Source of the DNA: Oerskovia enterophila
GTDB taxonomy: Bacteria; Actinomycetota; Actinomycetes; Actinomycetales; Cellulomonadaceae
Direction: 5' to 3'
Assembly: GCF_001692445.1 (NCBI RefSeq)
Contig: NZ_MAQA01000031.1
Span: forward strand, 1-56,082
Length of the DNA: 56,082 nucleotides
Shown here: positions 1 to 56,082 of the stretch, piece by piece
Layout of the letters: every line of letters begins with the position of its first letter
How positions within the stretch are numbered: position 1 is the stretch's first letter
The notes under the pieces: model-generated
What the model saw: the letters and a program-made list of their open reading frames with translations, nothing else
Told to the model about the DNA's origin: nothing
Database searches by the model: none
Program-made: the position numbers and the translations under genes

Positions 1-1260
1 CGCCGCGCAGTCCGCGCCGACCTCGTCCAACATGCAGTTCTGGAGCGTCGTGGCGGTGACCGACCCGGCCCGCAAGGACCGGCTCGCGGCGCTCGCCGGC
101 ACCCCCGCGAACCGGGCCAGCGAGAACAACCGGTCCGCGGCGACCGGCTGGGCGGCCGGCTCCTCGCGAGCCAGCTCCGCCAGGACCCGGCCGATCGACG
201 GCGCGAACTTGAAGCCGTGGCCCGAGAATCCCGCGGCGACCACGACGCGCCCCACGCGGTCGAGCACGAAGTCGTGGTCCGGGGTCGTGGTGTACGTGCA
301 GGAGACGGGGACGAGCCGGTCGGCGTCGGCCCCCGGGACCCACGTCCGCACGTAGTCCTGGAGCTGGGCGAGCTGCCCGGGCTCGGGCCGGAAGGTCCGC
401 CGGTCGGGGTCGGTGCGCGGCCCGACCCCGTGGAAGCCGACCTTGATCCCCTCGCCGGGCGTCGCGAGCCCGTAGACCCCGCTCGGCCACGGGTGCGGCG
501 CGGCGGGGGCGTGCGTGAAGCTGGGCCACGTGTCCTCCGCCGGTGCTCCCGGAGCGAGCGCGAAGTGCGCGGGCTGCTCCTGGGTGACGACGAGGGGCGG
601 GACGGGCGCGCCGCCGTCGGGCACCGTGAAGGCCGCACCCAGCAGGCCCGCGCTCCACGCGCCCACCGCGACCACGACCGTGTCCGCGACCAGGTCGTAC
701 CGGTCGGTGACGACCCGGACCGAGCCCGCACCCGGGTGGACGTGACGCACGTGCACCCCGTGGCGGACGTCGGCGCCGTGCGAGCGCGCCGCGGACTGGA
801 AGGCCGCGACCGCGCGGTCCGCGTGGACGCGCCCGGCCGTCGCGGTCTCGTGCAGCACGTCGCCCTCGAACCGCAGGCCGGGCCAGCGCTCGCCGGCCTC
901 CTCGGGACGCAACCACTCGTGCGCGACGCCGCGCGCGACGAACGCGTCGCCGATCTGGCCGGGGCGCGGGAAGCCGTGGCTCACGCCGCCCGTCAGGGTC
1001 AGGACGTCGCCGGTGGCCAGGCCCGCGTCGCGCTCGAGGTCGCGCCACAGGCCGAACGCCTCCTGCGCGAGGTCGAGGTAGGCGGGCTGGGCGTACGTGG
1101 TCCGGTAGATGCGCGACGCCCCGTGCGAGGCGCCCTGCGTGTGGCCGGGCTCGAAGCGTTCGAGCAGGACGACGTCGTGCCCCGCGCGTGCGAGCTGCCA
1201 CGCTGCAGCGGAGCCCATGACGCCGCCGCCGACGACGACGTGGGACACGTGCTCGGTCAT
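1..1260 (-). CDS. Monomeric sarcosine oxidase-like FAD amine oxidase, 3' end cut by window edge
   Basis: Likely oxidises a secondary or N-methylated amine or amino acid using covalent FAD in the cytoplasm, giving an aldehyde or imine and H2O2. The N-terminus carries the dinucleotide fold motif VVVGGGVMGSAA. Near codon 320 there is CTYTTTPDHDFVLD, whose Cys matches the flavin-linking Cys of the MSOX/N-methyltryptophan oxidase family. It is followed by the family hallmark GFSGHGFKFAPSIG. The ATG at 1260 has GAGAGG upstream. The frame stays open for 420 codons to base 1, longer than the usual 370-390 residues, so an extended C-terminus or a fusion lies outside the window. It is the last visible gene of the minus-strand operon, 82 bp after the substrate-binding protein. 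Its place beside an amino-acid transporter and monooxygenases suggests it works on an imported amino-acid derivative; the substrate is unknown. Confidence 0.85.
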   Translation of the reverse strand, partial: MTEHVSHVVVGGGVMGSAAAWQLARAGHDVVLLERFEPGHTQGASHGASRIYRTTYAQPAYLDLAQEAFGLWRDLERDAGLATGDVLTLTGGVSHGFPRPGQIGDAFVARGVAHEWLRPEEAGERWPGLRFEGDVLHETATAGRVHADRAVAAFQSAARSHGADVRHGVHVRHVHPGAGSVRVVTDRYDLVADTVVVAVGAWSAGLLGAAFTVPDGGAPVPPLVVTQEQPAHFALAPGAPAEDTWPSFTHAPAAPHPWPSGVYGLATPGEGIKVGFHGVGPRTDPDRRTFRPEPGQLAQLQDYVRTWVPGADADRLVPVSCTYTTTPDHDFVLDRVGRVVVAAGFSGHGFKFAPSIGRVLAELAREEPAAQPVAADRLFSLARFAGVPASAASRSLRAGSVTATTLQNCMLDEVGADCAA

Positions 1261-1342
1261 CTGGCTGCCTCTCGGTCGGTAGGTGGGGTGCCGCCGGCCC
1301 GCGGGTCCCAGGAGGATTCCGCGGGCCGGTCGGCCGTGCTGG

Positions 1343-2398
1343 TCAGGACTTGGGCAGCCCTGCGGGGTTGGTCTCGGAGGTCTCGATGGCCTCGTCCTCC
1401 AGGCCCCAGCGCTCGAGCACCTCGGCATAGCTGCCGTCCTCGATCGCGTGGTTGAGCGCGGCCGTGACCGCGGGGGCGAGCTCGTTGCCCTTGAGCGTGC
1501 CGACCGCGATCTGCGCGGTCGCGGGCCAGCCGCCGTTGAGCGTGCCGATCACCTTGAAGTCCTCGGGCGAGACCTTGGCCTTGTACGACGCGGTCGCGTT
1601 GGGCCCGAACGTCACGTCGATGCGGCCCGACTGGAGCGCGAGGATCGTGTCGCCGTCGTTCTCGAAGTACTCGATCGTGGCGGGCTCGAGCCCTGCGGCC
1701 TTGTTCTCCTCGTCCCACGCGAGCAGGATCTTCTCCTGGTTGGTCCCCGACCCGACCGCGACCGTGAGACCCGCGACGTCCTTGGCCTCGGTGATGGACG
1801 TGAGGTCGCTGTCGGCCTTGGTCAGCCAGCCGAGCTGGTCGTTGCGGTAGGACGAGAAGTCGAAGAGCTCCTTGCGCTCCTCGGTCACCGTCACGTTGGA
1901 GATCACGACGTCGACGTCGCCCGACTGGACGGCGAGCGGCCAGTCGGCCCAGGCCTTGACCTCCCACTCGACCTTCTTGCCGAGCGCGTCGCCGATGAGC
2001 TGGGCGATGTCGGTCTCGTTGCCGATCGGGGTCTTCTCGTCGTCGGCCAGGAACGCGAGCGGCGGCACGTACGCGCTGACCGCGACCTTGATCGTGTCCT
2101 TGTCCGCGAACGCGGCCGGGAGGAGCGCGACGGCCTCGGCCGACTCGGTCGTGCGGATGCGGTCCTGCTCGGGCGAGGTGTCGACGACGAGCCCGGCGGC
2201 CGCGGCGTTCTCGGCGTTGACGTCGCCCACCGGGTCGGCGTCCGCGTTCGTGGCGCATGCCGCGAGCAGCGCGAGGATGGGCAGGGTCGCGGCGATCCCC
2301 AGGACGCGGCCGGCGCGGCGGGAGGGACGACGGGCCGCGCGGGACGCAGCCGTGGATCGGGCGGTGCCGGCGGCCACGCCGGAGGTGTGCAGGGTCAT
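1343..2398 (-). CDS. Amino-acid ABC transporter substrate-binding lipoprotein
   Basis: Extracytoplasmic receptor of a polar amino-acid ABC importer (SBP_bac_3 family), 351 aa. A long, Arg-rich N-terminus precedes a hydrophobic stretch and the lipobox LALLAAC with lipidated Cys near residue 48. The body has typical family features: GNETDIAQLIGDALGKKVEW, then SGDVDVVISNVTVTEERKE (two-lobed ligand fold) and SGRIDVTFGPNATASY. It lies 76 bp after the ATPase gene, so the transporter order is permease, ATPase, receptor. The start at 2398 has GAAAGAG upstream. Sequence alone does not tell cystine from other amino acids; the operon context favours a sulfur-containing amino acid (inference). Confidence 0.93.
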   Translation of the reverse strand: MTLHTSGVAAGTARSTAASRAARRPSRRAGRVLGIAATLPILALLAACATNADADPVGDVNAENAAAAGLVVDTSPEQDRIRTTESAEAVALLPAAFADKDTIKVAVSAYVPPLAFLADDEKTPIGNETDIAQLIGDALGKKVEWEVKAWADWPLAVQSGDVDVVISNVTVTEERKELFDFSSYRNDQLGWLTKADSDLTSITEAKDVAGLTVAVGSGTNQEKILLAWDEENKAAGLEPATIEYFENDGDTILALQSGRIDVTFGPNATASYKAKVSPEDFKVIGTLNGGWPATAQIAVGTLKGNELAPAVTAALNHAIEDGSYAEVLERWGLEDEAIETSETNPAGLPKS

Positions 2399-2474
2399 CG
2401 TGTTCTCTTTCGTGGTGGGTGGACGTGCGGTGGGGTGACGCGGCCCGGGCAGCGGGTGTGCCGGGCTCCGGGCG

Positions 2475-3347
2475 TCACAGGACCTTGTCGAGGAAGGCCT
2501 TGGTCCGGTCGTGGCGGGGTGCGTCGAGGACCTGTGCGGGTGGTCCCTGCTCGACGATGCGACCGGCGTCCATGAAGACGACCGTGTCGGCGACCTCCCG
2601 CGCGAAGCCGATCTCGTGCGTCACGACGAGCATGGTCGTGCCGCCGTGCGCGAGGTCCTTGATGACGTCGAGCACCTCCCCGACGAGCTCGGGGTCGAGC
2701 GCCGAGGTCGGCTCGTCGAAGAGCAGGACGCGCGGGCGCATGGCGAGCGCGCGGGCGATCGCGACGCGCTGCTGCTGACCGCCTGACAGCTGGCGGGGCC
2801 GGGCGTCGGCCTTGTCGGCGAGGCCCACGCGGGCCAGGAGCTCGCGCGCCTCGGCCTCGACCTCGGTCCGGTCCCTGCCCTGGGCCGAGACGGGGGCCTC
2901 GACGACGTTCTCGAGGGCCGTGAGGTGCGGGAAGAGGTTGAAGCTCTGGAACACGAAGCCGATCTGGGTCCGCTGGACCAGGATCTCCTTCTCCTTGAGC
3001 TCCCGCAGGGTGTCGCCCTTGCGGGCGTAGCCGATGAGGTCGCCGTCGACCGCGATGAACCCGCGGTCGACCTTCTCGAGGTGGTTGATGACGCGCAGGA
3101 GCGTGGACTTGCCCGAGCCCGACGGACCCAGGATCACGGTGACCTCGCCCGGTCGGACCTCGAGGTCGATGCCCGCGAGCACCTCGAGCGTGCCGTAGGA
3201 CTTGTGGACGCCCCGGACCTCGACGAGGCCCGTGGCCGGGGAGCCGGCCGGGGACGTGGTCGTCGAGGCTCCGGTCGTCGCGGCGCCGCCGGCAACGGTC
3301 GTCCGGGTCACCGGGGCCGTCGCAGCAGCAGTGGTCGTGGCGGTCAT
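2475..3347 (-). CDS. Amino-acid ABC transporter ATP-binding protein
   Basis: ATPase subunit of the same importer, 290 aa, GlnQ/TcyN type. Visible motifs in order: Walker [11 protein letters not shown]-loop region [18 protein letters not shown], signature [16 protein letters not shown], Walker [14 protein letters not shown] and switch His in [14 protein letters not shown]. The open frame extends far upstream, but the ATG at 3347 overlaps the permease stop by 4 nt (ATGA), which marks coupled translation and fixes the start. About 45 low-complexity Thr/Ala-rich residues precede the ABC domain, an unusual N-terminal tail. Confidence 0.95.
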
Positions 3348-4474
3348 GCGGCACCTCCGGTGGTGCGGTCGCTCGTCCCCGTGCGCAGCAGGTGGCCGCG
3401 GCCGACCGTGGCGCGGGCCGCGTAGGCGGGGGGCAGGTGGGCGGGCGCGGGGCGGCCCGTGAGGCGGGACCACGCGACCTGGAGCGTCCAGCGGACCCGC
3501 TGGACCGGCGTCGGGGGCAGCGTGCGCACCGCGCCCTTGGCGTAGTGCCGCTCGACGTAGTACTGCGCGATCGTCAGCACGGTCGTGATGACCAGGTACC
3601 AGATCGCCGCGACCATGAGCAGCGGGACGACGCGCTGGTTGCGGCCGTAGATCACGCCGATCGTGTAGAACAGCTCGCCGTAGGCGAGGACGTACACGAC
3701 CGACGTGCCCTTGACGAGGCCGATGATCTCGTTGACCGACGTCGGCACGATGGTCCGCATGGCCTGCGGCAGCACGATACGCAGCGTCTGGCGCGAGCGC
3801 GGGATGCCGAGCGAGGCCGCGGCCTCGTGCTGCCCCTGGTCGACCGAGAGGATCCCGGCGCGCACGATCTCCGAGGAGTACGCGGCCTGCGAGAGGCCCA
3901 GGCCCAGGATCGCGGCGCCGAACTTGTCGATCACGTCGAGCGTCCCGAACTCGAGGAAGCCGGGCCCGAACGGGATGCCGAGCGAGAGCGTCGGGTAGAG
4001 GTAGGCCAGGTTGTACCAGAGCAGGAGCTGCAGGATCAGGGGCACCGAGCGGAACACCCACGTGTAGGCCGACGAGACGGCCTGGAGCAGGGGCGAGCGC
4101 GACAGGCGCATGAGCGCGAGGATCGTCCCGAGGCCGAACCCGAGGACTGCGGCGACCGCGGTCAGGCGGATGGTGCCCCACAGGCCCGCGAGGACCGAGG
4201 GCCACGTCAGGTACTGCGCGACGATCGACCACTCCCACCGGGGGTTCGTCACGAGCGAGCTCACGACCATCGCGAGCAGGACCGCGACGCCCGCGGTCGC
4301 GATCCAGCGGCCCGGGTGGCGGGCAGGGACGACCTTGAGGTCCTCCCAGCGTGTGGAGGGCGCGTCGGCGGCAGGGGCGGGCGCGAGCGTCGTCGCGCCC
4401 GGCAGGTCGGGCAGCGCCCCGGGGGGCGGGACGAGCTGGCGGGACTCGTCCTGTGGCAGGGACAGGGTGCTCAT
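3344..4474 (-). CDS. Amino-acid ABC transporter permease
   Basis: Membrane channel subunit (HisM/GlnP type), 376 aa. A hydrophilic N-terminal region of about 85 residues leads to several membrane segments. The family motif for coupling to the ATPase is visible as [26 protein letters not shown] (EAA-loop region), preceded by [21 protein letters not shown]. Start ATG 4474 has GAGGT 5-9 nt upstream. The single permease gene implies a homodimeric channel. It overlaps the ATPase gene by 4 nt and follows the GNAT gene by 95 bp. Confidence 0.94.
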
Positions 4475-4569
4475 GGGGACCTCGGGCGGGTGAGAAGGGG
4501 TCGGGCGAGGGCGCCGCGGCGGGAGCCGGGGCCAGGTCGTGCCGTGTCAGAGCGAGCGGGACGTCGAGG

Positions 4570-5268
4570 TCACGCCGGTGCTGACACGTGCGGACAGAGC
4601 CACTTCTCGAACGCCAGGGGCCCGACGTCCTCGGGGTCCCGGCTCACGTCGAACAGCGGGGTGTAGCCCGCGCTCAGATAGAGCCCGGCGGCCTCCGGCT
4701 GGCGAGGGCCGGTCGTCAGGTAGATCCGCGCGTAGCCGCGCTCGGCAGCGCGGTCCTCGAGCTCGACGAGGACCTGGCGCGCGAGCCCGCGGCGCCGGTG
4801 GGCCGAGTGGGTCCAGATGCGCTTGAGCTCGGCCGTCGCGACGAGGGGCGTGCCGTCCTCGCTGTGCGTCTCGTGAGCGTCCGGGCGGGGGTCGTCACGC
4901 AGGGCGGACCGCCCGTCCCCGGGCCGGGTCCGGCGCGCGGGCTCTCCGAGCTCAGGCTCTGCCCGACGGCGGAACGCCCCTCCCGCGACCGGCTCGCCGT
5001 CCGCGAGGAGCAGGACGAGATCGCCGTCGGGCGCTGCGAAGTCGGCAGCCGGGTAGTGCTCCATCTCGGCGCGCAGGTCGTCCTCGTCGAGGAGGTTGCG
5101 GTAGCGCGTGGCGTACTCGTGGGCGAGCTCGTCGAGGAGCGGGCGCACGAGCGGGTCGTGCAGGGTCACCGACCGGACCTCGACGGGCGCGGCGACCGAC
5201 CCTGCGGCCTGGTGCGCTGCCGCCCCCGTCCCGGTCGTGGTCTCCCTCGTCGTGGTGGGCGCGCTCAT
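4570..5268 (-). CDS. GNAT family N-acetyltransferase
   Basis: Acetyl-CoA-dependent acetyltransferase, 232 aa. The acetyl-CoA pyrophosphate loop is visible as [21 protein letters not shown], followed by the [20 protein letters not shown] segment typical of GNAT motif B. An insertion of about 35 charged residues ([19 protein letters not shown] and following) separates the two halves. Start is the ATG at 5268, which overlaps the DUF1684 stop as ATGA; the open frame upstream is a chance extension. In Bacillus ytmI-type sulfur operons an acetyltransferase acts with monooxygenases on S-substituted cysteines. A comparable role here is inference from context. Confidence 0.85.
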
Positions 5269-6209
5269 CGGGGGACCTTCTCCCCCGCCTCGACCGAGAA
5301 CGGCAGGACGTTGCCCGCGACGGGCTGCGGGCACGTGCCGAAGTCGCTGAAGGCGTAGGGCAGGTTGAGCGTGCGGTTCAGGTCGAGGCGCAGCGTCGGG
5401 CCGGGCTGCCCGTCGCTGCGGACGCCTTCTCCTGCCTCGTCCTCGTCGGCTCCTCCGCCCACCGCGTCACGGTCGACGAACAGGATCCGCCAGTCCGCGA
5501 CGCCGGGGGCCGGGTCGGTGAACAGCAGCGTGGCACCGCCGCCAGGCTTGCCCGTGAGCCGGAGCGTCGTCGTGACGCCGTCGCGGACCACGTCGACCTC
5601 GCCCACGACCTGGACGTGGTGCTCGAGCCCCGGCTGCGCGCCGCCCACGACCTCGGCGACCGGCTCGTCGTACCAGCGGACGGGCGCGTCGAGGACCCAG
5701 GCCGGGTCGTAGGAGAACGTCGGCACGCCCTCGAACGCGACCCGGGCGCGGGCCCTCGGGTCACGCACGCGCAGCCCGTAGCGCCCGGTGCGCCGCACGA
5801 GCTCGACCGCGACCGCGGAGGCCGGGTCCGCGCCGTCGGGCGCGAAGGTCGCGACGATGCGCGACGCGCCCTCCGCGACGTCCTGGACGTGGGTGCCGCG
5901 CAGCGCGTCCTGGCTGCCGGCCGGGACGATCGCGTCGGCCGCGGCCGCACGCAGGTGCACGCCCTCGGCGTCCGACCACCACTGACCGGGCAGGCCCGCG
6001 AACGTCGTCGGGGACTCCGGGACCCAGTGCAGCGCGGTGAGCGTGAGCCAGCCGTGCGGCTCGCGCAGCGACCGCTCCCGCTCGGCGTGCCAGGCGGCCC
6101 ACGCGGCCGCGCCGTCCGGGTTGCCGGTCGACGTGCCCGTCGGGGCGGACGCCGCGGCGTGGCGGCCGCGCGTGGCGACGTCGGTCGGGGTGGTGGTGCT
6201 CGTCGTCAT
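5265..6209 (-). CDS. DUF1684 family protein
   Basis: 314 aa protein of the DUF1684 family, whose biochemical role is not established. The family pattern is visible: an N-terminal AWHAERERSLREPHGWLTLT block with conserved Trp and Leu, LHWVPESPTTFAGLPGQWW, and the C-terminal signature LPYAFSDFGTCPQPVAGNVL with the conserved Cys-Pro pair and VEAGEK tail. AAGGAG sits properly before ATG 6209. It lies 46 bp after the second monooxygenase and overlaps the GNAT gene by 4 nt, so it is fully inside the sulfur-type operon. It has no signal peptide or membrane segment. Confidence 0.88.
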   Translation of the reverse strand: MTTSTTTPTDVATRGRHAAASAPTGTSTGNPDGAAAWAAWHAERERSLREPHGWLTLTALHWVPESPTTFAGLPGQWWSDAEGVHLRAAAADAIVPAGSQDALRGTHVQDVAEGASRIVATFAPDGADPASAVAVELVRRTGRYGLRVRDPRARARVAFEGVPTFSYDPAWVLDAPVRWYDEPVAEVVGGAQPGLEHHVQVVGEVDVVRDGVTTTLRLTGKPGGGATLLFTDPAPGVADWRILFVDRDAVGGGADEDEAGEGVRSDGQPGPTLRLDLNRTLNLPYAFSDFGTCPQPVAGNVLPFSVEAGEKVPR

Positions 6210-6255
6210 GATGCTCCTTCAGGACTGGTGGTCGGACGGTCGGATGCTGCGGAGG

Positions 6256-7737
6256 TCAGCTCAGGCGGGCCGAGCTGCTCGCCCCGGCCGCGACCGTGTC
6301 GCCCACGGGGGCAGGGACGGCTCCGACCTCGGGGCGCGAGAGGCCGAGGTGGTCGCGCAGCGTGGTGCCCGTGTACTCGGTGCGGAACGAGCCGCGCTCC
6401 TGGAGCAGCGGCACGACCTGGTCGAACACGTCGTCGAGCCCCGCCGGGGTCAGGTGCGGCACGAGGATGAAGCCGTCCGACGCGTCCTCCTGGACGTGCC
6501 GGTCGATGTCGTCCGCGACCTGCTGGGCCGTGCCGACGAACCCGCCCCGGCTCGTCACGTCGATCACGAGGTCGCGGATGGACCAGCCGTTGGCCGCGGC
6601 CTTCTCGCGCCAGGCGCGGACCACGGGACCTGGATCCTTGACGTGCCGGACCCGGCCCCGCGTGATGCTGAGGTGCTCCAGGTCGGGCTCGACGTCGGGC
6701 AGCGGACCCTCGGGGTCGTAGGCCGTGAGGTCGCGCCCCCAGACCTGCTCGAGGAACGCGATCGCGGTCCTGCCCGGCACCTGCTGGAGGCGGATCTCTC
6801 GCGCGCGCTCGGCGGCCTCGTCGGCCGTGTCCCCCAGGACGACGACCGTCGCCGGGAGGATCTTGAGCGAGTCGCGGTCGCGGCCGTGCGCCGCGAGGCG
6901 CGACTTCACGTCGGCGTAGAACGCCTGGCCGTCCTCGAACGCCGAGTGCGCCGAGAAGACGACGTCGGCGGTCGCCGCCGCGAAGTCGCGGCCGTCGACC
7001 GAGTCGCCCGCCTGGAACAGGACCGGGTGCCCCTGGGGCCCACGCGGGGTCTCGAACTGGCCCGACACGTCGAAGTGCTTGCCGCGGTGCGCGAACGGTC
7101 GCACTCCCCCGGGCCGCACGAGGCCCCCGGGGGCGAGGACGTCGACCGTGCCGTCGTCCTGGCCGTCGACGAGATCGATCACCGCGTCGTCGTCCCACGA
7201 GTCCCAGAGCTGCCGGGCCAGGGCCACGAGCTCGCCCGCGCGCTCGTACCGCTCCTCGTAGGGAAGGAACCCGCCGCGACGGAAGTTGGCGCCCGTGAAC
7301 GCGTCGGGGCTCGTGACGAGGTTCCAGGCCGCGCGGCCTCCCGACAGGATGTCGAGGCTCGCGAACTGGCGCGCCAGCTCGTAGGGCTCGTTGAAGGTCG
7401 TGTTGACCGTGCCTGCGAGGCCCAGGCGGTCGGTGACCGCGGCGAGGGCCGCGAGCACGGGGAGCGTGTCGGGGCGGCCCACGACGTCGAGGTCGTGGAT
7501 CTGGCCCTTGTGCTCGCGCAGGCGCAGGCCCTCGGCGAGGAAGAAGAAGTCGAGCTTGGCCTCCTCCGCCCGGCGGGCGAGGTGCTCGAACGAGCTGAAC
7601 TCGATCTGGCTGCGGGAGGCGGGGTCGCTCCACACGGTCGTGTTGTTGACGCCCGGGAAGTGGGCGCCCAGGTGGATCTGCTTGCGGGGACGGCCGTCGC
7701 GCGAGCGGGCCGTCGAGGCAGGGGTGGGGTGCGTCAT
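6256..7737 (-). CDS. LLM-class flavin monooxygenase (NtaA/SnaA/DszA type)
   Basis: Reduced-FMN-dependent monooxygenase of the bacterial luciferase superfamily, 493 aa. It starts with the KQIHLGAHFPGVNNTTVW strand and shows FNEPYELARQFASLDILSGG, followed by RAAWNLVTSP, the usual NtaA-family core near residues 105-135. Later come YERAGELVALARQLWDSW, GHPVLFQAGDS and the C-terminal VPHLTPAGLDDVFDQVVP. Family members open C-S or C-N bonds in compounds such as nitrilotriacetate, dibenzothiophene sulfone and dimethylsulfide with FMNH2 from a separate reductase. No reductase gene is seen in this operon. It is 12 bp after the first monooxygenase. Confidence 0.92.
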   Translation of the reverse strand: MTHPTPASTARSRDGRPRKQIHLGAHFPGVNNTTVWSDPASRSQIEFSSFEHLARRAEEAKLDFFFLAEGLRLREHKGQIHDLDVVGRPDTLPVLAALAAVTDRLGLAGTVNTTFNEPYELARQFASLDILSGGRAAWNLVTSPDAFTGANFRRGGFLPYEERYERAGELVALARQLWDSWDDDAVIDLVDGQDDGTVDVLAPGGLVRPGGVRPFAHRGKHFDVSGQFETPRGPQGHPVLFQAGDSVDGRDFAAATADVVFSAHSAFEDGQAFYADVKSRLAAHGRDRDSLKILPATVVVLGDTADEAAERAREIRLQQVPGRTAIAFLEQVWGRDLTAYDPEGPLPDVEPDLEHLSITRGRVRHVKDPGPVVRAWREKAAANGWSIRDLVIDVTSRGGFVGTAQQVADDIDRHVQEDASDGFILVPHLTPAGLDDVFDQVVPLLQERGSFRTEYTGTTLRDHLGLSRPEVGAVPAPVGDTVAAGASSSARLS

Positions 7738-7749
7738 GGTGGCGGGTCC

Positions 7750-9009
7750 TCAGGCGATCGCGGCGGCGTAGCGGTTGGCGGGGCGGGCGAGCCCCAGGGT
7801 GTCCCGCAGGGTCGAGCCCGGGTAGGTCGAGCGGAAGACGCCGGCCTCCTGGAGGAGCGGGACGACGTCGTCGACCAGGGCGTCGAGGTCGGTGCGGAGC
7901 GACGAGGGGCGGATCGTGAACCCGTCGGCCGCCCCGGCCTCGACCCACTCCTCGACGACCTCGGCGAGGTCGCGGGCCGTGCCCACGTGCGTGAGCGACC
8001 CGGTGTCCCACGTGATCCCCTCGAGCCCCTCGAGCAGGTCGAGGCGTGCCTGGGCGCTGGCCCGGTCCTGGCCGATCACGGCGTAGACGTCGACGAGCAC
8101 GCGCAGGTCGTCGGGGTTGCGGCCTGCCTCGGCGGCCGCGGCACGCACCTGGTCGCGCAGCGCCCGGGCGCCGTCGAGCGTCGTGGCCCGCACCCGCACG
8201 ACGTCGGCGCGGCGACCTGCGAGAGCCAGCGCCTCCGCGGAGTCCCCGCGCACGACGACCGGGGGCTGCGCCTGGGGCGAGCGGGGCGTGATCGACGGGC
8301 CCTTCACGGCGAACCGGACGCCGTCGTAGTCGACGTAGTGGAGCTTGTCGCGGTCGACGAAGCGGCCCGAGGCGACGTCACGGATCTCGGCGTCGTCCTC
8401 CCAGCTGTCCCACAGCCGGCTGACGACCTCGATGGCCTCCTCGGCCTCGGCGACCGCGTCGGTGGTGTCCTGGGCGCCCTTGCGCCCGAACAGCGCGGCG
8501 CCGGACTCGGTCGTCGACCAGCCCACCTGCCAGGCGGCGCGGCCCGCGCTCACGTGGTCGACGGTCGCGATCGCCTTGGAGACGTGGAACGGCTCGGTGT
8601 GCGTGGTGTCGACCGTCGCGACGAGCCCGATCCCCGCCGAGCGCGGTGCGAGGCGCGAGGCCACGAGGGCCGCGTCGAGGCGTCCGCGCAGCGTCGTGTT
8701 GCGCGTCGGCTGGAGCGAGAACGTGTCGTCGAACAGCGCGAAGTCGAGCACGCCGCGCTGGGCCGTGGCGACGAGCTCCTGGAGGCGCTGGCCGTCGAAC
8801 AGGCGGGGCGACTCGGACCCGACCGCGCGCCACGCACCCGCTCGTGCTCCGGCGTCGGACAGGTCGACACCCAGGTGGGCCGAGCGGCGGGGCGGCCCGT
8901 CGAGCAGGTCGTCGAGCGCGTCGAGCGACGGGTCGGTCGATCGGTCGTCCTGCTGCTCGGCGGACGAGGAGGCGGGGGTGAACAGCGGGGTCAGGTTCGA
9001 GTCAGGCAT
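7750..9009 (-). CDS. LLM-class flavin-dependent oxidoreductase, first structural gene of operon
   Basis: 419 aa luciferase-superfamily protein, shorter and more divergent than its neighbour. Core motifs: GVLDFALFDDTFSLQPTR, AGIGLVATVDTTHTEPFHV, VDHVSAGRAAWQVGWS and a C-terminal VEAGAADGFTIRPSSL. The start is placed at ATG 9009 (MPDSNLTPLF), which has GGAG about 9 nt upstream; an earlier in-frame start at 9096 adds 29 Arg/Pro-rich residues and is unlikely. Paired monooxygenases of this class occur in thioether-utilisation operons. Here it is the first gene after the Cys-rich leader peptide, so it should be the direct target of that control (inference). Confidence 0.88.
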   Translation of the reverse strand: MPDSNLTPLFTPASSSAEQQDDRSTDPSLDALDDLLDGPPRRSAHLGVDLSDAGARAGAWRAVGSESPRLFDGQRLQELVATAQRGVLDFALFDDTFSLQPTRNTTLRGRLDAALVASRLAPRSAGIGLVATVDTTHTEPFHVSKAIATVDHVSAGRAAWQVGWSTTESGAALFGRKGAQDTTDAVAEAEEAIEVVSRLWDSWEDDAEIRDVASGRFVDRDKLHYVDYDGVRFAVKGPSITPRSPQAQPPVVVRGDSAEALALAGRRADVVRVRATTLDGARALRDQVRAAAAEAGRNPDDLRVLVDVYAVIGQDRASAQARLDLLEGLEGITWDTGSLTHVGTARDLAEVVEEWVEAGAADGFTIRPSSLRTDLDALVDDVVPLLQEAGVFRSTYPGSTLRDTLGLARPANRYAAAIA

Positions 9010-9241
9010 GGGTCGTTCCACTCCGGGAGGTCGGGTGCGGGGTCGCTCGGCCGCTGTCGCAGGGATCGGCGGAAGGCCGCGGCGGGTCGCGAGCACTGCG
9101 GGGTGCAGGTGGGGGTGCAGCGGGGTGGACCGCCGGGCCGGGCGACGGGTGACCGGGGCAGGCCGGTGTTCCGGCAGGCCGCGGCGACCGCGTCACGGGC
9201 GGGGCGGTTCAGGGGCGAGCCGGCTCGGCTCGGGAGGCGTC

Positions 9242-9248
9242 AGGAGGA
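9242..9248 (-). promoter_or_regulatory. Anti-Shine-Dalgarno tract just after leader stop
   Basis: In the transcript TCCTCCT begins 9 nt after the leader stop codon. It is exactly complementary to AGGAGGA in the leader's own ribosome site (9383-9389), and could also pair with GGAG before the first monooxygenase. Such a tract is what an attenuator based on leader translation would need. The pairing is seen; the mechanism is inferred. Confidence 0.45.
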
Positions 9249-9256
9249 GCGCAGGC

Positions 9257-9379
9257 TCAACAACAGACGCGGCCCGGGACGACGGGACGCCCGGGGGAAC
9301 AACACATTCGACGGGCGGGAGCCACGGCTCCCCGTGCCGACGCGACAGGCGTGAGGACGAGCGTGTCGCGGATGTCCAC
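9257..9379 (-). CDS. Cys-rich leader peptide, putative cysteine-responsive attenuator
   Basis: Short ORF of 40 codons with a strong Shine-Dalgarno sequence GAGGAGGA 4 nt before a GTG start. The C-terminal half reads RRMCCSPGRPVVPGRVCC and ends directly at the stop. All four Cys codons are TGT, the rare choice in so GC-rich a genome. It lies 247 nt upstream of the monooxygenase operon on the same strand, behind a consensus promoter. Known mycobacterial attenuators use short ORFs ending in Cys runs to sense charged tRNA-Cys, and the same logic is inferred here. It does not show the RRxVDL motif of the other leader in the window. Protein function as such is not expected. Confidence 0.7.
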   Translation of the reverse strand: MDIRDTLVLTPVASARGAVAPARRMCCSPGRPVVPGRVCC

Positions 9380-9451
9380 GGGTCCTCCTCGGGTCGGCGG
9401 TGCTTCGGGTGCTGAGGCGCTTCGGTGCGGCGGACGGTGGCGTCTGCCGAT

Positions 9452-9487
9452 GGCCCGGAATGTATGCCCGGGTCCGGGGAGTGTCAA
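9452..9487 (-). promoter_or_regulatory. Promoter of the leader/monooxygenase/ABC operon
   Basis: TTGACA (9482-9487), 17-nt spacer and TACATT (9459-9464) on the minus strand, nearly the vegetative sigma consensus, with start of transcription near 9452. About 73 nt of leader precede the Cys-peptide GTG. An ATTC-6-GAAT inverted repeat at 9509-9522, about 20 nt upstream of the -35 box, could be an activator site. Confidence 0.75.
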
Positions 9488-9613
9488 CGACTTCGGCGAA
9501 CAGTCCGCATTCTGGACCGAATCAGTAGAGATTGTGCCCCGAACCCTGCCGAAACGGACATCGGAGGTGAGGGCCGTCGTCGGGCGTGCGCTCGACCGGG
9601 AGGTTCCCGGTGC

Positions 9614-9680
9614 CGAGGTAGAACCGTCTGCGCGAGGTAGGACGCGGCAGGCGCTACCTCGCGCAGACGGTTCTACCTCG
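9614..9680. terminator. 27-bp perfect stem-loop after the SDR gene
   Basis: Two arms of 27 nt (9614-9640 and 9654-9680) are perfect reverse complements around a 13-nt loop. The arm begins CGAGGTAGAACCGTCTG and contains GAGGTAG twice. It ends 20 bp from the stop of the minus-strand dehydrogenase and has no U-run. It is a likely terminator or extragenic palindrome. Confidence 0.7.
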
Positions 9681-9700
9681 CGGACCGGCAGCCTGGCGGG

Positions 9701-10519
9701 TCAGCGTGGCGCCATCCGGATGCCGCCGTCGAGGCGGATCACCTCGCCGTTGAGCATGGGGTTCTCGACGATCGTGCGGACCAGGCGCGCGAACTCCTCC
9801 GGGCGCCCGAGCCGCCGCGGGTGCGGCACCTGGGCCGCGAGAGACTCCTGGGCCTCCGCGGGCAACGACGCCATCATGGGCGTGCTGAAGATGCCCGGCG
9901 CGATCGTCATGACACGGATGCGCAGGTCCGCGAGGTCGCGCGCGAGCGGCAGCGTCATGGCCGCGACCCCGCCCTTCGAGGCCGCGTACGCCGCCTGGCC
10001 CACCTGACCGTCGAACGCCGCGACCGACGCGGTGTTCACGATCACACCACGCTCCTCGGGGACCCCGATGTCCCCCGGGGCACCGGCCGCCGCACCGTCT
10101 GCGCCGTCCGCGCCCACCGCCCCGTCCAGCGCGACCATGCGCTCGGCCGCGAGCCGCGCGACGTTGAACGTCCCGACGAGGTTCACGCTCACGACCTTCG
10201 CGAACGACGCCAGGTCGTGCACCCCGTTCCTGCCGAGCACGCGCCGCGCGAGCACGATCCCCGCGCAGCTCACCGCGACGTGCAGCCCGCCCAGGTCCGC
10301 AGCCGCGTCGAGGGCCCGGGACACGTCGTCCTCGCTCGTGACGTCGGTCGGGACGAACCGCACCGCATCGCCCAGGGAGTCCGCGAGCGCCTGACCGGGC
10401 GAGCCCGGCAGGTCCGCGACCACGACCCGCGCCCCGGCGCCGACCAGCTCCTCGACGGTCGCCCGGCCCAGGCCCGAGGCCCCTCCTGTCACCAGCGCGA
10501 CCTTGCCCGCGATCTCCAC
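9701..10519 (-). CDS. Short-chain dehydrogenase, type-2 3-hydroxyacyl-CoA dehydrogenase-like
   Basis: NAD(P)-dependent oxidoreductase of 272 aa. The start is GTG 10519, set by AAGGAG 6 nt upstream; the upstream open frame is not used. Motifs: cofactor loop [16 protein letters not shown] at the N-terminus, the [16 protein letters not shown] helix, active site [25 protein letters not shown] with Ser and Tyr-x-x-x-Lys. The C-terminus is [20 protein letters not shown], followed by [14 protein letters not shown], characteristic of the HSD10-like branch that oxidises short 3-hydroxyacyl-CoA. Divergent from the DNA ligase gene and apparently monocistronic. The substrate is inferred from the C-terminal signature only. 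Confidence 0.9.
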
Positions 10520-10649
10520 GTCCCACTCCTTCGTCGACGGTCGTCCGCCAGCGTAGCCAGGTGGTCGCGTCGGCGCCCGGCGCAGACTCCCACCGTGGGT
10601 TTGTCGCAGCACCCCGCGCGGGGCCGCGGGAGCGGCGGGAGGATGAGAC

Positions 10650-12284
10650 ATGCTGCTCGCCGAGGTCGCCGCCACGTCCGACGCCGTCGCCGCGACCCGC
10701 TCGCGCCTCGCCAAGCGCGCCGCGATCGCCGACCTGCTGCGCCGTGCCGCCCGGGACGCAGCGGTGGCCGAGGGGCCGGGCGCTCCCGAGGGCAGCGCGG
10801 GGGACGACGTCGAGATCGTCGTGTCCTACCTCGCGGGCGAGCTGCGCCAGCGTCGCACGGGGCTCGGCTGGGCCTCGTTGCGTGCGCTCCCTCCACCCGC
10901 CGCGGCGCCGACGCTGACCGTCCAGGCCGTCGACGCGGTCTTCGAGCACATGGCCGGACTCGCGGGGCCGGGTTCCGACACGGCCCGCTTCGCGGCGGCC
11001 TCGGCGTTGTTCGCCGCGGCCACCGAGCGTGAGCAGTCGTTCCTGCGCGGGCTGGTCGCGGGCGACCTGCGGCAAGGAGCGCTCGACGCGCTGGTCGTCG
11101 ACGCGGTCGCCGAGGCCGCAGGCATCCCGCTCGACGCGGTGCGCCGCGCGGCCATGCTGCGCGGGGCGTCGGGCCCGGTCGCGCGGGCGGCGCTCGAGGC
11201 GGACGGCCCGACGGCGGCGCTCACCGCGCTGGCAGGGTTCGGCCTCGAGGTGGGGCGCCCCGTGCGACCGATGCTCGCGCAGTCGGCCCCCGACGTCGCG
11301 GCGGCGTTCGACAAGCTCGGTGTCTCGGCCGAGTCCGACGACCGCGCGCACCAGGTGTCGGTCGACGTCAAGCTCGACGGCATCCGCATCCAGGTCCACC
11401 GCGACGGCGACCAGGTGCGGGTGTTCACGCGCTCGCTCGACGACATCACCTCACGCGTCCCCGAGATCGTCGCGGACGCCCGCTCCCTGGCCTCGGAGCG
11501 GTTCGTGCTGGACGGCGAGGCCCTCGTCGTCGGGCCGGACGGGGTGGCCAGGCCCTTCCAGGAGACGGCCGCCCGCTCGGCCACGCGCGACGCCCCCGGT
11601 GCTCCGGACGGCGAGGCCGAGGCTGCCACGCTGGCCGGGGCGCTCGCGCTGCGCCCGTACTTCTTCGACGTGCTCCACGCGGACGGTCGCGACCTGATCG
11701 ACGCCCCGCTGCGTGAGCGGCTCGTCGTGCTGGACCGCGTCGCAGACTCCTTCAGGGTCCGGCGTCTGACGACCTCCTCCCCCGGCGCGGCGACCCAGTA
11801 CTTCCTCGAGACGGTGCGCGAGGGCGACGAGGGCGTCGTCGTGAAGTCGCTCGACGCTCCCTACGCGGCCGGACGGCGCGGCGCCGGGTGGATCAAGGTC
11901 AAGCCTCGGCACACGCTCGACCTCGTGGTGCTCGCGGTCGAACGCGGGTCGGGGCGCCGGACGGGCCTGCTGTCCAACATCCACCTGGGCGCGCGCGACC
12001 CCCAGACCGGTGGGTTCGTGATGCTCGGCAAGACGTTCAAGGGCATGACCGACGAGATGCTCGCGTGGCAGACCGAGCGCTTCCGCGAGCTCGAGGTCGC
12101 CGACGACGGCTGGGTCGTGACGCTGCGCCCCGAGCAGGTCGTCGAGATCGCGTTCGACGGGCTCCAGCGCTCCACGCGCTACCCGGGCGGGCTCGCGCTG
12201 CGGTTCGCGCGCGTGCTGCGCTACCGCGACGACAAGACCGCGGCCGAGGCGGACACGATCAAGGGGGTCAGGTCGCTCGCGTGA
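10650..12284 (+). CDS. ligB: ATP-dependent DNA ligase
   Basis: Seals DNA nicks through a ligase-adenylate intermediate, 544 aa. An N-terminal DNA-binding domain of about 200 residues precedes the nucleotidyltransferase core. The adenylated Lys is in motif I KLDGIR at residue 241; motif III is [11 protein letters not shown] is [10 protein letters not shown], and V is [17 protein letters not shown] after [15 protein letters not shown]. The OB-fold region ends with [21 protein letters not shown]. Size and layout match the stand-alone actinobacterial LigB rather than multi-domain LigD. GGGAGGAT lies before the ATG. It is convergent with the next minus-strand gene, 36 bp apart. The essential NAD ligase should exist elsewhere, so this one is likely accessory. 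Confidence 0.94.
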
Positions 12285-12320
12285 CCTCCTCGACCGTGGC
12301 CCGCGACAGATCGGTTCACG

Positions 12321-13298
12321 TCAGCCGCCGCTCACCGCGACCCGCTGGAGGATCGCGAGCTCGGCCGGAGGGAATCCCACGGCTCGCTGCACGAGGGCAC
12401 CTGCGGCGTGCCGGGTGAGCAGCTCGACCCGGGCGTCGAACTCCTCGATCCGGGCGTCCTCGGGGTGCACGAAGCTCGTCAGGCAGACGCTCTCGTCGTC
12501 GATCCACGGCGTGTCGTCCTGCAGGTCGGAGTCGTCGGGCCCCTCGTCGCCGATCGGGTCGATATCGACCTGGACGTCCCGAAGGTGCCGGGGCCGCTGC
12601 TCCCCGAAACCGTCGCCCGCGACGTCGTGCAGCGCGCGGAAGATGCGGCCGGCAGCGAACGACCCGGCGGCGTACCAGCTCTGCGGGCCATCCTCGCTCT
12701 CCGGACCGTCCTTCGCGCACAGCATGCTCGCGTCGACGTGGACCCACCCGATCTCAGGGTCGCGCCAGCCCATGCTCGCGGGTCTGCTCGGCCACTGCTT
12801 GCCACGCCTCCGGTCGAGAACTCCGACGTACTCGTTGCACGAGGCGTAGCGCACTCCCTTCCGCGCCACGGCGCCGGCGATCCGGGTGGCGAGCGTCTCG
12901 ACGGGCACCACGGGCTCGGAGTAGGGCTCGCGCACCGGGACGGTGTCGTAGGACCGCAGGGCCGTGGGGTCCGCAGCCACACGCGAGACGGCCTCGGGGC
13001 CCGCGACGATCACGGAGTCCAGGGTGCGCACGAAGCGGCGCCGGGCGAACGGGGCGTCGGGCGCGGTGTAGCCCAGGGCGCGCGCGTGCGCCTCGGTGTC
13101 GAGCAGCACGTACGCCTCGGCGAGCTGCTTGTCCGCCGTGCGCAGCACGGCAGCGCCCATCGGGCCGGAGGCCCGTTCCCAGGACTCGATGCCCGACGGC
13201 GTCACGCGCCCACCATACGGAGCAAGCACCTCCCACAGGTCCGTCCAGCGCGACGGGTCGGCGGAGGCTCGGCCGAAGAGGGTGGCGAGCATGGACAT
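12321..13298 (-). CDS. Unknown protein, paralogue of the 20051-21052 gene
   Basis: 325 aa protein of unrecognised family. Start ATG 13298 (MSMLATLFGRASADPS) has GGAG 7 nt upstream; a second ATG lies two codons in. Recognisable blocks: LWEVLAPYGGRVTPSGIESW, FARRRFVRTLDSVIVAGPEA, RVAADPTALRSYDT, and GWVHVDASMLC before a more acidic C-terminal half. The same blocks, in the same order, recur in the gene at 20051-21052, so they are paralogues. No membrane segment, signal peptide or catalytic motif is evident. The upstream open frame to 13802 is antisense to the leader region and is not coding. Confidence 0.8.
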   Translation of the reverse strand: MSMLATLFGRASADPSRWTDLWEVLAPYGGRVTPSGIESWERASGPMGAAVLRTADKQLAEAYVLLDTEAHARALGYTAPDAPFARRRFVRTLDSVIVAGPEAVSRVAADPTALRSYDTVPVREPYSEPVVPVETLATRIAGAVARKGVRYASCNEYVGVLDRRRGKQWPSRPASMGWRDPEIGWVHVDASMLCAKDGPESEDGPQSWYAAGSFAAGRIFRALHDVAGDGFGEQRPRHLRDVQVDIDPIGDEGPDDSDLQDDTPWIDDESVCLTSFVHPEDARIEEFDARVELLTRHAAGALVQRAVGFPPAELAILQRVAVSGG

Positions 13299-13504
13299 CG
13301 GGGCTCCGTCGTTCGTCGGGTTGGTCCGCCGAGCGTAGCGGTCCTCGGCACTCGGCCCGCACGCCCTCCGCAGCCGGCCTTCCGCGCGACCCGACCGACG
13401 CCCCACCCCCGCCCAACCGGCCGCGGCGCGTGCCGCCGTCGGGCATCGTTTACCGGGAGAAACCGGGCGAAACATCGTCTCGGAGACCGGATGGGGGCTT
13501 GTGC

Positions 13505-13528
13505 CGTGCCCGCGCGGGCCGACAGGAT
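13505..13528 (+). promoter_or_regulatory. Possible promoter of the sulfonate-type operon leader
   Basis: CAGGAT (13523-13528) lies 7 nt before the leader ATG, and TTGTGC occurs just upstream of it. This would give a leaderless leader peptide, as in mycobacterial Cys attenuators. AGGA in the same place could instead act as a ribosome site, so the reading is uncertain. Confidence 0.35.
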
Positions 13529-13535
13529 CACCGCC

Positions 13536-13640
13536 ATGCGCTTCGACGTCAGCACCCACGAGCACCCCGGGACACCGGTGCGCCTCGTGGTACGCCGCGC
13601 CGTCGACCTGCGTCTCGTCGCGGGCTGTCTCTGTCGATAG
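13536..13640 (+). CDS. Cys-containing actinobacterial leader peptide
   Basis: 34-codon ORF ending RRAVDLRLVAGCLCR at the stop. The R-R-x-V-D-L...L-C-R pattern is that of short peptides often annotated as putative leader peptide upstream of sulfur-assimilation genes in actinobacteria. Both Cys codons are TGT although TGC dominates elsewhere. It lies 200 nt upstream of the sulfonate/taurine-type ABC operon on the same strand. Probable role: stalling at Cys codons when charged tRNA-Cys is scarce relieves attenuation of the operon (inference). Confidence 0.8.
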   Translation: MRFDVSTHEHPGTPVRLVVRRAVDLRLVAGCLCR

Positions 13641-13840
13641 CCCCGCCCCGGCCCGGCCGCAGCTCGCGCTGACGACCGGTCGATCCGCGCACCTCGCACC
13701 TTCACCATCCCGCTCACGCCGTGCCGCTGCAGGCCTCTCGCGCCCGCACGCGGCCTCACGCACCGAGCGTCTCGCTTCCCTCCCTGCCGCCGGCGTACCC
13801 ACGACCGGTCGGCTCCCGTACCCGAATCCCTGGAGCTCCC

Positions 13841-14941
13841 ATGCCCCGCACCCTCAGACCCCATGCCCGTCGGCTCGCTCGCACGACCCTGCGGGCCGCC
13901 GTGACCGTCGGCCTCGCGACGGCGCTCGTGGCCTGCTCGGCTGCGAGCGCCGAGGAGGCGGTCGTCGGCGAGTCGGGCCGGACCGTCCTGCGCTACGACG
14001 GCTCGGTCGGCCAGGTGACGTTCCCCGAGCTCGCGGCGGACCTCGGCTACTACGAGAAGGTCGAGCTCGAGTGGGTCGGCGACTCGACGGGGGGCCCGCA
14101 GAGCATCCAGGCCGCCGCGACGGGCTCGACCGACTTCGGCGGTGCGTTCAACGGGGCGATCGTCAAGCTCAAGGCCTCGGGCTCGCCCATCACGTCGGTC
14201 ATCTCCTACTACGGCTCGGACGAGCTCTCGTACGGCGGCTTCTACACGCTCGAGGGGAGCCCGCTGACCGAGCCCAAGGACCTGATCGGCAAGTCGATCG
14301 GCGTCAACACGCTGGGAGCGCAGAGCGAGTTCGTCATCCGCGAGTGGCTCACGCGGGGCGGGCTGACCGCGGACGAGATCGACCAGGTCGAGCTCATCGT
14401 GGTCCCGCCCGTCAACGCCGAGCAGGTGCTGCGCGAGGGTCAGGTCGACGTCGTCGCGCTGTCCCGCGTCTTCCAGGACAAGGCGCTCGAACGCGGCGGG
14501 ATCACGCCGCTGTTCAGCGAGCTCTCGCTGTTCGGCGACTTCAGCTACGGCACGTACATCTTCCGCGACGAGTACATCGCGCAGAACCCCGAGGTGGTCG
14601 AGGACTTCGTCCAGGGCACCGCGCGGGCCATCCGGTGGTCGCAGGTCACCCCGGTCGAGGAGGTCCGTGCGCGGTTCACGTCCATCATCGAGGGCCGCGG
14701 GCGGGGCGAGACCACCGACCTGGTCCCCTACTGGAAGTCGGCGAGCATCACGGCTCCCGGCGGCGTGATCGTCGACGAGGAGATCTCGACCTGGATCGAC
14801 TGGCTCGTCCGCGAGGGCGAGCTCGAGGAGGGCCGGTTCTCGCCCGAGGACATCTACACCAACGACGACAACCCGTACGCGAACGGGACCTACCCGCAGG
14901 ACGCCGGCCCCGACGGCGAGCCCGTCGAGGTGTCACCGTGA
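13841..14941 (+). CDS. Sulfonate/taurine-type ABC transporter substrate-binding lipoprotein
   Basis: 366 aa receptor of the SsuA/TauA/NMT1 family. Lipobox LATALVAC puts the lipidated Cys at residue 32. Features: RYDGSVGQVTFPELAADLGY at the start of the mature protein, STGGPQSIQAAATGSTDFGG, and GKSIGVNTLGAQSEFVIREW. A GGAGCTCC tract directly before ATG 13841 contains the ribosome site and is self-complementary. The ATPase GTG overlaps the stop. The presence of a monooxygenase and a Cys leader favours an organosulfur ligand; nitrate, thiamine-precursor or aromatic ligands are also known in this family. Confidence 0.9.
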   Translation: MPRTLRPHARRLARTTLRAAVTVGLATALVACSAASAEEAVVGESGRTVLRYDGSVGQVTFPELAADLGYYEKVELEWVGDSTGGPQSIQAAATGSTDFGGAFNGAIVKLKASGSPITSVISYYGSDELSYGGFYTLEGSPLTEPKDLIGKSIGVNTLGAQSEFVIREWLTRGGLTADEIDQVELIVVPPVNAEQVLREGQVDVVALSRVFQDKALERGGITPLFSELSLFGDFSYGTYIFRDEYIAQNPEVVEDFVQGTARAIRWSQVTPVEEVRARFTSIIEGRGRGETTDLVPYWKSASITAPGGVIVDEEISTWIDWLVREGELEEGRFSPEDIYTNDDNPYANGTYPQDAGPDGEPVEVSP

Positions 14942-15915
14942 GCGGTGCGGGGGCGGTCACGACCGCCCGGCCCAGCGCGACGGGCTCCGCGGCTGCGCCC
15001 GACTTCCCGGGCTCGACGCCCAAGCTCCGCCTCGAGCACGTGCGCAAGGAGTTCATCGTGCGCGACGCGGCCGGTGGCCGCGGCGCCCGCAAGCGCTTCA
15101 CGGCCGTCGAGGACTTCACGCTCGACGTCCGGGCAGGCGAGTTCCTGACGGTCGTCGGACCCTCGGGCTGCGGCAAGTCGACGCTCCTGGACCTGCTGGG
15201 CGGGCTCACCGAGCCGACGTCGGGCCGGATCCTCCTCGACGGCTCCCCCGTGACCGGCCCCGGGCTGGACCGCGGCGTGGTCTTCCAGCAGTACGCGCTG
15301 CTGCCCTGGCGGTCGGCCCGCGCGAACGTCGAGTTCGGGCTCGAGGCCAAGGGCGTCGGGCGGGCCGCACGCGCCCGCGTCGCCGACGAGTACCTGGACC
15401 TCGTGGGCCTCACGGCCTTCGCGGACCGGTACCCGCACGAGCTCTCGGGCGGCATGAAGCAGCGGGTCGCGATCGCTCGCAGCCTCGCGTTCGACCCTGA
15501 GGTGCTCCTCATGGACGAGCCGTTCGCGGCTCTCGACGCGCAGACGCGCGAGTCGCTCCAGGACGAGCTGCTGCGCATCTGGCGCACCACGGGCAAGACG
15601 ATCGTCTTCATCACGCACGGCATCGAGGAGTCGGTGTACCTGGGCCAGCGCGTAGCGGTCATGACACCCCGCCCCGGTCGCCTGCAGACCGTGATCGACG
15701 TGGACCTCGCGGGGGCCGGCGACGCGGGTCCGTCCGGGGACGCCAGCCGGACGGACGACGGCACGGCGGACCACTCCGCCGACGACACCGGAGGGGACGT
15801 CCGTTCCTCGGCCCTGTTCGGCCGGTACCGGCACGAGGTGTGGAGCGCGCTCCACGGCTCGCCCACCCAGGCGCAGGGCGCCGCCGCAGGAACCCAGGAG
15901 GACGCCCATGTCTAG
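14938..15915 (+). CDS. Sulfonate/taurine-type ABC transporter ATP-binding protein
   Basis: 325 aa ATPase of the SsuB/TauB type. Start GTG 14938 overlaps the preceding stop (GTGA), so the much longer open frame upstream is ignored. Motifs: Walker A GPSGCGKST, Q-loop VFQQYALLPW, signature LSGGMKQRVAIARSLA, Walker B LLMDEPFAALDAQTRE, switch VFITHGIEES. A C-terminal tail of about 75 residues after the ABC core is Asp/Gly-rich and low in complexity, unlike typical members of about 255 residues. It overlaps the permease start by 8 nt. Confidence 0.94.
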   Translation: MSGAGAVTTARPSATGSAAAPDFPGSTPKLRLEHVRKEFIVRDAAGGRGARKRFTAVEDFTLDVRAGEFLTVVGPSGCGKSTLLDLLGGLTEPTSGRILLDGSPVTGPGLDRGVVFQQYALLPWRSARANVEFGLEAKGVGRAARARVADEYLDLVGLTAFADRYPHELSGGMKQRVAIARSLAFDPEVLLMDEPFAALDAQTRESLQDELLRIWRTTGKTIVFITHGIEESVYLGQRVAVMTPRPGRLQTVIDVDLAGAGDAGPSGDASRTDDGTADHSADDTGGDVRSSALFGRYRHEVWSALHGSPTQAQGAAAGTQEDAHV

Positions 15916-16810
15916 CACCGCGACCACACCGGCCCGCGTGGCCCCGGTGCCCCCGGCCGAGGACACCGTCGCGTTCGCGGACCCGCCCACGCTGGGACGC
16001 CGCCAGGCGCTCACGGCCGACCAGGACCCGACGCCCTCGCTCGCGGCCCGCCTGCGCGGCGTCGGGGCACGGGTCCTGCGGGCCTCGGCCGCGATCGTGA
16101 TCTTCCTGGCGATCTGGGAGGTCGCGCCGCGCGTCGGGCTCGTCGACCGGGTCTTCCTGCCGCCGCTCAGCGCGGTCCTCGAGTCCTTCTGGGGGCTGCT
16201 CACGAGCGGCGAGCTCGGCAAGCACGTCGGGACGAGCCTGACCCGGGCCGGCATCGGCTTCTCGATCGCGGTGCTGCTCGCGATCCCGCTGGGGATCGCG
16301 ATCGGCTGGTGGGCGAGCGTCGCGCAGTTCCTCGGCCCGTTCCTCGAGCTGTTCCGCAACACCGCCGCCCTGGCCCTGCTCCCCGTGTTCATCCTCGTCC
16401 TGGGGATCGGCGAGACCTCCAAGATCACGCTCGTCGTCTACGCGTGCTTCTTCCCCATCCTGCTCAACACGATCGCGGGGGTCCGGACCGTCGACCCCCT
16501 GCTGGTGAAGTCCGCCCGGTCGCTCGGGCTGCCGCCCGTCCGGCTGTTCCAGAAGGTCGTGCTGCCCGCCGCGGTCCCCACGATCTTCACGGGGATCCGC
16601 ATGGCCGGGACGAGCTCGATCCTCGTGCTCATCGCGGCCGAGATGGTCGGCGCCAAGGCCGGCCTCGGCTACCTCATCACCTACGCCCAGTTCAACTTCC
16701 AGATCACGAACATGTACGCCGGGATCATCGCGATCTCGCTCGTCGGCGTCTCGATCAACGCGGTGCTCGTGAGCCTCGAGCGGCACTTCTCGCGCTGGCG
16801 CACCACGTGA
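15908..16810 (+). CDS. Sulfonate/taurine-type ABC transporter permease
   Basis: 300 aa channel subunit (SsuC/TauC type) with about six membrane segments. A 45-residue hydrophilic N-terminus precedes the first segment AAIVIFLAIWEVAPRVGLVD. The ATPase-coupling EAA region is KSARSLGLPPVRLFQKVVLP, then AAVPTIFTGIRMAG; the late segment holds GLGYLITYAQFNFQITNMYA. Translation is coupled to the ATPase gene through an 8-nt overlap. It is followed by a GC-rich hairpin and then the monooxygenase. Confidence 0.93.
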   Translation: MSSTATTPARVAPVPPAEDTVAFADPPTLGRRQALTADQDPTPSLAARLRGVGARVLRASAAIVIFLAIWEVAPRVGLVDRVFLPPLSAVLESFWGLLTSGELGKHVGTSLTRAGIGFSIAVLLAIPLGIAIGWWASVAQFLGPFLELFRNTAALALLPVFILVLGIGETSKITLVVYACFFPILLNTIAGVRTVDPLLVKSARSLGLPPVRLFQKVVLPAAVPTIFTGIRMAGTSSILVLIAAEMVGAKAGLGYLITYAQFNFQITNMYAGIIAISLVGVSINAVLVSLERHFSRWRTT

Positions 16811-16841
16811 GCCGGGGCCGCCCGTCCTGGGCGGCCCCGGC
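16811..16841 (+). terminator. Intercistronic GC-rich hairpin
   Basis: Perfect 13-bp stem (16811-16823 with 16829-16841) with a 5-nt loop, starting at the permease stop codon. It lacks a U-run. It may partly terminate transcription or protect the 3' end of the transporter mRNA, setting different amounts for transporter and monooxygenase. Confidence 0.55.
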
Positions 16842-16910
16842 CCCCGCCACGACCGACCTCCCGACCCGTCACCCACACCCGCACCCACACCCACGACCAG
16901 AGGACGCACC

Positions 16911-18350
16911 ATGACCCGCCCACCCCGTCAGCTCAGCCTGAACCTCTTCATCCACCCGGCCGGCCACCACGAGGCGGCCTGGCGCCACCCGGACACCCAG
17001 CCCGAGCGCATCTTCACGGCCGACTTCTACACCGAGCTCGCCCGCACGGCCGAGGCCGCGACGTTCGACGCGGTCTTCTTCGCCGACGGTCCCGTCCTGC
17101 ACGACGGCGTCGAGTTCAACAGCGTCGGCCGCCTCGAACCGCTCCTGACGCTCGCGTCGATCGCAGCCGCGACCGAGCGGATCGGCCTCGTCGCGACGGC
17201 CTCGACCACGTTCTACGACCCGTACAACCTGGCGCGCCTCTTCTCGACGCTCGACCACCTGAGCAACGGACGGGCCGGGTGGAACATCGTGACCACGGCC
17301 TCCGAGGACGCGGCCCGCAACTTCGGCCTCGACTCCCACCCGGACCACGTCGAGCGGTACGCGCGGGCGGCCGAGTTCGTCGAGGTCGTCACCCGGCTCT
17401 GGGACAGCTGGGAGGACGACGCGGTCCTGATCGACCGCGCGTCGGGCCGCTACGCCGACCCCGCGAAGATCCACGACGTGGCCTTCCGCGGCAAGCACCT
17501 GCGCGTCGAGGGCGCGTTCAACGCGGCCCGCTCGCCCCAGGGCCACCCGGTCCTGGTCCAGGCGGGCGCCTCGAACGAGGGGCGCGCGTTCGCGAGCCGC
17601 TACGCCGAGGCGATCTTCACGGCCCACCAGCGTCTGGCCGACGCCCAGGCGTTCTACGCAGACATCAAGGCGGGGGCCGAAGCCCTGGGCCGGTCGCGCG
17701 ACGCGGTCAAGATCCTGCCGGGCATCAGCCCGTTCATCGCCTCGACCGAGGACGAGGCGCGGGCGCTCGAGCGCGAGTTCAACGAGCTCACGGTCCCCGA
17801 GTACGGGCTGCGCCAGCTCGAGAAGCTCACGGGCGTCCGCCTCGACCACGCGCAGCTCGACGGTCCCGTCCCGGCCGAGCTGTTCGCGGACGCGGGCGAC
17901 GTGACCGACAACTCGCGCAGCCGTCTCCAGGTCGTCGCGGGCATCGTCGAGCGCGAGCAGCCCACGGTCCGCGGCCTGCTCCACCGCCTCGCCGGGGCGC
18001 GCGGCCACCGCGTCGTCGCGGGCACGCCCGAGCAGGTCGCCGACACGATCGAGGAGTGGTTCACGCAGGGCGCCGCCGACGGCTTCAACGTCATGCCGCC
18101 GTACCTGCCGGGCGGCCTGGACGACTTCGCCGACCACGTCGTGCCGATCCTGCGCGAGCGCGGCCTGTTCCGTACGGAGTACGAGGGCACCACGCTGCGC
18201 GACCACCTCGGGCTCGAGCGCCCCGCGAGCCAGTACGCCTCGCCTGCTGCGGACCCGGCTCACGCCCTCCGCGACGCGAGCGGCACGGACGAGGCGAGCG
18301 ACGCCGTCGGGCAGGAGGAGGCCCGGACCGCGGAGCCGGTCCTGGCGTGA
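16911..18350 (+). CDS. LLM-class flavin monooxygenase (NtaA/SnaA/DszA type)
   Basis: 479 aa reduced-FMN monooxygenase. It opens with RQLSLNLFIHPAGHHEAAWR and shows TFDAVFFADGPVLH, ATASTTFYDPYNLARLFSTL, DHLSNGRAGWNIVTTAS and GHPVLVQAGASNEGRAFASR, all standard blocks of this family. It is homologous to the protein at 6256-7737 over the full length but belongs to a different operon. Expected to oxidise the compound imported by the upstream transporter, probably releasing sulfite or another sulfur species (inference). A separate flavin reductase is required and is not encoded nearby. Its stop overlaps the GTG of the MFS gene. Confidence 0.93.
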   Translation: MTRPPRQLSLNLFIHPAGHHEAAWRHPDTQPERIFTADFYTELARTAEAATFDAVFFADGPVLHDGVEFNSVGRLEPLLTLASIAAATERIGLVATASTTFYDPYNLARLFSTLDHLSNGRAGWNIVTTASEDAARNFGLDSHPDHVERYARAAEFVEVVTRLWDSWEDDAVLIDRASGRYADPAKIHDVAFRGKHLRVEGAFNAARSPQGHPVLVQAGASNEGRAFASRYAEAIFTAHQRLADAQAFYADIKAGAEALGRSRDAVKILPGISPFIASTEDEARALEREFNELTVPEYGLRQLEKLTGVRLDHAQLDGPVPAELFADAGDVTDNSRSRLQVVAGIVEREQPTVRGLLHRLAGARGHRVVAGTPEQVADTIEEWFTQGAADGFNVMPPYLPGGLDDFADHVVPILRERGLFRTEYEGTTLRDHLGLERPASQYASPAADPAHALRDASGTDEASDAVGQEEARTAEPVLA

Positions 18351-19603
18351 GCACGGGCACGAGCGCCCCGCCTGTCCGGCTGGCCTGGACCGTCCACGTC
18401 CCCGCCGGGGTCTGGGGCGTGGCCCAGGGCGCGGCGGCACCGGTCGTCGCGCTCGCGGCGCGCGAGCACGGCGCGTCGCTCGGCGCCGCAGGACTGGTCG
18501 TGGCGCTCGCCGGGCTGGGCCAGCTGATCGGCGACCTGCCCGCGGGGCGGCTCGTCTCCCGGTTCGGGGAGCGACGCTCGATCATCGGGGCGGGCGTCGT
18601 GGCCGTGGTCGGCGTGGCGCTGTGCCTGGTCTCGTGGTCGGTGGCCTCGCTCGCGGTGGGGGTGTTCCTCGCGGGGCTGTCCCAGGCCGTGTGGGGCCTC
18701 GCGCGCCAGACGTACCTGGCCGAGGCCGTCCCGTTCGCGCGCCGCGCGCGCGTCATGTCGACGGTCGCGGCCATGATGCGCGTCGGGTTCTTCGTGGGGC
18801 CGATCCTCGGCGCGGCGGCGATCGTGGCTGTCGGGACGCGCGGAGGGTTCGCGGTCCAGCTCGTGGCCGTGTGCGTCACGGCGGTCCTCATGGGCCGTGT
18901 TCCCGACGTCGGACGCTCCCCCCGGGCGGCCGGCTCGCCCGGCGGCGCGGGCACGCGGGAGGCGGGGCTGTGGCGCGTGGTGGTCGAGCACCGCCGGCTG
19001 CTGCGCACGCTCGGCCTGGGGGCCGCGCTCATGGGGCTCTCGCGCACGGCCCGCACCGTGGTCCTTCCCCTGTGGGCCGACGTCCTGGGCGTCGACGCCG
19101 CGACCACGAGCCTGGTCTTCGGGGCCAGCGCGGCGCTCGACGTCGCGGTCTCGATCCCCGCGGGCTACCTCATGGACAGGTTCGGCCGGCGCGCGCTCGC
19201 GGTCCCGTCGCTGCTGGTCCTGGCCGCGGGCTATCTCGCGCTGCCGTGGGCGGGCGGCGTCGCGTCGTTGACCGTCGTCGCCCTGGTCCTGGGGCTCGGG
19301 AACGGGCTGAGCAACGGCGTCATCATGACGCTCGGGGCCGACGTCGCGCCGCCCGCCCAGCGCGCCGAGTTCTTCGGGGCGTGGCGGCTCATGCACGACG
19401 CGGGGGCCTTCGCGGGTCCCCTCGTCGTCGCGGGCACGGCGCTCGTGGCCCCGCTCGGGGCCGCCGCGCTCGTGGTCGGGGCGGCGTCGGCCGCGGGCGG
19501 CGCGGTGCTCTGGCGGTACGTGCCCGTGTGGGCGCCGTGGCCCCGGCCGACGGCCCTGCTGGTCGGGCCTCCCCCGCTGGCGGACGAGGCCGTCCCCCGG
19601 TGA
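18347..19603 (+). CDS. MFS transporter
   Basis: 418 aa membrane protein with about 12 predicted segments in two halves, major facilitator superfamily. The loop between segments 2 and 3 reads PAGRLVSRFGERRSIIGAGV, a good MFS signature, and the second half repeats it as PAGYLMDRFGRRALAVPSLL. Start GTG 18347 overlaps the monooxygenase stop by 4 nt; longer open frames upstream are shadows. Its place at the end of a sulfur-scavenging operon suggests export of a by-product such as the carbon skeleton or sulfite, or uptake of a related compound; the sequence cannot decide. Confidence 0.9.
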   Translation: MSTGTSAPPVRLAWTVHVPAGVWGVAQGAAAPVVALAAREHGASLGAAGLVVALAGLGQLIGDLPAGRLVSRFGERRSIIGAGVVAVVGVALCLVSWSVASLAVGVFLAGLSQAVWGLARQTYLAEAVPFARRARVMSTVAAMMRVGFFVGPILGAAAIVAVGTRGGFAVQLVAVCVTAVLMGRVPDVGRSPRAAGSPGGAGTREAGLWRVVVEHRRLLRTLGLGAALMGLSRTARTVVLPLWADVLGVDAATTSLVFGASAALDVAVSIPAGYLMDRFGRRALAVPSLLVLAAGYLALPWAGGVASLTVVALVLGLGNGLSNGVIMTLGADVAPPAQRAEFFGAWRLMHDAGAFAGPLVVAGTALVAPLGAAALVVGAASAAGGAVLWRYVPVWAPWPRPTALLVGPPPLADEAVPR

Positions 19604-19652
19604 TCCTGGAGGCGCGCCGCGCCCGCGGACGGACCGAGAGAGGACCGAGCCC

Positions 19653-19871
19653 ATGACCGAGGACCGTGCTGCCGTCCCGCCCAGCGACCTCACGCCACGC
19701 ATCGGCAAGGTCGCGACGCGCGAGCTCGCCCACCACGGGTACACCCGCTACGAGGACCTCACGCGCGCGACGGCCAAGGAGCTGCTCGCGATCCACGGGG
19801 TCGGACCCACGTCGATCCGGATCCTGGGCGAGGAGCTCGCCGAGCGGGGATCGGGGTTCCGGGAGGGCTGA
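19653..19871 (+). CDS. Small helix-hairpin-helix protein, RNA polymerase alpha-CTD-like
   Basis: 72 aa. The segment ELAHHGYTRYEDLTRATAKE, then LLAIHGVGPTSIRILGEELA, matches the helix-hairpin-helix fold found in the RNA polymerase alpha C-terminal domain and in small stand-alone DNA-binding proteins of actinobacteria. It sits 49 bp after the MFS gene with GAGAGAGG before the ATG and could be co-transcribed with it. A role in DNA or nucleic-acid binding is likely; no specific target can be read. Confidence 0.75.
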   Translation: MTEDRAAVPPSDLTPRIGKVATRELAHHGYTRYEDLTRATAKELLAIHGVGPTSIRILGEELAERGSGFREG

Positions 19872-19933
19872 GCCGGTCGTCAGGCGCTCGGTCCGGACGA
19901 GCGGACGAACCGCCCCGGCGGGGTGGGCTGTCT

Positions 19934-20010
19934 GCCGAGCAGGTTCGGCTGGGCCGAACGTGCGTTCGCTGAGCAGGACCAGGTCCCGCCCAGCCGAACC
20001 TTCCCGGCAC
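19934..20010. terminator. Imperfect bidirectional stem-loop between convergent genes
   Basis: GCCGAGCAGGTTCGGCTGGG (from 19934) pairs with the CCCAGCCGAACCTTCCCGGC segment ending near 20008, giving a core stem of about 14 bp. A small inner hairpin CGAACG-TG-CGTTCG lies in the loop. It lies between the helix-hairpin-helix gene (plus) and the minus-strand gene ending at 20051. Confidence 0.6.
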
Positions 20011-20050
20011 GCTCACTCCCACGGCGTGCCCGACGTCCGACGCGAGGACC

Positions 20051-21052
20051 TCAGCGCCCCTGGCCCTCCCGAGAACGCGCCAGCTCACCGAGCGCCGCGG
20101 CCTGGGACCCGGTGAACGGCAGGTCGAACACGAGGAGCGCGTGCGCCGCACGGCCGACGAGGAGCGCGACGCGCTCGTCCTGGTCCGTGACCGCGCTCTC
20201 GGCGTCCGAGAGCGCGATGTCGAGCTCGGTCGCGGACCTGTCGATCCCGATGTTCAGGACGCCGGCGCGCACCTCGTCCCCGTCCTCCGCCTCGTCGTCC
20301 CACTCGGCCTGCGACAGCACGACGACCGCGACGAGCCCCAGCACGTCAGGTCGTTCGAGAGGGCTCCCGAGGGCCGCGTAGAGCCGCTTGCTCGCCTCGA
20401 TGCCGGCTCCGGTCCACCCGTCGCGAGCCTCGACCGGCGCTCCCTGCTCCGCGGCGATCGACGACGCGTCGACGTCGATCCACCCGTACTCGGGGTCGAG
20501 GTGGAACATCTGCGCGGCGGAGTCGTCTGCGACGCTCGGCCATGCCTTCTGGCGCCGCGTGCTCAGGCTCACGAGCACGTCCTTCCAGACCATGCGGTGG
20601 AGCGGGTCCTTCCACCTCTCGACGTCCCACCGGTCGCTCAGGTACCCCTCGGGGTCAGGGGTCTCGTAGGGCGCGACCGCCGGAGACGAGTCGTACGACC
20701 GCAGGTACGAGGGGTCCGCCGCGACGCGCGCGACGGCCTCCGGGCCGGCGACGATCACGGCGTCGACCGTCCGCAGGAAGCGACGGCGCGCGAACGGACG
20801 GTCCGGTCCGGTGAACGGGATCTCGCCGGCGAAACGCGCCACGGCCTCGGTGTCGAGCAGGTCGTGGGCCCGCTCGAGCTGGTCCTTGGCCTTCGCGAGC
20901 AGCTTGGGGTCCATGGTCGCCGCGGCCCGGAGCCACGTCTCGGTGCTCGACGGCGTCACGCGCCCCCCGTACGGAGCCAGCACCGTCCACAGCTCGTCCC
21001 ACGAGGACGGGTCGGACTTCTTCTTGCGGAACAGCGAACCGAACAGCGCCAT
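20051..21052 (-). CDS. Unknown protein, paralogue of the 12321-13298 gene
   Basis: 333 aa, start MALFGSLFRKKKSDPSSWDE with GAGGA 8 nt upstream. Shared blocks with its paralogue: LWTVLAPYGGRVTPSSTETW, FARRRFLRTVDAVIVAGPEA, RVAADPSYLRSYDS and GWIDVDASSI. The C-terminal half is acidic and has no recognised domain. No signal peptide or membrane segment. The two copies are both on the minus strand, 7 kb apart, each upstream-facing a short gene and separated by the sulfonate operon. Function unknown. Confidence 0.82.
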   Translation of the reverse strand: MALFGSLFRKKKSDPSSWDELWTVLAPYGGRVTPSSTETWLRAAATMDPKLLAKAKDQLERAHDLLDTEAVARFAGEIPFTGPDRPFARRRFLRTVDAVIVAGPEAVARVAADPSYLRSYDSSPAVAPYETPDPEGYLSDRWDVERWKDPLHRMVWKDVLVSLSTRRQKAWPSVADDSAAQMFHLDPEYGWIDVDASSIAAEQGAPVEARDGWTGAGIEASKRLYAALGSPLERPDVLGLVAVVVLSQAEWDDEAEDGDEVRAGVLNIGIDRSATELDIALSDAESAVTDQDERVALLVGRAAHALLVFDLPFTGSQAAALGELARSREGQGR

Positions 21053-21208
21053 CTAGGGGATCCTCACGTGAGCCGGGGTCGGCGAGAAGCGTAACCGGAC
21101 CACGTCGGCGAGCGACGCCGTCGGGCGCCGGAAGGCGAGCACGCAGGGTGCGCCGCGGGGCCACGCGGCGCCCGGTGGCGCCTCCGGCCAGCGGAGTCGC
21201 TCGAGCGC

Positions 21209-21568
21209 TCAGGCGCTGACGACCTGGATGACCTCGGTGTCGTCGTGCCGGCGCGCGAGCGCCGAGACCACAGGGGGCTTGGGCACCGGGGGCTGCGCCT
21301 TGACGCCCGTGCTCTTGCTGCGGCGCGGGCGCGTCGGCACGGCGACGCCGAGCGACTTGAAGACCTTGCGCAGCTCGGCCTCGGTCCAGCCCGCGGCGAG
21401 CGCCTCGGAGAAGGTCGCGGCGTAGGCACGCTCGGCCGCGTCGAGCTGGGCGCGGGCAGCGGCGACCTGCTCGGCCCGCTCGGCGAGCGCGCGACCTGCG
21501 TCCATGCGCTGGGCGAGGAGGTCGCGCAGCTGCGACTCGTACGTGGTGGCGGTCTCGTCGGCGCTCAT
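21209..21568 (-). CDS. Small coiled-coil protein of unknown function
   Basis: 119 aa. Residues 10-60 form an Ala/Glu/Arg-rich helix (QLRDLLAQRMDAGRALAERA onward) suited to a coiled coil. It is followed by WTEAELRKVFKSLGV and a basic, Pro-rich tail with PTRPRRSKSTG. It could bind nucleic acid through the basic part. The start is supported by TAGGTT exactly 6 nt before the ATG, typical of leaderless transcription. No family recognised. Confidence 0.75.
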   Translation of the reverse strand: MSADETATTYESQLRDLLAQRMDAGRALAERAEQVAAARAQLDAAERAYAATFSEALAAGWTEAELRKVFKSLGVAVPTRPRRSKSTGVKAQPPVPKPPVVSALARRHDDTEVIQVVSA

Positions 21569-21574
21569 GGCACC

Positions 21575-21580
21575 AACCTA
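21575..21580 (-). promoter_or_regulatory. -10 box of a leaderless promoter
   Basis: TAGGTT, followed after 6 nt by the ATG at 21568. There is no ribosome site, so transcription probably begins at or next to the start codon. Confidence 0.6.
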
Positions 21581-22582
21581 CGGCCTGACCTGCACGGTCG
21601 CCAGGATCGCGAGGTGATCCGTGCCGGGGATCGCGACCGTACCCACGTCGTCGACCCGCATGCCCCGGTCGACGACCACGTGGTCCAGGTCGGCGAGCGG
21701 CGGGTAGCGCCGGTCGGCGGGCCACGACAGGCTCACGCCCTGCCCCGCGAGGCGGGTCGCGTCGGCGAAGCGTCCGCCCAGGAGGTCGCGGAACGCCGAG
21801 TGGTCGTAGGTCGCGTTGAAGTCTCCGAGCAGGATCTGCGGCATGGGGTCGCCGTGCGCCGCGTCGCGCAGCAGCGCGAGGTCGTCCGTCCACAGGTCGA
21901 CGTCCCCGGGTGTGGGCGGGTGCGGGTGGACGGCCGTGACGCGCACCGAGGTCCCGTCCAGCCCGACGACGGCGCTCGGCTGGTGGAAACGGCTCGCCAC
22001 GCCCTCACGCTCGTCGGTCAGCGGGGTCGCGCTCCACAGCCCGCTGCCCGCGGCCCCCTCGGTCGGGTGGATCGCGGTCCACGAGTACGGCAGCACGTCC
22101 TCGATCCCGGCGGCCACCAGGTCGGCCTCGAACTCCTCGCTCAGCTCGACCACGCTCAGCAGCTCGACCTGCTGCTCCCGGACGGCCTCGACCACCGCCC
22201 GCGCGTCGGCACGCCCGTAGAGGACGTTGGTCGCCATGACGCGCAGGGTCCCGTCCGCCCCGGGCGCGATGCCCGGCCCCGGCACGAAGAACGGCACGAG
22301 CCACACCGCGTGCGCGACGACGAGAACCCCCGCGATCGCGCTGAGCACCCACCGCCGCCGGCTCAACGAGAGCAGCAGCACCACGAGCGCCGCGAGGGCG
22401 ACCCACGGCGTGAAGGACACGAGCTGCGCGAGGGGAGTGACGTCGTCGACCCCCAGGGCGCGCGCGAGCGTGAGCGCGCCCACCCCCGCGACGCACAGCG
22501 ACAGCACGACCGTCCACACCACGCCGCCGACTCGCCGTGCCCGGGACGGCGGACGGCGCGTGCTGAGAGCGGGGGCGCTCAC
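21578..22582 (-). CDS. Membrane-anchored endonuclease/exonuclease/phosphatase family protein (copy 2)
   Basis: 334 aa. Three N-terminal membrane segments (within residues 15-100) precede a DNase I-like fold domain. Catalytic-fold motifs: RVMATNVLYGRADA (metal-binding Asn), LLSVVELSEEFEAD (catalytic Glu), LLGDFNATYDHSAF (Asp/Asn) and LDHVVVD with GTDHLAILATV (Asp-His). Such proteins hydrolyse phosphodiester or phosphomonoester bonds outside or at the membrane. Start GTG 22582 overlaps the stop of the preceding paralogue, so the pair is translationally coupled. Substrate unknown. Confidence 0.9.
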   Translation of the reverse strand: MSAPALSTRRPPSRARRVGGVVWTVVLSLCVAGVGALTLARALGVDDVTPLAQLVSFTPWVALAALVVLLLSLSRRRWVLSAIAGVLVVAHAVWLVPFFVPGPGIAPGADGTLRVMATNVLYGRADARAVVEAVREQQVELLSVVELSEEFEADLVAAGIEDVLPYSWTAIHPTEGAAGSGLWSATPLTDEREGVASRFHQPSAVVGLDGTSVRVTAVHPHPPTPGDVDLWTDDLALLRDAAHGDPMPQILLGDFNATYDHSAFRDLLGGRFADATRLAGQGVSLSWPADRRYPPLADLDHVVVDRGMRVDDVGTVAIPGTDHLAILATVQVRP

Positions 22583-23667
22583 GGGGCGACCTGCACCGTG
22601 ACCGCGAGCGCGCGGTGGTCGGAGCCGGGGACCGCGAGCGACGTGAGGTCGTCGACCCGCATGCCCTCGTCGACCACGACGTGGTCGAGGTCGAGGAACG
22701 TCGGGACCCGCTCCCCCACGGGCCACGACAGGTTCAGGCCGCGCCCGGCCGTGCGCGTCGCGTCGTGGAACCGGTCGCCCAGGACCGCACGGAACGACGC
22801 GTGGTCGTACGTCGAGTTGAAGTCGCCCAGCAGCACCTGCGGCAGTGGCTCGTCGTGGGCACGGCGGGCGAGGTCGGCCATCTCCTGGTGCCACACGCCC
22901 GTGATCTCGGGGAGCGGCGGGACCGGATGGACGGCGGTCACGCGCACGGGCGTGCCGTCCACGTCGACGGTGGCTGCGGGCATGGCGAACGTGCTCCACT
23001 CTGTCGTGTCGGGGTCGGTCAGCGCTGTCCTGCTCCACAGGCCGCTCCCGGGCGAACCGGTGCCCACCTTGGCGTCGAGGTGGTGCGGCAGGACCGCCGC
23101 GATCCCTGCGGCTTCGAGGCGATCGTGGAAGTCGGCCGTGAGCTCGACGACCGCAAGCACGTCGGCGTCCTGCTCGTGGACCATCTGCACGACCGCGGCA
23201 GCGTCCGCCTGCCCGAAGTACGCGTTGACCGTCAGGACCCGCAGCGTGCCCCGGGCGTCTGCCTCGATGCCGCGTGCGATGCCCTGCCCGGGTACGAAGA
23301 ACGGCGCGACCCACGCGGCCTGCGCCGCGAGCGCGACCGCGCACAGGATCGCGAGCAGCCGGCGGCGCAGGGCCAGGGCCGTCGCGGCGACCAGGGGCGC
23401 GAGCGGGACGACCCACGGCGTGACGCCGACGACCTGCGCGAGGGGCGTGACGCCGTCGTACGGGACGGCGCGCACGAGCGTCATGGCCAGGACCAGCCCG
23501 CCCACGACCCACAGCACCAGCCCGACGGCGCGCCCACCGGGGCGGCGTCGGGCGCTGGGGGCGGTGGGGGCGGTCAGAGCGGCGGAGGTCGCCGTCGAGG
23601 CGGCGGCGGGTGAGGCGGCGGCCTCGGCGATGCTCGCGTCGCCAGCGGCACTCGTGTCCCCTGTCAT
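22579..23667 (-). CDS. Membrane-anchored endonuclease/exonuclease/phosphatase family protein (copy 1)
   Basis: 362 aa paralogue of the downstream gene, with the same layout: an Ala-rich N-terminal tail of about 45 residues, three membrane segments, then the DNase I-like domain. Motifs: RVLTVNAYFGQADAA, VLAVVELTADFHDR, LLGDFNSTYDHASF, LDHVVVDEGMRVDD and GSDHRALAVTV. All catalytic positions are kept in both copies. TAGGGT lies exactly 6 nt before ATG 23667, so the transcript is probably leaderless. The two genes form a coupled tandem duplication. Confidence 0.9.
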   Translation of the reverse strand: MTGDTSAAGDASIAEAAASPAAASTATSAALTAPTAPSARRRPGGRAVGLVLWVVGGLVLAMTLVRAVPYDGVTPLAQVVGVTPWVVPLAPLVAATALALRRRLLAILCAVALAAQAAWVAPFFVPGQGIARGIEADARGTLRVLTVNAYFGQADAAAVVQMVHEQDADVLAVVELTADFHDRLEAAGIAAVLPHHLDAKVGTGSPGSGLWSRTALTDPDTTEWSTFAMPAATVDVDGTPVRVTAVHPVPPLPEITGVWHQEMADLARRAHDEPLPQVLLGDFNSTYDHASFRAVLGDRFHDATRTAGRGLNLSWPVGERVPTFLDLDHVVVDEGMRVDDLTSLAVPGSDHRALAVTVQVAP

Positions 23668-23673
23668 GCAGCG

Positions 23674-23679
23674 ACCCTA
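23674..23679 (-). promoter_or_regulatory. -10 box of a leaderless promoter
   Basis: TAGGGT, then 6 nt, then ATG of the tandem phosphatase-family operon at 23667. No ribosome site is present. Confidence 0.6.
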
Positions 23680-23781
23680 TCGACCGGTTCGGGCTGTTCT
23701 GGGCTGGTCGGTCCGGGTGCAGCGCAGACTTGGTGCAGCGGGCGGGCTGATCCCGTGAAAGGCACCGTCGGTGGAACGAGA

Positions 23782-23829
23782 TCGGGCTCGTCGTCGGCCG
23801 TGGGGATCCACGAGCGACGACGAGCCCGA
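23782..23829. terminator. 15-bp stem-loop downstream of the GT2 fusion gene
   Basis: TCGGGCTCGTCGTCG (23782-23796) pairs perfectly with 23815-23829 around an 18-nt loop. It lies 52 bp after the stop of the minus-strand glycosyltransferase gene and is a likely terminator. Confidence 0.65.
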
Positions 23830-23881
23830 GCAGGGGGCGAGGAGTCAGCGGAAGTGCTGCACGAGGTCCGAGGACGTCGCG

Positions 23882-26179
23882 TCACTCTCCTTCGCGGCGC
23901 ACCCCATGGGCAAGCTGGAGCTCGGCATCCGCGGCAGCCGTCCCGCTCGCACCGTCGACGCCTGAGCCCGCCGTCGACCGGTCATCGTCCAGAGACTCGG
24001 TGCTACGGATCCACACCTCGTCCACGTAGTCGTCCTTGTAGATCGCGAGACGCACGAAGCCGATGAACGAGCGGACCGCGTCGCCGGCACGGAACCGGCT
24101 GGAACCCGCCTCGTGGGTGCGGCTCAGGACGACGGGAACCTCCACGACCGTGATGCCCTGCTGCTCGGCGGCCAGGACCAGCTCGGTCGTCCACATCAGC
24201 CCGGACTCGTGCGACAGCACCGCGAGCGAACGGCACCAGTCACCGTCGGCCCAGATGGTGCCCTGGCTGTCGCCGACCTTGGACTGCAGCAGCGCGCTGC
24301 GCAGGAACCTGAAGATGCGCGACTGGATCGCCCGCCTCCGCGACCTGGTCACCTGGGAGTCGGGATGAGCCTTGGAGCCGATCGCGACCACCACGTCCTG
24401 CGGCAGCTTGACGAACTCCTCGAAGTCCGAGAGCCCGAAGGGAAGGTCGTCCGCGGTCAGGAGCACTCGTTGCCCCTTCGACGCCAGGACACCGGTGCGC
24501 AGCGCCTCCCCGAGGCCGGGGCGGGAGTGCAGCACCACGAGCCGGCAGGGGTGAGACCACGAACGGGCGATGTCCTCGAGCGTCTCGGTCGTCTTGTCGG
24601 TCGACCCGTTCTCGACCACCAGGACCTCGTCGTGCTCGGTCAGGGTCGATCCCAACGTGTCGAGCGCACCACCGATGACGGCCGCGCCGTTTCGGGTCGG
24701 CACGACGACGCTGATTCCCCGTGAAGCACTCGGCACCTCGTCAGACCGCAGGCGTCCCGCGATACGACTCCGCTCGGAGGCCCGGACGTGAGAGGGCATC
24801 GAGGTGAGAGACCACGCGAGAGCCCCGATCGAGATCGCCACCAGCACGCTCAGTCCGGCGGCCAGCTCCGAGTAGTAGTAGAGCAGAGGCATGACCAGGA
24901 CAGGGGGGACAAGACCGAGGAGCAGTGTCGGGATCGTGACCGCGACAGCCGAACCGAGCGTTCTCTTGATCTTGGAGCGGCGAGTCAGTGCCAGGAAGAG
25001 CGCGACCCCGATCAGGATGAGCATCGCACCGAAGTGCTTGATGACGAAGAGCAGCTTCGCCGCATAGATCTTGGCCACGGTGCCCGGGTGCGCCTTGACC
25101 TCGTCCAGATAGTAGGTCTTGAGGATCTGGTCGTACTCGACGCTCGCGATCGCAGCGTCAGGGTTGACCTCCCACGCCTTGTTCCACCCGAACTCGTCCG
25201 ACCACTCGATCCCCAGCGGGGACGGTTCACCGGTGATCGGTTGCGGGAACGACAGGCCCAGGTAGAGCGGGTGCCACGTCCCGTGGCTGTTGGGCAGGTC
25301 GGACATGCTCTGACCGGTGGCCTCGCTCCTGGCCGAGTTGATCGACGACATGATGCCCGACTGGAGCCCGGCGGCCAGCACGACGGCCACCAGAGCCACT
25401 CCCAGGGCCCTCAGCCACTTGAGACGTCCGGAGAAGTGCAGCCACCACAGGACGCCGACGCCGAGCGCGATGCCGACCCCGGAGAGGGACCGAGACAGGT
25501 TGCCCGCGGCCGCGAGGACGACGAACCCGAGGCTCACCAGGACCAGCGCCCACGTACGGAACCGGAACGTGCAGGCAAGGACCAGCAACGTCAGCGAGAG
25601 GAAGGCCATCGAAGCGGCGATCCCGTACAGGGCGTAGACGCGCGTCGGGCTGGAAGCGTCAGAGAGCCCGTACTCGGTTCCCGCCAGGACCGTGCCGTTG
25701 TTGGTCAGCCACATCACGGCGGGGAGCAGGATGATGGCGTAGCCGGCACGCGCGCGCTTGAAGATCCTCGCGACTGCCGTCGGAAGCCACAGGAGGGGCA
25801 GCGCGACGAGGAACGCCTGAGCGAGCCCCAGGCCCGGGAACGGAGAGTCGGAGTGGGTCAGGTGCCCCATGAGGCTGGCGACGATGTAGCTGCCCGGGTC
25901 GTCGTCCCAGGCTGCCGACGCATACTCACCCGGTGAGTAGACCTGCGTGTAGCTCGACCCCGAGCCGGTGGCCTTGATCAGCAAGGTCCCGGTCTGCTGG
26001 TAGGCGGTGTAGATCGACTGCAGCTCGAGGGTTCGCGCCGAGTGCCAGACCAAGGGCGGCATGTTGATGACGATGAGGAAAGAAGTCGTGGCCAGGACGA
26101 CGCCCACCAGAATGAGAATGATGCTTGTGGAGCGCGGCCACAAACGGTTTACTGATGGGGTTTTCGCGGACTGCACCAT
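23882..26179 (-). CDS. Membrane protein fused to a GT2 glycosyltransferase domain
   Basis: 765 aa. Residues 1 to about 455 are a polytopic membrane domain with ten or more hydrophobic segments and a long extracytoplasmic loop (GIEWSDEFGWNKAWEVNPDA). From about residue 490 there is a GT-A glycosyltransferase: ISVVVPTRNGAAVIGGALDT, VLVVENGSTDKTTETL, RVLLTADDLPFGLSDFEEF with the DxD-like Asp-Asp, and the late WTTELVLAAEQQGITVVEVP block of dolichol-phosphate-mannose-synthase-like enzymes. It probably builds or transfers sugar onto a lipid carrier at the membrane. AAGGA precedes the ATG. Codon use is visibly less GC-biased than in neighbours, pointing to transfer. It probably works with the adjacent flippase. 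Confidence 0.85.
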   Translation of the reverse strand: MVQSAKTPSVNRLWPRSTSIILILVGVVLATTSFLIVINMPPLVWHSARTLELQSIYTAYQQTGTLLIKATGSGSSYTQVYSPGEYASAAWDDDPGSYIVASLMGHLTHSDSPFPGLGLAQAFLVALPLLWLPTAVARIFKRARAGYAIILLPAVMWLTNNGTVLAGTEYGLSDASSPTRVYALYGIAASMAFLSLTLLVLACTFRFRTWALVLVSLGFVVLAAAGNLSRSLSGVGIALGVGVLWWLHFSGRLKWLRALGVALVAVVLAAGLQSGIMSSINSARSEATGQSMSDLPNSHGTWHPLYLGLSFPQPITGEPSPLGIEWSDEFGWNKAWEVNPDAAIASVEYDQILKTYYLDEVKAHPGTVAKIYAAKLLFVIKHFGAMLILIGVALFLALTRRSKIKRTLGSAVAVTIPTLLLGLVPPVLVMPLLYYYSELAAGLSVLVAISIGALAWSLTSMPSHVRASERSRIAGRLRSDEVPSASRGISVVVPTRNGAAVIGGALDTLGSTLTEHDEVLVVENGSTDKTTETLEDIARSWSHPCRLVVLHSRPGLGEALRTGVLASKGQRVLLTADDLPFGLSDFEEFVKLPQDVVVAIGSKAHPDSQVTRSRRRAIQSRIFRFLRSALLQSKVGDSQGTIWADGDWCRSLAVLSHESGLMWTTELVLAAEQQGITVVEVPVVLSRTHEAGSSRFRAGDAVRSFIGFVRLAIYKDDYVDEVWIRSTESLDDDRSTAGSGVDGASGTAAADAELQLAHGVRREGE

Positions 26180-26262
26180 CGATCCTTCATTTCGCCCAGC
26201 TGGTCAAGGGAACACTACGGAGTTCCAGGGGTGCGAGGCTGCTGACGCTGACACGCCGACGA

Positions 26263-26268
26263 ATTCTA
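26263..26268 (-). promoter_or_regulatory. Possible -10 box for the GT2 fusion gene
   Basis: TAGAAT in an AT-rich stretch of the 141-bp gap between the flippase stop and the GT gene start. No clear -35 box. The gap is among the least GC-rich DNA in the window. Confidence 0.3.
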
Positions 26269-26320
26269 TCATGACGGTCAACATGGTTTGAGCCACGTAT
26301 CTTCCCTCCGGCCTCGGGCC

Positions 26321-27577
26321 CTAGGACGTCTCGACGCGAGGCTCGGGAGACGACAAACTCGCCCGGCCGTCACGTGCTGCCTCTTTGCGCGACGGTCGGA
26401 GCTCGATCCATACCCCGACGATCGTCGAGGCCGTGGCTGCGACGATCGTGACGACGAGGATCTGCAGGATCGTGTCGTGGCGCCACAGGGTCACCACCAG
26501 GATCTGTGCCGCAAGGGCCGCCAACGGCACGAGCCCGACGATCTTCGCCCGGGTGGAGAAGCCCGCATAGAGCACGACCTGCATGACGGCGAAGATGCTG
26601 CCCTCCAGGGCGAACAACCAGGCCAGCGGAGCCAGTGCGGCGTACTTCGCGCCGGCCAGGATCCAGACCAGCGGCCCGCCGAGCAGGAAGCATGCGGCGG
26701 TCACGACCACGCCCATGCCTGCCGTCATGAGCAGCGCCATCAGGAAGGCGCGCCTCTTGTCCTCCGCAGCGCTCATCCGGGGAAAGTAGATGGTGATGAT
26801 GGCGTACGGGAGGAAGAACGCGATCTTCGCGATCAAGGCGCCGACCGCGTATCCCCCGGACGAGTCCTCGTCGAGGAACACCCGCGCCAGGAGGACGTCG
26901 GAGTTGGCGAGGGCGAACAGCGCGACCAGGGCGGACGAGTTGTGCAGGAGCTCACGGACGAGCGGTCGACCGGTCCAGGCCAGGGAGAGCGGAAGCCTGC
27001 CGACGACCATGCTCAACGCGGAGCCGACGACACTTCCGACGAAGATGCCGAGAGACGCACTGGTCACCGTCGGCACGAAGAGCATCGCGACAATTCCGCC
27101 CGCGGCCCGGATCAGACCGATTCCTGAATATGCGATCCCAAATCCACGATGATCCTCGCGACCCTGGAGAATTCCCAGTGCGGTGAATCCGGGAATCGAC
27201 GCGGCCATGGCCCCGAAGGTGAGAAGAACGGCAAGGGGCGGAACACCCAGCAAAGAAGCGAGCGGTTGGAAGAGCACGACACCGAGAACCGTCATCGTGA
27301 TCGTCGCCCCCGAGGCGAGCCCAGCGGTCTCCGCGACAGCTCGTGCCTGGTCCATCGCCTTGAACACCATCTGCCGCGAACCCACGGCCTGTGCTGCCAA
27401 GGCGATGGTGCTGCCGATGATCGAGACGCTGAGCAGCGCGCCGAGCGCACCGTAGTCGGCGACCGAGAGTGCCCGCGCGCCGATCATCGACAAGAGGTAG
27501 GCGGCGCCGTTGGCCAGCATCGTCGCCACCCCGACGAGGAGCAGTCCTCTCGCGACCGGCTGACCTGGTTTTTCCAC
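26321..27577 (-). CDS. Polysaccharide flippase (MOP superfamily, Wzx-like)
   Basis: 418 aa with about 12 membrane segments. The N-terminal block GLLLVGVATMLANGAAYLLS, then MIGARALSVADYGALGALL, is typical of oligosaccharide flippases. It would move a lipid-linked oligosaccharide across the membrane for capsule, cell-wall glycan or exopolysaccharide assembly. GTG 27577 is preceded at 6 nt by TAGAGT, so the mRNA is probably leaderless. It is followed on the same strand by the GT2 fusion. Base composition is lower in GC, as in its partner. No polymerase or chain-length regulator is seen, so the locus is minimal. Confidence 0.87.
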   Translation of the reverse strand: MEKPGQPVARGLLLVGVATMLANGAAYLLSMIGARALSVADYGALGALLSVSIIGSTIALAAQAVGSRQMVFKAMDQARAVAETAGLASGATITMTVLGVVLFQPLASLLGVPPLAVLLTFGAMAASIPGFTALGILQGREDHRGFGIAYSGIGLIRAAGGIVAMLFVPTVTSASLGIFVGSVVGSALSMVVGRLPLSLAWTGRPLVRELLHNSSALVALFALANSDVLLARVFLDEDSSGGYAVGALIAKIAFFLPYAIITIYFPRMSAAEDKRRAFLMALLMTAGMGVVVTAACFLLGGPLVWILAGAKYAALAPLAWLFALEGSIFAVMQVVLYAGFSTRAKIVGLVPLAALAAQILVVTLWRHDTILQILVVTIVAATASTIVGVWIELRPSRKEAARDGRASLSSPEPRVETS

Positions 27578-27583
27578 GCCGGA

Positions 27584-27589
27584 ACTCTA
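27584..27589 (-). promoter_or_regulatory. -10 box of a leaderless promoter
   Basis: TAGAGT, then 6 nt, then GTG of the flippase. It sits back-to-back with the plus-strand promoter at 27682. Confidence 0.6.
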
Positions 27590-27681
27590 GCAGCCCGGCC
27601 CGGCAGGGCCTCTGGCGAGTGCTTCGTCGTGCGGTCGAGCACGTGGGGCCCGACACATCGCGTCCGCGCCGACCCGCGCCC

Positions 27682-27687
27682 TAGGCT
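27682..27687 (+). promoter_or_regulatory. -10 box of a leaderless promoter
   Basis: TAGGCT, then 7 nt, then ATG at 27695. No ribosome site. Confidence 0.6.
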
Positions 27688-27694
27688 CGGCGGC

Positions 27695-28204
27695 ATGTCG
27701 GACGAAGCACGTGACGCACTGCTCGATGCCCTCGTCATCTGGGCGTGGAAGGATTACGCGCAGGGGCAGGACGTCGTGGACGCGGCCTGCGAGGCGCTCG
27801 TGGCAGGACTCGACTCGCCGGCCCTGCGCGACCTCGCGGGCCTCTACCCGGACACCCCGAACGAGCTCCTCCGCCTGGTGGTCGAGGACGTCGTGGCCGA
27901 GCTGGGGCTCCACCTTCCGGTCGGCGACGACGCCCTGAACCTCTACGTCCTGAGGACCCAGGCCCGGAAGGTGCTCGACGGGCGCACGACGCCCCGCGAG
28001 CTCACGGAGTGGGCGTTCTCGAACCGCAGAGCTCACGACTCGGACGAGCACGAGCGATTCGTCGGCGCGCTGTGGGAGTACGAGGAGCTCGACGACATGA
28101 GAGAGCACTTCGGGAACGGGGTTCCCACCCACGCCGAGGAATCAGCGGCCCTCGACGCCCACCTCCGCCGCATGGCTCGAGCACTGCTGGAAGAGCCTGG
28201 CTGA
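27695..28204 (+). CDS. Hypothetical acidic helical protein
   Basis: 169 aa of unrecognised family, rich in Asp/Glu and predicted largely helical: MSDEARDALLDALVIWAWKD, LRDLAGLYPDTPNELLRLVV, then a C-terminal VPTHAEESAALDAHLRRMAR. Cytoplasmic, with no membrane segment or signal. The start is chosen because of the leaderless -10 box 7 nt upstream; the frame is open further upstream into the flippase promoter but without start signals. It is divergent from the polysaccharide genes and convergent with purL. Confidence 0.75.
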   Translation: MSDEARDALLDALVIWAWKDYAQGQDVVDAACEALVAGLDSPALRDLAGLYPDTPNELLRLVVEDVVAELGLHLPVGDDALNLYVLRTQARKVLDGRTTPRELTEWAFSNRRAHDSDEHERFVGALWEYEELDDMREHFGNGVPTHAEESAALDAHLRRMARALLEEPG

Positions 28205-28545
28205 TCTGCGGCTCTCCCGGCCCGACGTCAGATCGGTCGTTCGCCCGGATCGGGGGCCGCCGCACCCGCCCGCCCTGCTGAGCCCCAGAGCGCGACCCTG
28301 CGAGGGGCAGCGGACGGCAGAAGGGTTCGCGTCGCGAGATGCGGCTAGTGGGGGTCGAAGACCGTCCAAGACCCCCGTTGGCCGCATCTCGCGAGACCTG
28401 CTGAGTCCCAGCGCACGTCGCCCCGGGGACCGGCGGGCGGCAGCGCAGAGCAACGAGTGCGCGCCGCCGGGTCGGGCCCGGCGGGAACGCGCGAGGGACG
28501 AGTGCGCGGACAGAAGACCGCGCACTCGCCCCTCGGGCCTGACGA
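28205..28545. other. Non-coding gap between convergent genes with stem-loop
   Basis: 341 bp with no supported gene. Within it TCGCGAGATGCGGC (from 28332) pairs with GCCGCATCTCGCGA (ending near 28394), and GGGGGTC pairs with GACCCCC inside, giving a long hairpin with one 4-nt internal loop. Probable bidirectional terminator for the plus-strand hypothetical gene and purL. Confidence 0.6.
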
Positions 28546-30921
28546 CTAGCCGAAGATCCCCGGCAGCGTCGCGCGGAAGACCTGGTCGGCCTCGCTCAGC
28601 GGGATCGTGAAGATGCCCTCGATCTCGAGCGACTCACCGGTCTCGGCGACCTCGGCCGGCTCGGTGCCGGTCACGCCGATCTTGAGGACGGGCACACCGC
28701 GGGCGACGCACGCGTCGACCAGCTTGGTCTCCTCGCTGCGCGGCACGGCGACGAGCGCGCGGGCCGTGGACTCGGAGAACAGCGCCTCGAACGGCGTGAC
28801 GCCGTCGCGGGTCGCGAGGGCGTCGATCGACACCTTGGCGCCGGTCCCGAAGCGCAGCGACGCCTCGAACAGACCCTGGACCAGGCCGCCCTCGGAGAGG
28901 TCGTGCGCGGCGGAGACCAGGTGGTCGCGGCTCGCGTTGACGAGGACCTCGGCCAGGGCGCGCTCGGCCGCGAGGTCGAGCTGCGGGGGAAGGCCGCCGA
29001 GGTGCTGGTGGACGACGTCGGCCCATGCGGAGCCGTCGAGCTCGGCGCGGGTCGTGCCGAGGAGGTAGATGGCCTCTCCCGCCTCGCGCCAGCCGGACCC
29101 GGTGGCGTGCGCGACGTCGTCGAGCACGCCGAGGACGCCGACGACGGGCGTCGGGTGGATCGACGAGTCGATCTGCCCGGGCTCTCCCGTGCCGTTGTAG
29201 AGCGAGACGTTGCCGCCCGTGACGGGGACGCCGAGCGTCTGGCACGCGTCGGCCAGGCCCTCGATGGCCTCGACGAGCTGCCACATCGAGTCGGGGTCCT
29301 CGGGCGAGCCGAAGTTGAGGCAGTCGGTGATGGCGAGCGGGCGCGCGCCGGTCGTGGCGACGTTGCGGTACGCCTCGGCGAGCGCGAGCTGGGCTCCCGT
29401 GCGCGGGTCGAGCTTGGCGTAGCGGCCGTTGGCGTCGGTCGCGAGCGCGACCCCGAGGCCCGTGGTCTCGTCGACGCGGATCACGCCGCCGTCGTCGGGC
29501 TGGGCGAGGGCCGTGTTGCCCTGGACGAAGCGGTCGTACTGGTTGGTGACCCACTCCTTGGACGCGAGGTTGGGCGACCCGAGCAGGCGCAGCGCGGTCG
29601 CGCGGAGCTCGTCGGCCGTCTCGGGACGGGCTAGCGCGGCGGCAACCACGGTGTCCGCGTTGAGGCCGTCCATCCACGTGGGGCGCGCGTAGGGGCGGTG
29701 GTAGGTGGGTCCCTCGTGCGCCACGGACTTGGGGTCCACGTCCACGATGCGCTCGCCCTGGTGGTCGATCGTGAGGCGACCGGTGCCGGTGACCTCGCCG
29801 ATGACCGAGGTCTCGACGTCCCACTTGCCCGTGATGGCGAGGAACTCGTCGAGCTTGTCGGGAGCGACGACGGCCATCATGCGCTCCTGCGACTCCGACA
29901 TGAGGATCTCGCCCGCGTTGAGCGACGGGTCGCGCAGCAGGACCGAGTCGAGCTCGACGTGCATGCCGCCGTCACCGTTGGAGGCGAGCTCCGACGTGGC
30001 GCACGAGATGCCGGCCGCACCGAGGTCCTGGATGCCCTCGACGACGCGCGCCGCGTAGAGCTCGAGGCAGCACTCGATGAGGACCTTCTCCATGAAGGGG
30101 TCGCCGACCTGGACCGAGGGGCGCTTGGCGGGCACGCCGTCCTCGAACGTCTCGGACGCGAGGATCGAGGCGCCACCGATGCCGTCGCCGCCGGTGCGCG
30201 CACCGAACAGGACGACCTTGTTGCCCACGCCCGAGGCGTTCGCGAGGTGGATGTCCTCGTGGCGCAGCACGCCGATGCACAGTGCGTTGACGAGGGGGTT
30301 GCCCTGGTACGAGGAGTCGAAGACGAGCTCGCCGCCGATGTTCGGCAGGCCGAGCGAGTTGCCGTAGCCACCGACGCCCGACACGACGCCGTGCACGACG
30401 CGCGCCGTGTCCGGGTGGTCGACCGCGCCGAAGCGGAGCTGGTCCATGACGGCCACGGGGCGCGCGCCCATCGAGATGATGTCGCGGACGATCCCGCCGA
30501 CGCCCGTCGCGGCGCCCTGGTAGGGCTCGACGAAGCTCGGGTGGTTGTGGGACTCGACCTTGAACGTCACGGCCCAGCCGTCACCGATGTCGACGACGCC
30601 CGCGTTCTCGCCGATACCGACGAGGAGGTGCTTCTTCATCTCGTCGGTCGTCTTCTTGCCGAACGTGCTCAGGTGCACCTTGGACGACTTGTAGGAGCAG
30701 TGCTCCGACCACATGACGGAGTACATCGCGAGCTCGGCAGCCGTGGGGCGTCGCCCGAGGATGTCGCGGATGCGCTGGTACTCGTCCGGCTTGAGGCCGA
30801 GCTCCGCGAAGGGCTGCGCCTCGTCGGGGGTGGCGGCTGCGCGCTCGACCGTGTCGAGGTGCGGCCGGTGCTCGGAGGTCGCTGCGGCGGCGGGCGTCGG
30901 GGCGTTGCTGGGGGCGGTCAT
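28546..30921 (-). CDS. purL: Phosphoribosylformylglycinamidine synthase subunit PurL
   Basis: Large synthetase subunit, 791 aa, that with PurQ and PurS converts FGAR to FGAM in purine synthesis using ATP and ammonia from glutamine. Motifs: [17 protein letters not shown], the [20 protein letters not shown] active-site segment, [19 protein letters not shown], and [18 protein letters not shown]. Length matches the small, actinobacterial-type PurL rather than the 1,300-residue fused form. Start ATG 30921 has GAGGG 6 nt upstream; the open frame to 32238 is antisense to the lipoprotein gene. The partners purQ and purS are 24 kb away on the same strand. Confidence 0.97.
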
Positions 30922-31003
30922 CGAATCCCTCGGGGTGGCGTGCCAGCCGGCGCGTTTCGACGAGCGAGTCATCGGGGAGGCGACCGGCACGGGGCTGCAC
31001 AGG

Positions 31004-31018
31004 TGCGGCCAGTTTACC
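31004..31018 (-). promoter_or_regulatory. purL promoter core shared with purS
   Basis: GGTAAACTGGCC with -10 box TAAACT (31011-31016), about 83 nt before the purL ATG start of transcription being near 31004. The same 12 bases occur before purS at 56012-56023. No good -35 box is visible, so an activator or a shared operator is possible. Confidence 0.5.
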
Positions 31019-31153
31019 GGGGGTTGGCCGCGGTGCGGTCGGGCGTCCACGAACGCGTCCGTGGGGGCACGGGCAGGCCCGTGGGCTGGGCGGATGCGCT
31101 CCCCTCGGGCGGTGGGGACCGGGTGCGCGCGGGGCCCGGTCCACCGGCGGGGA

Positions 31154-31159
31154 TAGCCT
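31154..31159 (+). promoter_or_regulatory. -10 box of a leaderless promoter
   Basis: TAGCCT, then 6 nt, then GTG at 31166. No ribosome site. Confidence 0.6.
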
Positions 31160-31165
31160 CGCACG

Positions 31166-32224
31166 GTGACCTCGATCGTTCGCCGCACCCGTCCGCGCCT
31201 CGCCCTCGTCGGGGCCGCGCTGGTGGCCTGCCTGCTGGTCGGTTGCACCGGGCCCGACGGCGCCGCTCCCGTCCCCGGGTCGCCCGCGCCGTCCGCGGGG
31301 GTCCCCTCTGACGGGCCGCCGGGCGACTCGGATCTCGAGCCCGCTGCGCCGGCCGTGAGCGTGCGCGCGGTCACGGCCGACGGGATCGAGCTGCTGCTGT
31401 CGGTGCCGGTCGGGGCTGCGCCGGGCGGGGCTGCAGGGGCCCACGGGGCGGCCGGGGCGGGCGACGCTGCCGATCCGGCAGGGACCGACCCGGCGACGTC
31501 CGCACCCGTCGTGCCGGTCACCGTGACGCCCGACGAGGACGGGTCGAGCCGGGTCTCGTTCGGGCTCGCGGTCCCGGGGGCCGGAACCGGGGCCGCCTCC
31601 GACAGCGGCGCCGGCGGCGCCACGACCGGCACGACGGACGGCACGGCCGACGACTCGGCCGCCACCGCGACGCTCGACCTCGTCTCCCCTGCCGACGGGT
31701 CCCTGCTCCGCAACGGCGACGGCAGCATCAGCGTGCTCGACGCGGCGGGCACGCCGCTCGGCGGCCTGTCGGCGCCGGAGGCGACGGAACCGTCCGGATC
31801 CACTGTCCGCGCGGGAGTCGTGGTCGTGGCGCCGACCCGCGCGGAGGTGCGCGTGAAGGCGGTGGGCGCGACGCCGTCGGGCACGGTGGGAACCACCGCG
31901 AGCGCCCCGCCCGACGACGTGACCGTGACGACCTGGCTCGGCGCGCAGGGCGTGCGCAGCGCGACCTGGGGCAACCGCGAGGGCGGGCGCTCGCTCGCGG
32001 TGGACCCGACGCCGTGGGCGCGGCAGTCGGGCCTGGTGGGCGAGGAGACCGCGTGGGCGCAGCTCGTCGCGAGCGAGCCCGAGGCCGACTCGTCGACCAT
32101 GCGCGACCAGTTCGACTGCCACGCACTGGGTGCGACCGACAAGAAGACGTGGAACCTCGAGCCGTGGCGGCCCGACGTCGGGTTCCTCGCGACGGCCGCG
32201 GCGCGCTGCAACCCGACCGACTGA
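31166..32224 (+). CDS. DUF2599 secreted lipoprotein
   Basis: 352 aa. Signal peptide with lipobox CLLVGC, lipidated Cys at residue 27. A Pro/Ser/Ala-rich linker and a low-complexity, Thr/Gly-rich middle follow. The C-terminal 90 residues match DUF2599: [20 protein letters not shown], then [20 protein letters not shown] and a final Cys, the two Cys probably forming a disulfide. Function of the domain is unknown; it occurs in secreted actinobacterial proteins. GTG start is leaderless. It is divergent from purL. Confidence 0.85.
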
Positions 32225-32228
32225 CTGC

Positions 32229-32310
32229 TGCCGAGCACGAGGTTGCGGTCGTTGTCCGGCGGATTCCGACCGCAACCTCGTGCTCGACCGACCGGAACCT
32301 CGTGCTCGGC
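32229..32310. repeat. 82-bp palindromic repeat, copy A
   Basis: Identical base for base to 33218-33299. Perfect 20-bp arms (CGAGCACGAGGTTGCGGTCG and its complement) surround a 15-nt loop, and a third partial arm, CGGAACCTCGTGCTCGG, follows. It starts 5 bp after the stop of the lipoprotein gene, so it can act as its terminator. Confidence 0.9.
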
Positions 32311-32323
32311 GTCGAGGGCGCCC

Positions 32324-32329
32324 TAGCAT
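32324..32329 (+). promoter_or_regulatory. -10 box of a leaderless promoter
   Basis: TAGCAT, then 6 nt, then GTG at 32336. It begins 14 bp after repeat copy A ends. Confidence 0.6.
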
Positions 32330-32335
32330 CGGCGG

Positions 32336-33202
32336 GTGCCCTCAGACCTCCCGCCGCCCTCCGTCCTGCTCGACGCCGCCGCGACCTGGTCCACCTCGGT
32401 CGGGCACGGCGGGGCCGTCGAGCTCGTCGAGGAGTGGCTCTGGCCCCACGGCCAGTCCCGCGTGGCGCACGTGCGGACCGGGGCGGGCGACGTCGTCGTG
32501 AAGTGGGAGCGCTCGGCGCGCAACGTGGAGCGCGAGGCCGAGGCCCTGCGGCGGTACGTCCCCGTGCTGGGGGACGACGCCGGTCAGCTGCTCGCGGCCG
32601 ACGTCGACGCGCACGTGCTGGTGATGACGCACGTGCCCGGGACGCTCGGGGCCGGTGCGGTGGCCCTCGACCCGGACGTCCACCGGCAGGCCGGGGCACT
32701 GCTCGCGCGGCTGCACGCGAGCGCCCCGGCCGTGCCGGACGAGGGCTACGGCGAGCGACTGCTCGCCGAGCTCGACGAGAAGATCTCCGCGCACGCCGGG
32801 CTCGTCGACGCGGCGGACCTGGTGCGGCTGCGCGCGGTCGCGGCGCCCGTGGCCCACGTGCGGTCCGTGCGGCTCGTGCCCACGCACCGCGACTACGGTC
32901 CGCGCAACTGGCTGGTCGATGCGCAGGGGCGGGTACGGGTGATCGACTTCGCGCACTGCGAGCCGTCGCCGTGGGCCGTGGACCTGCAGAAGCTCACGAT
33001 GCGCGAGTGGCGGGGCCGCCCCGACCTGGAGGCGGCGTTCCTCGAGGGCTACGGGCGCGTGCCCGACGACGAGGATCGCCTCGTGCTGCGCGCGTACGTC
33101 GCGCTCTCGACGCTCGCGATCATCGCGTGGTCGATCGCGCACGACGACCCGGCGTTCGAGGCCGAGGCCAGGTCGGTGCTCGCGGGGCTCGTGGCCGGCT
33201 GA
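32336..33202 (+). CDS. Aminoglycoside phosphotransferase-like kinase
   Basis: 288 aa, APH/choline-kinase fold. Nucleotide-binding start: RTGAGDVVVKWERSARNVER with the ATP-binding Lys, then VLVMTHVPGTLG hinge. The catalytic loop is LVPTHRDYGPRNWLVD (H-x-D...N) followed by VRVIDFAHCEPSPWAVDLQK with the metal-binding Asp. It would phosphorylate a small hydroxylated metabolite or antibiotic; many such proteins are not resistance enzymes. GTG start is leaderless. The gene lies exactly between the two identical 82-bp repeats. Confidence 0.85.
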   Translation: MPSDLPPPSVLLDAAATWSTSVGHGGAVELVEEWLWPHGQSRVAHVRTGAGDVVVKWERSARNVEREAEALRRYVPVLGDDAGQLLAADVDAHVLVMTHVPGTLGAGAVALDPDVHRQAGALLARLHASAPAVPDEGYGERLLAELDEKISAHAGLVDAADLVRLRAVAAPVAHVRSVRLVPTHRDYGPRNWLVDAQGRVRVIDFAHCEPSPWAVDLQKLTMREWRGRPDLEAAFLEGYGRVPDDEDRLVLRAYVALSTLAIIAWSIAHDDPAFEAEARSVLAGLVAG

Positions 33203-33217
33203 GGGGCCAGTCTTCGG

Positions 33218-33299
33218 TGCCGAGCACGAGGTTGCGGTCGTTGTCCGGCGGATTCCGACCGCAACCTCGTGCTCGACCGACCGGAACCTCGTGCTCGGC
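33218..33299. repeat. 82-bp palindromic repeat, copy B
   Basis: Identical to copy A, in direct orientation 989 bp away. It lies between the stops of the plus-strand kinase gene (16 bp) and the minus-strand GNAT gene (4 bp), thus at a convergent junction where a bidirectional terminator is expected. Confidence 0.9.
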
Positions 33300-33302
33300 C
33301 GC

Positions 33303-34028
33303 TCAGTCGATCCCCAGCATCTCCCGCACCGGCCCGACGCCGTGCAGCGTCACCTCGGGTCGCAACGCCTCGCCGCGGGCCTCCCAGTCCGCCCGGTCGA
33401 GGCGGTACCGGACGTCGACCGCAGGCTTGCCCTCGCGGGCGAGCGTCGCCGTGCCGTTGGGGCGGTAGCCGAGCTTGCGCGTGACCCCGTTCGACGGGCC
33501 GTTGTCCTCCCACGCCGAGGTCGTGGCGGTCTGCGCCCCGAACCCCGTGAAGAGGAGCTCGAGGATCATGAGCCGCGCGAGCGTGCCGACGCCGGCCCCC
33601 TGGTGCCGCCGCCCCAACCACGAGCCGGACTCCGCCGTGCGTGTCACGGCGAAGTCCGACGCCGTGAGGGCCTGGACACCCAGCACCTCGCCGTCGCGGA
33701 CCACGGCCAGCTCGATCGCCCAGGACGCGGGCGCGATCCGCGACGCCGCGCCCCACTGGTAGGCCAGGATGCTGCGGCCGACCTCGACCGCCGACCCGCG
33801 CGACCACGGGAACGCGAAGGGCATGAAGCCCTCGTCGTGGATGCCCTCGCCACCGATCGCCGCGAGCTGGAAGAGCAGGTCCTCGTCGAGGTGACGCAGC
33901 TCCAGGTCCCCCGAGACGACGCGCAGCCCGGCCGGAGGCCAGAGCTCGGTGCGCGACGGGGGCTCGGTGCGGCGCACGGTCTGGGCGGGGGCGTCGGTCG
34001 CGGGTTCGGCTGCGGGATCAGGTGCCAT
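33303..34028 (-). CDS. GNAT family N-acetyltransferase
   Basis: 241 aa acetyltransferase of the RimJ/RimL-like type. LELRHLDEDLLFQLAAIGGE starts the domain; SGSWLGRRHQGAGVGTLARL is the acetyl-CoA loop (GRRHQGAGVG); TTSAWEDNGPSNGVTRKLGY carries the usual Asn-Ser/Asn-Gly-Val region. Start ATG 34028 lacks a ribosome site but has TTGACG, a 17-nt spacer and CAGGCT 6 nt before the ATG, so a leaderless transcript is likely. The open frame continuing upstream to 35252 is antisense to the acyl-CoA gene. Acceptor unknown. Confidence 0.87.
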   Translation of the reverse strand: MAPDPAAEPATDAPAQTVRRTEPPSRTELWPPAGLRVVSGDLELRHLDEDLLFQLAAIGGEGIHDEGFMPFAFPWSRGSAVEVGRSILAYQWGAASRIAPASWAIELAVVRDGEVLGVQALTASDFAVTRTAESGSWLGRRHQGAGVGTLARLMILELLFTGFGAQTATTSAWEDNGPSNGVTRKLGYRPNGTATLAREGKPAVDVRYRLDRADWEARGEALRPEVTLHGVGPVREMLGID

Positions 34029-34034
34029 CGGTGC

Positions 34035-34063
34035 AGCCTGGCCGAGTGCACGGGGCGCGTCAA
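34035..34063 (-). promoter_or_regulatory. Leaderless promoter with -35 box
   Basis: On the minus strand TTGACG, 17 nt, CAGGCT, 6 nt, ATG 34028. This is the most complete of the leaderless promoters in the window. Confidence 0.65.
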
Positions 34064-34228
34064 CAGGATTCGTCGCCGGTCGCGGTGCCTTCGACGACGC
34101 ACGAAGGGACCCGCGGGCCCGGCGCGACGGCTGGTGGTCGTCACGCCGGACCCACGGGTCCCTGGCTCCCTCGGCGGCGGTACCGCTCCGCCGGGCCCCG
34201 AGGTCGTTCGTGCGGTGCTGCCGTGCTG

Positions 34229-34312
34229 GTCGAGCACGAGGTTGCGTGCGGTCGAGCACGAGGTTGCGGCCACTATCGACCGGATAACGACCGCAACCTC
34301 GTGCTCGGCACG
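34229..34312. repeat. Palindromic repeat, divergent copy C
   Basis: Related to copies A and B. GTCGAGCACGAGGTTGCG occurs as a partial arm and again complete, pairing with CCGCAACCTCGTGCTCG (17 bp). The loop differs (CACTATCGACCGGATAACGA region). It fills most of the 305-bp gap between the GNAT start and the acyl-CoA gene stop, 21 bp from the latter. Confidence 0.8.
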
Positions 34313-34333
34313 GACAGCCAGCCCCGCGTGCCG

Positions 34334-36520
34334 TCAGCGCCTCGCGATCTTCGACCCGCCCCGTGCCGCCGCCTTGGCCGCGGCCTTCTCGCGCGCCTTG
34401 ATCGACTTCTCGCTCACGGGCTCGTCGCCGCTGGCCCGCAGCTGCCGGTAGTACTCGCGGGCCTCGTCCTGACGCACCTGCTCGGCTCCCGACGCGATCT
34501 TGGCGCGCAGGTGCTCGGGGCCGTAGCCCCAGGCGTCGACCAGGTCCTGGGCGTGGGGGCGCAGGCGTGCGACGAGGCGGTCGATGTAGCCCGTGACCGT
34601 GCGGGCACGCTGCGCGGACAGGCGCCCGTTGATCAGGTACCAGGCGAGGTTGCGCTCGATGACCGTGAGCCCGAACAGGTCGCGGACCCACGTGAGGACC
34701 TGGCGGGTGCCCGCGTCCTCGATGGTCTCGAGGGCCTGCGTGAACGCCTCCCAGTGCAGCAGGTCGGCGTGCGCCTTCGCCATCTCGATGAGCTCGTACT
34801 GGTGCTCGTTGAAGAGCTCGGCGGCCTTCTCCGGGGTGGCCTTCTGCGCGGGGCGCAGGGCGGTGGCGACGTCGGCGACCATGGTCTCGACGCGGTCTGT
34901 CAGCAGCTCGCGCTGGTTCCCGACGTCCTTGAGGTGCCCGGCGGCACGGCGCGGGTCGCCCACGTCCGCGATGGTCTGCGCGGCGCGCTTGAGCGGCGTG
35001 CGGTGCAGCGCGGCATCGGCGGCCTGCTCGACCACGAACCGGGCCATCTGCCCGGGCGAGATGTCCTTGAACTCCTTGCCGTAGTCGGCCAGGAGCCGCT
35101 TGGCGACGAGCTGGAGCAGCACGGTGTTGTCGCCCTCGAACGTCACGTACACGTCCATGTCTGCGCGCAGGCTCGTGATCCGGTTCTCGGTGAGGAACCC
35201 TGCGCCGCCGCAGGCCTCGCGCGCCTCCTGGAGGGTGTCGAGCGCGAACCACGTGCTCATCGGCTTGAGCGAGGCCGCCATGGTCTCGAGGTCCTCGCGC
35301 GACTCGGGCGTGTCGTTCTCGCCCGAGAACACCAGGTCGAACAGGTCGAGCAGGCGGTCGTGCGCGAAGTGCATCGCGTACGTCTGCGCGATGCGCGGGA
35401 TCAGGCGACGCTGGTGCGTGCCGTAGTCGAGGATCACGACCTCGTCGACGGGCGAGGCCGCGTTGAACTGACGGCGCTGGTTGCCGTAGGTCACCGCGGT
35501 CGCGAGGCCCAGCTTCGACGCGGTGATCGCGGCGCCGTCGAGCGAGACGCGGCCCTGGACGAGCGAGCCGAGCATCGTGAAGAAGCGACGCCCGGGGCTG
35601 TCGATCGGCGAGGTGTACGTGCCGTCCTCGGCGACCTGTCCGTAGCGGGCCAGGAGGTTCTCGCGCGGGACCCGGACGTGCGTGAAGTGCAGGCGACCGT
35701 TGTCGATCCCGTTGAGCCCGCCCTTGAGCCCGTCGTCCTCCCCGCCGACGCCGGGCAGAAAGGCCCCCGCGCCGCCGTCGGGCGTGGTCTCACGGATGGG
35801 CGCGTAGAACGCGTGGACGCCGTGGTTGACGCCGTTCGTCACGAGCTGCGCGAAGATGACCGCCGCCGTGCCGTTGACCGCCGCGTTGCCGAGGTAGTCC
35901 TTCCAGGCCCCGCGGAACGGGGTGTGGACGACGAACTCCTGCGTCGCCGGGTCGAACGTCGCGGTCGTCGCGATCGAGGCGACGTCCGAGCCGTGGCCTG
36001 TCTCGGTCATGGCGAACGCACCGGGCACCGAGGCGTCCATCGCGGCCGGGAGCAGGCGGTCCTGCTGCTCGGGCGTGCCGAGGTGCAGGATCGCCGCGGC
36101 GAACAGGCCCCACTGGACGCCCGCCTTGATCTGGAGCGAGGGGTCCGCCGCGACGAGCTCCTCGAACCCGGCGAGGTTGCCGCCGGCGTCGTCCTGCCCG
36201 CCGAGGCGCGTCGGGAACCCGCGGTGCACCTGCCCGATCTCGACGAGCTGCTTGACCTGGTCCATGACGCGCTCGCGGTGCTCGGTGAGCGAGAGCCCCT
36301 CGATGCGCTGGAACCGCTCCTCGCCCGCGGTCGCGCGCGCCTTGGCGCGCAGGTCGGCCCAGCGGCCCAGGAGCTGGTGCGAGAGGTCGGCCACGTCGAC
36401 ACGGACCTCGCCCTCGGGCATCGGGGGTGTGACGCCTGCGGCGGGGATGGACGTGGAGGTCGCTGCGCCGTCGCCCCGCTGGGTGTCGCGGGCGGCGGTG
36501 CGGTCAGAGGTGGTGGTCAT
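34334..36520 (-). CDS. Acyl-CoA oxidase/dehydrogenase family protein
   Basis: 728 aa flavoprotein for the first oxidation step of acyl-CoA degradation. N-terminal helical domain (DLSHQLLGRWADLRAKARAT), then flavin-binding middle domain with GAFAMTETGHGSDVASIATT, and the C-terminal helical domains with EACGGAGFLTENRITSLRAD and FEGDNTVLLQLVAKRLL. Length near 700 and this architecture fit acyl-CoA oxidase-like enzymes better than the 380-residue dehydrogenases. Start ATG 36520 has AGGAG 5 nt upstream, against a longer Pro-rich frame. It lies 37 bp after the TetR gene and is probably co-transcribed and controlled by it. Confidence 0.92.
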   Translation of the reverse strand: MTTTSDRTAARDTQRGDGAATSTSIPAAGVTPPMPEGEVRVDVADLSHQLLGRWADLRAKARATAGEERFQRIEGLSLTEHRERVMDQVKQLVEIGQVHRGFPTRLGGQDDAGGNLAGFEELVAADPSLQIKAGVQWGLFAAAILHLGTPEQQDRLLPAAMDASVPGAFAMTETGHGSDVASIATTATFDPATQEFVVHTPFRGAWKDYLGNAAVNGTAAVIFAQLVTNGVNHGVHAFYAPIRETTPDGGAGAFLPGVGGEDDGLKGGLNGIDNGRLHFTHVRVPRENLLARYGQVAEDGTYTSPIDSPGRRFFTMLGSLVQGRVSLDGAAITASKLGLATAVTYGNQRRQFNAASPVDEVVILDYGTHQRRLIPRIAQTYAMHFAHDRLLDLFDLVFSGENDTPESREDLETMAASLKPMSTWFALDTLQEAREACGGAGFLTENRITSLRADMDVYVTFEGDNTVLLQLVAKRLLADYGKEFKDISPGQMARFVVEQAADAALHRTPLKRAAQTIADVGDPRRAAGHLKDVGNQRELLTDRVETMVADVATALRPAQKATPEKAAELFNEHQYELIEMAKAHADLLHWEAFTQALETIEDAGTRQVLTWVRDLFGLTVIERNLAWYLINGRLSAQRARTVTGYIDRLVARLRPHAQDLVDAWGYGPEHLRAKIASGAEQVRQDEAREYYRQLRASGDEPVSEKSIKAREKAAAKAAARGGSKIARR

Positions 36521-36557
36521 CGGGACTCCTGTGTGCCGGTGGTAGCCATGAGAAGGA

Positions 36558-37391
36558 TCAGAGGTCGTCGGTGGAGGGGGCGGCCACGCCGTCCGGGGCG
36601 GCCACGCCGTCCGGGGCGTCGCCACGAGCGGCGGGTGCAGCGTCGCCCGCGGCGGCCGCGCCCCGACCACGGGCCATGACGCCCACGGGGCCGCCCCACA
36701 GCCAGGCTGCGACCCGCTCGGTGAGCTCGTCGCGGTCCGGGGTGTCGGGGTCGTCGTGGTGGCCGAGCCACCACTCGCCCGCGCCGCGCACGAACCCGAC
36801 GGCGCCCGCGGCCCAGGCCGCGGCGTCGGCGGGCGTGACGTCGGCCGCGCGCGTGAAGGGCTGGGCGACCAGCTCGGTCACCGAGTCGAGGAACGCCGCG
36901 AGGGGCGCGGAGGCCGTGCGCGCGGTGCCGTCGGTGCCGGCGATCGCGCCCGTGCGGGTCACGAAGTAGTAGACGTTGGGCGAGCTCGCGATCATCTCGA
37001 GGTAGACGCCGACCATGGCGCGCAGCGCCCGGCGCGGCGTCTCGGCGGACTCCGCGGCCTGCGTCAGGGCGTCGTGCATCTGCCCGACGACCGAGGCCCC
37101 GATCGCGATCTGCAGGCCGGTCTTGTCCTCGAAGTAGCGGTAGATGATCGACTTGGACGTGCCCGAGGCCGCCGCGATCTCGTCCATGGACACCCCGGGG
37201 CCGCCCTTGTGGACGGCCTTGCGCGCCGCGTGCACGAGCTCGGCGCGGCGGATCGCCCGGTGGTCGTCCCACCGGGTCGAGCGTCCGTCCACGACGGGAG
37301 CGGGAGCAGGTGCGGGGGTGCGGCCAGGGGCACGGTGGAGCACGGCGGTCCGCGGTCGCCCGGTCCTGCCGTTCGTGTCGCCGTTGATCAC
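36558..37391 (-). CDS. TetR family transcriptional regulator
   Basis: 277 aa. Pro-rich N-terminal tail of about 45 residues, then the TetR DNA-binding domain: IRRAELVHAARKAVHKGGPG, MDEIAAASGTSKSIIYRYFE, DKTGLQIAIGASVVG. The C-terminal ligand domain has YLEMIASSPNVYYFVTRTG; the last 45 residues are low-complexity Ala/Gly. GGAGG precedes GTG 37391. Divergent from the thiolase operon and upstream of the acyl-CoA oxidase gene, so it is a good candidate repressor of both, with an acyl-CoA as inducer (inference). Confidence 0.9.
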   Translation of the reverse strand: MINGDTNGRTGRPRTAVLHRAPGRTPAPAPAPVVDGRSTRWDDHRAIRRAELVHAARKAVHKGGPGVSMDEIAAASGTSKSIIYRYFEDKTGLQIAIGASVVGQMHDALTQAAESAETPRRALRAMVGVYLEMIASSPNVYYFVTRTGAIAGTDGTARTASAPLAAFLDSVTELVAQPFTRAADVTPADAAAWAAGAVGFVRGAGEWWLGHHDDPDTPDRDELTERVAAWLWGGPVGVMARGRGAAAAGDAAPAARGDAPDGVAAPDGVAAPSTDDL

Positions 37392-37526
37392 ACAGTCCTC
37401 CAGAGGTGCCCGACGTCGGTGTCGTCCCTGGTCGTCCGTCCGTCGGTCCGCGAGTGGTCCTCACGACGGCGTCCTACCCTGGCGGGAACGCCGGGCACAG
37501 GGAGTGAAGGGTGTGACCCGCCTCAC

Positions 37527-37541
37527 GATACCGAGAGTATC
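37527..37541. promoter_or_regulatory. Putative TetR operator in the divergent intergenic region
   Basis: GATAC-CGAGA-GTATC, a perfect 5-bp inverted repeat around 5 nt, followed directly by AGGTACTGT whose TACTGT (37545-37550) can serve as the -10 box of the thiolase operon. A bound repressor would cover the promoter. Confidence 0.55.
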
Positions 37542-37623
37542 AGGTACTGTGGGTCTTGGACACCGCGTGGATCGCGCCCGCGGTCCGAGACCCTCAGCAA
37601 CGAAGCGAGAGAGAGCAGCCGAA

Positions 37624-39075
37624 GTGGCCATCCGGAAGACGCAGCAGCCCACCCCCACACCCAGCTCCGCCCAGCAGCCCCCGGCCCTCCGCGACGCCTA
37701 CGTCCTGGGCGGCAACCGCATCCCGTTCGCGCGTGCCGGCGGGAAGTACACGGGAGCCAGCAACCAGGACATGTTCACGGCCGCCCTCGAGGGGCTCGTG
37801 GCCCGCTACGGCCTCCAGGGCGAGCGCCTGGGCGAGGTCGTCGGCGGCGCGGTGCTCAAGCACTCGCGCGACTTCAACCTGGTCCGCGAGTCGGTCCTGG
37901 GCTCGTCGCTCTCGCCGCAGACCCCCGCGTTCGACCTCCAGCAGGCGTGCGCCACGGGCCTCGAGGCCGTCGTGACGGTGTCCAACAAGATCCGCCTCGG
38001 GCAGATCGAGTCGGGCATCGCGGGCGGCTCCGACACGGTGTCCGACGCCCCCATCGCCGTCAGCGAGGGGCTGCGCAAGGCGCTGCTCAAGGCCAGCCAC
38101 GCCAAGACCCTGGGCGCGCGCCTCAAGGCGTTCGCCTCGGTGCGCCCCGGCGACCTGGCGCCGTCGACCCCCAGCACGGGCGAGCCCCGCACGGGCCTGT
38201 CGATGGGCGAGCACCAGGCGATCACGACCGCCGCGTGGGGCATCACGCGCGAGGCGCAGGACGAGGTCGCCCTGAACAGCCACCTGCACCTCGCCGCCGC
38301 GTGGCAGGCCGGGTTCTTCGACGACCTCGTGACCCCGTTCCGCGGCCTCACGCAGGACCAGAACATGCGCGCCGACTCGTCGGCCGAGAAGCTCGCGTCC
38401 CTCAAGCCCGTGTTCGGCAAGCACCTCACTCCGAGCGCGCCCACGCACGGGGCCGCGGCGGGCGGAGACGCCGGACCCGCTCAGCCGGTGGGCCCCACCA
38501 TGACCGCCGGCAACTCGACCCCTCTGACCGACGGCGCCTCGGTCGTCCTGCTCGGCTCGCGCGAGTGGGCCGCAGAGCACGACCTGCCCGTCCTGGCCCG
38601 CGTGGTCGACGCCGAGTCCGCGGCCGTCGACTACGTGCACGGCCACGAGGGCCTGCTCATGGCCCCTGCCCACGCGGTCCCCCGCCTGCTCGCCCGCAAC
38701 GGCCTCACGCTCGAGGACTTCGACGTCTACGAGATCCACGAGGCCTTCGCCTCGACGGTCCTGACCACGCTCGCCGCGTGGGAGGACGACGACTACTGCC
38801 GCACCGAGCTCGGCCTCGACGGCGCCCTGGGCTCGATCGACCGCTCGCGGCTCAACGTCAACGGCTCGTCGCTCGCCGCGGGGCACCCGTTCGCCGCGAC
38901 GGGCGGGCGCATCGTCGCCACGGCCGCGAAGCTCGTCGCGCAGAAGGCTGCGGAGACGGGCCGCCCGGCACGGGCGCTCATCTCGATCTGCGCGGCCGGA
39001 GGCCTGGGCCTCGCCGCGATCCTCGAGAGCGCCGACGACCTGTCCACCACGCCCGCGCAGAGCACCGAGAGCTGA
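37624..39075 (+). CDS. fadI: Acetyl-CoA C-acyltransferase (thiolase)
   Basis: 483 aa thiolase that cleaves 3-ketoacyl-CoA in the last step of beta-oxidation. Catalytic Cys109 lies in DLQQACATGLEAVVT; EIHEAFAST, NGSSLAAGHPFAATGGR (His) and CAAGGLGLAAI complete the active site. Start GTG 37624, preceded by GAGAGAG; the open frame further upstream overlaps the regulator gene. The length of about 480 residues and KLASLKPVFGKH-type core fit the FadI branch. First gene of the fadI-fabG-maoC operon. Confidence 0.92.
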   Translation: MAIRKTQQPTPTPSSAQQPPALRDAYVLGGNRIPFARAGGKYTGASNQDMFTAALEGLVARYGLQGERLGEVVGGAVLKHSRDFNLVRESVLGSSLSPQTPAFDLQQACATGLEAVVTVSNKIRLGQIESGIAGGSDTVSDAPIAVSEGLRKALLKASHAKTLGARLKAFASVRPGDLAPSTPSTGEPRTGLSMGEHQAITTAAWGITREAQDEVALNSHLHLAAAWQAGFFDDLVTPFRGLTQDQNMRADSSAEKLASLKPVFGKHLTPSAPTHGAAAGGDAGPAQPVGPTMTAGNSTPLTDGASVVLLGSREWAAEHDLPVLARVVDAESAAVDYVHGHEGLLMAPAHAVPRLLARNGLTLEDFDVYEIHEAFASTVLTTLAAWEDDDYCRTELGLDGALGSIDRSRLNVNGSSLAAGHPFAATGGRIVATAAKLVAQKAAETGRPARALISICAAGGLGLAAILESADDLSTTPAQSTES

Positions 39076-39086
39076 GGGACCCCGCC

Positions 39087-40439
39087 ATGACCGACAAGTA
39101 CCTGTCCGCGGTGAACTCCGGCTTCACCAAGACGCTCGCCACGAAGCTCGGCCTGCCCCGGCCCGCGGTCCTGCGCCGCTACCGCGCGGGCGACCCGCTC
39201 GTCCCGGGCCCCGTGCTCGTGATCGGCGAGCCCGGCTCGGCCGCCGACACGACCGCGGTCGCCCAGGCCCTGCTCGGCTGGGACCTCGACGTGCGGCAGA
39301 ACGCGAACGGCGCCGAGACCCGCTGGGGCGCGATCGTCGTCGTCCTGACGGGCGCGACGAGCCCCGCCGACTTCTCGGCCCCCGTCCTCGAGCTGGGCGC
39401 GAACCTGCGTCAGCTCGCGCCCGGAGGCCGCGTCGTGACCGTCTCGCGCGCGCCGTCCGACGACGACACGCCCCTGCTCGCGGCGACCCGCCAGGGCGTC
39501 GACGGGTTCCTGCGCTCGCTCGCCAAGGAGCTGCGCGCAGGTTCCACGGCGAACGGCATCCAGCTCACCGAGGACGCCGCCCCCGACAGCACGTCGGCCC
39601 TGGCCACGCTGCGCTTCTTCCTCTCGGCGAGGTCGGCGTTCGTCGACGGCCAGCTGCTCCACGTGGGTCCGGCCCCGACCGGGGCGACGCCCGACTGGGA
39701 CCGACCCCTCGCGGGCCGCGTCGCGGTCGTGACGGGCGCGGCCCGCGGGATCGGGGCCGCGATCGCCCGGACCCTGGCCCGCGACGGCGCGACGGTCGTC
39801 GTGGTCGACGTCCCCGCGGCCGGCGAGTCGCTCGCCAAGGTCGCCAACGAGATCAAGGGCACGGCACTCCAGCTCGACGTCACGGCCGAGGACGCAGGCG
39901 CCCGCATCCTCGAGCACGCACGGACCCGCCACGGCGGCCTGCACGTCCTGGTCCACAACGCCGGGATCCTGCGCGACAAGCTCCTCGCCAACATGTCCCC
40001 CGACAAGTGGGACGCCGTGATCGCGGTCAACCTGCTCTCGCAGCTGCGGATCAACGAGTACCTGCTGGGCGCGAACGGCTTCTCCGAGGCCCCGCACATC
40101 GTCTCGCTCGCCTCGACGAGCGGCATCGCGGGCAACCGCGGGCAGACGAACTACGGTGCCTCCAAGGCCGGGGTCATCGGGCACACGCGCGCGACGGCCC
40201 GCCTCCTGGCCCCGCTCGGCGGCTCGGCCAACGCGGTAGCGCCCGGGTTCATCGAGACCGACATGACGGCCTCGATCCCGCTCGTCCAGCGCGAGATGGC
40301 CCGTCGCGTCTCCTCGCTCCAGCAGGGTGGCCTGCCCGTCGACGTCGCGGAGGCCATCGCCTTCCTCGCCTCCCCCGCGGCGGGCGGCGTCAACGGTCAG
40401 GTGCTGCGCGTGTGCGGCCAGAGCCTGGTGGGCGCGTGA
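39087..40439 (+). CDS. High-molecular-weight 3-oxoacyl reductase (FabG4-type SDR)
   Basis: 450 aa, NAD(P)-dependent 3-ketoacyl-ACP/CoA reductase or, in the reverse direction, 3-hydroxyacyl-CoA dehydrogenase. An N-terminal half (to about 205) is a degenerate flavodoxin-like domain (GPVLVIGEPGSAADTTAVAQ). The second half is a complete SDR domain: VAVVTGAARGIGAAIARTLA, LHVLVHNAGILRDKLLANM, SLASTSGIAGNRGQTNYGAS with Tyr356 and Lys360, and NAVAPGFIETDMTASIP. This two-domain form is the mycobacterial FabG4 type. It follows the thiolase by 11 bp and overlaps maoC by 4 nt. Confidence 0.92.
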   Translation: MTDKYLSAVNSGFTKTLATKLGLPRPAVLRRYRAGDPLVPGPVLVIGEPGSAADTTAVAQALLGWDLDVRQNANGAETRWGAIVVVLTGATSPADFSAPVLELGANLRQLAPGGRVVTVSRAPSDDDTPLLAATRQGVDGFLRSLAKELRAGSTANGIQLTEDAAPDSTSALATLRFFLSARSAFVDGQLLHVGPAPTGATPDWDRPLAGRVAVVTGAARGIGAAIARTLARDGATVVVVDVPAAGESLAKVANEIKGTALQLDVTAEDAGARILEHARTRHGGLHVLVHNAGILRDKLLANMSPDKWDAVIAVNLLSQLRINEYLLGANGFSEAPHIVSLASTSGIAGNRGQTNYGASKAGVIGHTRATARLLAPLGGSANAVAPGFIETDMTASIPLVQREMARRVSSLQQGGLPVDVAEAIAFLASPAAGGVNGQVLRVCGQSLVGA

Positions 40440-41413
40440 CGGCCGCCGCGCAGGGGGCCCCGGAGCGCCGCAACCCGCGTCTCGTCACGCTGCCCTCGTT
40501 GCCGGGGCTCGGCGGTCTGTACGCGAAGGGCGTGGCGTCGTCGGGCCGGATCGCCGTGACGCGCTCCCCCGTGGGGCGCGTCCTGCCCGGGCCGCGGGAC
40601 GTCGTCCTGCCCGACGTCGTCTACCGCGTCGCCGACGTCCCGACCGCGGGCGTGACCGAGCACCTGACCGAGTACCAGCGCCTGATCGGCGAGCGCGTGT
40701 GCGACACGCTGCCCGCGGGGTACCTGCACGTGCTCGCGTTCCCGCTCGCGACCGCGCTCATGGTGCGCGGCGACTTCCCGCTGCCGCTGCTGGGGCTCGT
40801 GCACGTGTCGAACGCGGTCTCGGTGCACCGTCCCGTGCGCGTCGGCGACGTGCTCGAGGTCCGCGCGACGGCCGAGGACCTGCGCGCGCACCGGCGCGGG
40901 GTCCAGGTGGACCTCGTGACCGAGGTCAGCACTGGCGGCGAGCTCGCGTACCGCGGCGTCTCGACGTACCTGGCCAAGGGGTTCGGCCTGCCGTCAGAGG
41001 AGGAGGCGCCCCCTCAGCGGACCGAGGAGGCGTCGCGCGAGGAGTTCGTGCCGCCGGTCCCGACGGCACGCTGGGAGCTCGGCAGCGGGATCGGGCGCGC
41101 GTACGGCGCGATCTCGGGCGACCGCAACCCCATCCACACCTCGGTCCTGGGCGCCAAGGCGTTCGGGTTCCCGCGGACCATCGCGCACGGCATGTACACG
41201 GCTGCACGCGCGCTGGCCGAGGTCGGCGCGGCACGCGGTGACGCCTACGACTGGACGGTCGAGTTCGCCGCGCCCGTCCTGGTCCCGGGCACGGTCCAGG
41301 TCGCCATCACCCGGGCGCCCGACGACGACGCTCACCCGGGCGGGTTCACGTACGTGGGCTGGAACGGGAAGAGCGGCAGGCGGCACCTCAGCGGGACGGT
41401 CACGCCGCGCTGA
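40436..41413 (+). CDS. MaoC-like enoyl-CoA hydratase/dehydratase
   Basis: 325 aa double-hotdog protein that hydrates enoyl-CoA or dehydrates 3-hydroxyacyl-CoA. The catalytic hydratase-2 motif is complete in the second half: YGAISGDRNPIHTSVLGAKA, FGFPRTIAHGMYTA (Asp, His). The first hotdog half carries the acyl-binding region with no catalytic residues. Start GTG 40436 overlaps the reductase stop (GTGA). Together with the thiolase and reductase it gives three of the four beta-oxidation reactions; the oxidase gene on the other strand gives the fourth. Confidence 0.9.
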   Translation: MTAAAQGAPERRNPRLVTLPSLPGLGGLYAKGVASSGRIAVTRSPVGRVLPGPRDVVLPDVVYRVADVPTAGVTEHLTEYQRLIGERVCDTLPAGYLHVLAFPLATALMVRGDFPLPLLGLVHVSNAVSVHRPVRVGDVLEVRATAEDLRAHRRGVQVDLVTEVSTGGELAYRGVSTYLAKGFGLPSEEEAPPQRTEEASREEFVPPVPTARWELGSGIGRAYGAISGDRNPIHTSVLGAKAFGFPRTIAHGMYTAARALAEVGAARGDAYDWTVEFAAPVLVPGTVQVAITRAPDDDAHPGGFTYVGWNGKSGRRHLSGTVTPR

Positions 41414-41440
41414 GCGCTGCTCCCGCCGCTCGCCGAGAAG

Positions 41441-41484
41441 TGAGCAGATGCCCCTGATCGGGTCAGATCAGGGGCATCTGCTCA
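41441..41484. terminator. 19-bp perfect bidirectional terminator hairpin
   Basis: TGAGCAGATGCCCCTGATC (41441-41459) pairs with 41466-41484 around a 6-nt loop; CGAGA and TCTCG extend it after a short mismatch. It sits between the convergent maoC and hydrolase genes. Confidence 0.8.
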
Positions 41485-41501
41485 CGTCTCGGCAGGAGCG
41501 T

Positions 41502-43676
41502 TCACCCCGCGGTCCGCCGGATGCTGCGCCGCCACCGACGTTCGAACACCACGTCCTCGCCGTCGCGCGCCACGACCTCGTCGTCGGTGTGGAAGAACTC
41601 GGCGTCGCACGAGATCTCCGAGCGCGTCACGACGCTCGCGTCCCACGCGAGGTCGGACGGCGTGGCACCGGGTCGACGCAGCCGCACGCTCCAGTCGGAA
41701 CGCGTGCGTGCGCTCAGCGGGTCGCGCCCGATCCAGTAGCGCTCGAGCGCGTCCTCGGTGAACTCGAGGCCGTCGGGGTAGATGCGCGTCCCGCCGTACC
41801 TCGGGTCCACCTCCAGGAGCCACTCGTCGGCCGCGACGTCGCGCACGACGCGTCGCTCGGGCCGCTGGTCCGCGTCCTCCGGGTAGACGACGCCGAGCGG
41901 GGGCGCCTGCTCCGGCTCCTCGAAGGTGACGACCGGGTGCCCGCCGGGAGCTGCGCCGTCGTGCAGCGGGAGCTCGAGCGAGCTGCCCGCGGGCGCGACC
42001 GCGAGCGCAGCTCCGCCCGGCTGCGGCCACACCCACGGCCAGTACGCCGAGGAGAGCGCGAGCCGGAGCCGGTGCCCGGGAGCGAGCGCGTACCCCACCC
42101 CGCTGAGCTCGAACGTCACGTCGTGCGTCGCGCCGGGCTCCCAGGGGACGACGCGGTCGCGCCCCTCGCGGGCCGACAGGTTGAGCACGCCACGGGTCAC
42201 GAGCGTCGAGGAGCCGTCGGGGCCCACGTCGCACAGCCGTGCCACGACCTGCCCCTTGTCGCCCGCGCACGACAGGCGCAGGCGGACCCGTGCACGACCC
42301 AGGATCTCGAGCCGCTGGGTGAGCGGCGGCGAGTCGAAGCACACGGACCGCCCGTCCTCCTCGCGCTGGTCGGGCGGCAGGTCCGCGTCGTTCCCGAACG
42401 GGAAGAAGCGGCCCGCGTCGATCCCGGTGTGCTGGGGAGAGGCCACGAGGCACGACGGCGGCACGACCGCCGGGGCGGCCGGCCCACCGCTCGCAGGGCC
42501 CGGGCGGGCGGGAAGGTGCGTGACGAGCGGGGCGGTCGTGCGCAGCACGGTGGCGACCGCTGCGTCGTCGACGTCGTCGGTGCCGCCAGGCGCTCCCGCG
42601 AACGGGAGGACCGTCGGCCGGACGTGCGGGGACGGCCACCGCTCCTCCCCGACCCAGCGCCCGGGCAGCTCGTCGTAGACCGTGGCGGGAGGCACTGACT
42701 CGGTGACCCATGCGCGCAGCGCCGGCTCGTCGAGGGCGCCCGTGTCCTCGTCCTTGAGGAACTGGTCCCACCAGCGCAGGGTCTCCTGGAGGAAGCCGAT
42801 CGAGGGACCCGGCGGCAGGCCGCGGTCGGGGTACTGGTGCGACCAGGGACCGACGATGCCGCGGACCGGGCCACCCAGGGCGCGGTCGCCGTCGGCCGTC
42901 GCGTCGCCCGCGGCCACGAGCCGCAGGACCGTGTCGCGGTAGGGGTCGTTCCACCCGCCGACCGCGAGCACCGCGGCCTTGATCGCCGAGTAGTCCTCGA
43001 TCACGCTGCCGTGGCGCCAGTAGTCGTCGCGCGTCTGGTGGTCGAGCCAGGTGTGGACGAACGGCTCGGTGCGCTCGAGGCGGTCGAGCCACTGCTCCTT
43101 CCACCGGTCGCCCACGACGGCCGGGTCCGGGGGCCGGGAGCAGAACGCGAGCATGGTCGCGGCCCACGCGTGCATGTCGACCGCGAGGACCGATCCGCCC
43201 GTGTAGTGCACGTCGTTGTCGTACCGGTCGTCGGTCGAGCACACCGTGACGATCGCCGCGAGCGCCTCGGGCGCGAGGGCCGCGACCTGCAGGGCGTTGA
43301 ACCCTCCCCACGAGATGCCGAACATCCCGACCTTGCCGCTGCACCACTCCTGCGCGGCGAGCCACTCGACGACCGCGACGCCGTCGGCGAGCTCGGTCGG
43401 GGAGTACTCGTCGTCCTGGTGGCCGTCCGAGTTCCCGCTGCCGCGGATGTCGACGCGCACCGACGCGTACCCGTGGCCCGCGTAGTACGGGTGGCGCTGC
43501 GCGTCGCGCGGTGCGGTCCAGTCGGACAGCCGGTAGGGCAGGTACTCCAGGATCGCGGGGACGGGCGTGGGGTCGACCGGTCGCCAGACGCGCGCGGCGA
43601 GGCGCGTCCCGTCGGCGAGGGGTATCCAGTGGTCCTCGACCGTGGTCTCGAACGGGAGCTCGGTCACGTACCGCAT
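41502..43676 (-). CDS. CocE/NonD family hydrolase (X-Pro dipeptidyl-peptidase-like)
   Basis: 724 aa serine hydrolase acting on esters or X-Pro peptides. The alpha/beta-hydrolase domain begins EYLPYRLSDWTAPRDAQRHP, has RVDIRGSGNSDGHQDDEYSP and nucleophile Ser122 in MFGISWGGFNALQ; Asp in PVRGIVGPWSHQYPDRGLPP supplies the His region. The C-terminal jelly-roll domain ends GYALAPGHRLRLALSSAYWPW, typical of CocE/PepX. Start ATG 43676 is chosen because GGAGGA is 6 nt upstream; an ATG two codons earlier abuts the ribosome site. No signal peptide, so it is cytoplasmic. It follows a peptide transporter gene by 69 bp on the same strand, which favours a peptidase role. Confidence 0.9.
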   Translation of the reverse strand: MRYVTELPFETTVEDHWIPLADGTRLAARVWRPVDPTPVPAILEYLPYRLSDWTAPRDAQRHPYYAGHGYASVRVDIRGSGNSDGHQDDEYSPTELADGVAVVEWLAAQEWCSGKVGMFGISWGGFNALQVAALAPEALAAIVTVCSTDDRYDNDVHYTGGSVLAVDMHAWAATMLAFCSRPPDPAVVGDRWKEQWLDRLERTEPFVHTWLDHQTRDDYWRHGSVIEDYSAIKAAVLAVGGWNDPYRDTVLRLVAAGDATADGDRALGGPVRGIVGPWSHQYPDRGLPPGPSIGFLQETLRWWDQFLKDEDTGALDEPALRAWVTESVPPATVYDELPGRWVGEERWPSPHVRPTVLPFAGAPGGTDDVDDAAVATVLRTTAPLVTHLPARPGPASGGPAAPAVVPPSCLVASPQHTGIDAGRFFPFGNDADLPPDQREEDGRSVCFDSPPLTQRLEILGRARVRLRLSCAGDKGQVVARLCDVGPDGSSTLVTRGVLNLSAREGRDRVVPWEPGATHDVTFELSGVGYALAPGHRLRLALSSAYWPWVWPQPGGAALAVAPAGSSLELPLHDGAAPGGHPVVTFEEPEQAPPLGVVYPEDADQRPERRVVRDVAADEWLLEVDPRYGGTRIYPDGLEFTEDALERYWIGRDPLSARTRSDWSVRLRRPGATPSDLAWDASVVTRSEISCDAEFFHTDDEVVARDGEDVVFERRWRRSIRRTAG

Positions 43677-43745
43677 GGTCATTCCTCCGGTGCTGGGTGG
43701 TGCGGGTGGTGCAGTCGTTCGGGTGCTGCCGGTGGCGCGCACCGG

Positions 43746-45239
43746 TCAGTGGACGGGGTGCATGGTTCGTCTCATCCAGGGCGAGAGGACCAGGACGACG
43801 ACCGCGACGAGCACCGCGACCGCGCCGTTGAGCGTGAAGTAGAGGCCGTCGGGGATCTCGCCGTAGAACCGGACGGTCTGCGCCTGGATGCCGTTCGCGA
43901 GCGCGATCGACAGGAACCACACGGCCATCGACTGGCTCGAGAACGCCGCGGGGGCGAGCTTGGTCGTCGCGGACAAGCCCGTCGTCTGGAGCAGCACGTC
44001 ACCGAGCCCCAGCAGCAGGAGCGAGGCCAGGAGCCACCACACGGCGATCTTCCAGTCGCCGCTCTGCCCCGTCACGGCGGGCACGAGGACCAGGTAGGAC
44101 AGGCCGCCGAGCAGCGCGCCGATCGCGATCTTCTTGGACGCGTGCGGCTGCCGGGGCCCGAGCCAGGTCCACAGCGCCGCGACCACGGGCGCGACGAGCA
44201 CCTCGACGCCGCCCAGGAACGAGCTGAACCAGGCCGCGGGGGCCTGCCACCCGAAGATCGTGCGCTCGACGTGCTGGTCGGCCAGCAGGATCAGGACGCT
44301 GTACGCCTGGAACAGCACGAAGTTGAACGCGACCGACGCGAACCACAGCACGAGGAACGGCCGGAGCCGGCCGCGTTCCTCGCCCGTCACGCGGGGGCTG
44401 CGGAACATGACGGTGAAGTAGACGATCGGGGCGGCCATGGCGACCACGGTCAGCGCGTCGACGACGCCCGCGATGCTGAGGCGTCCCACGAGCGCGAGCC
44501 CGACGGCGAGGATCACCACCCCGGCCGCGACCCCTCCCAGGATCCACAGGGTCCGGCGCATCACGGCCGGAGGCAGGGGCGCCTCGGGGCCGCGCCCGTG
44601 GCCCGGGATGTGCCTGCGTCCCACGACGTACTGGACCACTCCCGCGGTCATGCCGATCGCGGCGGCAGAGAACCCCCAGTGCCAGCCGACGTCGGCGCCG
44701 AGCCACCCCGTGACGAGAGGACCGAAGAACGCCCCGACGTTGATGCCCATGTAGTAGAGCGCGAACCCCGCGTCCCGGCGCTCGTCGGTGGTCGAGTAGA
44801 GCTTGCCCACGAGGGTCGACACGTTGGGCTTGAGCAGCCCCGTACCCAGGCTGATGAGGACCAGGCCGAGCCACGTCGAGAGCTCGGCGGGGATCGCCAT
44901 GGTGTAGTGCCCGCACGCGATGAGGATCCCGCCCCACAGGACCGCGCGGTACGAGCCCAGGACCCGGTCCGCGATCCACCCGCCCCCGACCGAGACCAGG
45001 TAGACCATGGTCCCGTAGCCGGCCGCGATCGAGGCGGCCTGCCCGGCCTCCATACCGAGCCCGTCGTCCGCGACGGTCGCGGTGAAGAACAGCACGAGGA
45101 TGGCCTGCATCCCGAGGAACGAGAACCGCTCCCAGACCTCGAGGCCGAACAGGGTCGACAGGCCTCGCGGGTGCCCGAAGAAGGCTCTGTCGTCCGGGTC
45201 GACCGCGGGTCCTGCCGGTCGTGCGTCCTCGGTCGTCAA
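43746..45239 (-). CDS. POT family di/tripeptide transporter
   Basis: 497 aa proton-coupled peptide symporter with about 14 membrane segments. Family motif: LFGLEVWERFSFLGMQAILV (the ExxERFxYYG-like motif, here EVWERFSFLG), then GGGWIADRVLGSYRAVLWGG and GINVGAFFGPLVTGWLGADV (PTR2 signature region). Start is uncertain: TTG 45239 has GGAGG just upstream, and TTG 45293 lies further 5'. No in-frame ATG is near. TAGGTT at 45292-45297 may be the -10 box. It probably imports peptides that the downstream hydrolase splits. Confidence 0.9.
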   Translation of the reverse strand: MTTEDARPAGPAVDPDDRAFFGHPRGLSTLFGLEVWERFSFLGMQAILVLFFTATVADDGLGMEAGQAASIAAGYGTMVYLVSVGGGWIADRVLGSYRAVLWGGILIACGHYTMAIPAELSTWLGLVLISLGTGLLKPNVSTLVGKLYSTTDERRDAGFALYYMGINVGAFFGPLVTGWLGADVGWHWGFSAAAIGMTAGVVQYVVGRRHIPGHGRGPEAPLPPAVMRRTLWILGGVAAGVVILAVGLALVGRLSIAGVVDALTVVAMAAPIVYFTVMFRSPRVTGEERGRLRPFLVLWFASVAFNFVLFQAYSVLILLADQHVERTIFGWQAPAAWFSSFLGGVEVLVAPVVAALWTWLGPRQPHASKKIAIGALLGGLSYLVLVPAVTGQSGDWKIAVWWLLASLLLLGLGDVLLQTTGLSATTKLAPAAFSSQSMAVWFLSIALANGIQAQTVRFYGEIPDGLYFTLNGAVAVLVAVVVLVLSPWMRRTMHPVH

Positions 45240-45342
45240 CAGCCCTCCAGCGGTCGGTGCGCCCTCCGCAGGCTCGCGGAGGCATCCTTCCAACCTAGGC
45301 AGGTTCGTCGCCCGAGGCCACAGGGACGCCCCGGTGGCGCCG

Positions 45343-45963
45343 TCAGACGACCCGGTCGAGGCCCTCCAGCCGCGCGAGCCGGTCGAGCAGGCCGTCCCGG
45401 ACGGCCGGCCACTCGTCGGCGAGGACCGAGAAGTAGGCCGTGTCGCCGCGCGACCCGTCGGGCGCGACGCGGTGGCTGCGCAGCACCCCCTCGGGTACGG
45501 CGCCGAGGCGCTGGATCGCCGCGATCGAGCGGGAGTTGCGCGCGTCGGCCCGCAGAGCGACGCGTTCGACGTCGAGCACCTCGAACGCGTGCCGCAGCAG
45601 CAGGTACTTGCACGCCGGGTTGGTCACGCCGCCCCACCAGGGACGGTCGTAGAAGGTCGAGCCGAGCTCGACGCGGCCCTGCGAGGGCGACCACTCGTAG
45701 AGCGAGGTGCTGCCGCGGACGGACGTGGCGCCGTCGGGCCCCTCGCCGGGGACACGCGGCCCGACGACGGCCCACGCCAGGCGCCCCGGCGCCGCCACCG
45801 CGTCGCGCACGTAGGCGGACATGGCGGGCGTCCCGCGCGGCGTGGGCGACGACATCCCTGCCCACAGGGCGTCGTCGACGAACGCCCCCAGCTCGGGCGC
45901 GTGCTGCTCGCCGAGCGGCTCGAGGCGCAGCCCGAACCCTTCCAGGACCGTGACGTTCTCCAT
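45343..45963 (-). CDS. GNAT family N-acetyltransferase (RimJ/RimL-like)
   Basis: 206 aa. ENVTVLEGFGLRLEPLGEQH begins the fold, YEWSPSQGRVELGSTFYDRP and VTNPACKYLLLRHAFEVLDV follow, then VALRADARNSRSIAAIQRLG with the acetyl-CoA region and YFSVLADEWPAVRDGL at the end. It belongs to the branch where WGGxTNPxxK replaces the usual Q/RxxGxG/A loop, as in ribosomal-protein or amino-acid acetyltransferases of actinobacteria. Full-length homologue of the GNAT at 46327-47061, with csbD between them. Substrate unknown. Confidence 0.87.
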   Translation of the reverse strand: MENVTVLEGFGLRLEPLGEQHAPELGAFVDDALWAGMSSPTPRGTPAMSAYVRDAVAAPGRLAWAVVGPRVPGEGPDGATSVRGSTSLYEWSPSQGRVELGSTFYDRPWWGGVTNPACKYLLLRHAFEVLDVERVALRADARNSRSIAAIQRLGAVPEGVLRSHRVAPDGSRGDTAYFSVLADEWPAVRDGLLDRLARLEGLDRVV

Positions 45964-46083
45964 GCGGTCATCCTGCCGGACAGGACGTGAGGATCTTGTG
46001 AACCGCCCGTCCCCCGAGATGCGAGCCGCCCGGGGGCCTGCCTACGGTCGAGACGAACCAACCACCACCGAGGGAGGAACCCC

Positions 46084-46260
46084 ATGGGACTGGGAGACAA
46101 GATCAAGCACGGTGCCGAAGAGGCCAAGGGCAAGGTCAAGGAAGGCGCCGGCAAGGCGACCGGCAACGAGAAGCTCGAGGCCGAGGGCCACGCCGACCAG
46201 GCGAAGGCCAACGTCAAGCAGGCCGGTGACGACGTCAAGGACGCCTTCACGAAGGACTGA
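46084..46260 (+). CDS. CsbD family stress protein
   Basis: 58 aa: MGLGDKIKHGAEEAKGKVKE onward, Lys/Glu/Ala-rich and helical, with the CsbD pattern KGKVKEGAGKATGNEKLEAE and GHADQAKANVKQA. CsbD proteins are small, abundant, general-stress proteins of unclear mechanism. GGGAGGAA precedes the ATG. A strong hairpin terminator follows at 13 bp, so it is monocistronic. Confidence 0.92.
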   Translation: MGLGDKIKHGAEEAKGKVKEGAGKATGNEKLEAEGHADQAKANVKQAGDDVKDAFTKD

Positions 46261-46272
46261 CCGCAGACGAAG

Positions 46273-46306
46273 GACGCCCCGGGACCCATACGGGTCCCGG
46301 GGCGTC
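46273..46306 (+). terminator. csbD terminator hairpin
   Basis: GACGCCCCGGGACCC (46273-46287) pairs perfectly with 46292-46306 around ATAC, giving a 15-bp stem. It can serve both csbD and the convergent GNAT gene ending at 46327. Confidence 0.85.
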
Positions 46307-46326
46307 GCCGTGGACGGGGGAAGTTC

Positions 46327-47061
46327 TCAGAGGGCGACGGCGGGCGGCAGGGCCGTGACCGAGCCGACGGCCTGACCGGCCGCCTCGGCGACGTGGTCCG
46401 CGACGGGCGGGACGACCGACAGGAGCGGCGTGGTCACGGGCTCGCCGGCGGCGGACATCTCGACGGGGCCGAGCACCGGGACGATCCGCGGGCTCGTGAT
46501 CCGCGCGAGCAGGCCGAGCTCGACGCCCGCCCACTCGTGCGCGAGGATCGAGAAGCACACCGAGTCGGCACGCGTGCCGTCGGGGGCCGTGCGATGACCT
46601 CGCATGACGCCCTCCTCGTACGCGCCGAGGCGACGCATCGCGGCGAGCGAGCGCGAGTTGCGCGCGTCCACCCGGAAGCCCACGCGGTGCACGTCCCACG
46701 ACTCGAACGCATGTCGGAGCAGCAACCATTTCGAGACCGGGTTCACGAGGCTCCCCCACGTGGAACGGGCGTAGAAGGTCCGCCCGATCTCCACGCGCCT
46801 GTCGTCGAGCGACAGGTCACGGAAAGCGGTGCTCCCCACCACGAGACCCGAGCCCGCGTCGACGACGGCGAAGGCCGTCAGCGCCCGGGTAGCCCGAGTG
46901 TCCTCGATGAAGTTCACCATCCCGACCTCCCCCGCAGGGAGGGTCGTACTCATACCCGCCCACATCGTCGGATCGACGATCTGAGCCAGCGCACCGGCGT
47001 GCGCGACAGCCAGGGGTTCGAGGCGGAACCCGTGGCCTTCCAGGACGACATCGTGCTGCAC
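46327..47061 (-). CDS. GNAT family N-acetyltransferase (RimJ/RimL-like), paralogue
   Basis: 244 aa. VLEGHGFRLEPLAVAHAGAL, RVEIGRTFYARSTWGSLVNP, VSKWLLLRHAFESWDVHRVG and FRVDARNSRSLAAMRRLGAY line up with the GNAT at 45343. Start GTG 47061 is chosen because it aligns exactly with the paralogue's first residue; the frame is open to 47103 but without signal. The C-terminus has about 45 extra Ala/Val-rich residues. Substrate unknown. Confidence 0.86.
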   Translation of the reverse strand: MQHDVVLEGHGFRLEPLAVAHAGALAQIVDPTMWAGMSTTLPAGEVGMVNFIEDTRATRALTAFAVVDAGSGLVVGSTAFRDLSLDDRRVEIGRTFYARSTWGSLVNPVSKWLLLRHAFESWDVHRVGFRVDARNSRSLAAMRRLGAYEEGVMRGHRTAPDGTRADSVCFSILAHEWAGVELGLLARITSPRIVPVLGPVEMSAAGEPVTTPLLSVVPPVADHVAEAAGQAVGSVTALPPAVAL

Positions 47062-47185
47062 AGCGCATATCAGAACACACGCGGGCGTCGCCGCCAAGAC
47101 CACGGAGCGGTCCTTCGTGGACGGCGAGGTGACGCACGGGTGAACGTTGTGTCCCGAGGAGCGTCTCCGCAGGTCAGAGGGCTCG

Positions 47186-48586
47186 TCAGGCTGGGGCCGG
47201 ACCGCACCCCACGGCGGCCGTGATGTTGCCGACCGCGGCGGTCGCGAACAGCCCGGAGAGCCCTGCGACCTGGAGCAGCGGACGAGGGTCGTCGCTCACG
47301 ACCCAGCAGCCGTCGACGACCTCGTACCGAGCCTTGGCCCCCTCGCCGACGTAGGCGCGCAGCGCCGCGATCAGGCGCTCGATCTCCTCGCCCGTGGTGC
47401 CCACGCCGATCGACGCCCGGATGGCACCGGCCGGGAAGCCCAGGCGGGCCAGGAGCGGGTGCGCGCAGAACCGGCCGTCACGCACGCCGATGCCGTGCTC
47501 GGCCGACAGGTAGGACGCGACGAGGCCCGCGTCGTGGCCGTCGACCGAGAAGGTCACGACGCCCACGGGGTCCACGGCGTCGGCCCAGGCGCGGACGACG
47601 CGCACGCCGTCGATCTCCTCGAGCCCGTCGACGAGACGGGCACGCAGCTCGGTCTCGTGCGCGACCAGCACGCCCGGCTCGAGCGCCGCGAGCGCGTCGC
47701 ACGCCGAGGCGAGCGCGACCGCGCCGATCACGTTGGGCGACCCGGCCTCGTGCCGCGCCGGGGCGCTCTGCCACGTGGTGCCCTCGAGCGTCACGTTGCG
47801 CACCGCGCCGCCCCCGGCGAGATAGGGCGTGCCGGCGTCGAGCCAGTCACGGCGCCCCACGAGCGCGCCCGCACCGAACGGCGCGTAGGTCTTGTGGCCC
47901 GAGAACGCGACGTAGTCCACGTCGCTCGCGGCGAGCGAGACGCCCCGGTGCGGGACGAGCTGGGCGCCGTCGAGCAGGACCCGCGCTCCGGCGTCGTGCG
48001 CCGCGGCGACGACCTCGGCGAGCGGCAGCGACTCGCCCGTGACGTTCGAGGCCCCCGTGATCGCGACGAGCGCGTACGGGAAGCGCGACAGCTCTGCGCG
48101 CAGCCCGGACAGGGTCTCGGCGACCGTCGCACCGCCGACCAGGACCGTGGCCCCGCCCGTGCGCTGCCACGGCAGGAGGTTCGCGTGGTGCTCGACGTCC
48201 AGCACGAGCACACGGCCCGGCGAACCGTCGGCCTGGGACGGGACGCAGCCCGCGAGCAGGTTGAGCGAGTCCGTGGTGTTGCGCGTGACGATCGTGACGT
48301 CGTCCTCGCGGGCGCCGACGAACGCGCCGACGGTCTGGCGCGCGGCCTCGTAGAGCGCGGTCGACACCTGAGACAGGTAGCCCGCGCCGCGGTGCACGCT
48401 CGCGTAGAGCGGCAGGACCTCGTTGACGCGGTCGGCCACGACCTGCAGCGCCGGGGCCGACGCCGCGACGTCGAGGTTGGCGTACGGGACGCTGCGCCCG
48501 TCGACGAGGGGGACCAGGGTGTCGCTGCCCACGACGGGCAGCACGGCACACGAGGTAGGGGCTTCGATGACTGCGTGTGCGCTCAT
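47186..48586 (-). CDS. Class V aminotransferase, cysteine desulfurase-like
   Basis: 466 aa PLP enzyme of the SufS/IscS fold. YANLDVAASAPALQVVADRV, HRGAGYLSQVSTALYEAARQ, VTIVTRNTTDSLNLLAGCV, LDVEHHANLLPWQR (catalytic-fold His) and the PLP Lys in VAFSGHKTYAPFGAGALVG are all present. The domain ends near residue 400 with GIGVRDGRFCAHPLLARLG, so a Cys lies near the usual active-loop site; the last 60 residues are extra. GGAGG precedes ATG 48586. A SAM-IV riboswitch controls it, so its product probably serves methionine or cysteine metabolism. It may be a selenocysteine lyase, desulfurase or C-S lyase. Confidence 0.88.
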   Translation of the reverse strand: MSAHAVIEAPTSCAVLPVVGSDTLVPLVDGRSVPYANLDVAASAPALQVVADRVNEVLPLYASVHRGAGYLSQVSTALYEAARQTVGAFVGAREDDVTIVTRNTTDSLNLLAGCVPSQADGSPGRVLVLDVEHHANLLPWQRTGGATVLVGGATVAETLSGLRAELSRFPYALVAITGASNVTGESLPLAEVVAAAHDAGARVLLDGAQLVPHRGVSLAASDVDYVAFSGHKTYAPFGAGALVGRRDWLDAGTPYLAGGGAVRNVTLEGTTWQSAPARHEAGSPNVIGAVALASACDALAALEPGVLVAHETELRARLVDGLEEIDGVRVVRAWADAVDPVGVVTFSVDGHDAGLVASYLSAEHGIGVRDGRFCAHPLLARLGFPAGAIRASIGVGTTGEEIERLIAALRAYVGEGAKARYEVVDGCWVVSDDPRPLLQVAGLSGLFATAAVGNITAAVGCGPAPA

Positions 48587-48645
48587 GGCACGTCCTCCGG
48601 TGGTCGTCGGAGTTCGCCCTGCGGCCCCTCCGCGCTTGCCCCCCT

Positions 48646-48663
48646 CCTTGTAGAGAGGGACCT
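48646..48663 (-). promoter_or_regulatory. Short hairpin between SAM-IV aptamer and gene
   Basis: Transcript CCCTC-TCTACAAG-GAGGG directly follows the aptamer. GAGGGGG in the 3' side is a ribosome-site-like tract, so it may be part of the expression platform. No U-run is present. Confidence 0.45.
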
Positions 48664-48741
48664 GGTCGTCACCCGGGGCACCCCGCCGCGGAGGAGGGTT
48701 GCCGGCCAGCAAACCGGGGTTTTGCGCTGGCACTCATGACC
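48664..48741 (-). ncRNA. SAM-IV riboswitch
   Basis: Minus-strand RNA of 78 nt starting GGTCATGAGTGCCAGCG and ending CCCCGGGTGACGACC. It contains the family core GCTGGCCGGCAACCCTCC and GGGGTGCCCCGGGTGA, which match the actinobacterial SAM-IV consensus almost base for base. P1 pairs GGTCATGAG-side GGTC with GACC at the 3' end. It lies in the 5' leader of the aminotransferase gene, 78 nt before its ATG. S-adenosylmethionine should repress that gene. A false ATG inside the aptamer makes an upstream extension of the gene that should be ignored. Confidence 0.93.
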
Positions 48742-48749
48742 TGGTGTCA

Positions 48750-48779
48750 AGGATGGGCGAGGCCCGCAGAGCGTGTCAA
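48750..48779 (-). promoter_or_regulatory. Promoter for the SAM-IV riboswitch transcript
   Basis: TTGACA (48774-48779), 18-nt spacer, CATCCT (48750-48755). Transcription would begin at about 48743, right at the first base pairs of the riboswitch. Confidence 0.65.
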
Positions 48780-48821
48780 CCGGTGGGCACGGCGTCTCGG
48801 ATGGTGGGCAGAGGGTGCCTG

Positions 48822-49709
48822 TCAGGCGGTCGGAGCGTCCTCTGCCAGGGCCGCGACGCGCCGCGCGTCGGCCCGGTACATGGCCGCGTGCCGACGGAAG
48901 TCGGACCGGGCCGTCTGCTCCGCACGGCCGTCGGTGAAGTCCGCGATCTCCTCGAGGCGGGCGACCATCGCGGTCAGGACCTCGCGTCGCGAGAAGGGCA
49001 GCCCGTAGGCCGCGACCAGCGCGTCGAGGCGCGCGAGAGGATCCAGGCGCCCGACGACGTCGCTCCCGTCCTCGCCCGCGGCGTCCGCCACGAAGGGCGC
49101 CAGCCGGTAGCCGAGGTAAGCCAGGTCCCAGATCCGGGGGCCGGGGCTCGCGGTATCGAAGTCGATGAGCCCGACGACGACCCCGTCGCGAAAGACCAGG
49201 TTGTACGGGGCGACGTCGTTGTGGCACACGACCTCGGCGGGCTCGTGTGGTGCGCTCTGCCAGATGGGTGGCGCGGGCGCGTCGCCCGCGGCGAGGAAAC
49301 CGACGCTCCCGTCGTGCACGCGCCGCAGCAGCGCGCCCGCGTCACGGAGCACCGACTCGTCCCAGACCCACAGGGGAAGGGGGTAGTTCGCGACGTCGCC
49401 CGGGAGATAGGACAGGACCTCGCGTCCCTGCTCGTCGGTCCCCAGTGGCTCGGGCACCTCGGTGATGCCGTGCGCGCGCAGGTGGCGCAGGAGCGCGTGG
49501 ACGGTCGGCGTCCAGGGCCCGGCGGTCCGGCGGACCGTGTCGCCGCTCCGCACGACGGTCGAGGAGTTGCCCCCGGTCAGGACCTCCTCGGGCGGGCTCT
49601 GCTCACGACCGCCTGCCGTGAGGTAGAGGGCTTGCGTCGAGGTAGAGGCCCCGAGCCCGCTGTCTCGACGGGAATCCTCTACCTCGTGGCGACGCGCGGG
49701 GTGCTCCAT
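48822..49709 (-). CDS. Aminoglycoside phosphotransferase-like kinase
   Basis: 295 aa APH-fold kinase. TGGNSSTVVRSGDTVRRTAG is the nucleotide-binding start; EVVCHNDVAPYNLVFRDGVV is the catalytic loop (HND..P.N) and GLIDFDTASPGPRIWDLAYL the metal-binding Asp. The start ATG 49709 has TAGGTT 7 nt upstream, so it is probably leaderless; TTG 49718 is the alternative. Codons 9-28 overlap an inverted repeat (CGAGGTAGAGG with CCTCTACCTCG, 49638-49686), giving an N-terminal tail not conserved in the family. It lies between two SAM riboswitches, and its stop is 43 bp from the SAM-IV promoter on the same strand. Substrate unknown; a methylthioribose or homoserine-type kinase role is only speculation. Confidence 0.85.
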   Translation of the reverse strand: MEHPARRHEVEDSRRDSGLGASTSTQALYLTAGGREQSPPEEVLTGGNSSTVVRSGDTVRRTAGPWTPTVHALLRHLRAHGITEVPEPLGTDEQGREVLSYLPGDVANYPLPLWVWDESVLRDAGALLRRVHDGSVGFLAAGDAPAPPIWQSAPHEPAEVVCHNDVAPYNLVFRDGVVVGLIDFDTASPGPRIWDLAYLGYRLAPFVADAAGEDGSDVVGRLDPLARLDALVAAYGLPFSRREVLTAMVARLEEIADFTDGRAEQTARSDFRRHAAMYRADARRVAALAEDAPTA

Positions 49710-49716
49710 GCGCAGC

Positions 49717-49722
49717 AACCTA
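49717..49722 (-). promoter_or_regulatory. -10 box of a leaderless promoter
   Basis: TAGGTT, then 7 nt, then ATG 49709. It is back-to-back with the SAM-I promoter. Confidence 0.6.
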
Positions 49723-49750
49723 TCCCCTGCCCACCCTGCGAGACACCCGT

Positions 49751-49779
49751 TTCACTCCGTGGGCACGGTGACGTACGAT
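49751..49779 (+). promoter_or_regulatory. Promoter of the rhodanese-metZ operon
   Basis: TTCACT (49751-49756), 17-nt spacer, TACGAT (49774-49779). Transcription would begin near 49786, a few bases before the riboswitch. Confidence 0.65.
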
Positions 49780-49788
49780 CCGACGCAA

Positions 49789-49875
49789 CCATCCAGAGCG
49801 GCTGAGTGACTTGGCACGATGACGCCGCAGCAACCCCCCGGTGACGGGCGAGGGTGCTACCGCCACGACCGATGG
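49789..49875 (+). ncRNA. SAM-I (S-box) riboswitch
   Basis: 87-nt RNA. P1 is CCATC/GATGG (49789-49793 with 49871-49875). AGAGCGGCTGAGTGACTTGG, then CACGATGACGCCGCAGCAACC is the P2/kink-turn and SAM-binding core, and GGGTGCTACCGCCACGACC is the P4 side. These match the S-box consensus (GAGGGA...GGCCC.ATGA...GCAACC...GGTGC). The ribosome site GGAGG of the next gene overlaps the 3' strand of P1, so ligand-bound P1 can hide it: control at translation is likely. The target is methionine synthesis, which fits. Confidence 0.9.
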
Positions 49876-49884
49876 AGGATCACC

Positions 49885-50349
49885 ATGAGTGCCCCCGACC
49901 GCACGACCGCTGCACCGGTCCCCGACGCCCGGCCCGCCGCCGGCTACGCCGGCGACATCACGCCCCAGCAGGCGTGGACCCTTCTCCAGGCCGACCCGCA
50001 CGCCGTCCTCGTCGACGTCCGCACCGACGCCGAGTGGCGCTTCGTCGGCGTCCCCGACCTGTCCTCGACGGGCCGCGAACCGGTCCTGACCCAGTGGGTC
50101 ACGCTCGACGGCCGACCCAACCCGTCGTTCGTCACGGACCTCGCTGCGGCCGGCGTGACACCCGAGACCCCCGTCGTGTTCCTGTGCCGCTCGGGAGCCC
50201 GTTCGATCGGCGCGGCCAAGGCCGCGACCGCCGCCGGCCTGGGCCCCGCGTACAACGTGCTCGAAGGCTTCGAAGGAGCGCTCGACGGCGCCGGTCACCG
50301 TGGTTCCGACGGCTGGCGCGCAGCAGGCCTCCCCTGGAAGCAGTCGTGA
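49885..50349 (+). CDS. Rhodanese-like sulfurtransferase
   Basis: 154 aa, single rhodanese domain. AVLVDVRTDAEWRFVGVPDL begins the domain and the active-site loop is VVFLCRSGARSIGAAKAATA with catalytic Cys101, then NVLEGFEGALDGAGHRGSDG. It carries sulfane sulfur as a persulfide. Start ATG 49885, with GGAGG 7 nt upstream. It is coupled by a 4-nt overlap to metZ and both are under a SAM-I riboswitch, so it may deliver sulfide or sulfane sulfur to O-succinylhomoserine sulfhydrylase (inference). Confidence 0.92.
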   Translation: MSAPDRTTAAPVPDARPAAGYAGDITPQQAWTLLQADPHAVLVDVRTDAEWRFVGVPDLSSTGREPVLTQWVTLDGRPNPSFVTDLAAAGVTPETPVVFLCRSGARSIGAAKAATAAGLGPAYNVLEGFEGALDGAGHRGSDGWRAAGLPWKQS

Positions 50350-51632
50350 GCGCCGGCACCGGGGACGGCGTCCTGCGCATCCCCGCCGGGATCCCGGGCG
50401 GCTCGGGCCGCGGGCCGCTGCCCCGCTCGGTGCGGCCCGACACCCTCGCGGTGCGCGGCGGCCACGCCCGCTCCGACTTCGAGGAGACGAGCGAGGCGCT
50501 CTTCCTCACGCAGGGCTATGTCTACGGGAGCGCCGCCGAGGCAGAGGCCGCCTTCGCGGGCGAGGTCGACCGCTTCATCTACTCGCGCTACGGCAACCCG
50601 ACCGTGCACACGTTCGAGGAGCGGCTGCGACTCATCGAGGGCGCCGAGGCCTGCTACGCCACGGCGTCGGGCATGTCCGCGGTCTTCACGTCGCTCGCGG
50701 CCCTGGTCGGTTCCGGGTCGCGCATCGTCGCGGCCCGCGCACTGTTCGGCTCGTCGCTCGTGATCTTCGACGAGATCTTCGCCAAGTGGGGCGTGCGCAC
50801 CGACTACGTCGACGGTCACGTGCTGTCGCAGTGGGAGGAAGCGCTGTCGACCCCTGCAGACGTCGTCTTCTTCGAGACCCCGTCCAACCCCATGCAGGAC
50901 GTGATCGACGTGCGCCGCGTGAGCGACCTCGCGCACGCGGCGGGGGCCGTCGTCGTGCTCGACAACGTGTTCGCGACCCCCGTGCTGCAGAAGCCGCTCG
51001 AGCTCGGTGCGGACGTCGTCGTGTACTCGGCGACCAAGCACATCGACGGGCAGGGGCGCGTGCTCGGCGGCGCGATCCTGGGCTCCGAGGAGTACGTCAA
51101 GGGCCCGGTCCAGACCTTCATCCGCAACACCGGACCCTCGCTCAGCGCGTTCAACGCGTGGGTCCTGGTCAAGGGCCTCGAGACCCTGTCGGTGCGCGTC
51201 AAGGCCCAGAACGCCGCGGCGCTCCAGGTCGCGACCGCGCTCGAGGAGCTGCCCGGCATCACGGCCGTGCGCTACCCGTTCCTCGCCTCGCACCCCCAGG
51301 TCGAGCTCGCCAAGGCCCAGCAGAGCGGCGGCGGGACGGTCGTGACGTTCAACCTCGACGTGCCCGGCGCCGACGACCCGGGCACGGACGCCGAGCTCCT
51401 CAAGAAGCGCACGTTCCAGTTCCTCGACGCCCTGCAGATCGTGGACATCTCCAACAACCTGGGCGACGCCAAGTCCCTCATCACGCACCCCGCGACCACG
51501 ACGCACCGCAAGCTGGGCGCGGAGGGCCGTGCCGCCGTCGGGATCGCGGAGACGACCGTGCGCCTGTCGATCGGCCTCGAGGACCCGCTCGACCTGATCG
51601 AGGACGTCGAGCAGGCGCTCGCCGCGCGCTGA
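50346..51632 (+). CDS. metZ: O-succinylhomoserine sulfhydrylase
   Basis: 428 aa PLP enzyme of the Cys/Met gamma family; joins O-succinyl- or O-acetylhomoserine with sulfide to give homocysteine. LAVRGGHARSDFEETSEALF, IYSRYGNPTVHTFEERLRLI, EACYATASGMSAVFTSLAAL, FFETPSNPM and the PLP Lys near 231 in VVYSATKHIDGQGRVLGGAI, all hallmark MetZ motifs. Start GTG 50346 overlaps the rhodanese stop. It is followed by a hairpin terminator. SAM control by riboswitch is consistent with methionine synthesis. Sequence cannot fully separate succinyl from acetyl specificity. Confidence 0.95.
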   Translation: MSAGTGDGVLRIPAGIPGGSGRGPLPRSVRPDTLAVRGGHARSDFEETSEALFLTQGYVYGSAAEAEAAFAGEVDRFIYSRYGNPTVHTFEERLRLIEGAEACYATASGMSAVFTSLAALVGSGSRIVAARALFGSSLVIFDEIFAKWGVRTDYVDGHVLSQWEEALSTPADVVFFETPSNPMQDVIDVRRVSDLAHAAGAVVVLDNVFATPVLQKPLELGADVVVYSATKHIDGQGRVLGGAILGSEEYVKGPVQTFIRNTGPSLSAFNAWVLVKGLETLSVRVKAQNAAALQVATALEELPGITAVRYPFLASHPQVELAKAQQSGGGTVVTFNLDVPGADDPGTDAELLKKRTFQFLDALQIVDISNNLGDAKSLITHPATTTHRKLGAEGRAAVGIAETTVRLSIGLEDPLDLIEDVEQALAAR

Positions 51633-51652
51633 GGCCTGCGGTCCACCGCTGC

Positions 51653-51703
51653 GTGCGGAGTACTCGTCGTGAGACCGGCCGGACGGCGACGAGTACTCCG
51701 CAC
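51653..51703. terminator. metZ terminator hairpin
   Basis: GTGCGGAGTACTCGTCG (51653-51669) pairs perfectly with 51687-51703, and GCTG/CAGC extends it beyond a 1-nt bulge. Loop of 17 nt. It lies 20 bp after the metZ stop; no U-run. Confidence 0.75.
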
Positions 51704-51756
51704 CCAGCGACAGCAAGCAGGAATACCCTGACCGCCTCCCGGGGTTGGACCTGGCG

Positions 51757-52803
51757 ATGACTACCTCGCCGCGCCTCTCCGTCCTCGACCTCGTCCCCGT
51801 CCGTTCGGGACAGTCCAGCTCCCAGGCCATCGCCGCGTCCCTGGACCTCGTGCGCCTCGCCGACCGCCTCGGCTTCACGCGCTACTGGTTCGCCGAGCAC
51901 CACAACATGCCCGCGGTCGCCGCGTCCGCCCCGCCCGTCATGATCGCGGCGGCCGCCACGGTGACCGAACGGATCCGCGTCGGCTCGGGCGGCGTCATGC
52001 TCCCCAACCACGCGCCGCTCGTCGTGGCCGAGCAGTTCGCGGTCCTCGAGGCCATGGCCCCGGGACGCGTCGACCTGGGGATCGGCCGGGCGCCCGGCAG
52101 CGACCCCGTCGTCACGGCCCTGCTCCGCAGCAGCGGCCCCACGTCCGACGTCGACCGCTTCCCCCAGCACGTCCAGGACATCCGCTCGCTCATGAGCGCC
52201 GAGGGCGCCTCGGTCCGCCTCACGAGCGGCCAGGTCTACGACGTGCACGCGACCCCGGCCGCCGAGTCCGTGCCGACCGTCTGGCTGCTCGGGTCGAGCG
52301 ACTACTCGGCACGTCTGGCCGCCGAGCTCGGCCTGCCGTACGTGTTCGCCAACCACTTCTCGGGTCAGGGCATCGACGAGATCCTCGCGCTCTACCGCGA
52401 CGGCTACCGCCCGTCGCCCGAGCACCCGGCGCCGGAGACGTTCCTGACGGTCAACGTGTCGGTCGCCCCGACGCTCGCCGAGGCCCGTGCGCGCGCGCTG
52501 CCCCAGGCCCGCATGATGGCCCGCCTGCGCTCGGGCAAGCCGCTGGGCGCCCAGGAGACGGTCGAGGACGCGGCGTCGACGCCGCTCGACGGGCTCACGT
52601 CCCAGATGGCCGACGAGATGCTCGACCGCTGGATCGTCGACGAGCCCCAGGCTGCCGCGCGTCGCGTGCGCGAGCTGGCCGCCCGGCACGGCGTCGACGA
52701 GGTCATGGTCGTGCCCGTCGCGGCGTCCCGCGCCGACGAGTCGCTCGACGCGACGCCCGGCCGCACGCAGACGCTCGAGCTGCTCGCGGACGCGCTCGCC
52801 TGA
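51757..52803 (+). CDS. LLM-class flavin-dependent oxidoreductase (MsnO8/YhbW-like)
   Basis: 348 aa luciferase-superfamily protein of a different branch from the three NtaA-type enzymes. LSVLDLVPVRSGQSSSQAIA, FTRYWFAEHHNMPAVAASAP (flavin-pocket His), RIRVGSGGVMLPNHAPLVVA, then EQFAVLEAMAPGRVDLGIGR and APGSDPVVTALLR are standard. Substrate unknown. ATG 51757 has only a weak ribosome site (GGGG 16 nt upstream); TACCCT at 51724 may be a -10 box. It lies 10 bp before the MBL gene, so both are one operon. Confidence 0.92.
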   Translation: MTTSPRLSVLDLVPVRSGQSSSQAIAASLDLVRLADRLGFTRYWFAEHHNMPAVAASAPPVMIAAAATVTERIRVGSGGVMLPNHAPLVVAEQFAVLEAMAPGRVDLGIGRAPGSDPVVTALLRSSGPTSDVDRFPQHVQDIRSLMSAEGASVRLTSGQVYDVHATPAAESVPTVWLLGSSDYSARLAAELGLPYVFANHFSGQGIDEILALYRDGYRPSPEHPAPETFLTVNVSVAPTLAEARARALPQARMMARLRSGKPLGAQETVEDAASTPLDGLTSQMADEMLDRWIVDEPQAAARRVRELAARHGVDEVMVVPVAASRADESLDATPGRTQTLELLADALA

Positions 52804-52813
52804 CGACCGTCCC

Positions 52814-53698
52814 GTGAACCCGACGCGGCCAGAGCGCACCCGACCGCCCGCCGACGCGGCGCCGTCGGGCGTGCCCGTGCGCGTCACGGACCACGCCTCG
52901 GTGCTGCTCGCCCCGAACCCCGGACCCATGACGCTCGACGGGACCAGGTCCTACGTCCTGGCCGCGCCCGGCGCGCGCACGCGCGTCGTCGTCGACCCGG
53001 GGCCCGACGACGTCGCTCACCTCTCGGCCCTGGCCGACGGGCCACGCGTCGAGCTGGTCCTCGTCACCCACCGGCACGCGGACCACACCGCAGGGGCGGC
53101 GCGCTTCGCCGAGCTCACCGGGGCGCCCGTCCGGGCGGCCGACCCCGTCCACTGCCACCCCGCGGGGGGCGGGCCGCTCGGCGGGTCAGCGCACGGGGGA
53201 ACGGCCGAACCGCTGCACGGGGGCGAGGTCCTCCGTGCGGCCGGGCTGCGGATCGAGGTCGTCGCGACCCCGGGCCACACCGCCGACTCCCTGAGCTTCC
53301 GCCTGCCGGACGACGGACCGCGCGGCTCGGTGCTGACGGGCGACACGATCCTCGGGCGCGGCACCACGGTGATCTCCGCGCCGGACGGCTCGCTGAGCGA
53401 CTACCTCACGAGCCTCGACGCGCTCGAGGCGTTCGGGGCCGCGACGGTCCTGCCCGCGCACGGCCCGCACCTGGACGACCTGTCCGCCGTCGTGCGGGCG
53501 TACCGCGAGCACCGGCTGGGGCGGCTCGCCGAGGTGCGCGCCGCCCTCGCCGCGGCGAGGCTCGCGGGAGACCCCGTGACCGACCGGCTCGTCGAGCAGG
53601 TCACGGCGGTCGTCTACGGCGCCGTCGCACCCGGGGTGCTCCCGGCCGCCCGGCAGAGCGTCCGCGCCCAGCTCCGGTACCTCGCCGAGCGCGCGTAG
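52814..53698 (+). CDS. MBL-fold metallohydrolase
   Basis: 294 aa of the glyoxalase-II/LACTB2-like type. The metal site is complete: LVTHRHADHTAGAARF, HxHxDH, later His in VVATPGHTADSLSF, Asp in VLTGDTILGRGTTVI and His in TVLPAHGPHLDDLSAV. A winged-helix-like C-terminal part (AYREHRLGRLAEVRAALAAA) fits LACTB2-type nucleases or hydrolases. GTG start 52814. Substrate unknown. Confidence 0.9.
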   Translation: MNPTRPERTRPPADAAPSGVPVRVTDHASVLLAPNPGPMTLDGTRSYVLAAPGARTRVVVDPGPDDVAHLSALADGPRVELVLVTHRHADHTAGAARFAELTGAPVRAADPVHCHPAGGGPLGGSAHGGTAEPLHGGEVLRAAGLRIEVVATPGHTADSLSFRLPDDGPRGSVLTGDTILGRGTTVISAPDGSLSDYLTSLDALEAFGAATVLPAHGPHLDDLSAVVRAYREHRLGRLAEVRAALAAARLAGDPVTDRLVEQVTAVVYGAVAPGVLPAARQSVRAQLRYLAERA

Positions 53699-53815
53699 CG
53701 CGACGGGCACGGCGAGCGCACAGCGCACGGTGCAGCAGATCCGCACGCTGGAGCCGGAGCGACCGAGACGCCGATCCGGCGCGACGGGCCGTGGGGCCGG
53801 TGGTTGACTGACCGC

Positions 53816-54487
53816 GTGACCCCCTCGATCCCGGACCTCCCGACGTCCCCCGCCCGCCGCGACGCCCTGGGCGCAGGTCCTGCCGTGCGCCTCGGCGCCG
53901 GTGTCGCCCTGGGGGTCATCGCGGGGATCTGGTTCGGCACGCAGGGATACCCCCGGTTCGCGGTCCTCGCCGGCTGGAGCATCGCCGCGCTCGTCTTCAC
54001 GACCTGGACCTGGGTCGTCGTGACCCCCATGGACGCGCGGCTGACCGCGAGCCACGCGACCCGCGAGGAGCCGTCCCGGCGCGTGACCCACCTGTTCATC
54101 CTCGCGGCCTCGCTCGCGAGCCTCGTGGGGGTCGCGCTCCTCCTGCTGGCCTCACCCGAGAAGAAGAGCGCCCAGGCCGTGAGCGCGGTGTTCGCCGTGG
54201 CCTGCATCGCGGTCTCGTGGGCTGCGGTCCACACCCTGTTCGGGCTGGCCTACGCCCGTCAGTACTACACGGGCGAGGACGGCGGGATCGACTTCAACCA
54301 GGTCGAGCCGCCGCGCTACCTCGACTTCCTGTACGTGGCGTTCACGGTCGGGATGAGCTTCGCGATCTCCGACACCAACGTCACGTCGGGAGAGATCCGG
54401 CGGACCGCGCTGGGCCACGCGTTGCTGTCGTACTTGTTCGGAACCGTGATCATCGGTGCGGTCGTGAACCTCGTCGCAGGGCTCTGA
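53816..54487 (+). CDS. DUF1345 membrane protein
   Basis: 223 aa with five or six membrane segments. The family core is FDFLYVAFTVGMSFAISDTN region: YLDFLYVAFTVGMSFAISDT, followed by NVTSGEIRRTALGHALLSYL and FGTVIIGAVVNLVAGL. Also VHTLFGLAYARQYYTGEDGG in the loop before. Function unknown. GTG 53816 is chosen because the TTG 4 codons earlier adds nothing conserved; no clear ribosome site. Confidence 0.85.
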   Translation: MTPSIPDLPTSPARRDALGAGPAVRLGAGVALGVIAGIWFGTQGYPRFAVLAGWSIAALVFTTWTWVVVTPMDARLTASHATREEPSRRVTHLFILAASLASLVGVALLLLASPEKKSAQAVSAVFAVACIAVSWAAVHTLFGLAYARQYYTGEDGGIDFNQVEPPRYLDFLYVAFTVGMSFAISDTNVTSGEIRRTALGHALLSYLFGTVIIGAVVNLVAGL

Positions 54488-54496
54488 GGCTCTGCG

Positions 54497-54778
54497 TCAC
54501 CGGGCCCGGCGCGTCAGGACGCTCGACACGAGCGCCGCGACCGCGGCGACCGCCATGACCAGGAACAGGGCGACGGCGACCCGTAGCGGGGTGTACGCGA
54601 TGCGCTCGGCCATCTCGCCGGCGGGGCCGGTCCAGCCCCACCCGGTGATCACTGCCTCGGCGCGCGTGGCGATGGCCCCGACCCGTCCAGGAGCCGCGCC
54701 CAGCGCCCCGGCGACCCACGCGAGGCAGTCGATCATGAAGGCGCCGAACGTGGAGGAACCGGACAAGAAGGTGGGCAC
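54497..54778 (-). CDS. Small membrane protein of unknown function
   Basis: 93 aa. An amphipathic N-terminus (MPTFLSGSSTFGAFMIDCLA) leads to a polar centre and a C-terminal membrane segment (VAVALFLVMAVAAVAALVSS) ending in basic LTRRAR, so the C-terminus is probably cytoplasmic. GTG start 54778 is leaderless, with TACCCT 7 nt upstream. Convergent with the DUF1345 gene, 9 bp apart. No family recognised. Confidence 0.6.
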   Translation of the reverse strand: MPTFLSGSSTFGAFMIDCLAWVAGALGAAPGRVGAIATRAEAVITGWGWTGPAGEMAERIAYTPLRVAVALFLVMAVAAVAALVSSVLTRRAR

Positions 54779-54785
54779 GGGACCA

Positions 54786-54791
54786 AGGGTA
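54786..54791 (-). promoter_or_regulatory. -10 box of a leaderless promoter
   Basis: TACCCT, then 7 nt, then GTG 54778. No ribosome site. Confidence 0.55.
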
Positions 54792-54834
54792 GCGGGTTGC
54801 GCTCTCGCCGCGCGGCAGCGCTCGGGGTGACATG

Positions 54835-54875
54835 CCGACGGCGGGGCTCACCTCCTGGGTGAGCCCCGCCGTCGG
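54835..54875. terminator. purQ terminator hairpin
   Basis: CCGACGGCGGGGCTCACC (54835-54852) pairs perfectly with 54858-54875 around TCCTG, an 18-bp stem, 18 bp after the purQ stop. It separates the purSQ transcript from the small membrane-protein gene. Confidence 0.85.
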
Positions 54876-54893
54876 GCAGTGCTGGTGCTGCGG

Positions 54894-55622
54894 TCAGGCC
54901 TGGACGAGCGTGCTCAGCACCGAGGTGAAGAAGCCCAGCCCGTCGGTGCCCGCACGGGGCCCGGACTCGTTCGCGGGGCCGAACCCGGCCTCGACCGCGT
55001 GCTCGGGGTGCGGCATGAGACCCACGACGTTGCCCGCCGCGTTCGAGATGCCCGCGATGTCGCGGCGCGACCCGTTCGGGTTCCAGCCCTCGTAGCGGAA
55101 GACCACGCGACCCTCGGCCTCGAGCTCGTCGAGCGTGCGCTCGTCGGCGACGAACTGGCCGTCCTGGTTCTTGAGCGGCACCGTGATGCGCTGGCCCGCG
55201 GTGTAGTCGCGCGTCCAGGCCGTCTCAGCGTTCTCCACGACCATGGTCTGCTCGCGGCAGATGAACGCGAGGTGGTCGTTCTTGATCATCGAGCCGGGCA
55301 GCAGGTGCGCCTCGGTGAGGATCTGGAAGCCGTTGCAGATCCCCAGGACGGGAAGGCCGCCCTTGGCCGCGTCGACGAGCGAGTCCATGACGGGCGCGAA
55401 GCGGCTGATCGCCCCGGCACGAAGGTAGTCGCCGTACGAGAAGCCGCCCGGGAGCACGACCGCGTCGACCCCGTGCAGGTCCGCGTCCGCGTGCCACAGG
55501 GACACGGGCTCGCCGCCGGCCAGGCGCACGGCACGGGCCGCGTCCCGGTCGTCGAGCGTGCCGGGGAACGTGATGACACCGATCCGGGCCGTGGCCAGGC
55601 CGGTCGCTGCGGGGGCGCTCAT
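54894..55622 (-). CDS. purQ: Phosphoribosylformylglycinamidine synthase, glutaminase subunit PurQ
   Basis: 242 aa class-I glutamine amidotransferase that supplies ammonia to Pur[41 protein letters not shown], catalytic Cys in [20 protein letters not shown] and His/Glu in [17 protein letters not shown]. Start ATG 55622 overlaps the purS stop by one base (TGATG). Together with purS it makes a short operon; the terminator hairpin follows. Confidence 0.96.
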
Positions 55623-55894
55623 CAGGCGCTCTCCCCGCCCAGCTCGGCCGTCAGCTCGGCGACGAGGACGACGTCCTCGATGACCGGGTTCGACAGGACC
55701 TTCTCGCCGGCCTCGCGGGCCGCGGCGAGCACCTCGGGGGTGACGTCACCCTCGACCTCGAGCTCGAACCGCTTGCCCTGGCGCACGCTGGTGAACTGGG
55801 TGAAGCCCAGGCGCGGGAGCGCCCCGACGACGGCCTTGCCCTGCGGGTCCAGGATCTCGGGCTTGGGCATGACCTCGACGACTACGCGTCCCAC
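55622..55894 (-). CDS. purS: Phosphoribosylformylglycinamidine synthase subunit PurS
   Basis: 90 aa small subunit that docks PurQ onto Pur[41 protein letters not shown] and EVEGDVTP are typical; C-terminal [16 protein letters not shown] completes the fold. Start GTG 55894 is fixed by GAGGAG 6 nt upstream; the open frame to 56035 is not used. First gene of purSQ, with a promoter core shared with purL at 56012. Confidence 0.95.
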
Positions 55895-56008
55895 GGGAGC
55901 TCCTCGGGAAGTTGGTCCGGCCGCTCGGCTCGGACAGGTCCGCACGAGGCTCGGGGCGCGCCGCGAGGGCGGCGACCGGGTCGCACGGATCTCGGTGGGT
56001 GGGGATTC

Positions 56009-56023
56009 CGGGGCCAGTTTACC
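56009..56023 (-). promoter_or_regulatory. purS promoter core shared with purL
   Basis: GGTAAACTGGCC with TAAACT (56016-56021) as -10 box, about 115 nt before the purS GTG. The same 12 bases precede purL. No clear -35 box. Confidence 0.5.
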
Positions 56024-56051
56024 CGGGCCGCGCACGGGGCAGGGTCGCGTC

Positions 56052-56082
56052 TCAGGCGGCGGGCGCGGGTGCGGGCTGGGCG
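56052..56082 (-). CDS. Possible 3' end of a further minus-strand gene
   Basis: A frame open from the right edge ends AQPAPAPAA and TGA at 56052-56054. Such Pro/Ala tails are common at the C-termini of actinobacterial proteins. Only nine codons are visible, so no identity can be given and it may be chance. Confidence 0.25.
   Translation of the reverse strand, partial: AQPAPAPAA

Follow-up and report, generated by a model that had tools for sequence, protein, structure and literature searches.

A probable organosulfur salvage operon behind a cysteine-rich leader in Oerskovia enterophila

The genes at the start of the 56,082-nucleotide stretch of Oerskovia enterophila DNA analysed here (the window) are probably the first half of a 14-gene operon for organosulfur salvage, attenuated by cysteine and working like CmoO/CmoJ dealkylation, lacking an M20 deacetylase and carrying in addition an MSOX-type oxidase and a DUF1684 protein; every reaction, substrate and regulatory step in it is one that we infer. 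This reading is drawn from the conservation of a Cys leader and of the gene set, the linkage of DUF1684 to the monooxygenase LLM2, the rhodanese, SsuD-like and MsnO8 genes downstream, the position of LLM2 near YtnJ and DszA, the MSOX residues of the oxidase, a genomic Mca, the different Cys leaders of Rhodococcus, the recurrence of LLM1 and LLM2 near DUF1684 outside the family, and the CmoO/CmoJ and IGTS8 literature. Counting against it are the missing M20 gene, the top structural match of LLM1 and LLM2, cystine importer models below cut-off, the lack of a terminator or RNA switch, leaderless loci, the patchy presence of the oxidase in outside loci, and an IGTS8 correspondence made by annotation.

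Gene domains were assigned with Pfam and NCBIfam profiles. The eight operon genes of the window lie on the minus strand behind one promoter, in the order LLM1, an NtaA/DmoA-family FMN monooxygenase (7750..9009; TIGR03860 285.6 bits, cut-off 279.7; PF00296); LLM2, of the same family and of the YtnJ/DszA/NtaA group by PDB and sequence matches (6256..7737; TIGR03860 403 bits); the DUF1684 protein (5265..6209; PF07920 82.5 bits, above the Pfam gathering cut-off of 25, with the corresponding fold, model pLDDT 87.5); a GNAT acetyltransferase (4570..5268; PF00583, 1e-11); a polar amino-acid ABC permease (3344..4474; PF00528); an ABC ATPase (2475..3347; PF00005); a family-3 solute-binding protein, SBP (1343..2398; PF00497 89 bits); and an MSOX-type FAD oxidase (100..1260; PF01266 179 bits). 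With the starts given here, the successive gaps are 12, 46, -4, 95, -4, 76 and 82 bp, and the eight co-directional genes with overlaps or gaps below 100 bp described in the initial annotation were thus recovered. That annotation missed six more genes and a chimeric contig end.

Positions 1..99 of the window (strand not assigned) are an assembly fold-back, being an inverted, 100% identical copy of positions 57340-57438 of contig C28 of the same genome, within a nitroreductase gene. In each of the five genus relatives compared, collinearity holds as far as the fold-back point and the match is inverted beyond it; the 476-aa open frame of the FAD oxidase therefore has a foreign tail, its own extreme end being missing at the contig end. 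Read in one direction from its end, C28 carries genes for a nitroreductase, an MsnO8-type LLM, a rhodanese, a GNAT, an SsuD-type LLM and a CE1758-type LLM, and the same six-gene series is found downstream of the oxidase in the relative L063. The MsnO8-type LLM of L063, the same gene as on C28, scores 280.4 bits with TIGR03558 (cut-off 166.95), a match that places an MsnO8/YtmO-type sulfoxidase gene in the downstream half. The operon thus probably extends past the window edge onto C28.

Conservation was assessed on the 40 best LLM1 loci outside the window, taken from 200 genomes drawn from the family. LLM1, LLM2, DUF1684, permease, ATPase, SBP and FAD oxidase are all present in 30 of them, and GNAT as well in 27; G043, which belongs to the same genus as the window genome, gave no LLM1 match. 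The operon is common to many relatives but not universal, and the neighbourhood, whose lack of conservation had been named as grounds for dropping the initial proposal, is conserved where the operon exists. Outside the family, LLM1 and LLM2 lie close to DUF1684 at 9/51 loci, the FAD oxidase being found in only four of these nine, and the same proximity occurs in 7 further class genomes with varied gene order. Of the 34 class genomes that have both DUF1684 and LLM2, 7 carry them no more than 10 kb apart, for 0.18 expected. Most of the gene set recurs at some Rhodococcus loci in another arrangement and with a different Cys leader; such differing leaders were found 5' of the permease at all three cluster starts examined (3/5 loci overall), and none at L191 (Nocardia) and L192.

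These data bear on a possible but rather unlikely alternative, that the operon is no single pathway but gathers separate modules for sulfur scavenging (amino-acid importer, sulfonate LLMs, Opp/Dpp importer, oxidase), all answering to one sulfur signal, and that the substrates of LLM1/LLM2, DUF1684 and the oxidase are unrelated. Parts of the set do come and go: a Dpp-type importer is inserted in some family loci, the FAD oxidase is relocated in L080 and L082, GNAT was not found at L085, L095 and L100, nor LLM2 and DUF1684 at L101 and L102. Gene orders also vary widely, and LLM2 mostly stands without a linked DUF1684. The adjacency of LLM1 and LLM2 in 35/40 family loci and in 7 class loci, however, argues against independent modules, as does the importer-oxidase block kept in four Rhodococcus loci.

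Breakdown of aminopolycarboxylates or N-methyl amino acids (nitrilotriacetate, iminodiacetate, sarcosine) for carbon or nitrogen, with an incidental Cys leader, would suit the MSOX-like oxidase and the fact that 3sdo, named nitrilotriacetate monooxygenase, is the top PDB match of both LLM1 and LLM2. For LLM2, however, YtnJ is nearly level with 3sdo (256.7 and 262.6 bits, DszA following with 246.1), only one solved protein scoring above YtnJ, and together with its TIGR03860 score this makes LLM2 an NtaA-type LLM related to YtnJ, of the kind found in a CmoO/CmoJ-type operon. The conserved Cys leaders and the rhodanese and SsuD-like neighbours also speak against such catabolism, as does the matching Rhodococcus block induced without sulfate: in excerpts of the R. 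qingshengii IGTS8 sulfur proteome (PMC8557817), the consecutive peg5783-5785 (ATPase, binding protein, sarcosine oxidase) are raised in sulfate-free culture, with a log2 change >2. This block was matched to ours by annotation and gene order rather than by sequence, and the excerpts do not name LLM1, LLM2 or DUF1684 beside it. Altogether, this catabolic role appears very unlikely.

The remaining assignments were examined with the same profiles. The oxidase belongs to the DAO fold family (PF01266) and, aligned to 1el5, has the MSOX active-site residues including the covalent Cys. Residue numbers and roles follow those of MSOX; each of the ten residues is present in no fewer than 57 of 58 loci (some genomes counted twice). 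The TIGR01377 (soxA_mon) score of the oxidase, 224.3 bits, is below the cut-off of 479.65. The importer genes miss the NCBIfam equivalog cut-offs for cystine importers (TcyN and kin): the permease reaches 128.5 of 300 bits (cystine permease, its best model), the ATPase 324.8 of 406 (TcyN, likewise its best) and the SBP 78.4 of 312. An N-acetyltransferase is predicted in the operon from PF00583. No M20-type N-acetylcysteine deacetylase was found among the 8 window and 6 downstream genes, the seven M20 matches of the genome being all on other contigs. Mca is encoded in the genome (448 bits, above cut-off).

Upstream of LLM1, a sigma70-type promoter TTGACA-17-TACATT (9459..9487, minus strand) was located by pattern search and alignment with relatives; it is the single match in 9000-9720 (shuffled sequence mean 0.0, sd 0.1), with TACATT in 6/6 aligned sequences and TTGACA in 5/6 (TTGACG in L067). 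The box TGATTCGGTCCAGAATG (9508..9524, minus strand), an inverted repeat ATTC-N6-GAAT with a single exact match in the genome, is complete in 4/5 genus relatives (L064-L067), the compared stretch of L063 starting inside it, and is a possible operator. The leader ORF (9257..9379, minus strand) has 40 codons, a GTG start preceded by GAGGAGG, and two Cys-Cys pairs, the second directly 5' of the stop (...RRMCCSPGRPVVPGRVCC*); a C-rich spacer (9010..9256, minus strand; C 0.51, G 0.28) separates it from LLM1. Promoter and leader were both as the initial annotation had described them. An SD-preceded short ORF ending in Cys codons occurs in 35/41 LLM1-ortholog loci, against 42/2090 random control windows from the same loci, and in 18/41 against 4/1754 under a stricter rule; these loci are kin rather than independent draws, and the tested regions span 560 to about 690 bases for controls of 620. 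By the first of these rules six of the 41 loci are leaderless, and leader sequences vary from genus to genus. Neither an intrinsic terminator (0 in the leader-gene region of the window) nor convincing alternative hairpins were found, an RNA switch being weakly supported (compensation in 2/45 pairs, fold z -1.72). Control by the Cys leader, as first proposed, is thus suggested by leader anatomy and conservation. Canestrari is said to have treated mycobacterial and actinobacterial cysteine leader peptides in 2020. Those excerpted from Seliverstov 2005 (PMC1262725) are similar to ours, being short ORFs with Cys codons near the stop and likewise no obvious terminator; the Oerskovia peptide differs in sequence and precedes an organosulfur operon rather than cys biosynthesis genes. 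That the leader is a Cys-rich ORF arisen by chance in DNA of high G+C content, with control only via the upstream box, is highly improbable: conservation of the box TGATTCGGTCCAGAATG beside the promoter and the differences in leader sequence among genera would suit it, but leaders occur in 35/41 loci against 2 percent of controls and different Cys leaders stand at Rhodococcus cluster starts.

The Bacillus subtilis ytn (ytmI)/Cmo cluster for S-alkylcysteine salvage is controlled by protein regulators, unlike the Oerskovia operon behind its Cys leader. The proposed ytmI-type counterpart holds in its GNAT, NtaA-type LLM near YtnJ, downstream MsnO8-type LLM, amino-acid ABC importer and sulfur-type control, but not in the M20 deacetylase, which is missing; Oerskovia has two NtaA-type LLMs and adds the MSOX-type oxidase, DUF1684, rhodanese and SsuD-like LLM. 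The cysteine dealkylation pathway with CmoO and CmoJ is described for Bacillus in excerpts of PMC10863075, and B. subtilis clusters combining acetyltransferase, monooxygenase and deacetylase in those of PMC12757645 and PMC9706529. The Bacillus scm (yxe) 2-succinocysteine pathway shares importer, GNAT and an LLM-kind FMN monooxygenase, a likeness at the level of gene kinds, and differs in its ScmP deacetylase.

In the salvage operon that we favour, scarce charged tRNA-Cys would stall the ribosome at the leader Cys-Cys codons and allow the operon to be read or translated, while ample cysteine would attenuate it, perhaps through Rho acting at the C-rich spacer. The family-3 importer would take up cystine-like compounds or S-substituted cysteines, which GNAT would N-acetylate; alternatively, since Mca is encoded, N-acetyl-S-conjugates (mercapturates) might be supplied ready-made by mycothiol detoxification. 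The MsnO8-type LLM (CmoO-like) and LLM1/LLM2 (CmoJ-like) would perform oxidation and C-S bond cleavage, with reduced flavin perhaps provided by the nitroreductase-type protein, and the SsuD-like LLM and rhodanese would broaden the substrates to sulfonates and sulfane sulfur. A secondary amino acid formed in, or imported with, this chemistry is the probable substrate of the MSOX-type oxidase, and DUF1684, in which one Cys is nearly invariant, probably works on an intermediate of thiol, sulfenate or acyl type. The position of an MSOX-type oxidase behind a Cys leader could lead to a new assignment for genes that are at present annotated as glycine metabolism.

For DUF1684, the literature found assigns no function despite solved structures, and its suggested role in thioether or N-methyl amino-acid breakdown is a guess. 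Haloarchaeal members (PDB 4dlh, 4fj4, 2lok; HVO_1043) have a Cx7C motif, and one archaeal member is put in a thiol-relay group, in excerpts of PMC9426492; the window protein has Tyr at the first Cys and one near-invariant Cys. A bolder version, which we hold only tentatively and consider unlikely, makes DUF1684 a dedicated enzyme of actinobacterial mercapturate and S-substituted-cysteine salvage, either replacing M20 (cysteine from N-acetylcysteine or its sulfenate) or carrying the thiol on its Cys; the MSOX-type oxidase would clear thiazolidine or other secondary amino acids arising from cysteine and C-S-cleavage aldehydes, and the operon, controlled by tRNA-Cys, would lead from mycothiol detoxification back to cysteine in a closed loop. 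A DUF1684-specific step is argued against by its mostly unlinked occurrence: DUF1684 and LLM2 are not within 10 kb on one contig in 27/34 class genomes with both (some linked pairs may be concealed by contig breaks), DUF1684 is missing inside 10 kb in 54 of 62 LLM2-bearing class genomes, and lone DUF1684s make up 41/81 tree rows. Different Cys leaders precede much the same gene set, and the linkage of DUF1684 to NtaA-type LLMs, which recurs across several actinobacterial groups, places the protein in a metabolic context and narrows its candidate reactions to a few that can be tested.

The initial annotation (1-9487) of eight co-directional genes behind a promoter and a Cys-Cys leader, with gaps below 100 bp, was confirmed: the genes are on the minus strand, the TTGACA-17-TACATT promoter was placed by motif search at 9487..9459 (minus strand) and intergenic gaps are 95 bp at most. 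Upstream of LLM1, the minus-strand leader ORF starts at GTG behind a GAGGAGG site, runs for 40 codons and encodes two Cys-Cys pairs, of which the latter adjoins the stop. It is followed by LLM1 and LLM2 (NtaA/DmoA-family monooxygenases), DUF1684 (PF07920), GNAT, permease, ATPase, a family-3 binding protein (SBP3) and a DAO-family oxidase (MSOX-type). A conserved ATTC-N6-GAAT box lies upstream of the promoter (9508-9524; one exact copy genome-wide), and a perfect inverted repeat with 27-base arms was seen by eye at about 9614-9680, in the stretch that separates the operon promoter from the SDR gene.

Window bases 1-99 are 100% identical to inverted positions 57340-57438 of C28, another contig of the same genome, within a nitroreductase gene; in the five genus relatives compared, collinearity with the window stops at these bases, which match inverted. 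This segment is read as an assembly fold-back, so that the oxidase frame closes with a foreign (false) tail. Downwards from its end, C28 (57,647 bases) carries genes for nitroreductase, MsnO8-type LLM, rhodanese, GNAT, SsuD-like LLM and CE1758-type LLM, in the order found behind the oxidase in L063, an Oerskovia relative with the operon's second half. Because L063 has the same genes after the oxidase, the window contig (C31) and C28, themselves left unjoined, probably adjoin, with the operon continuing onto C28.

For conservation within Cellulomonadaceae, 200 genomes were drawn and the best 40 LLM1 places besides the window (at least 59% identity) were read as loci, some of them interrupted by contig ends. 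LLM2 adjoins LLM1 in 35 of these 40 and DUF1684 is present in 34; the neighbourhood proposed initially as a check (DUF1684, NtaA-type LLM, binding protein and MSOX-type oxidase) was kept, since LLM1, LLM2, DUF1684, permease, ATPase, SBP and oxidase occur together in 30/40 (27/40 with GNAT). An SBP5/Dpp-type importer is inserted in some loci. The operon is not universal in the family, because LLM1 places outside the best 40 are weaker matches and the genome search of G043, of the same genus, found a DUF1684 match and no LLM1 match. Two loci (L101, L102) hold a shorter operon of LLM1, GNAT, importer and oxidase, with the Cys leader retained; LLM2 and DUF1684 were not found there.

A leader (SD-like 4-mer, ATG/GTG, 12-60 codons, at least 2 Cys among the last 12 residues) was detected in 35/41 loci, window included, versus 42/2090 random windows from the same loci, and by a stricter rule in 18/41 versus 4/1754 controls. 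The first rule failed in L076, L081, L083, L096, L097 and L099; a looser scan, without its own control, gave a Cys-containing ORF in L076, L081 and L097 as well. Leader sequences vary by genus, with endings often alike (VCC*, ACCR*, TCCR*, SCCR*), and DNA conservation among the aligned Oerskovia relatives is high both between the two Cys pairs and downstream of them. The Rhodococcus permease is preceded by a different Cys leader (e.g. ...RRRHIDLCRTASCHCR) in L188, L189 and L190; none was found upstream of the permease in L191 (Nocardia) or L192. RNA structure support for the Oerskovia leader region is weak. In the six sequences compared, the leader-to-LLM1 spacer is rich in C (0.48-0.52) and poor in G (0.27-0.30), which is compatible with a possible Rho-dependent attenuation. 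Work by Canestrari in 2020 reportedly concerns mycobacterial polycysteine ORFs. Terminator-less Cys leaders ahead of cys operons were proposed in 2005 (PMC1262725).

A contig scan gave at least 79 distinct DUF1684 loci: 28 (L104-L130 and L168) that we take to be Cellulomonadaceae in the broad sense, including L113, which groups with Cellulosimicrobium though titled Sphaerisporangium, and 51 others. Among the matches listed for these 51, LLM1 and LLM2 lie within 10 kb of DUF1684 on the same strand in nine (Rhodococcus, Nocardia, Pseudonocardia); MsnO8 is nearby in 10, SBP5 with DppB in 10, SBP3 in 6, GNAT and oxidase in 4, and the remainder are mostly lone DUF1684 genes as judged by these queries. 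The order in L144/L188 is permease, ATPase, SBP3, oxidase, GNAT, SBP5, DppB, DppC, ATPases, LLM1, LLM2, DUF1684, MsnO8. In Catellatospora (L141, L142) a rhodanese-like gene immediately precedes DUF1684, about 0.4-0.5 kb upstream, itself preceded in L141 by a gene resembling, by eye, cysteine dioxygenase.

In a class draw of 296 genomes (window genome included; LLM2 at E<=1e-120), LLM2 occurred in 62 and DUF1684 in 114. The two lie at most 10 kb apart in 7 of the 34 other genomes with both (expected 0.18; Poisson 1e-9, a guide only because genomes are related), sharing a strand in five; each of the seven loci also holds LLM1 together with one or more homologs from the set Dpp, MsnO8, CE1758 and SBP3. 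Against the association stand the 27/34 genomes where the pair is unlinked (a number that contig breaks could inflate) and a tree of 81 DUF1684 rows with operon members in more than one lineage and lone genes interspersed. The linkage is a real, testable lead on DUF1684.

In B. subtilis, the S-alkylcysteine route consists of N-acetylation, CmoO sulfoxidation, CmoJ cleavage to sulfenate and aldehyde, reduction and deacetylation (PMC10863075), and gene clusters place acetyltransferase, monooxygenase and M20 deacetylase together (PMC12757645). Unlike these clusters, the Oerskovia operon has no M20 deacetylase (the genome's seven M20 matches are all on other contigs); the initially proposed Bacillus ytmI-type counterpart therefore holds as a probable CmoO/CmoJ-like way of working and not as membership. 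Mercapturates can come from mycothiol conjugates, and could do so here since Mca is encoded in the genome (448 bits). The R. qingshengii IGTS8 proteins peg5783-5785, annotated as ATPase, binding protein and sarcosine oxidase, are among those that rose by log2 >2 in sulfate-free dibenzothiophene culture (PMC8557817, Table 1); their order is that of L144/L188 and fits L170 (R. qingshengii), a match that rests on annotation and gene order and not on sequence. The Oerskovia operon is a conserved operon for organosulfur, probably under cysteine control, and a variant of already known systems.

Elsewhere in the window, a possible second sulfur-source cluster (15908-18350, plus strand) pairs an ABC permease gene (15908-16810) with an LLM gene (16911-18350) that resembles LLM1 at 35%. 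Two riboswitches close to gene starts point away from each other: a SAM-IV riboswitch (48627-48741, minus strand) at a class-V aminotransferase gene and a SAM riboswitch (49786-49878, plus strand) at a Cys/Met PLP enzyme gene. A further luciferase-like monooxygenase gene (51745-52803, plus strand) lies directly behind the Cys/Met PLP gene.
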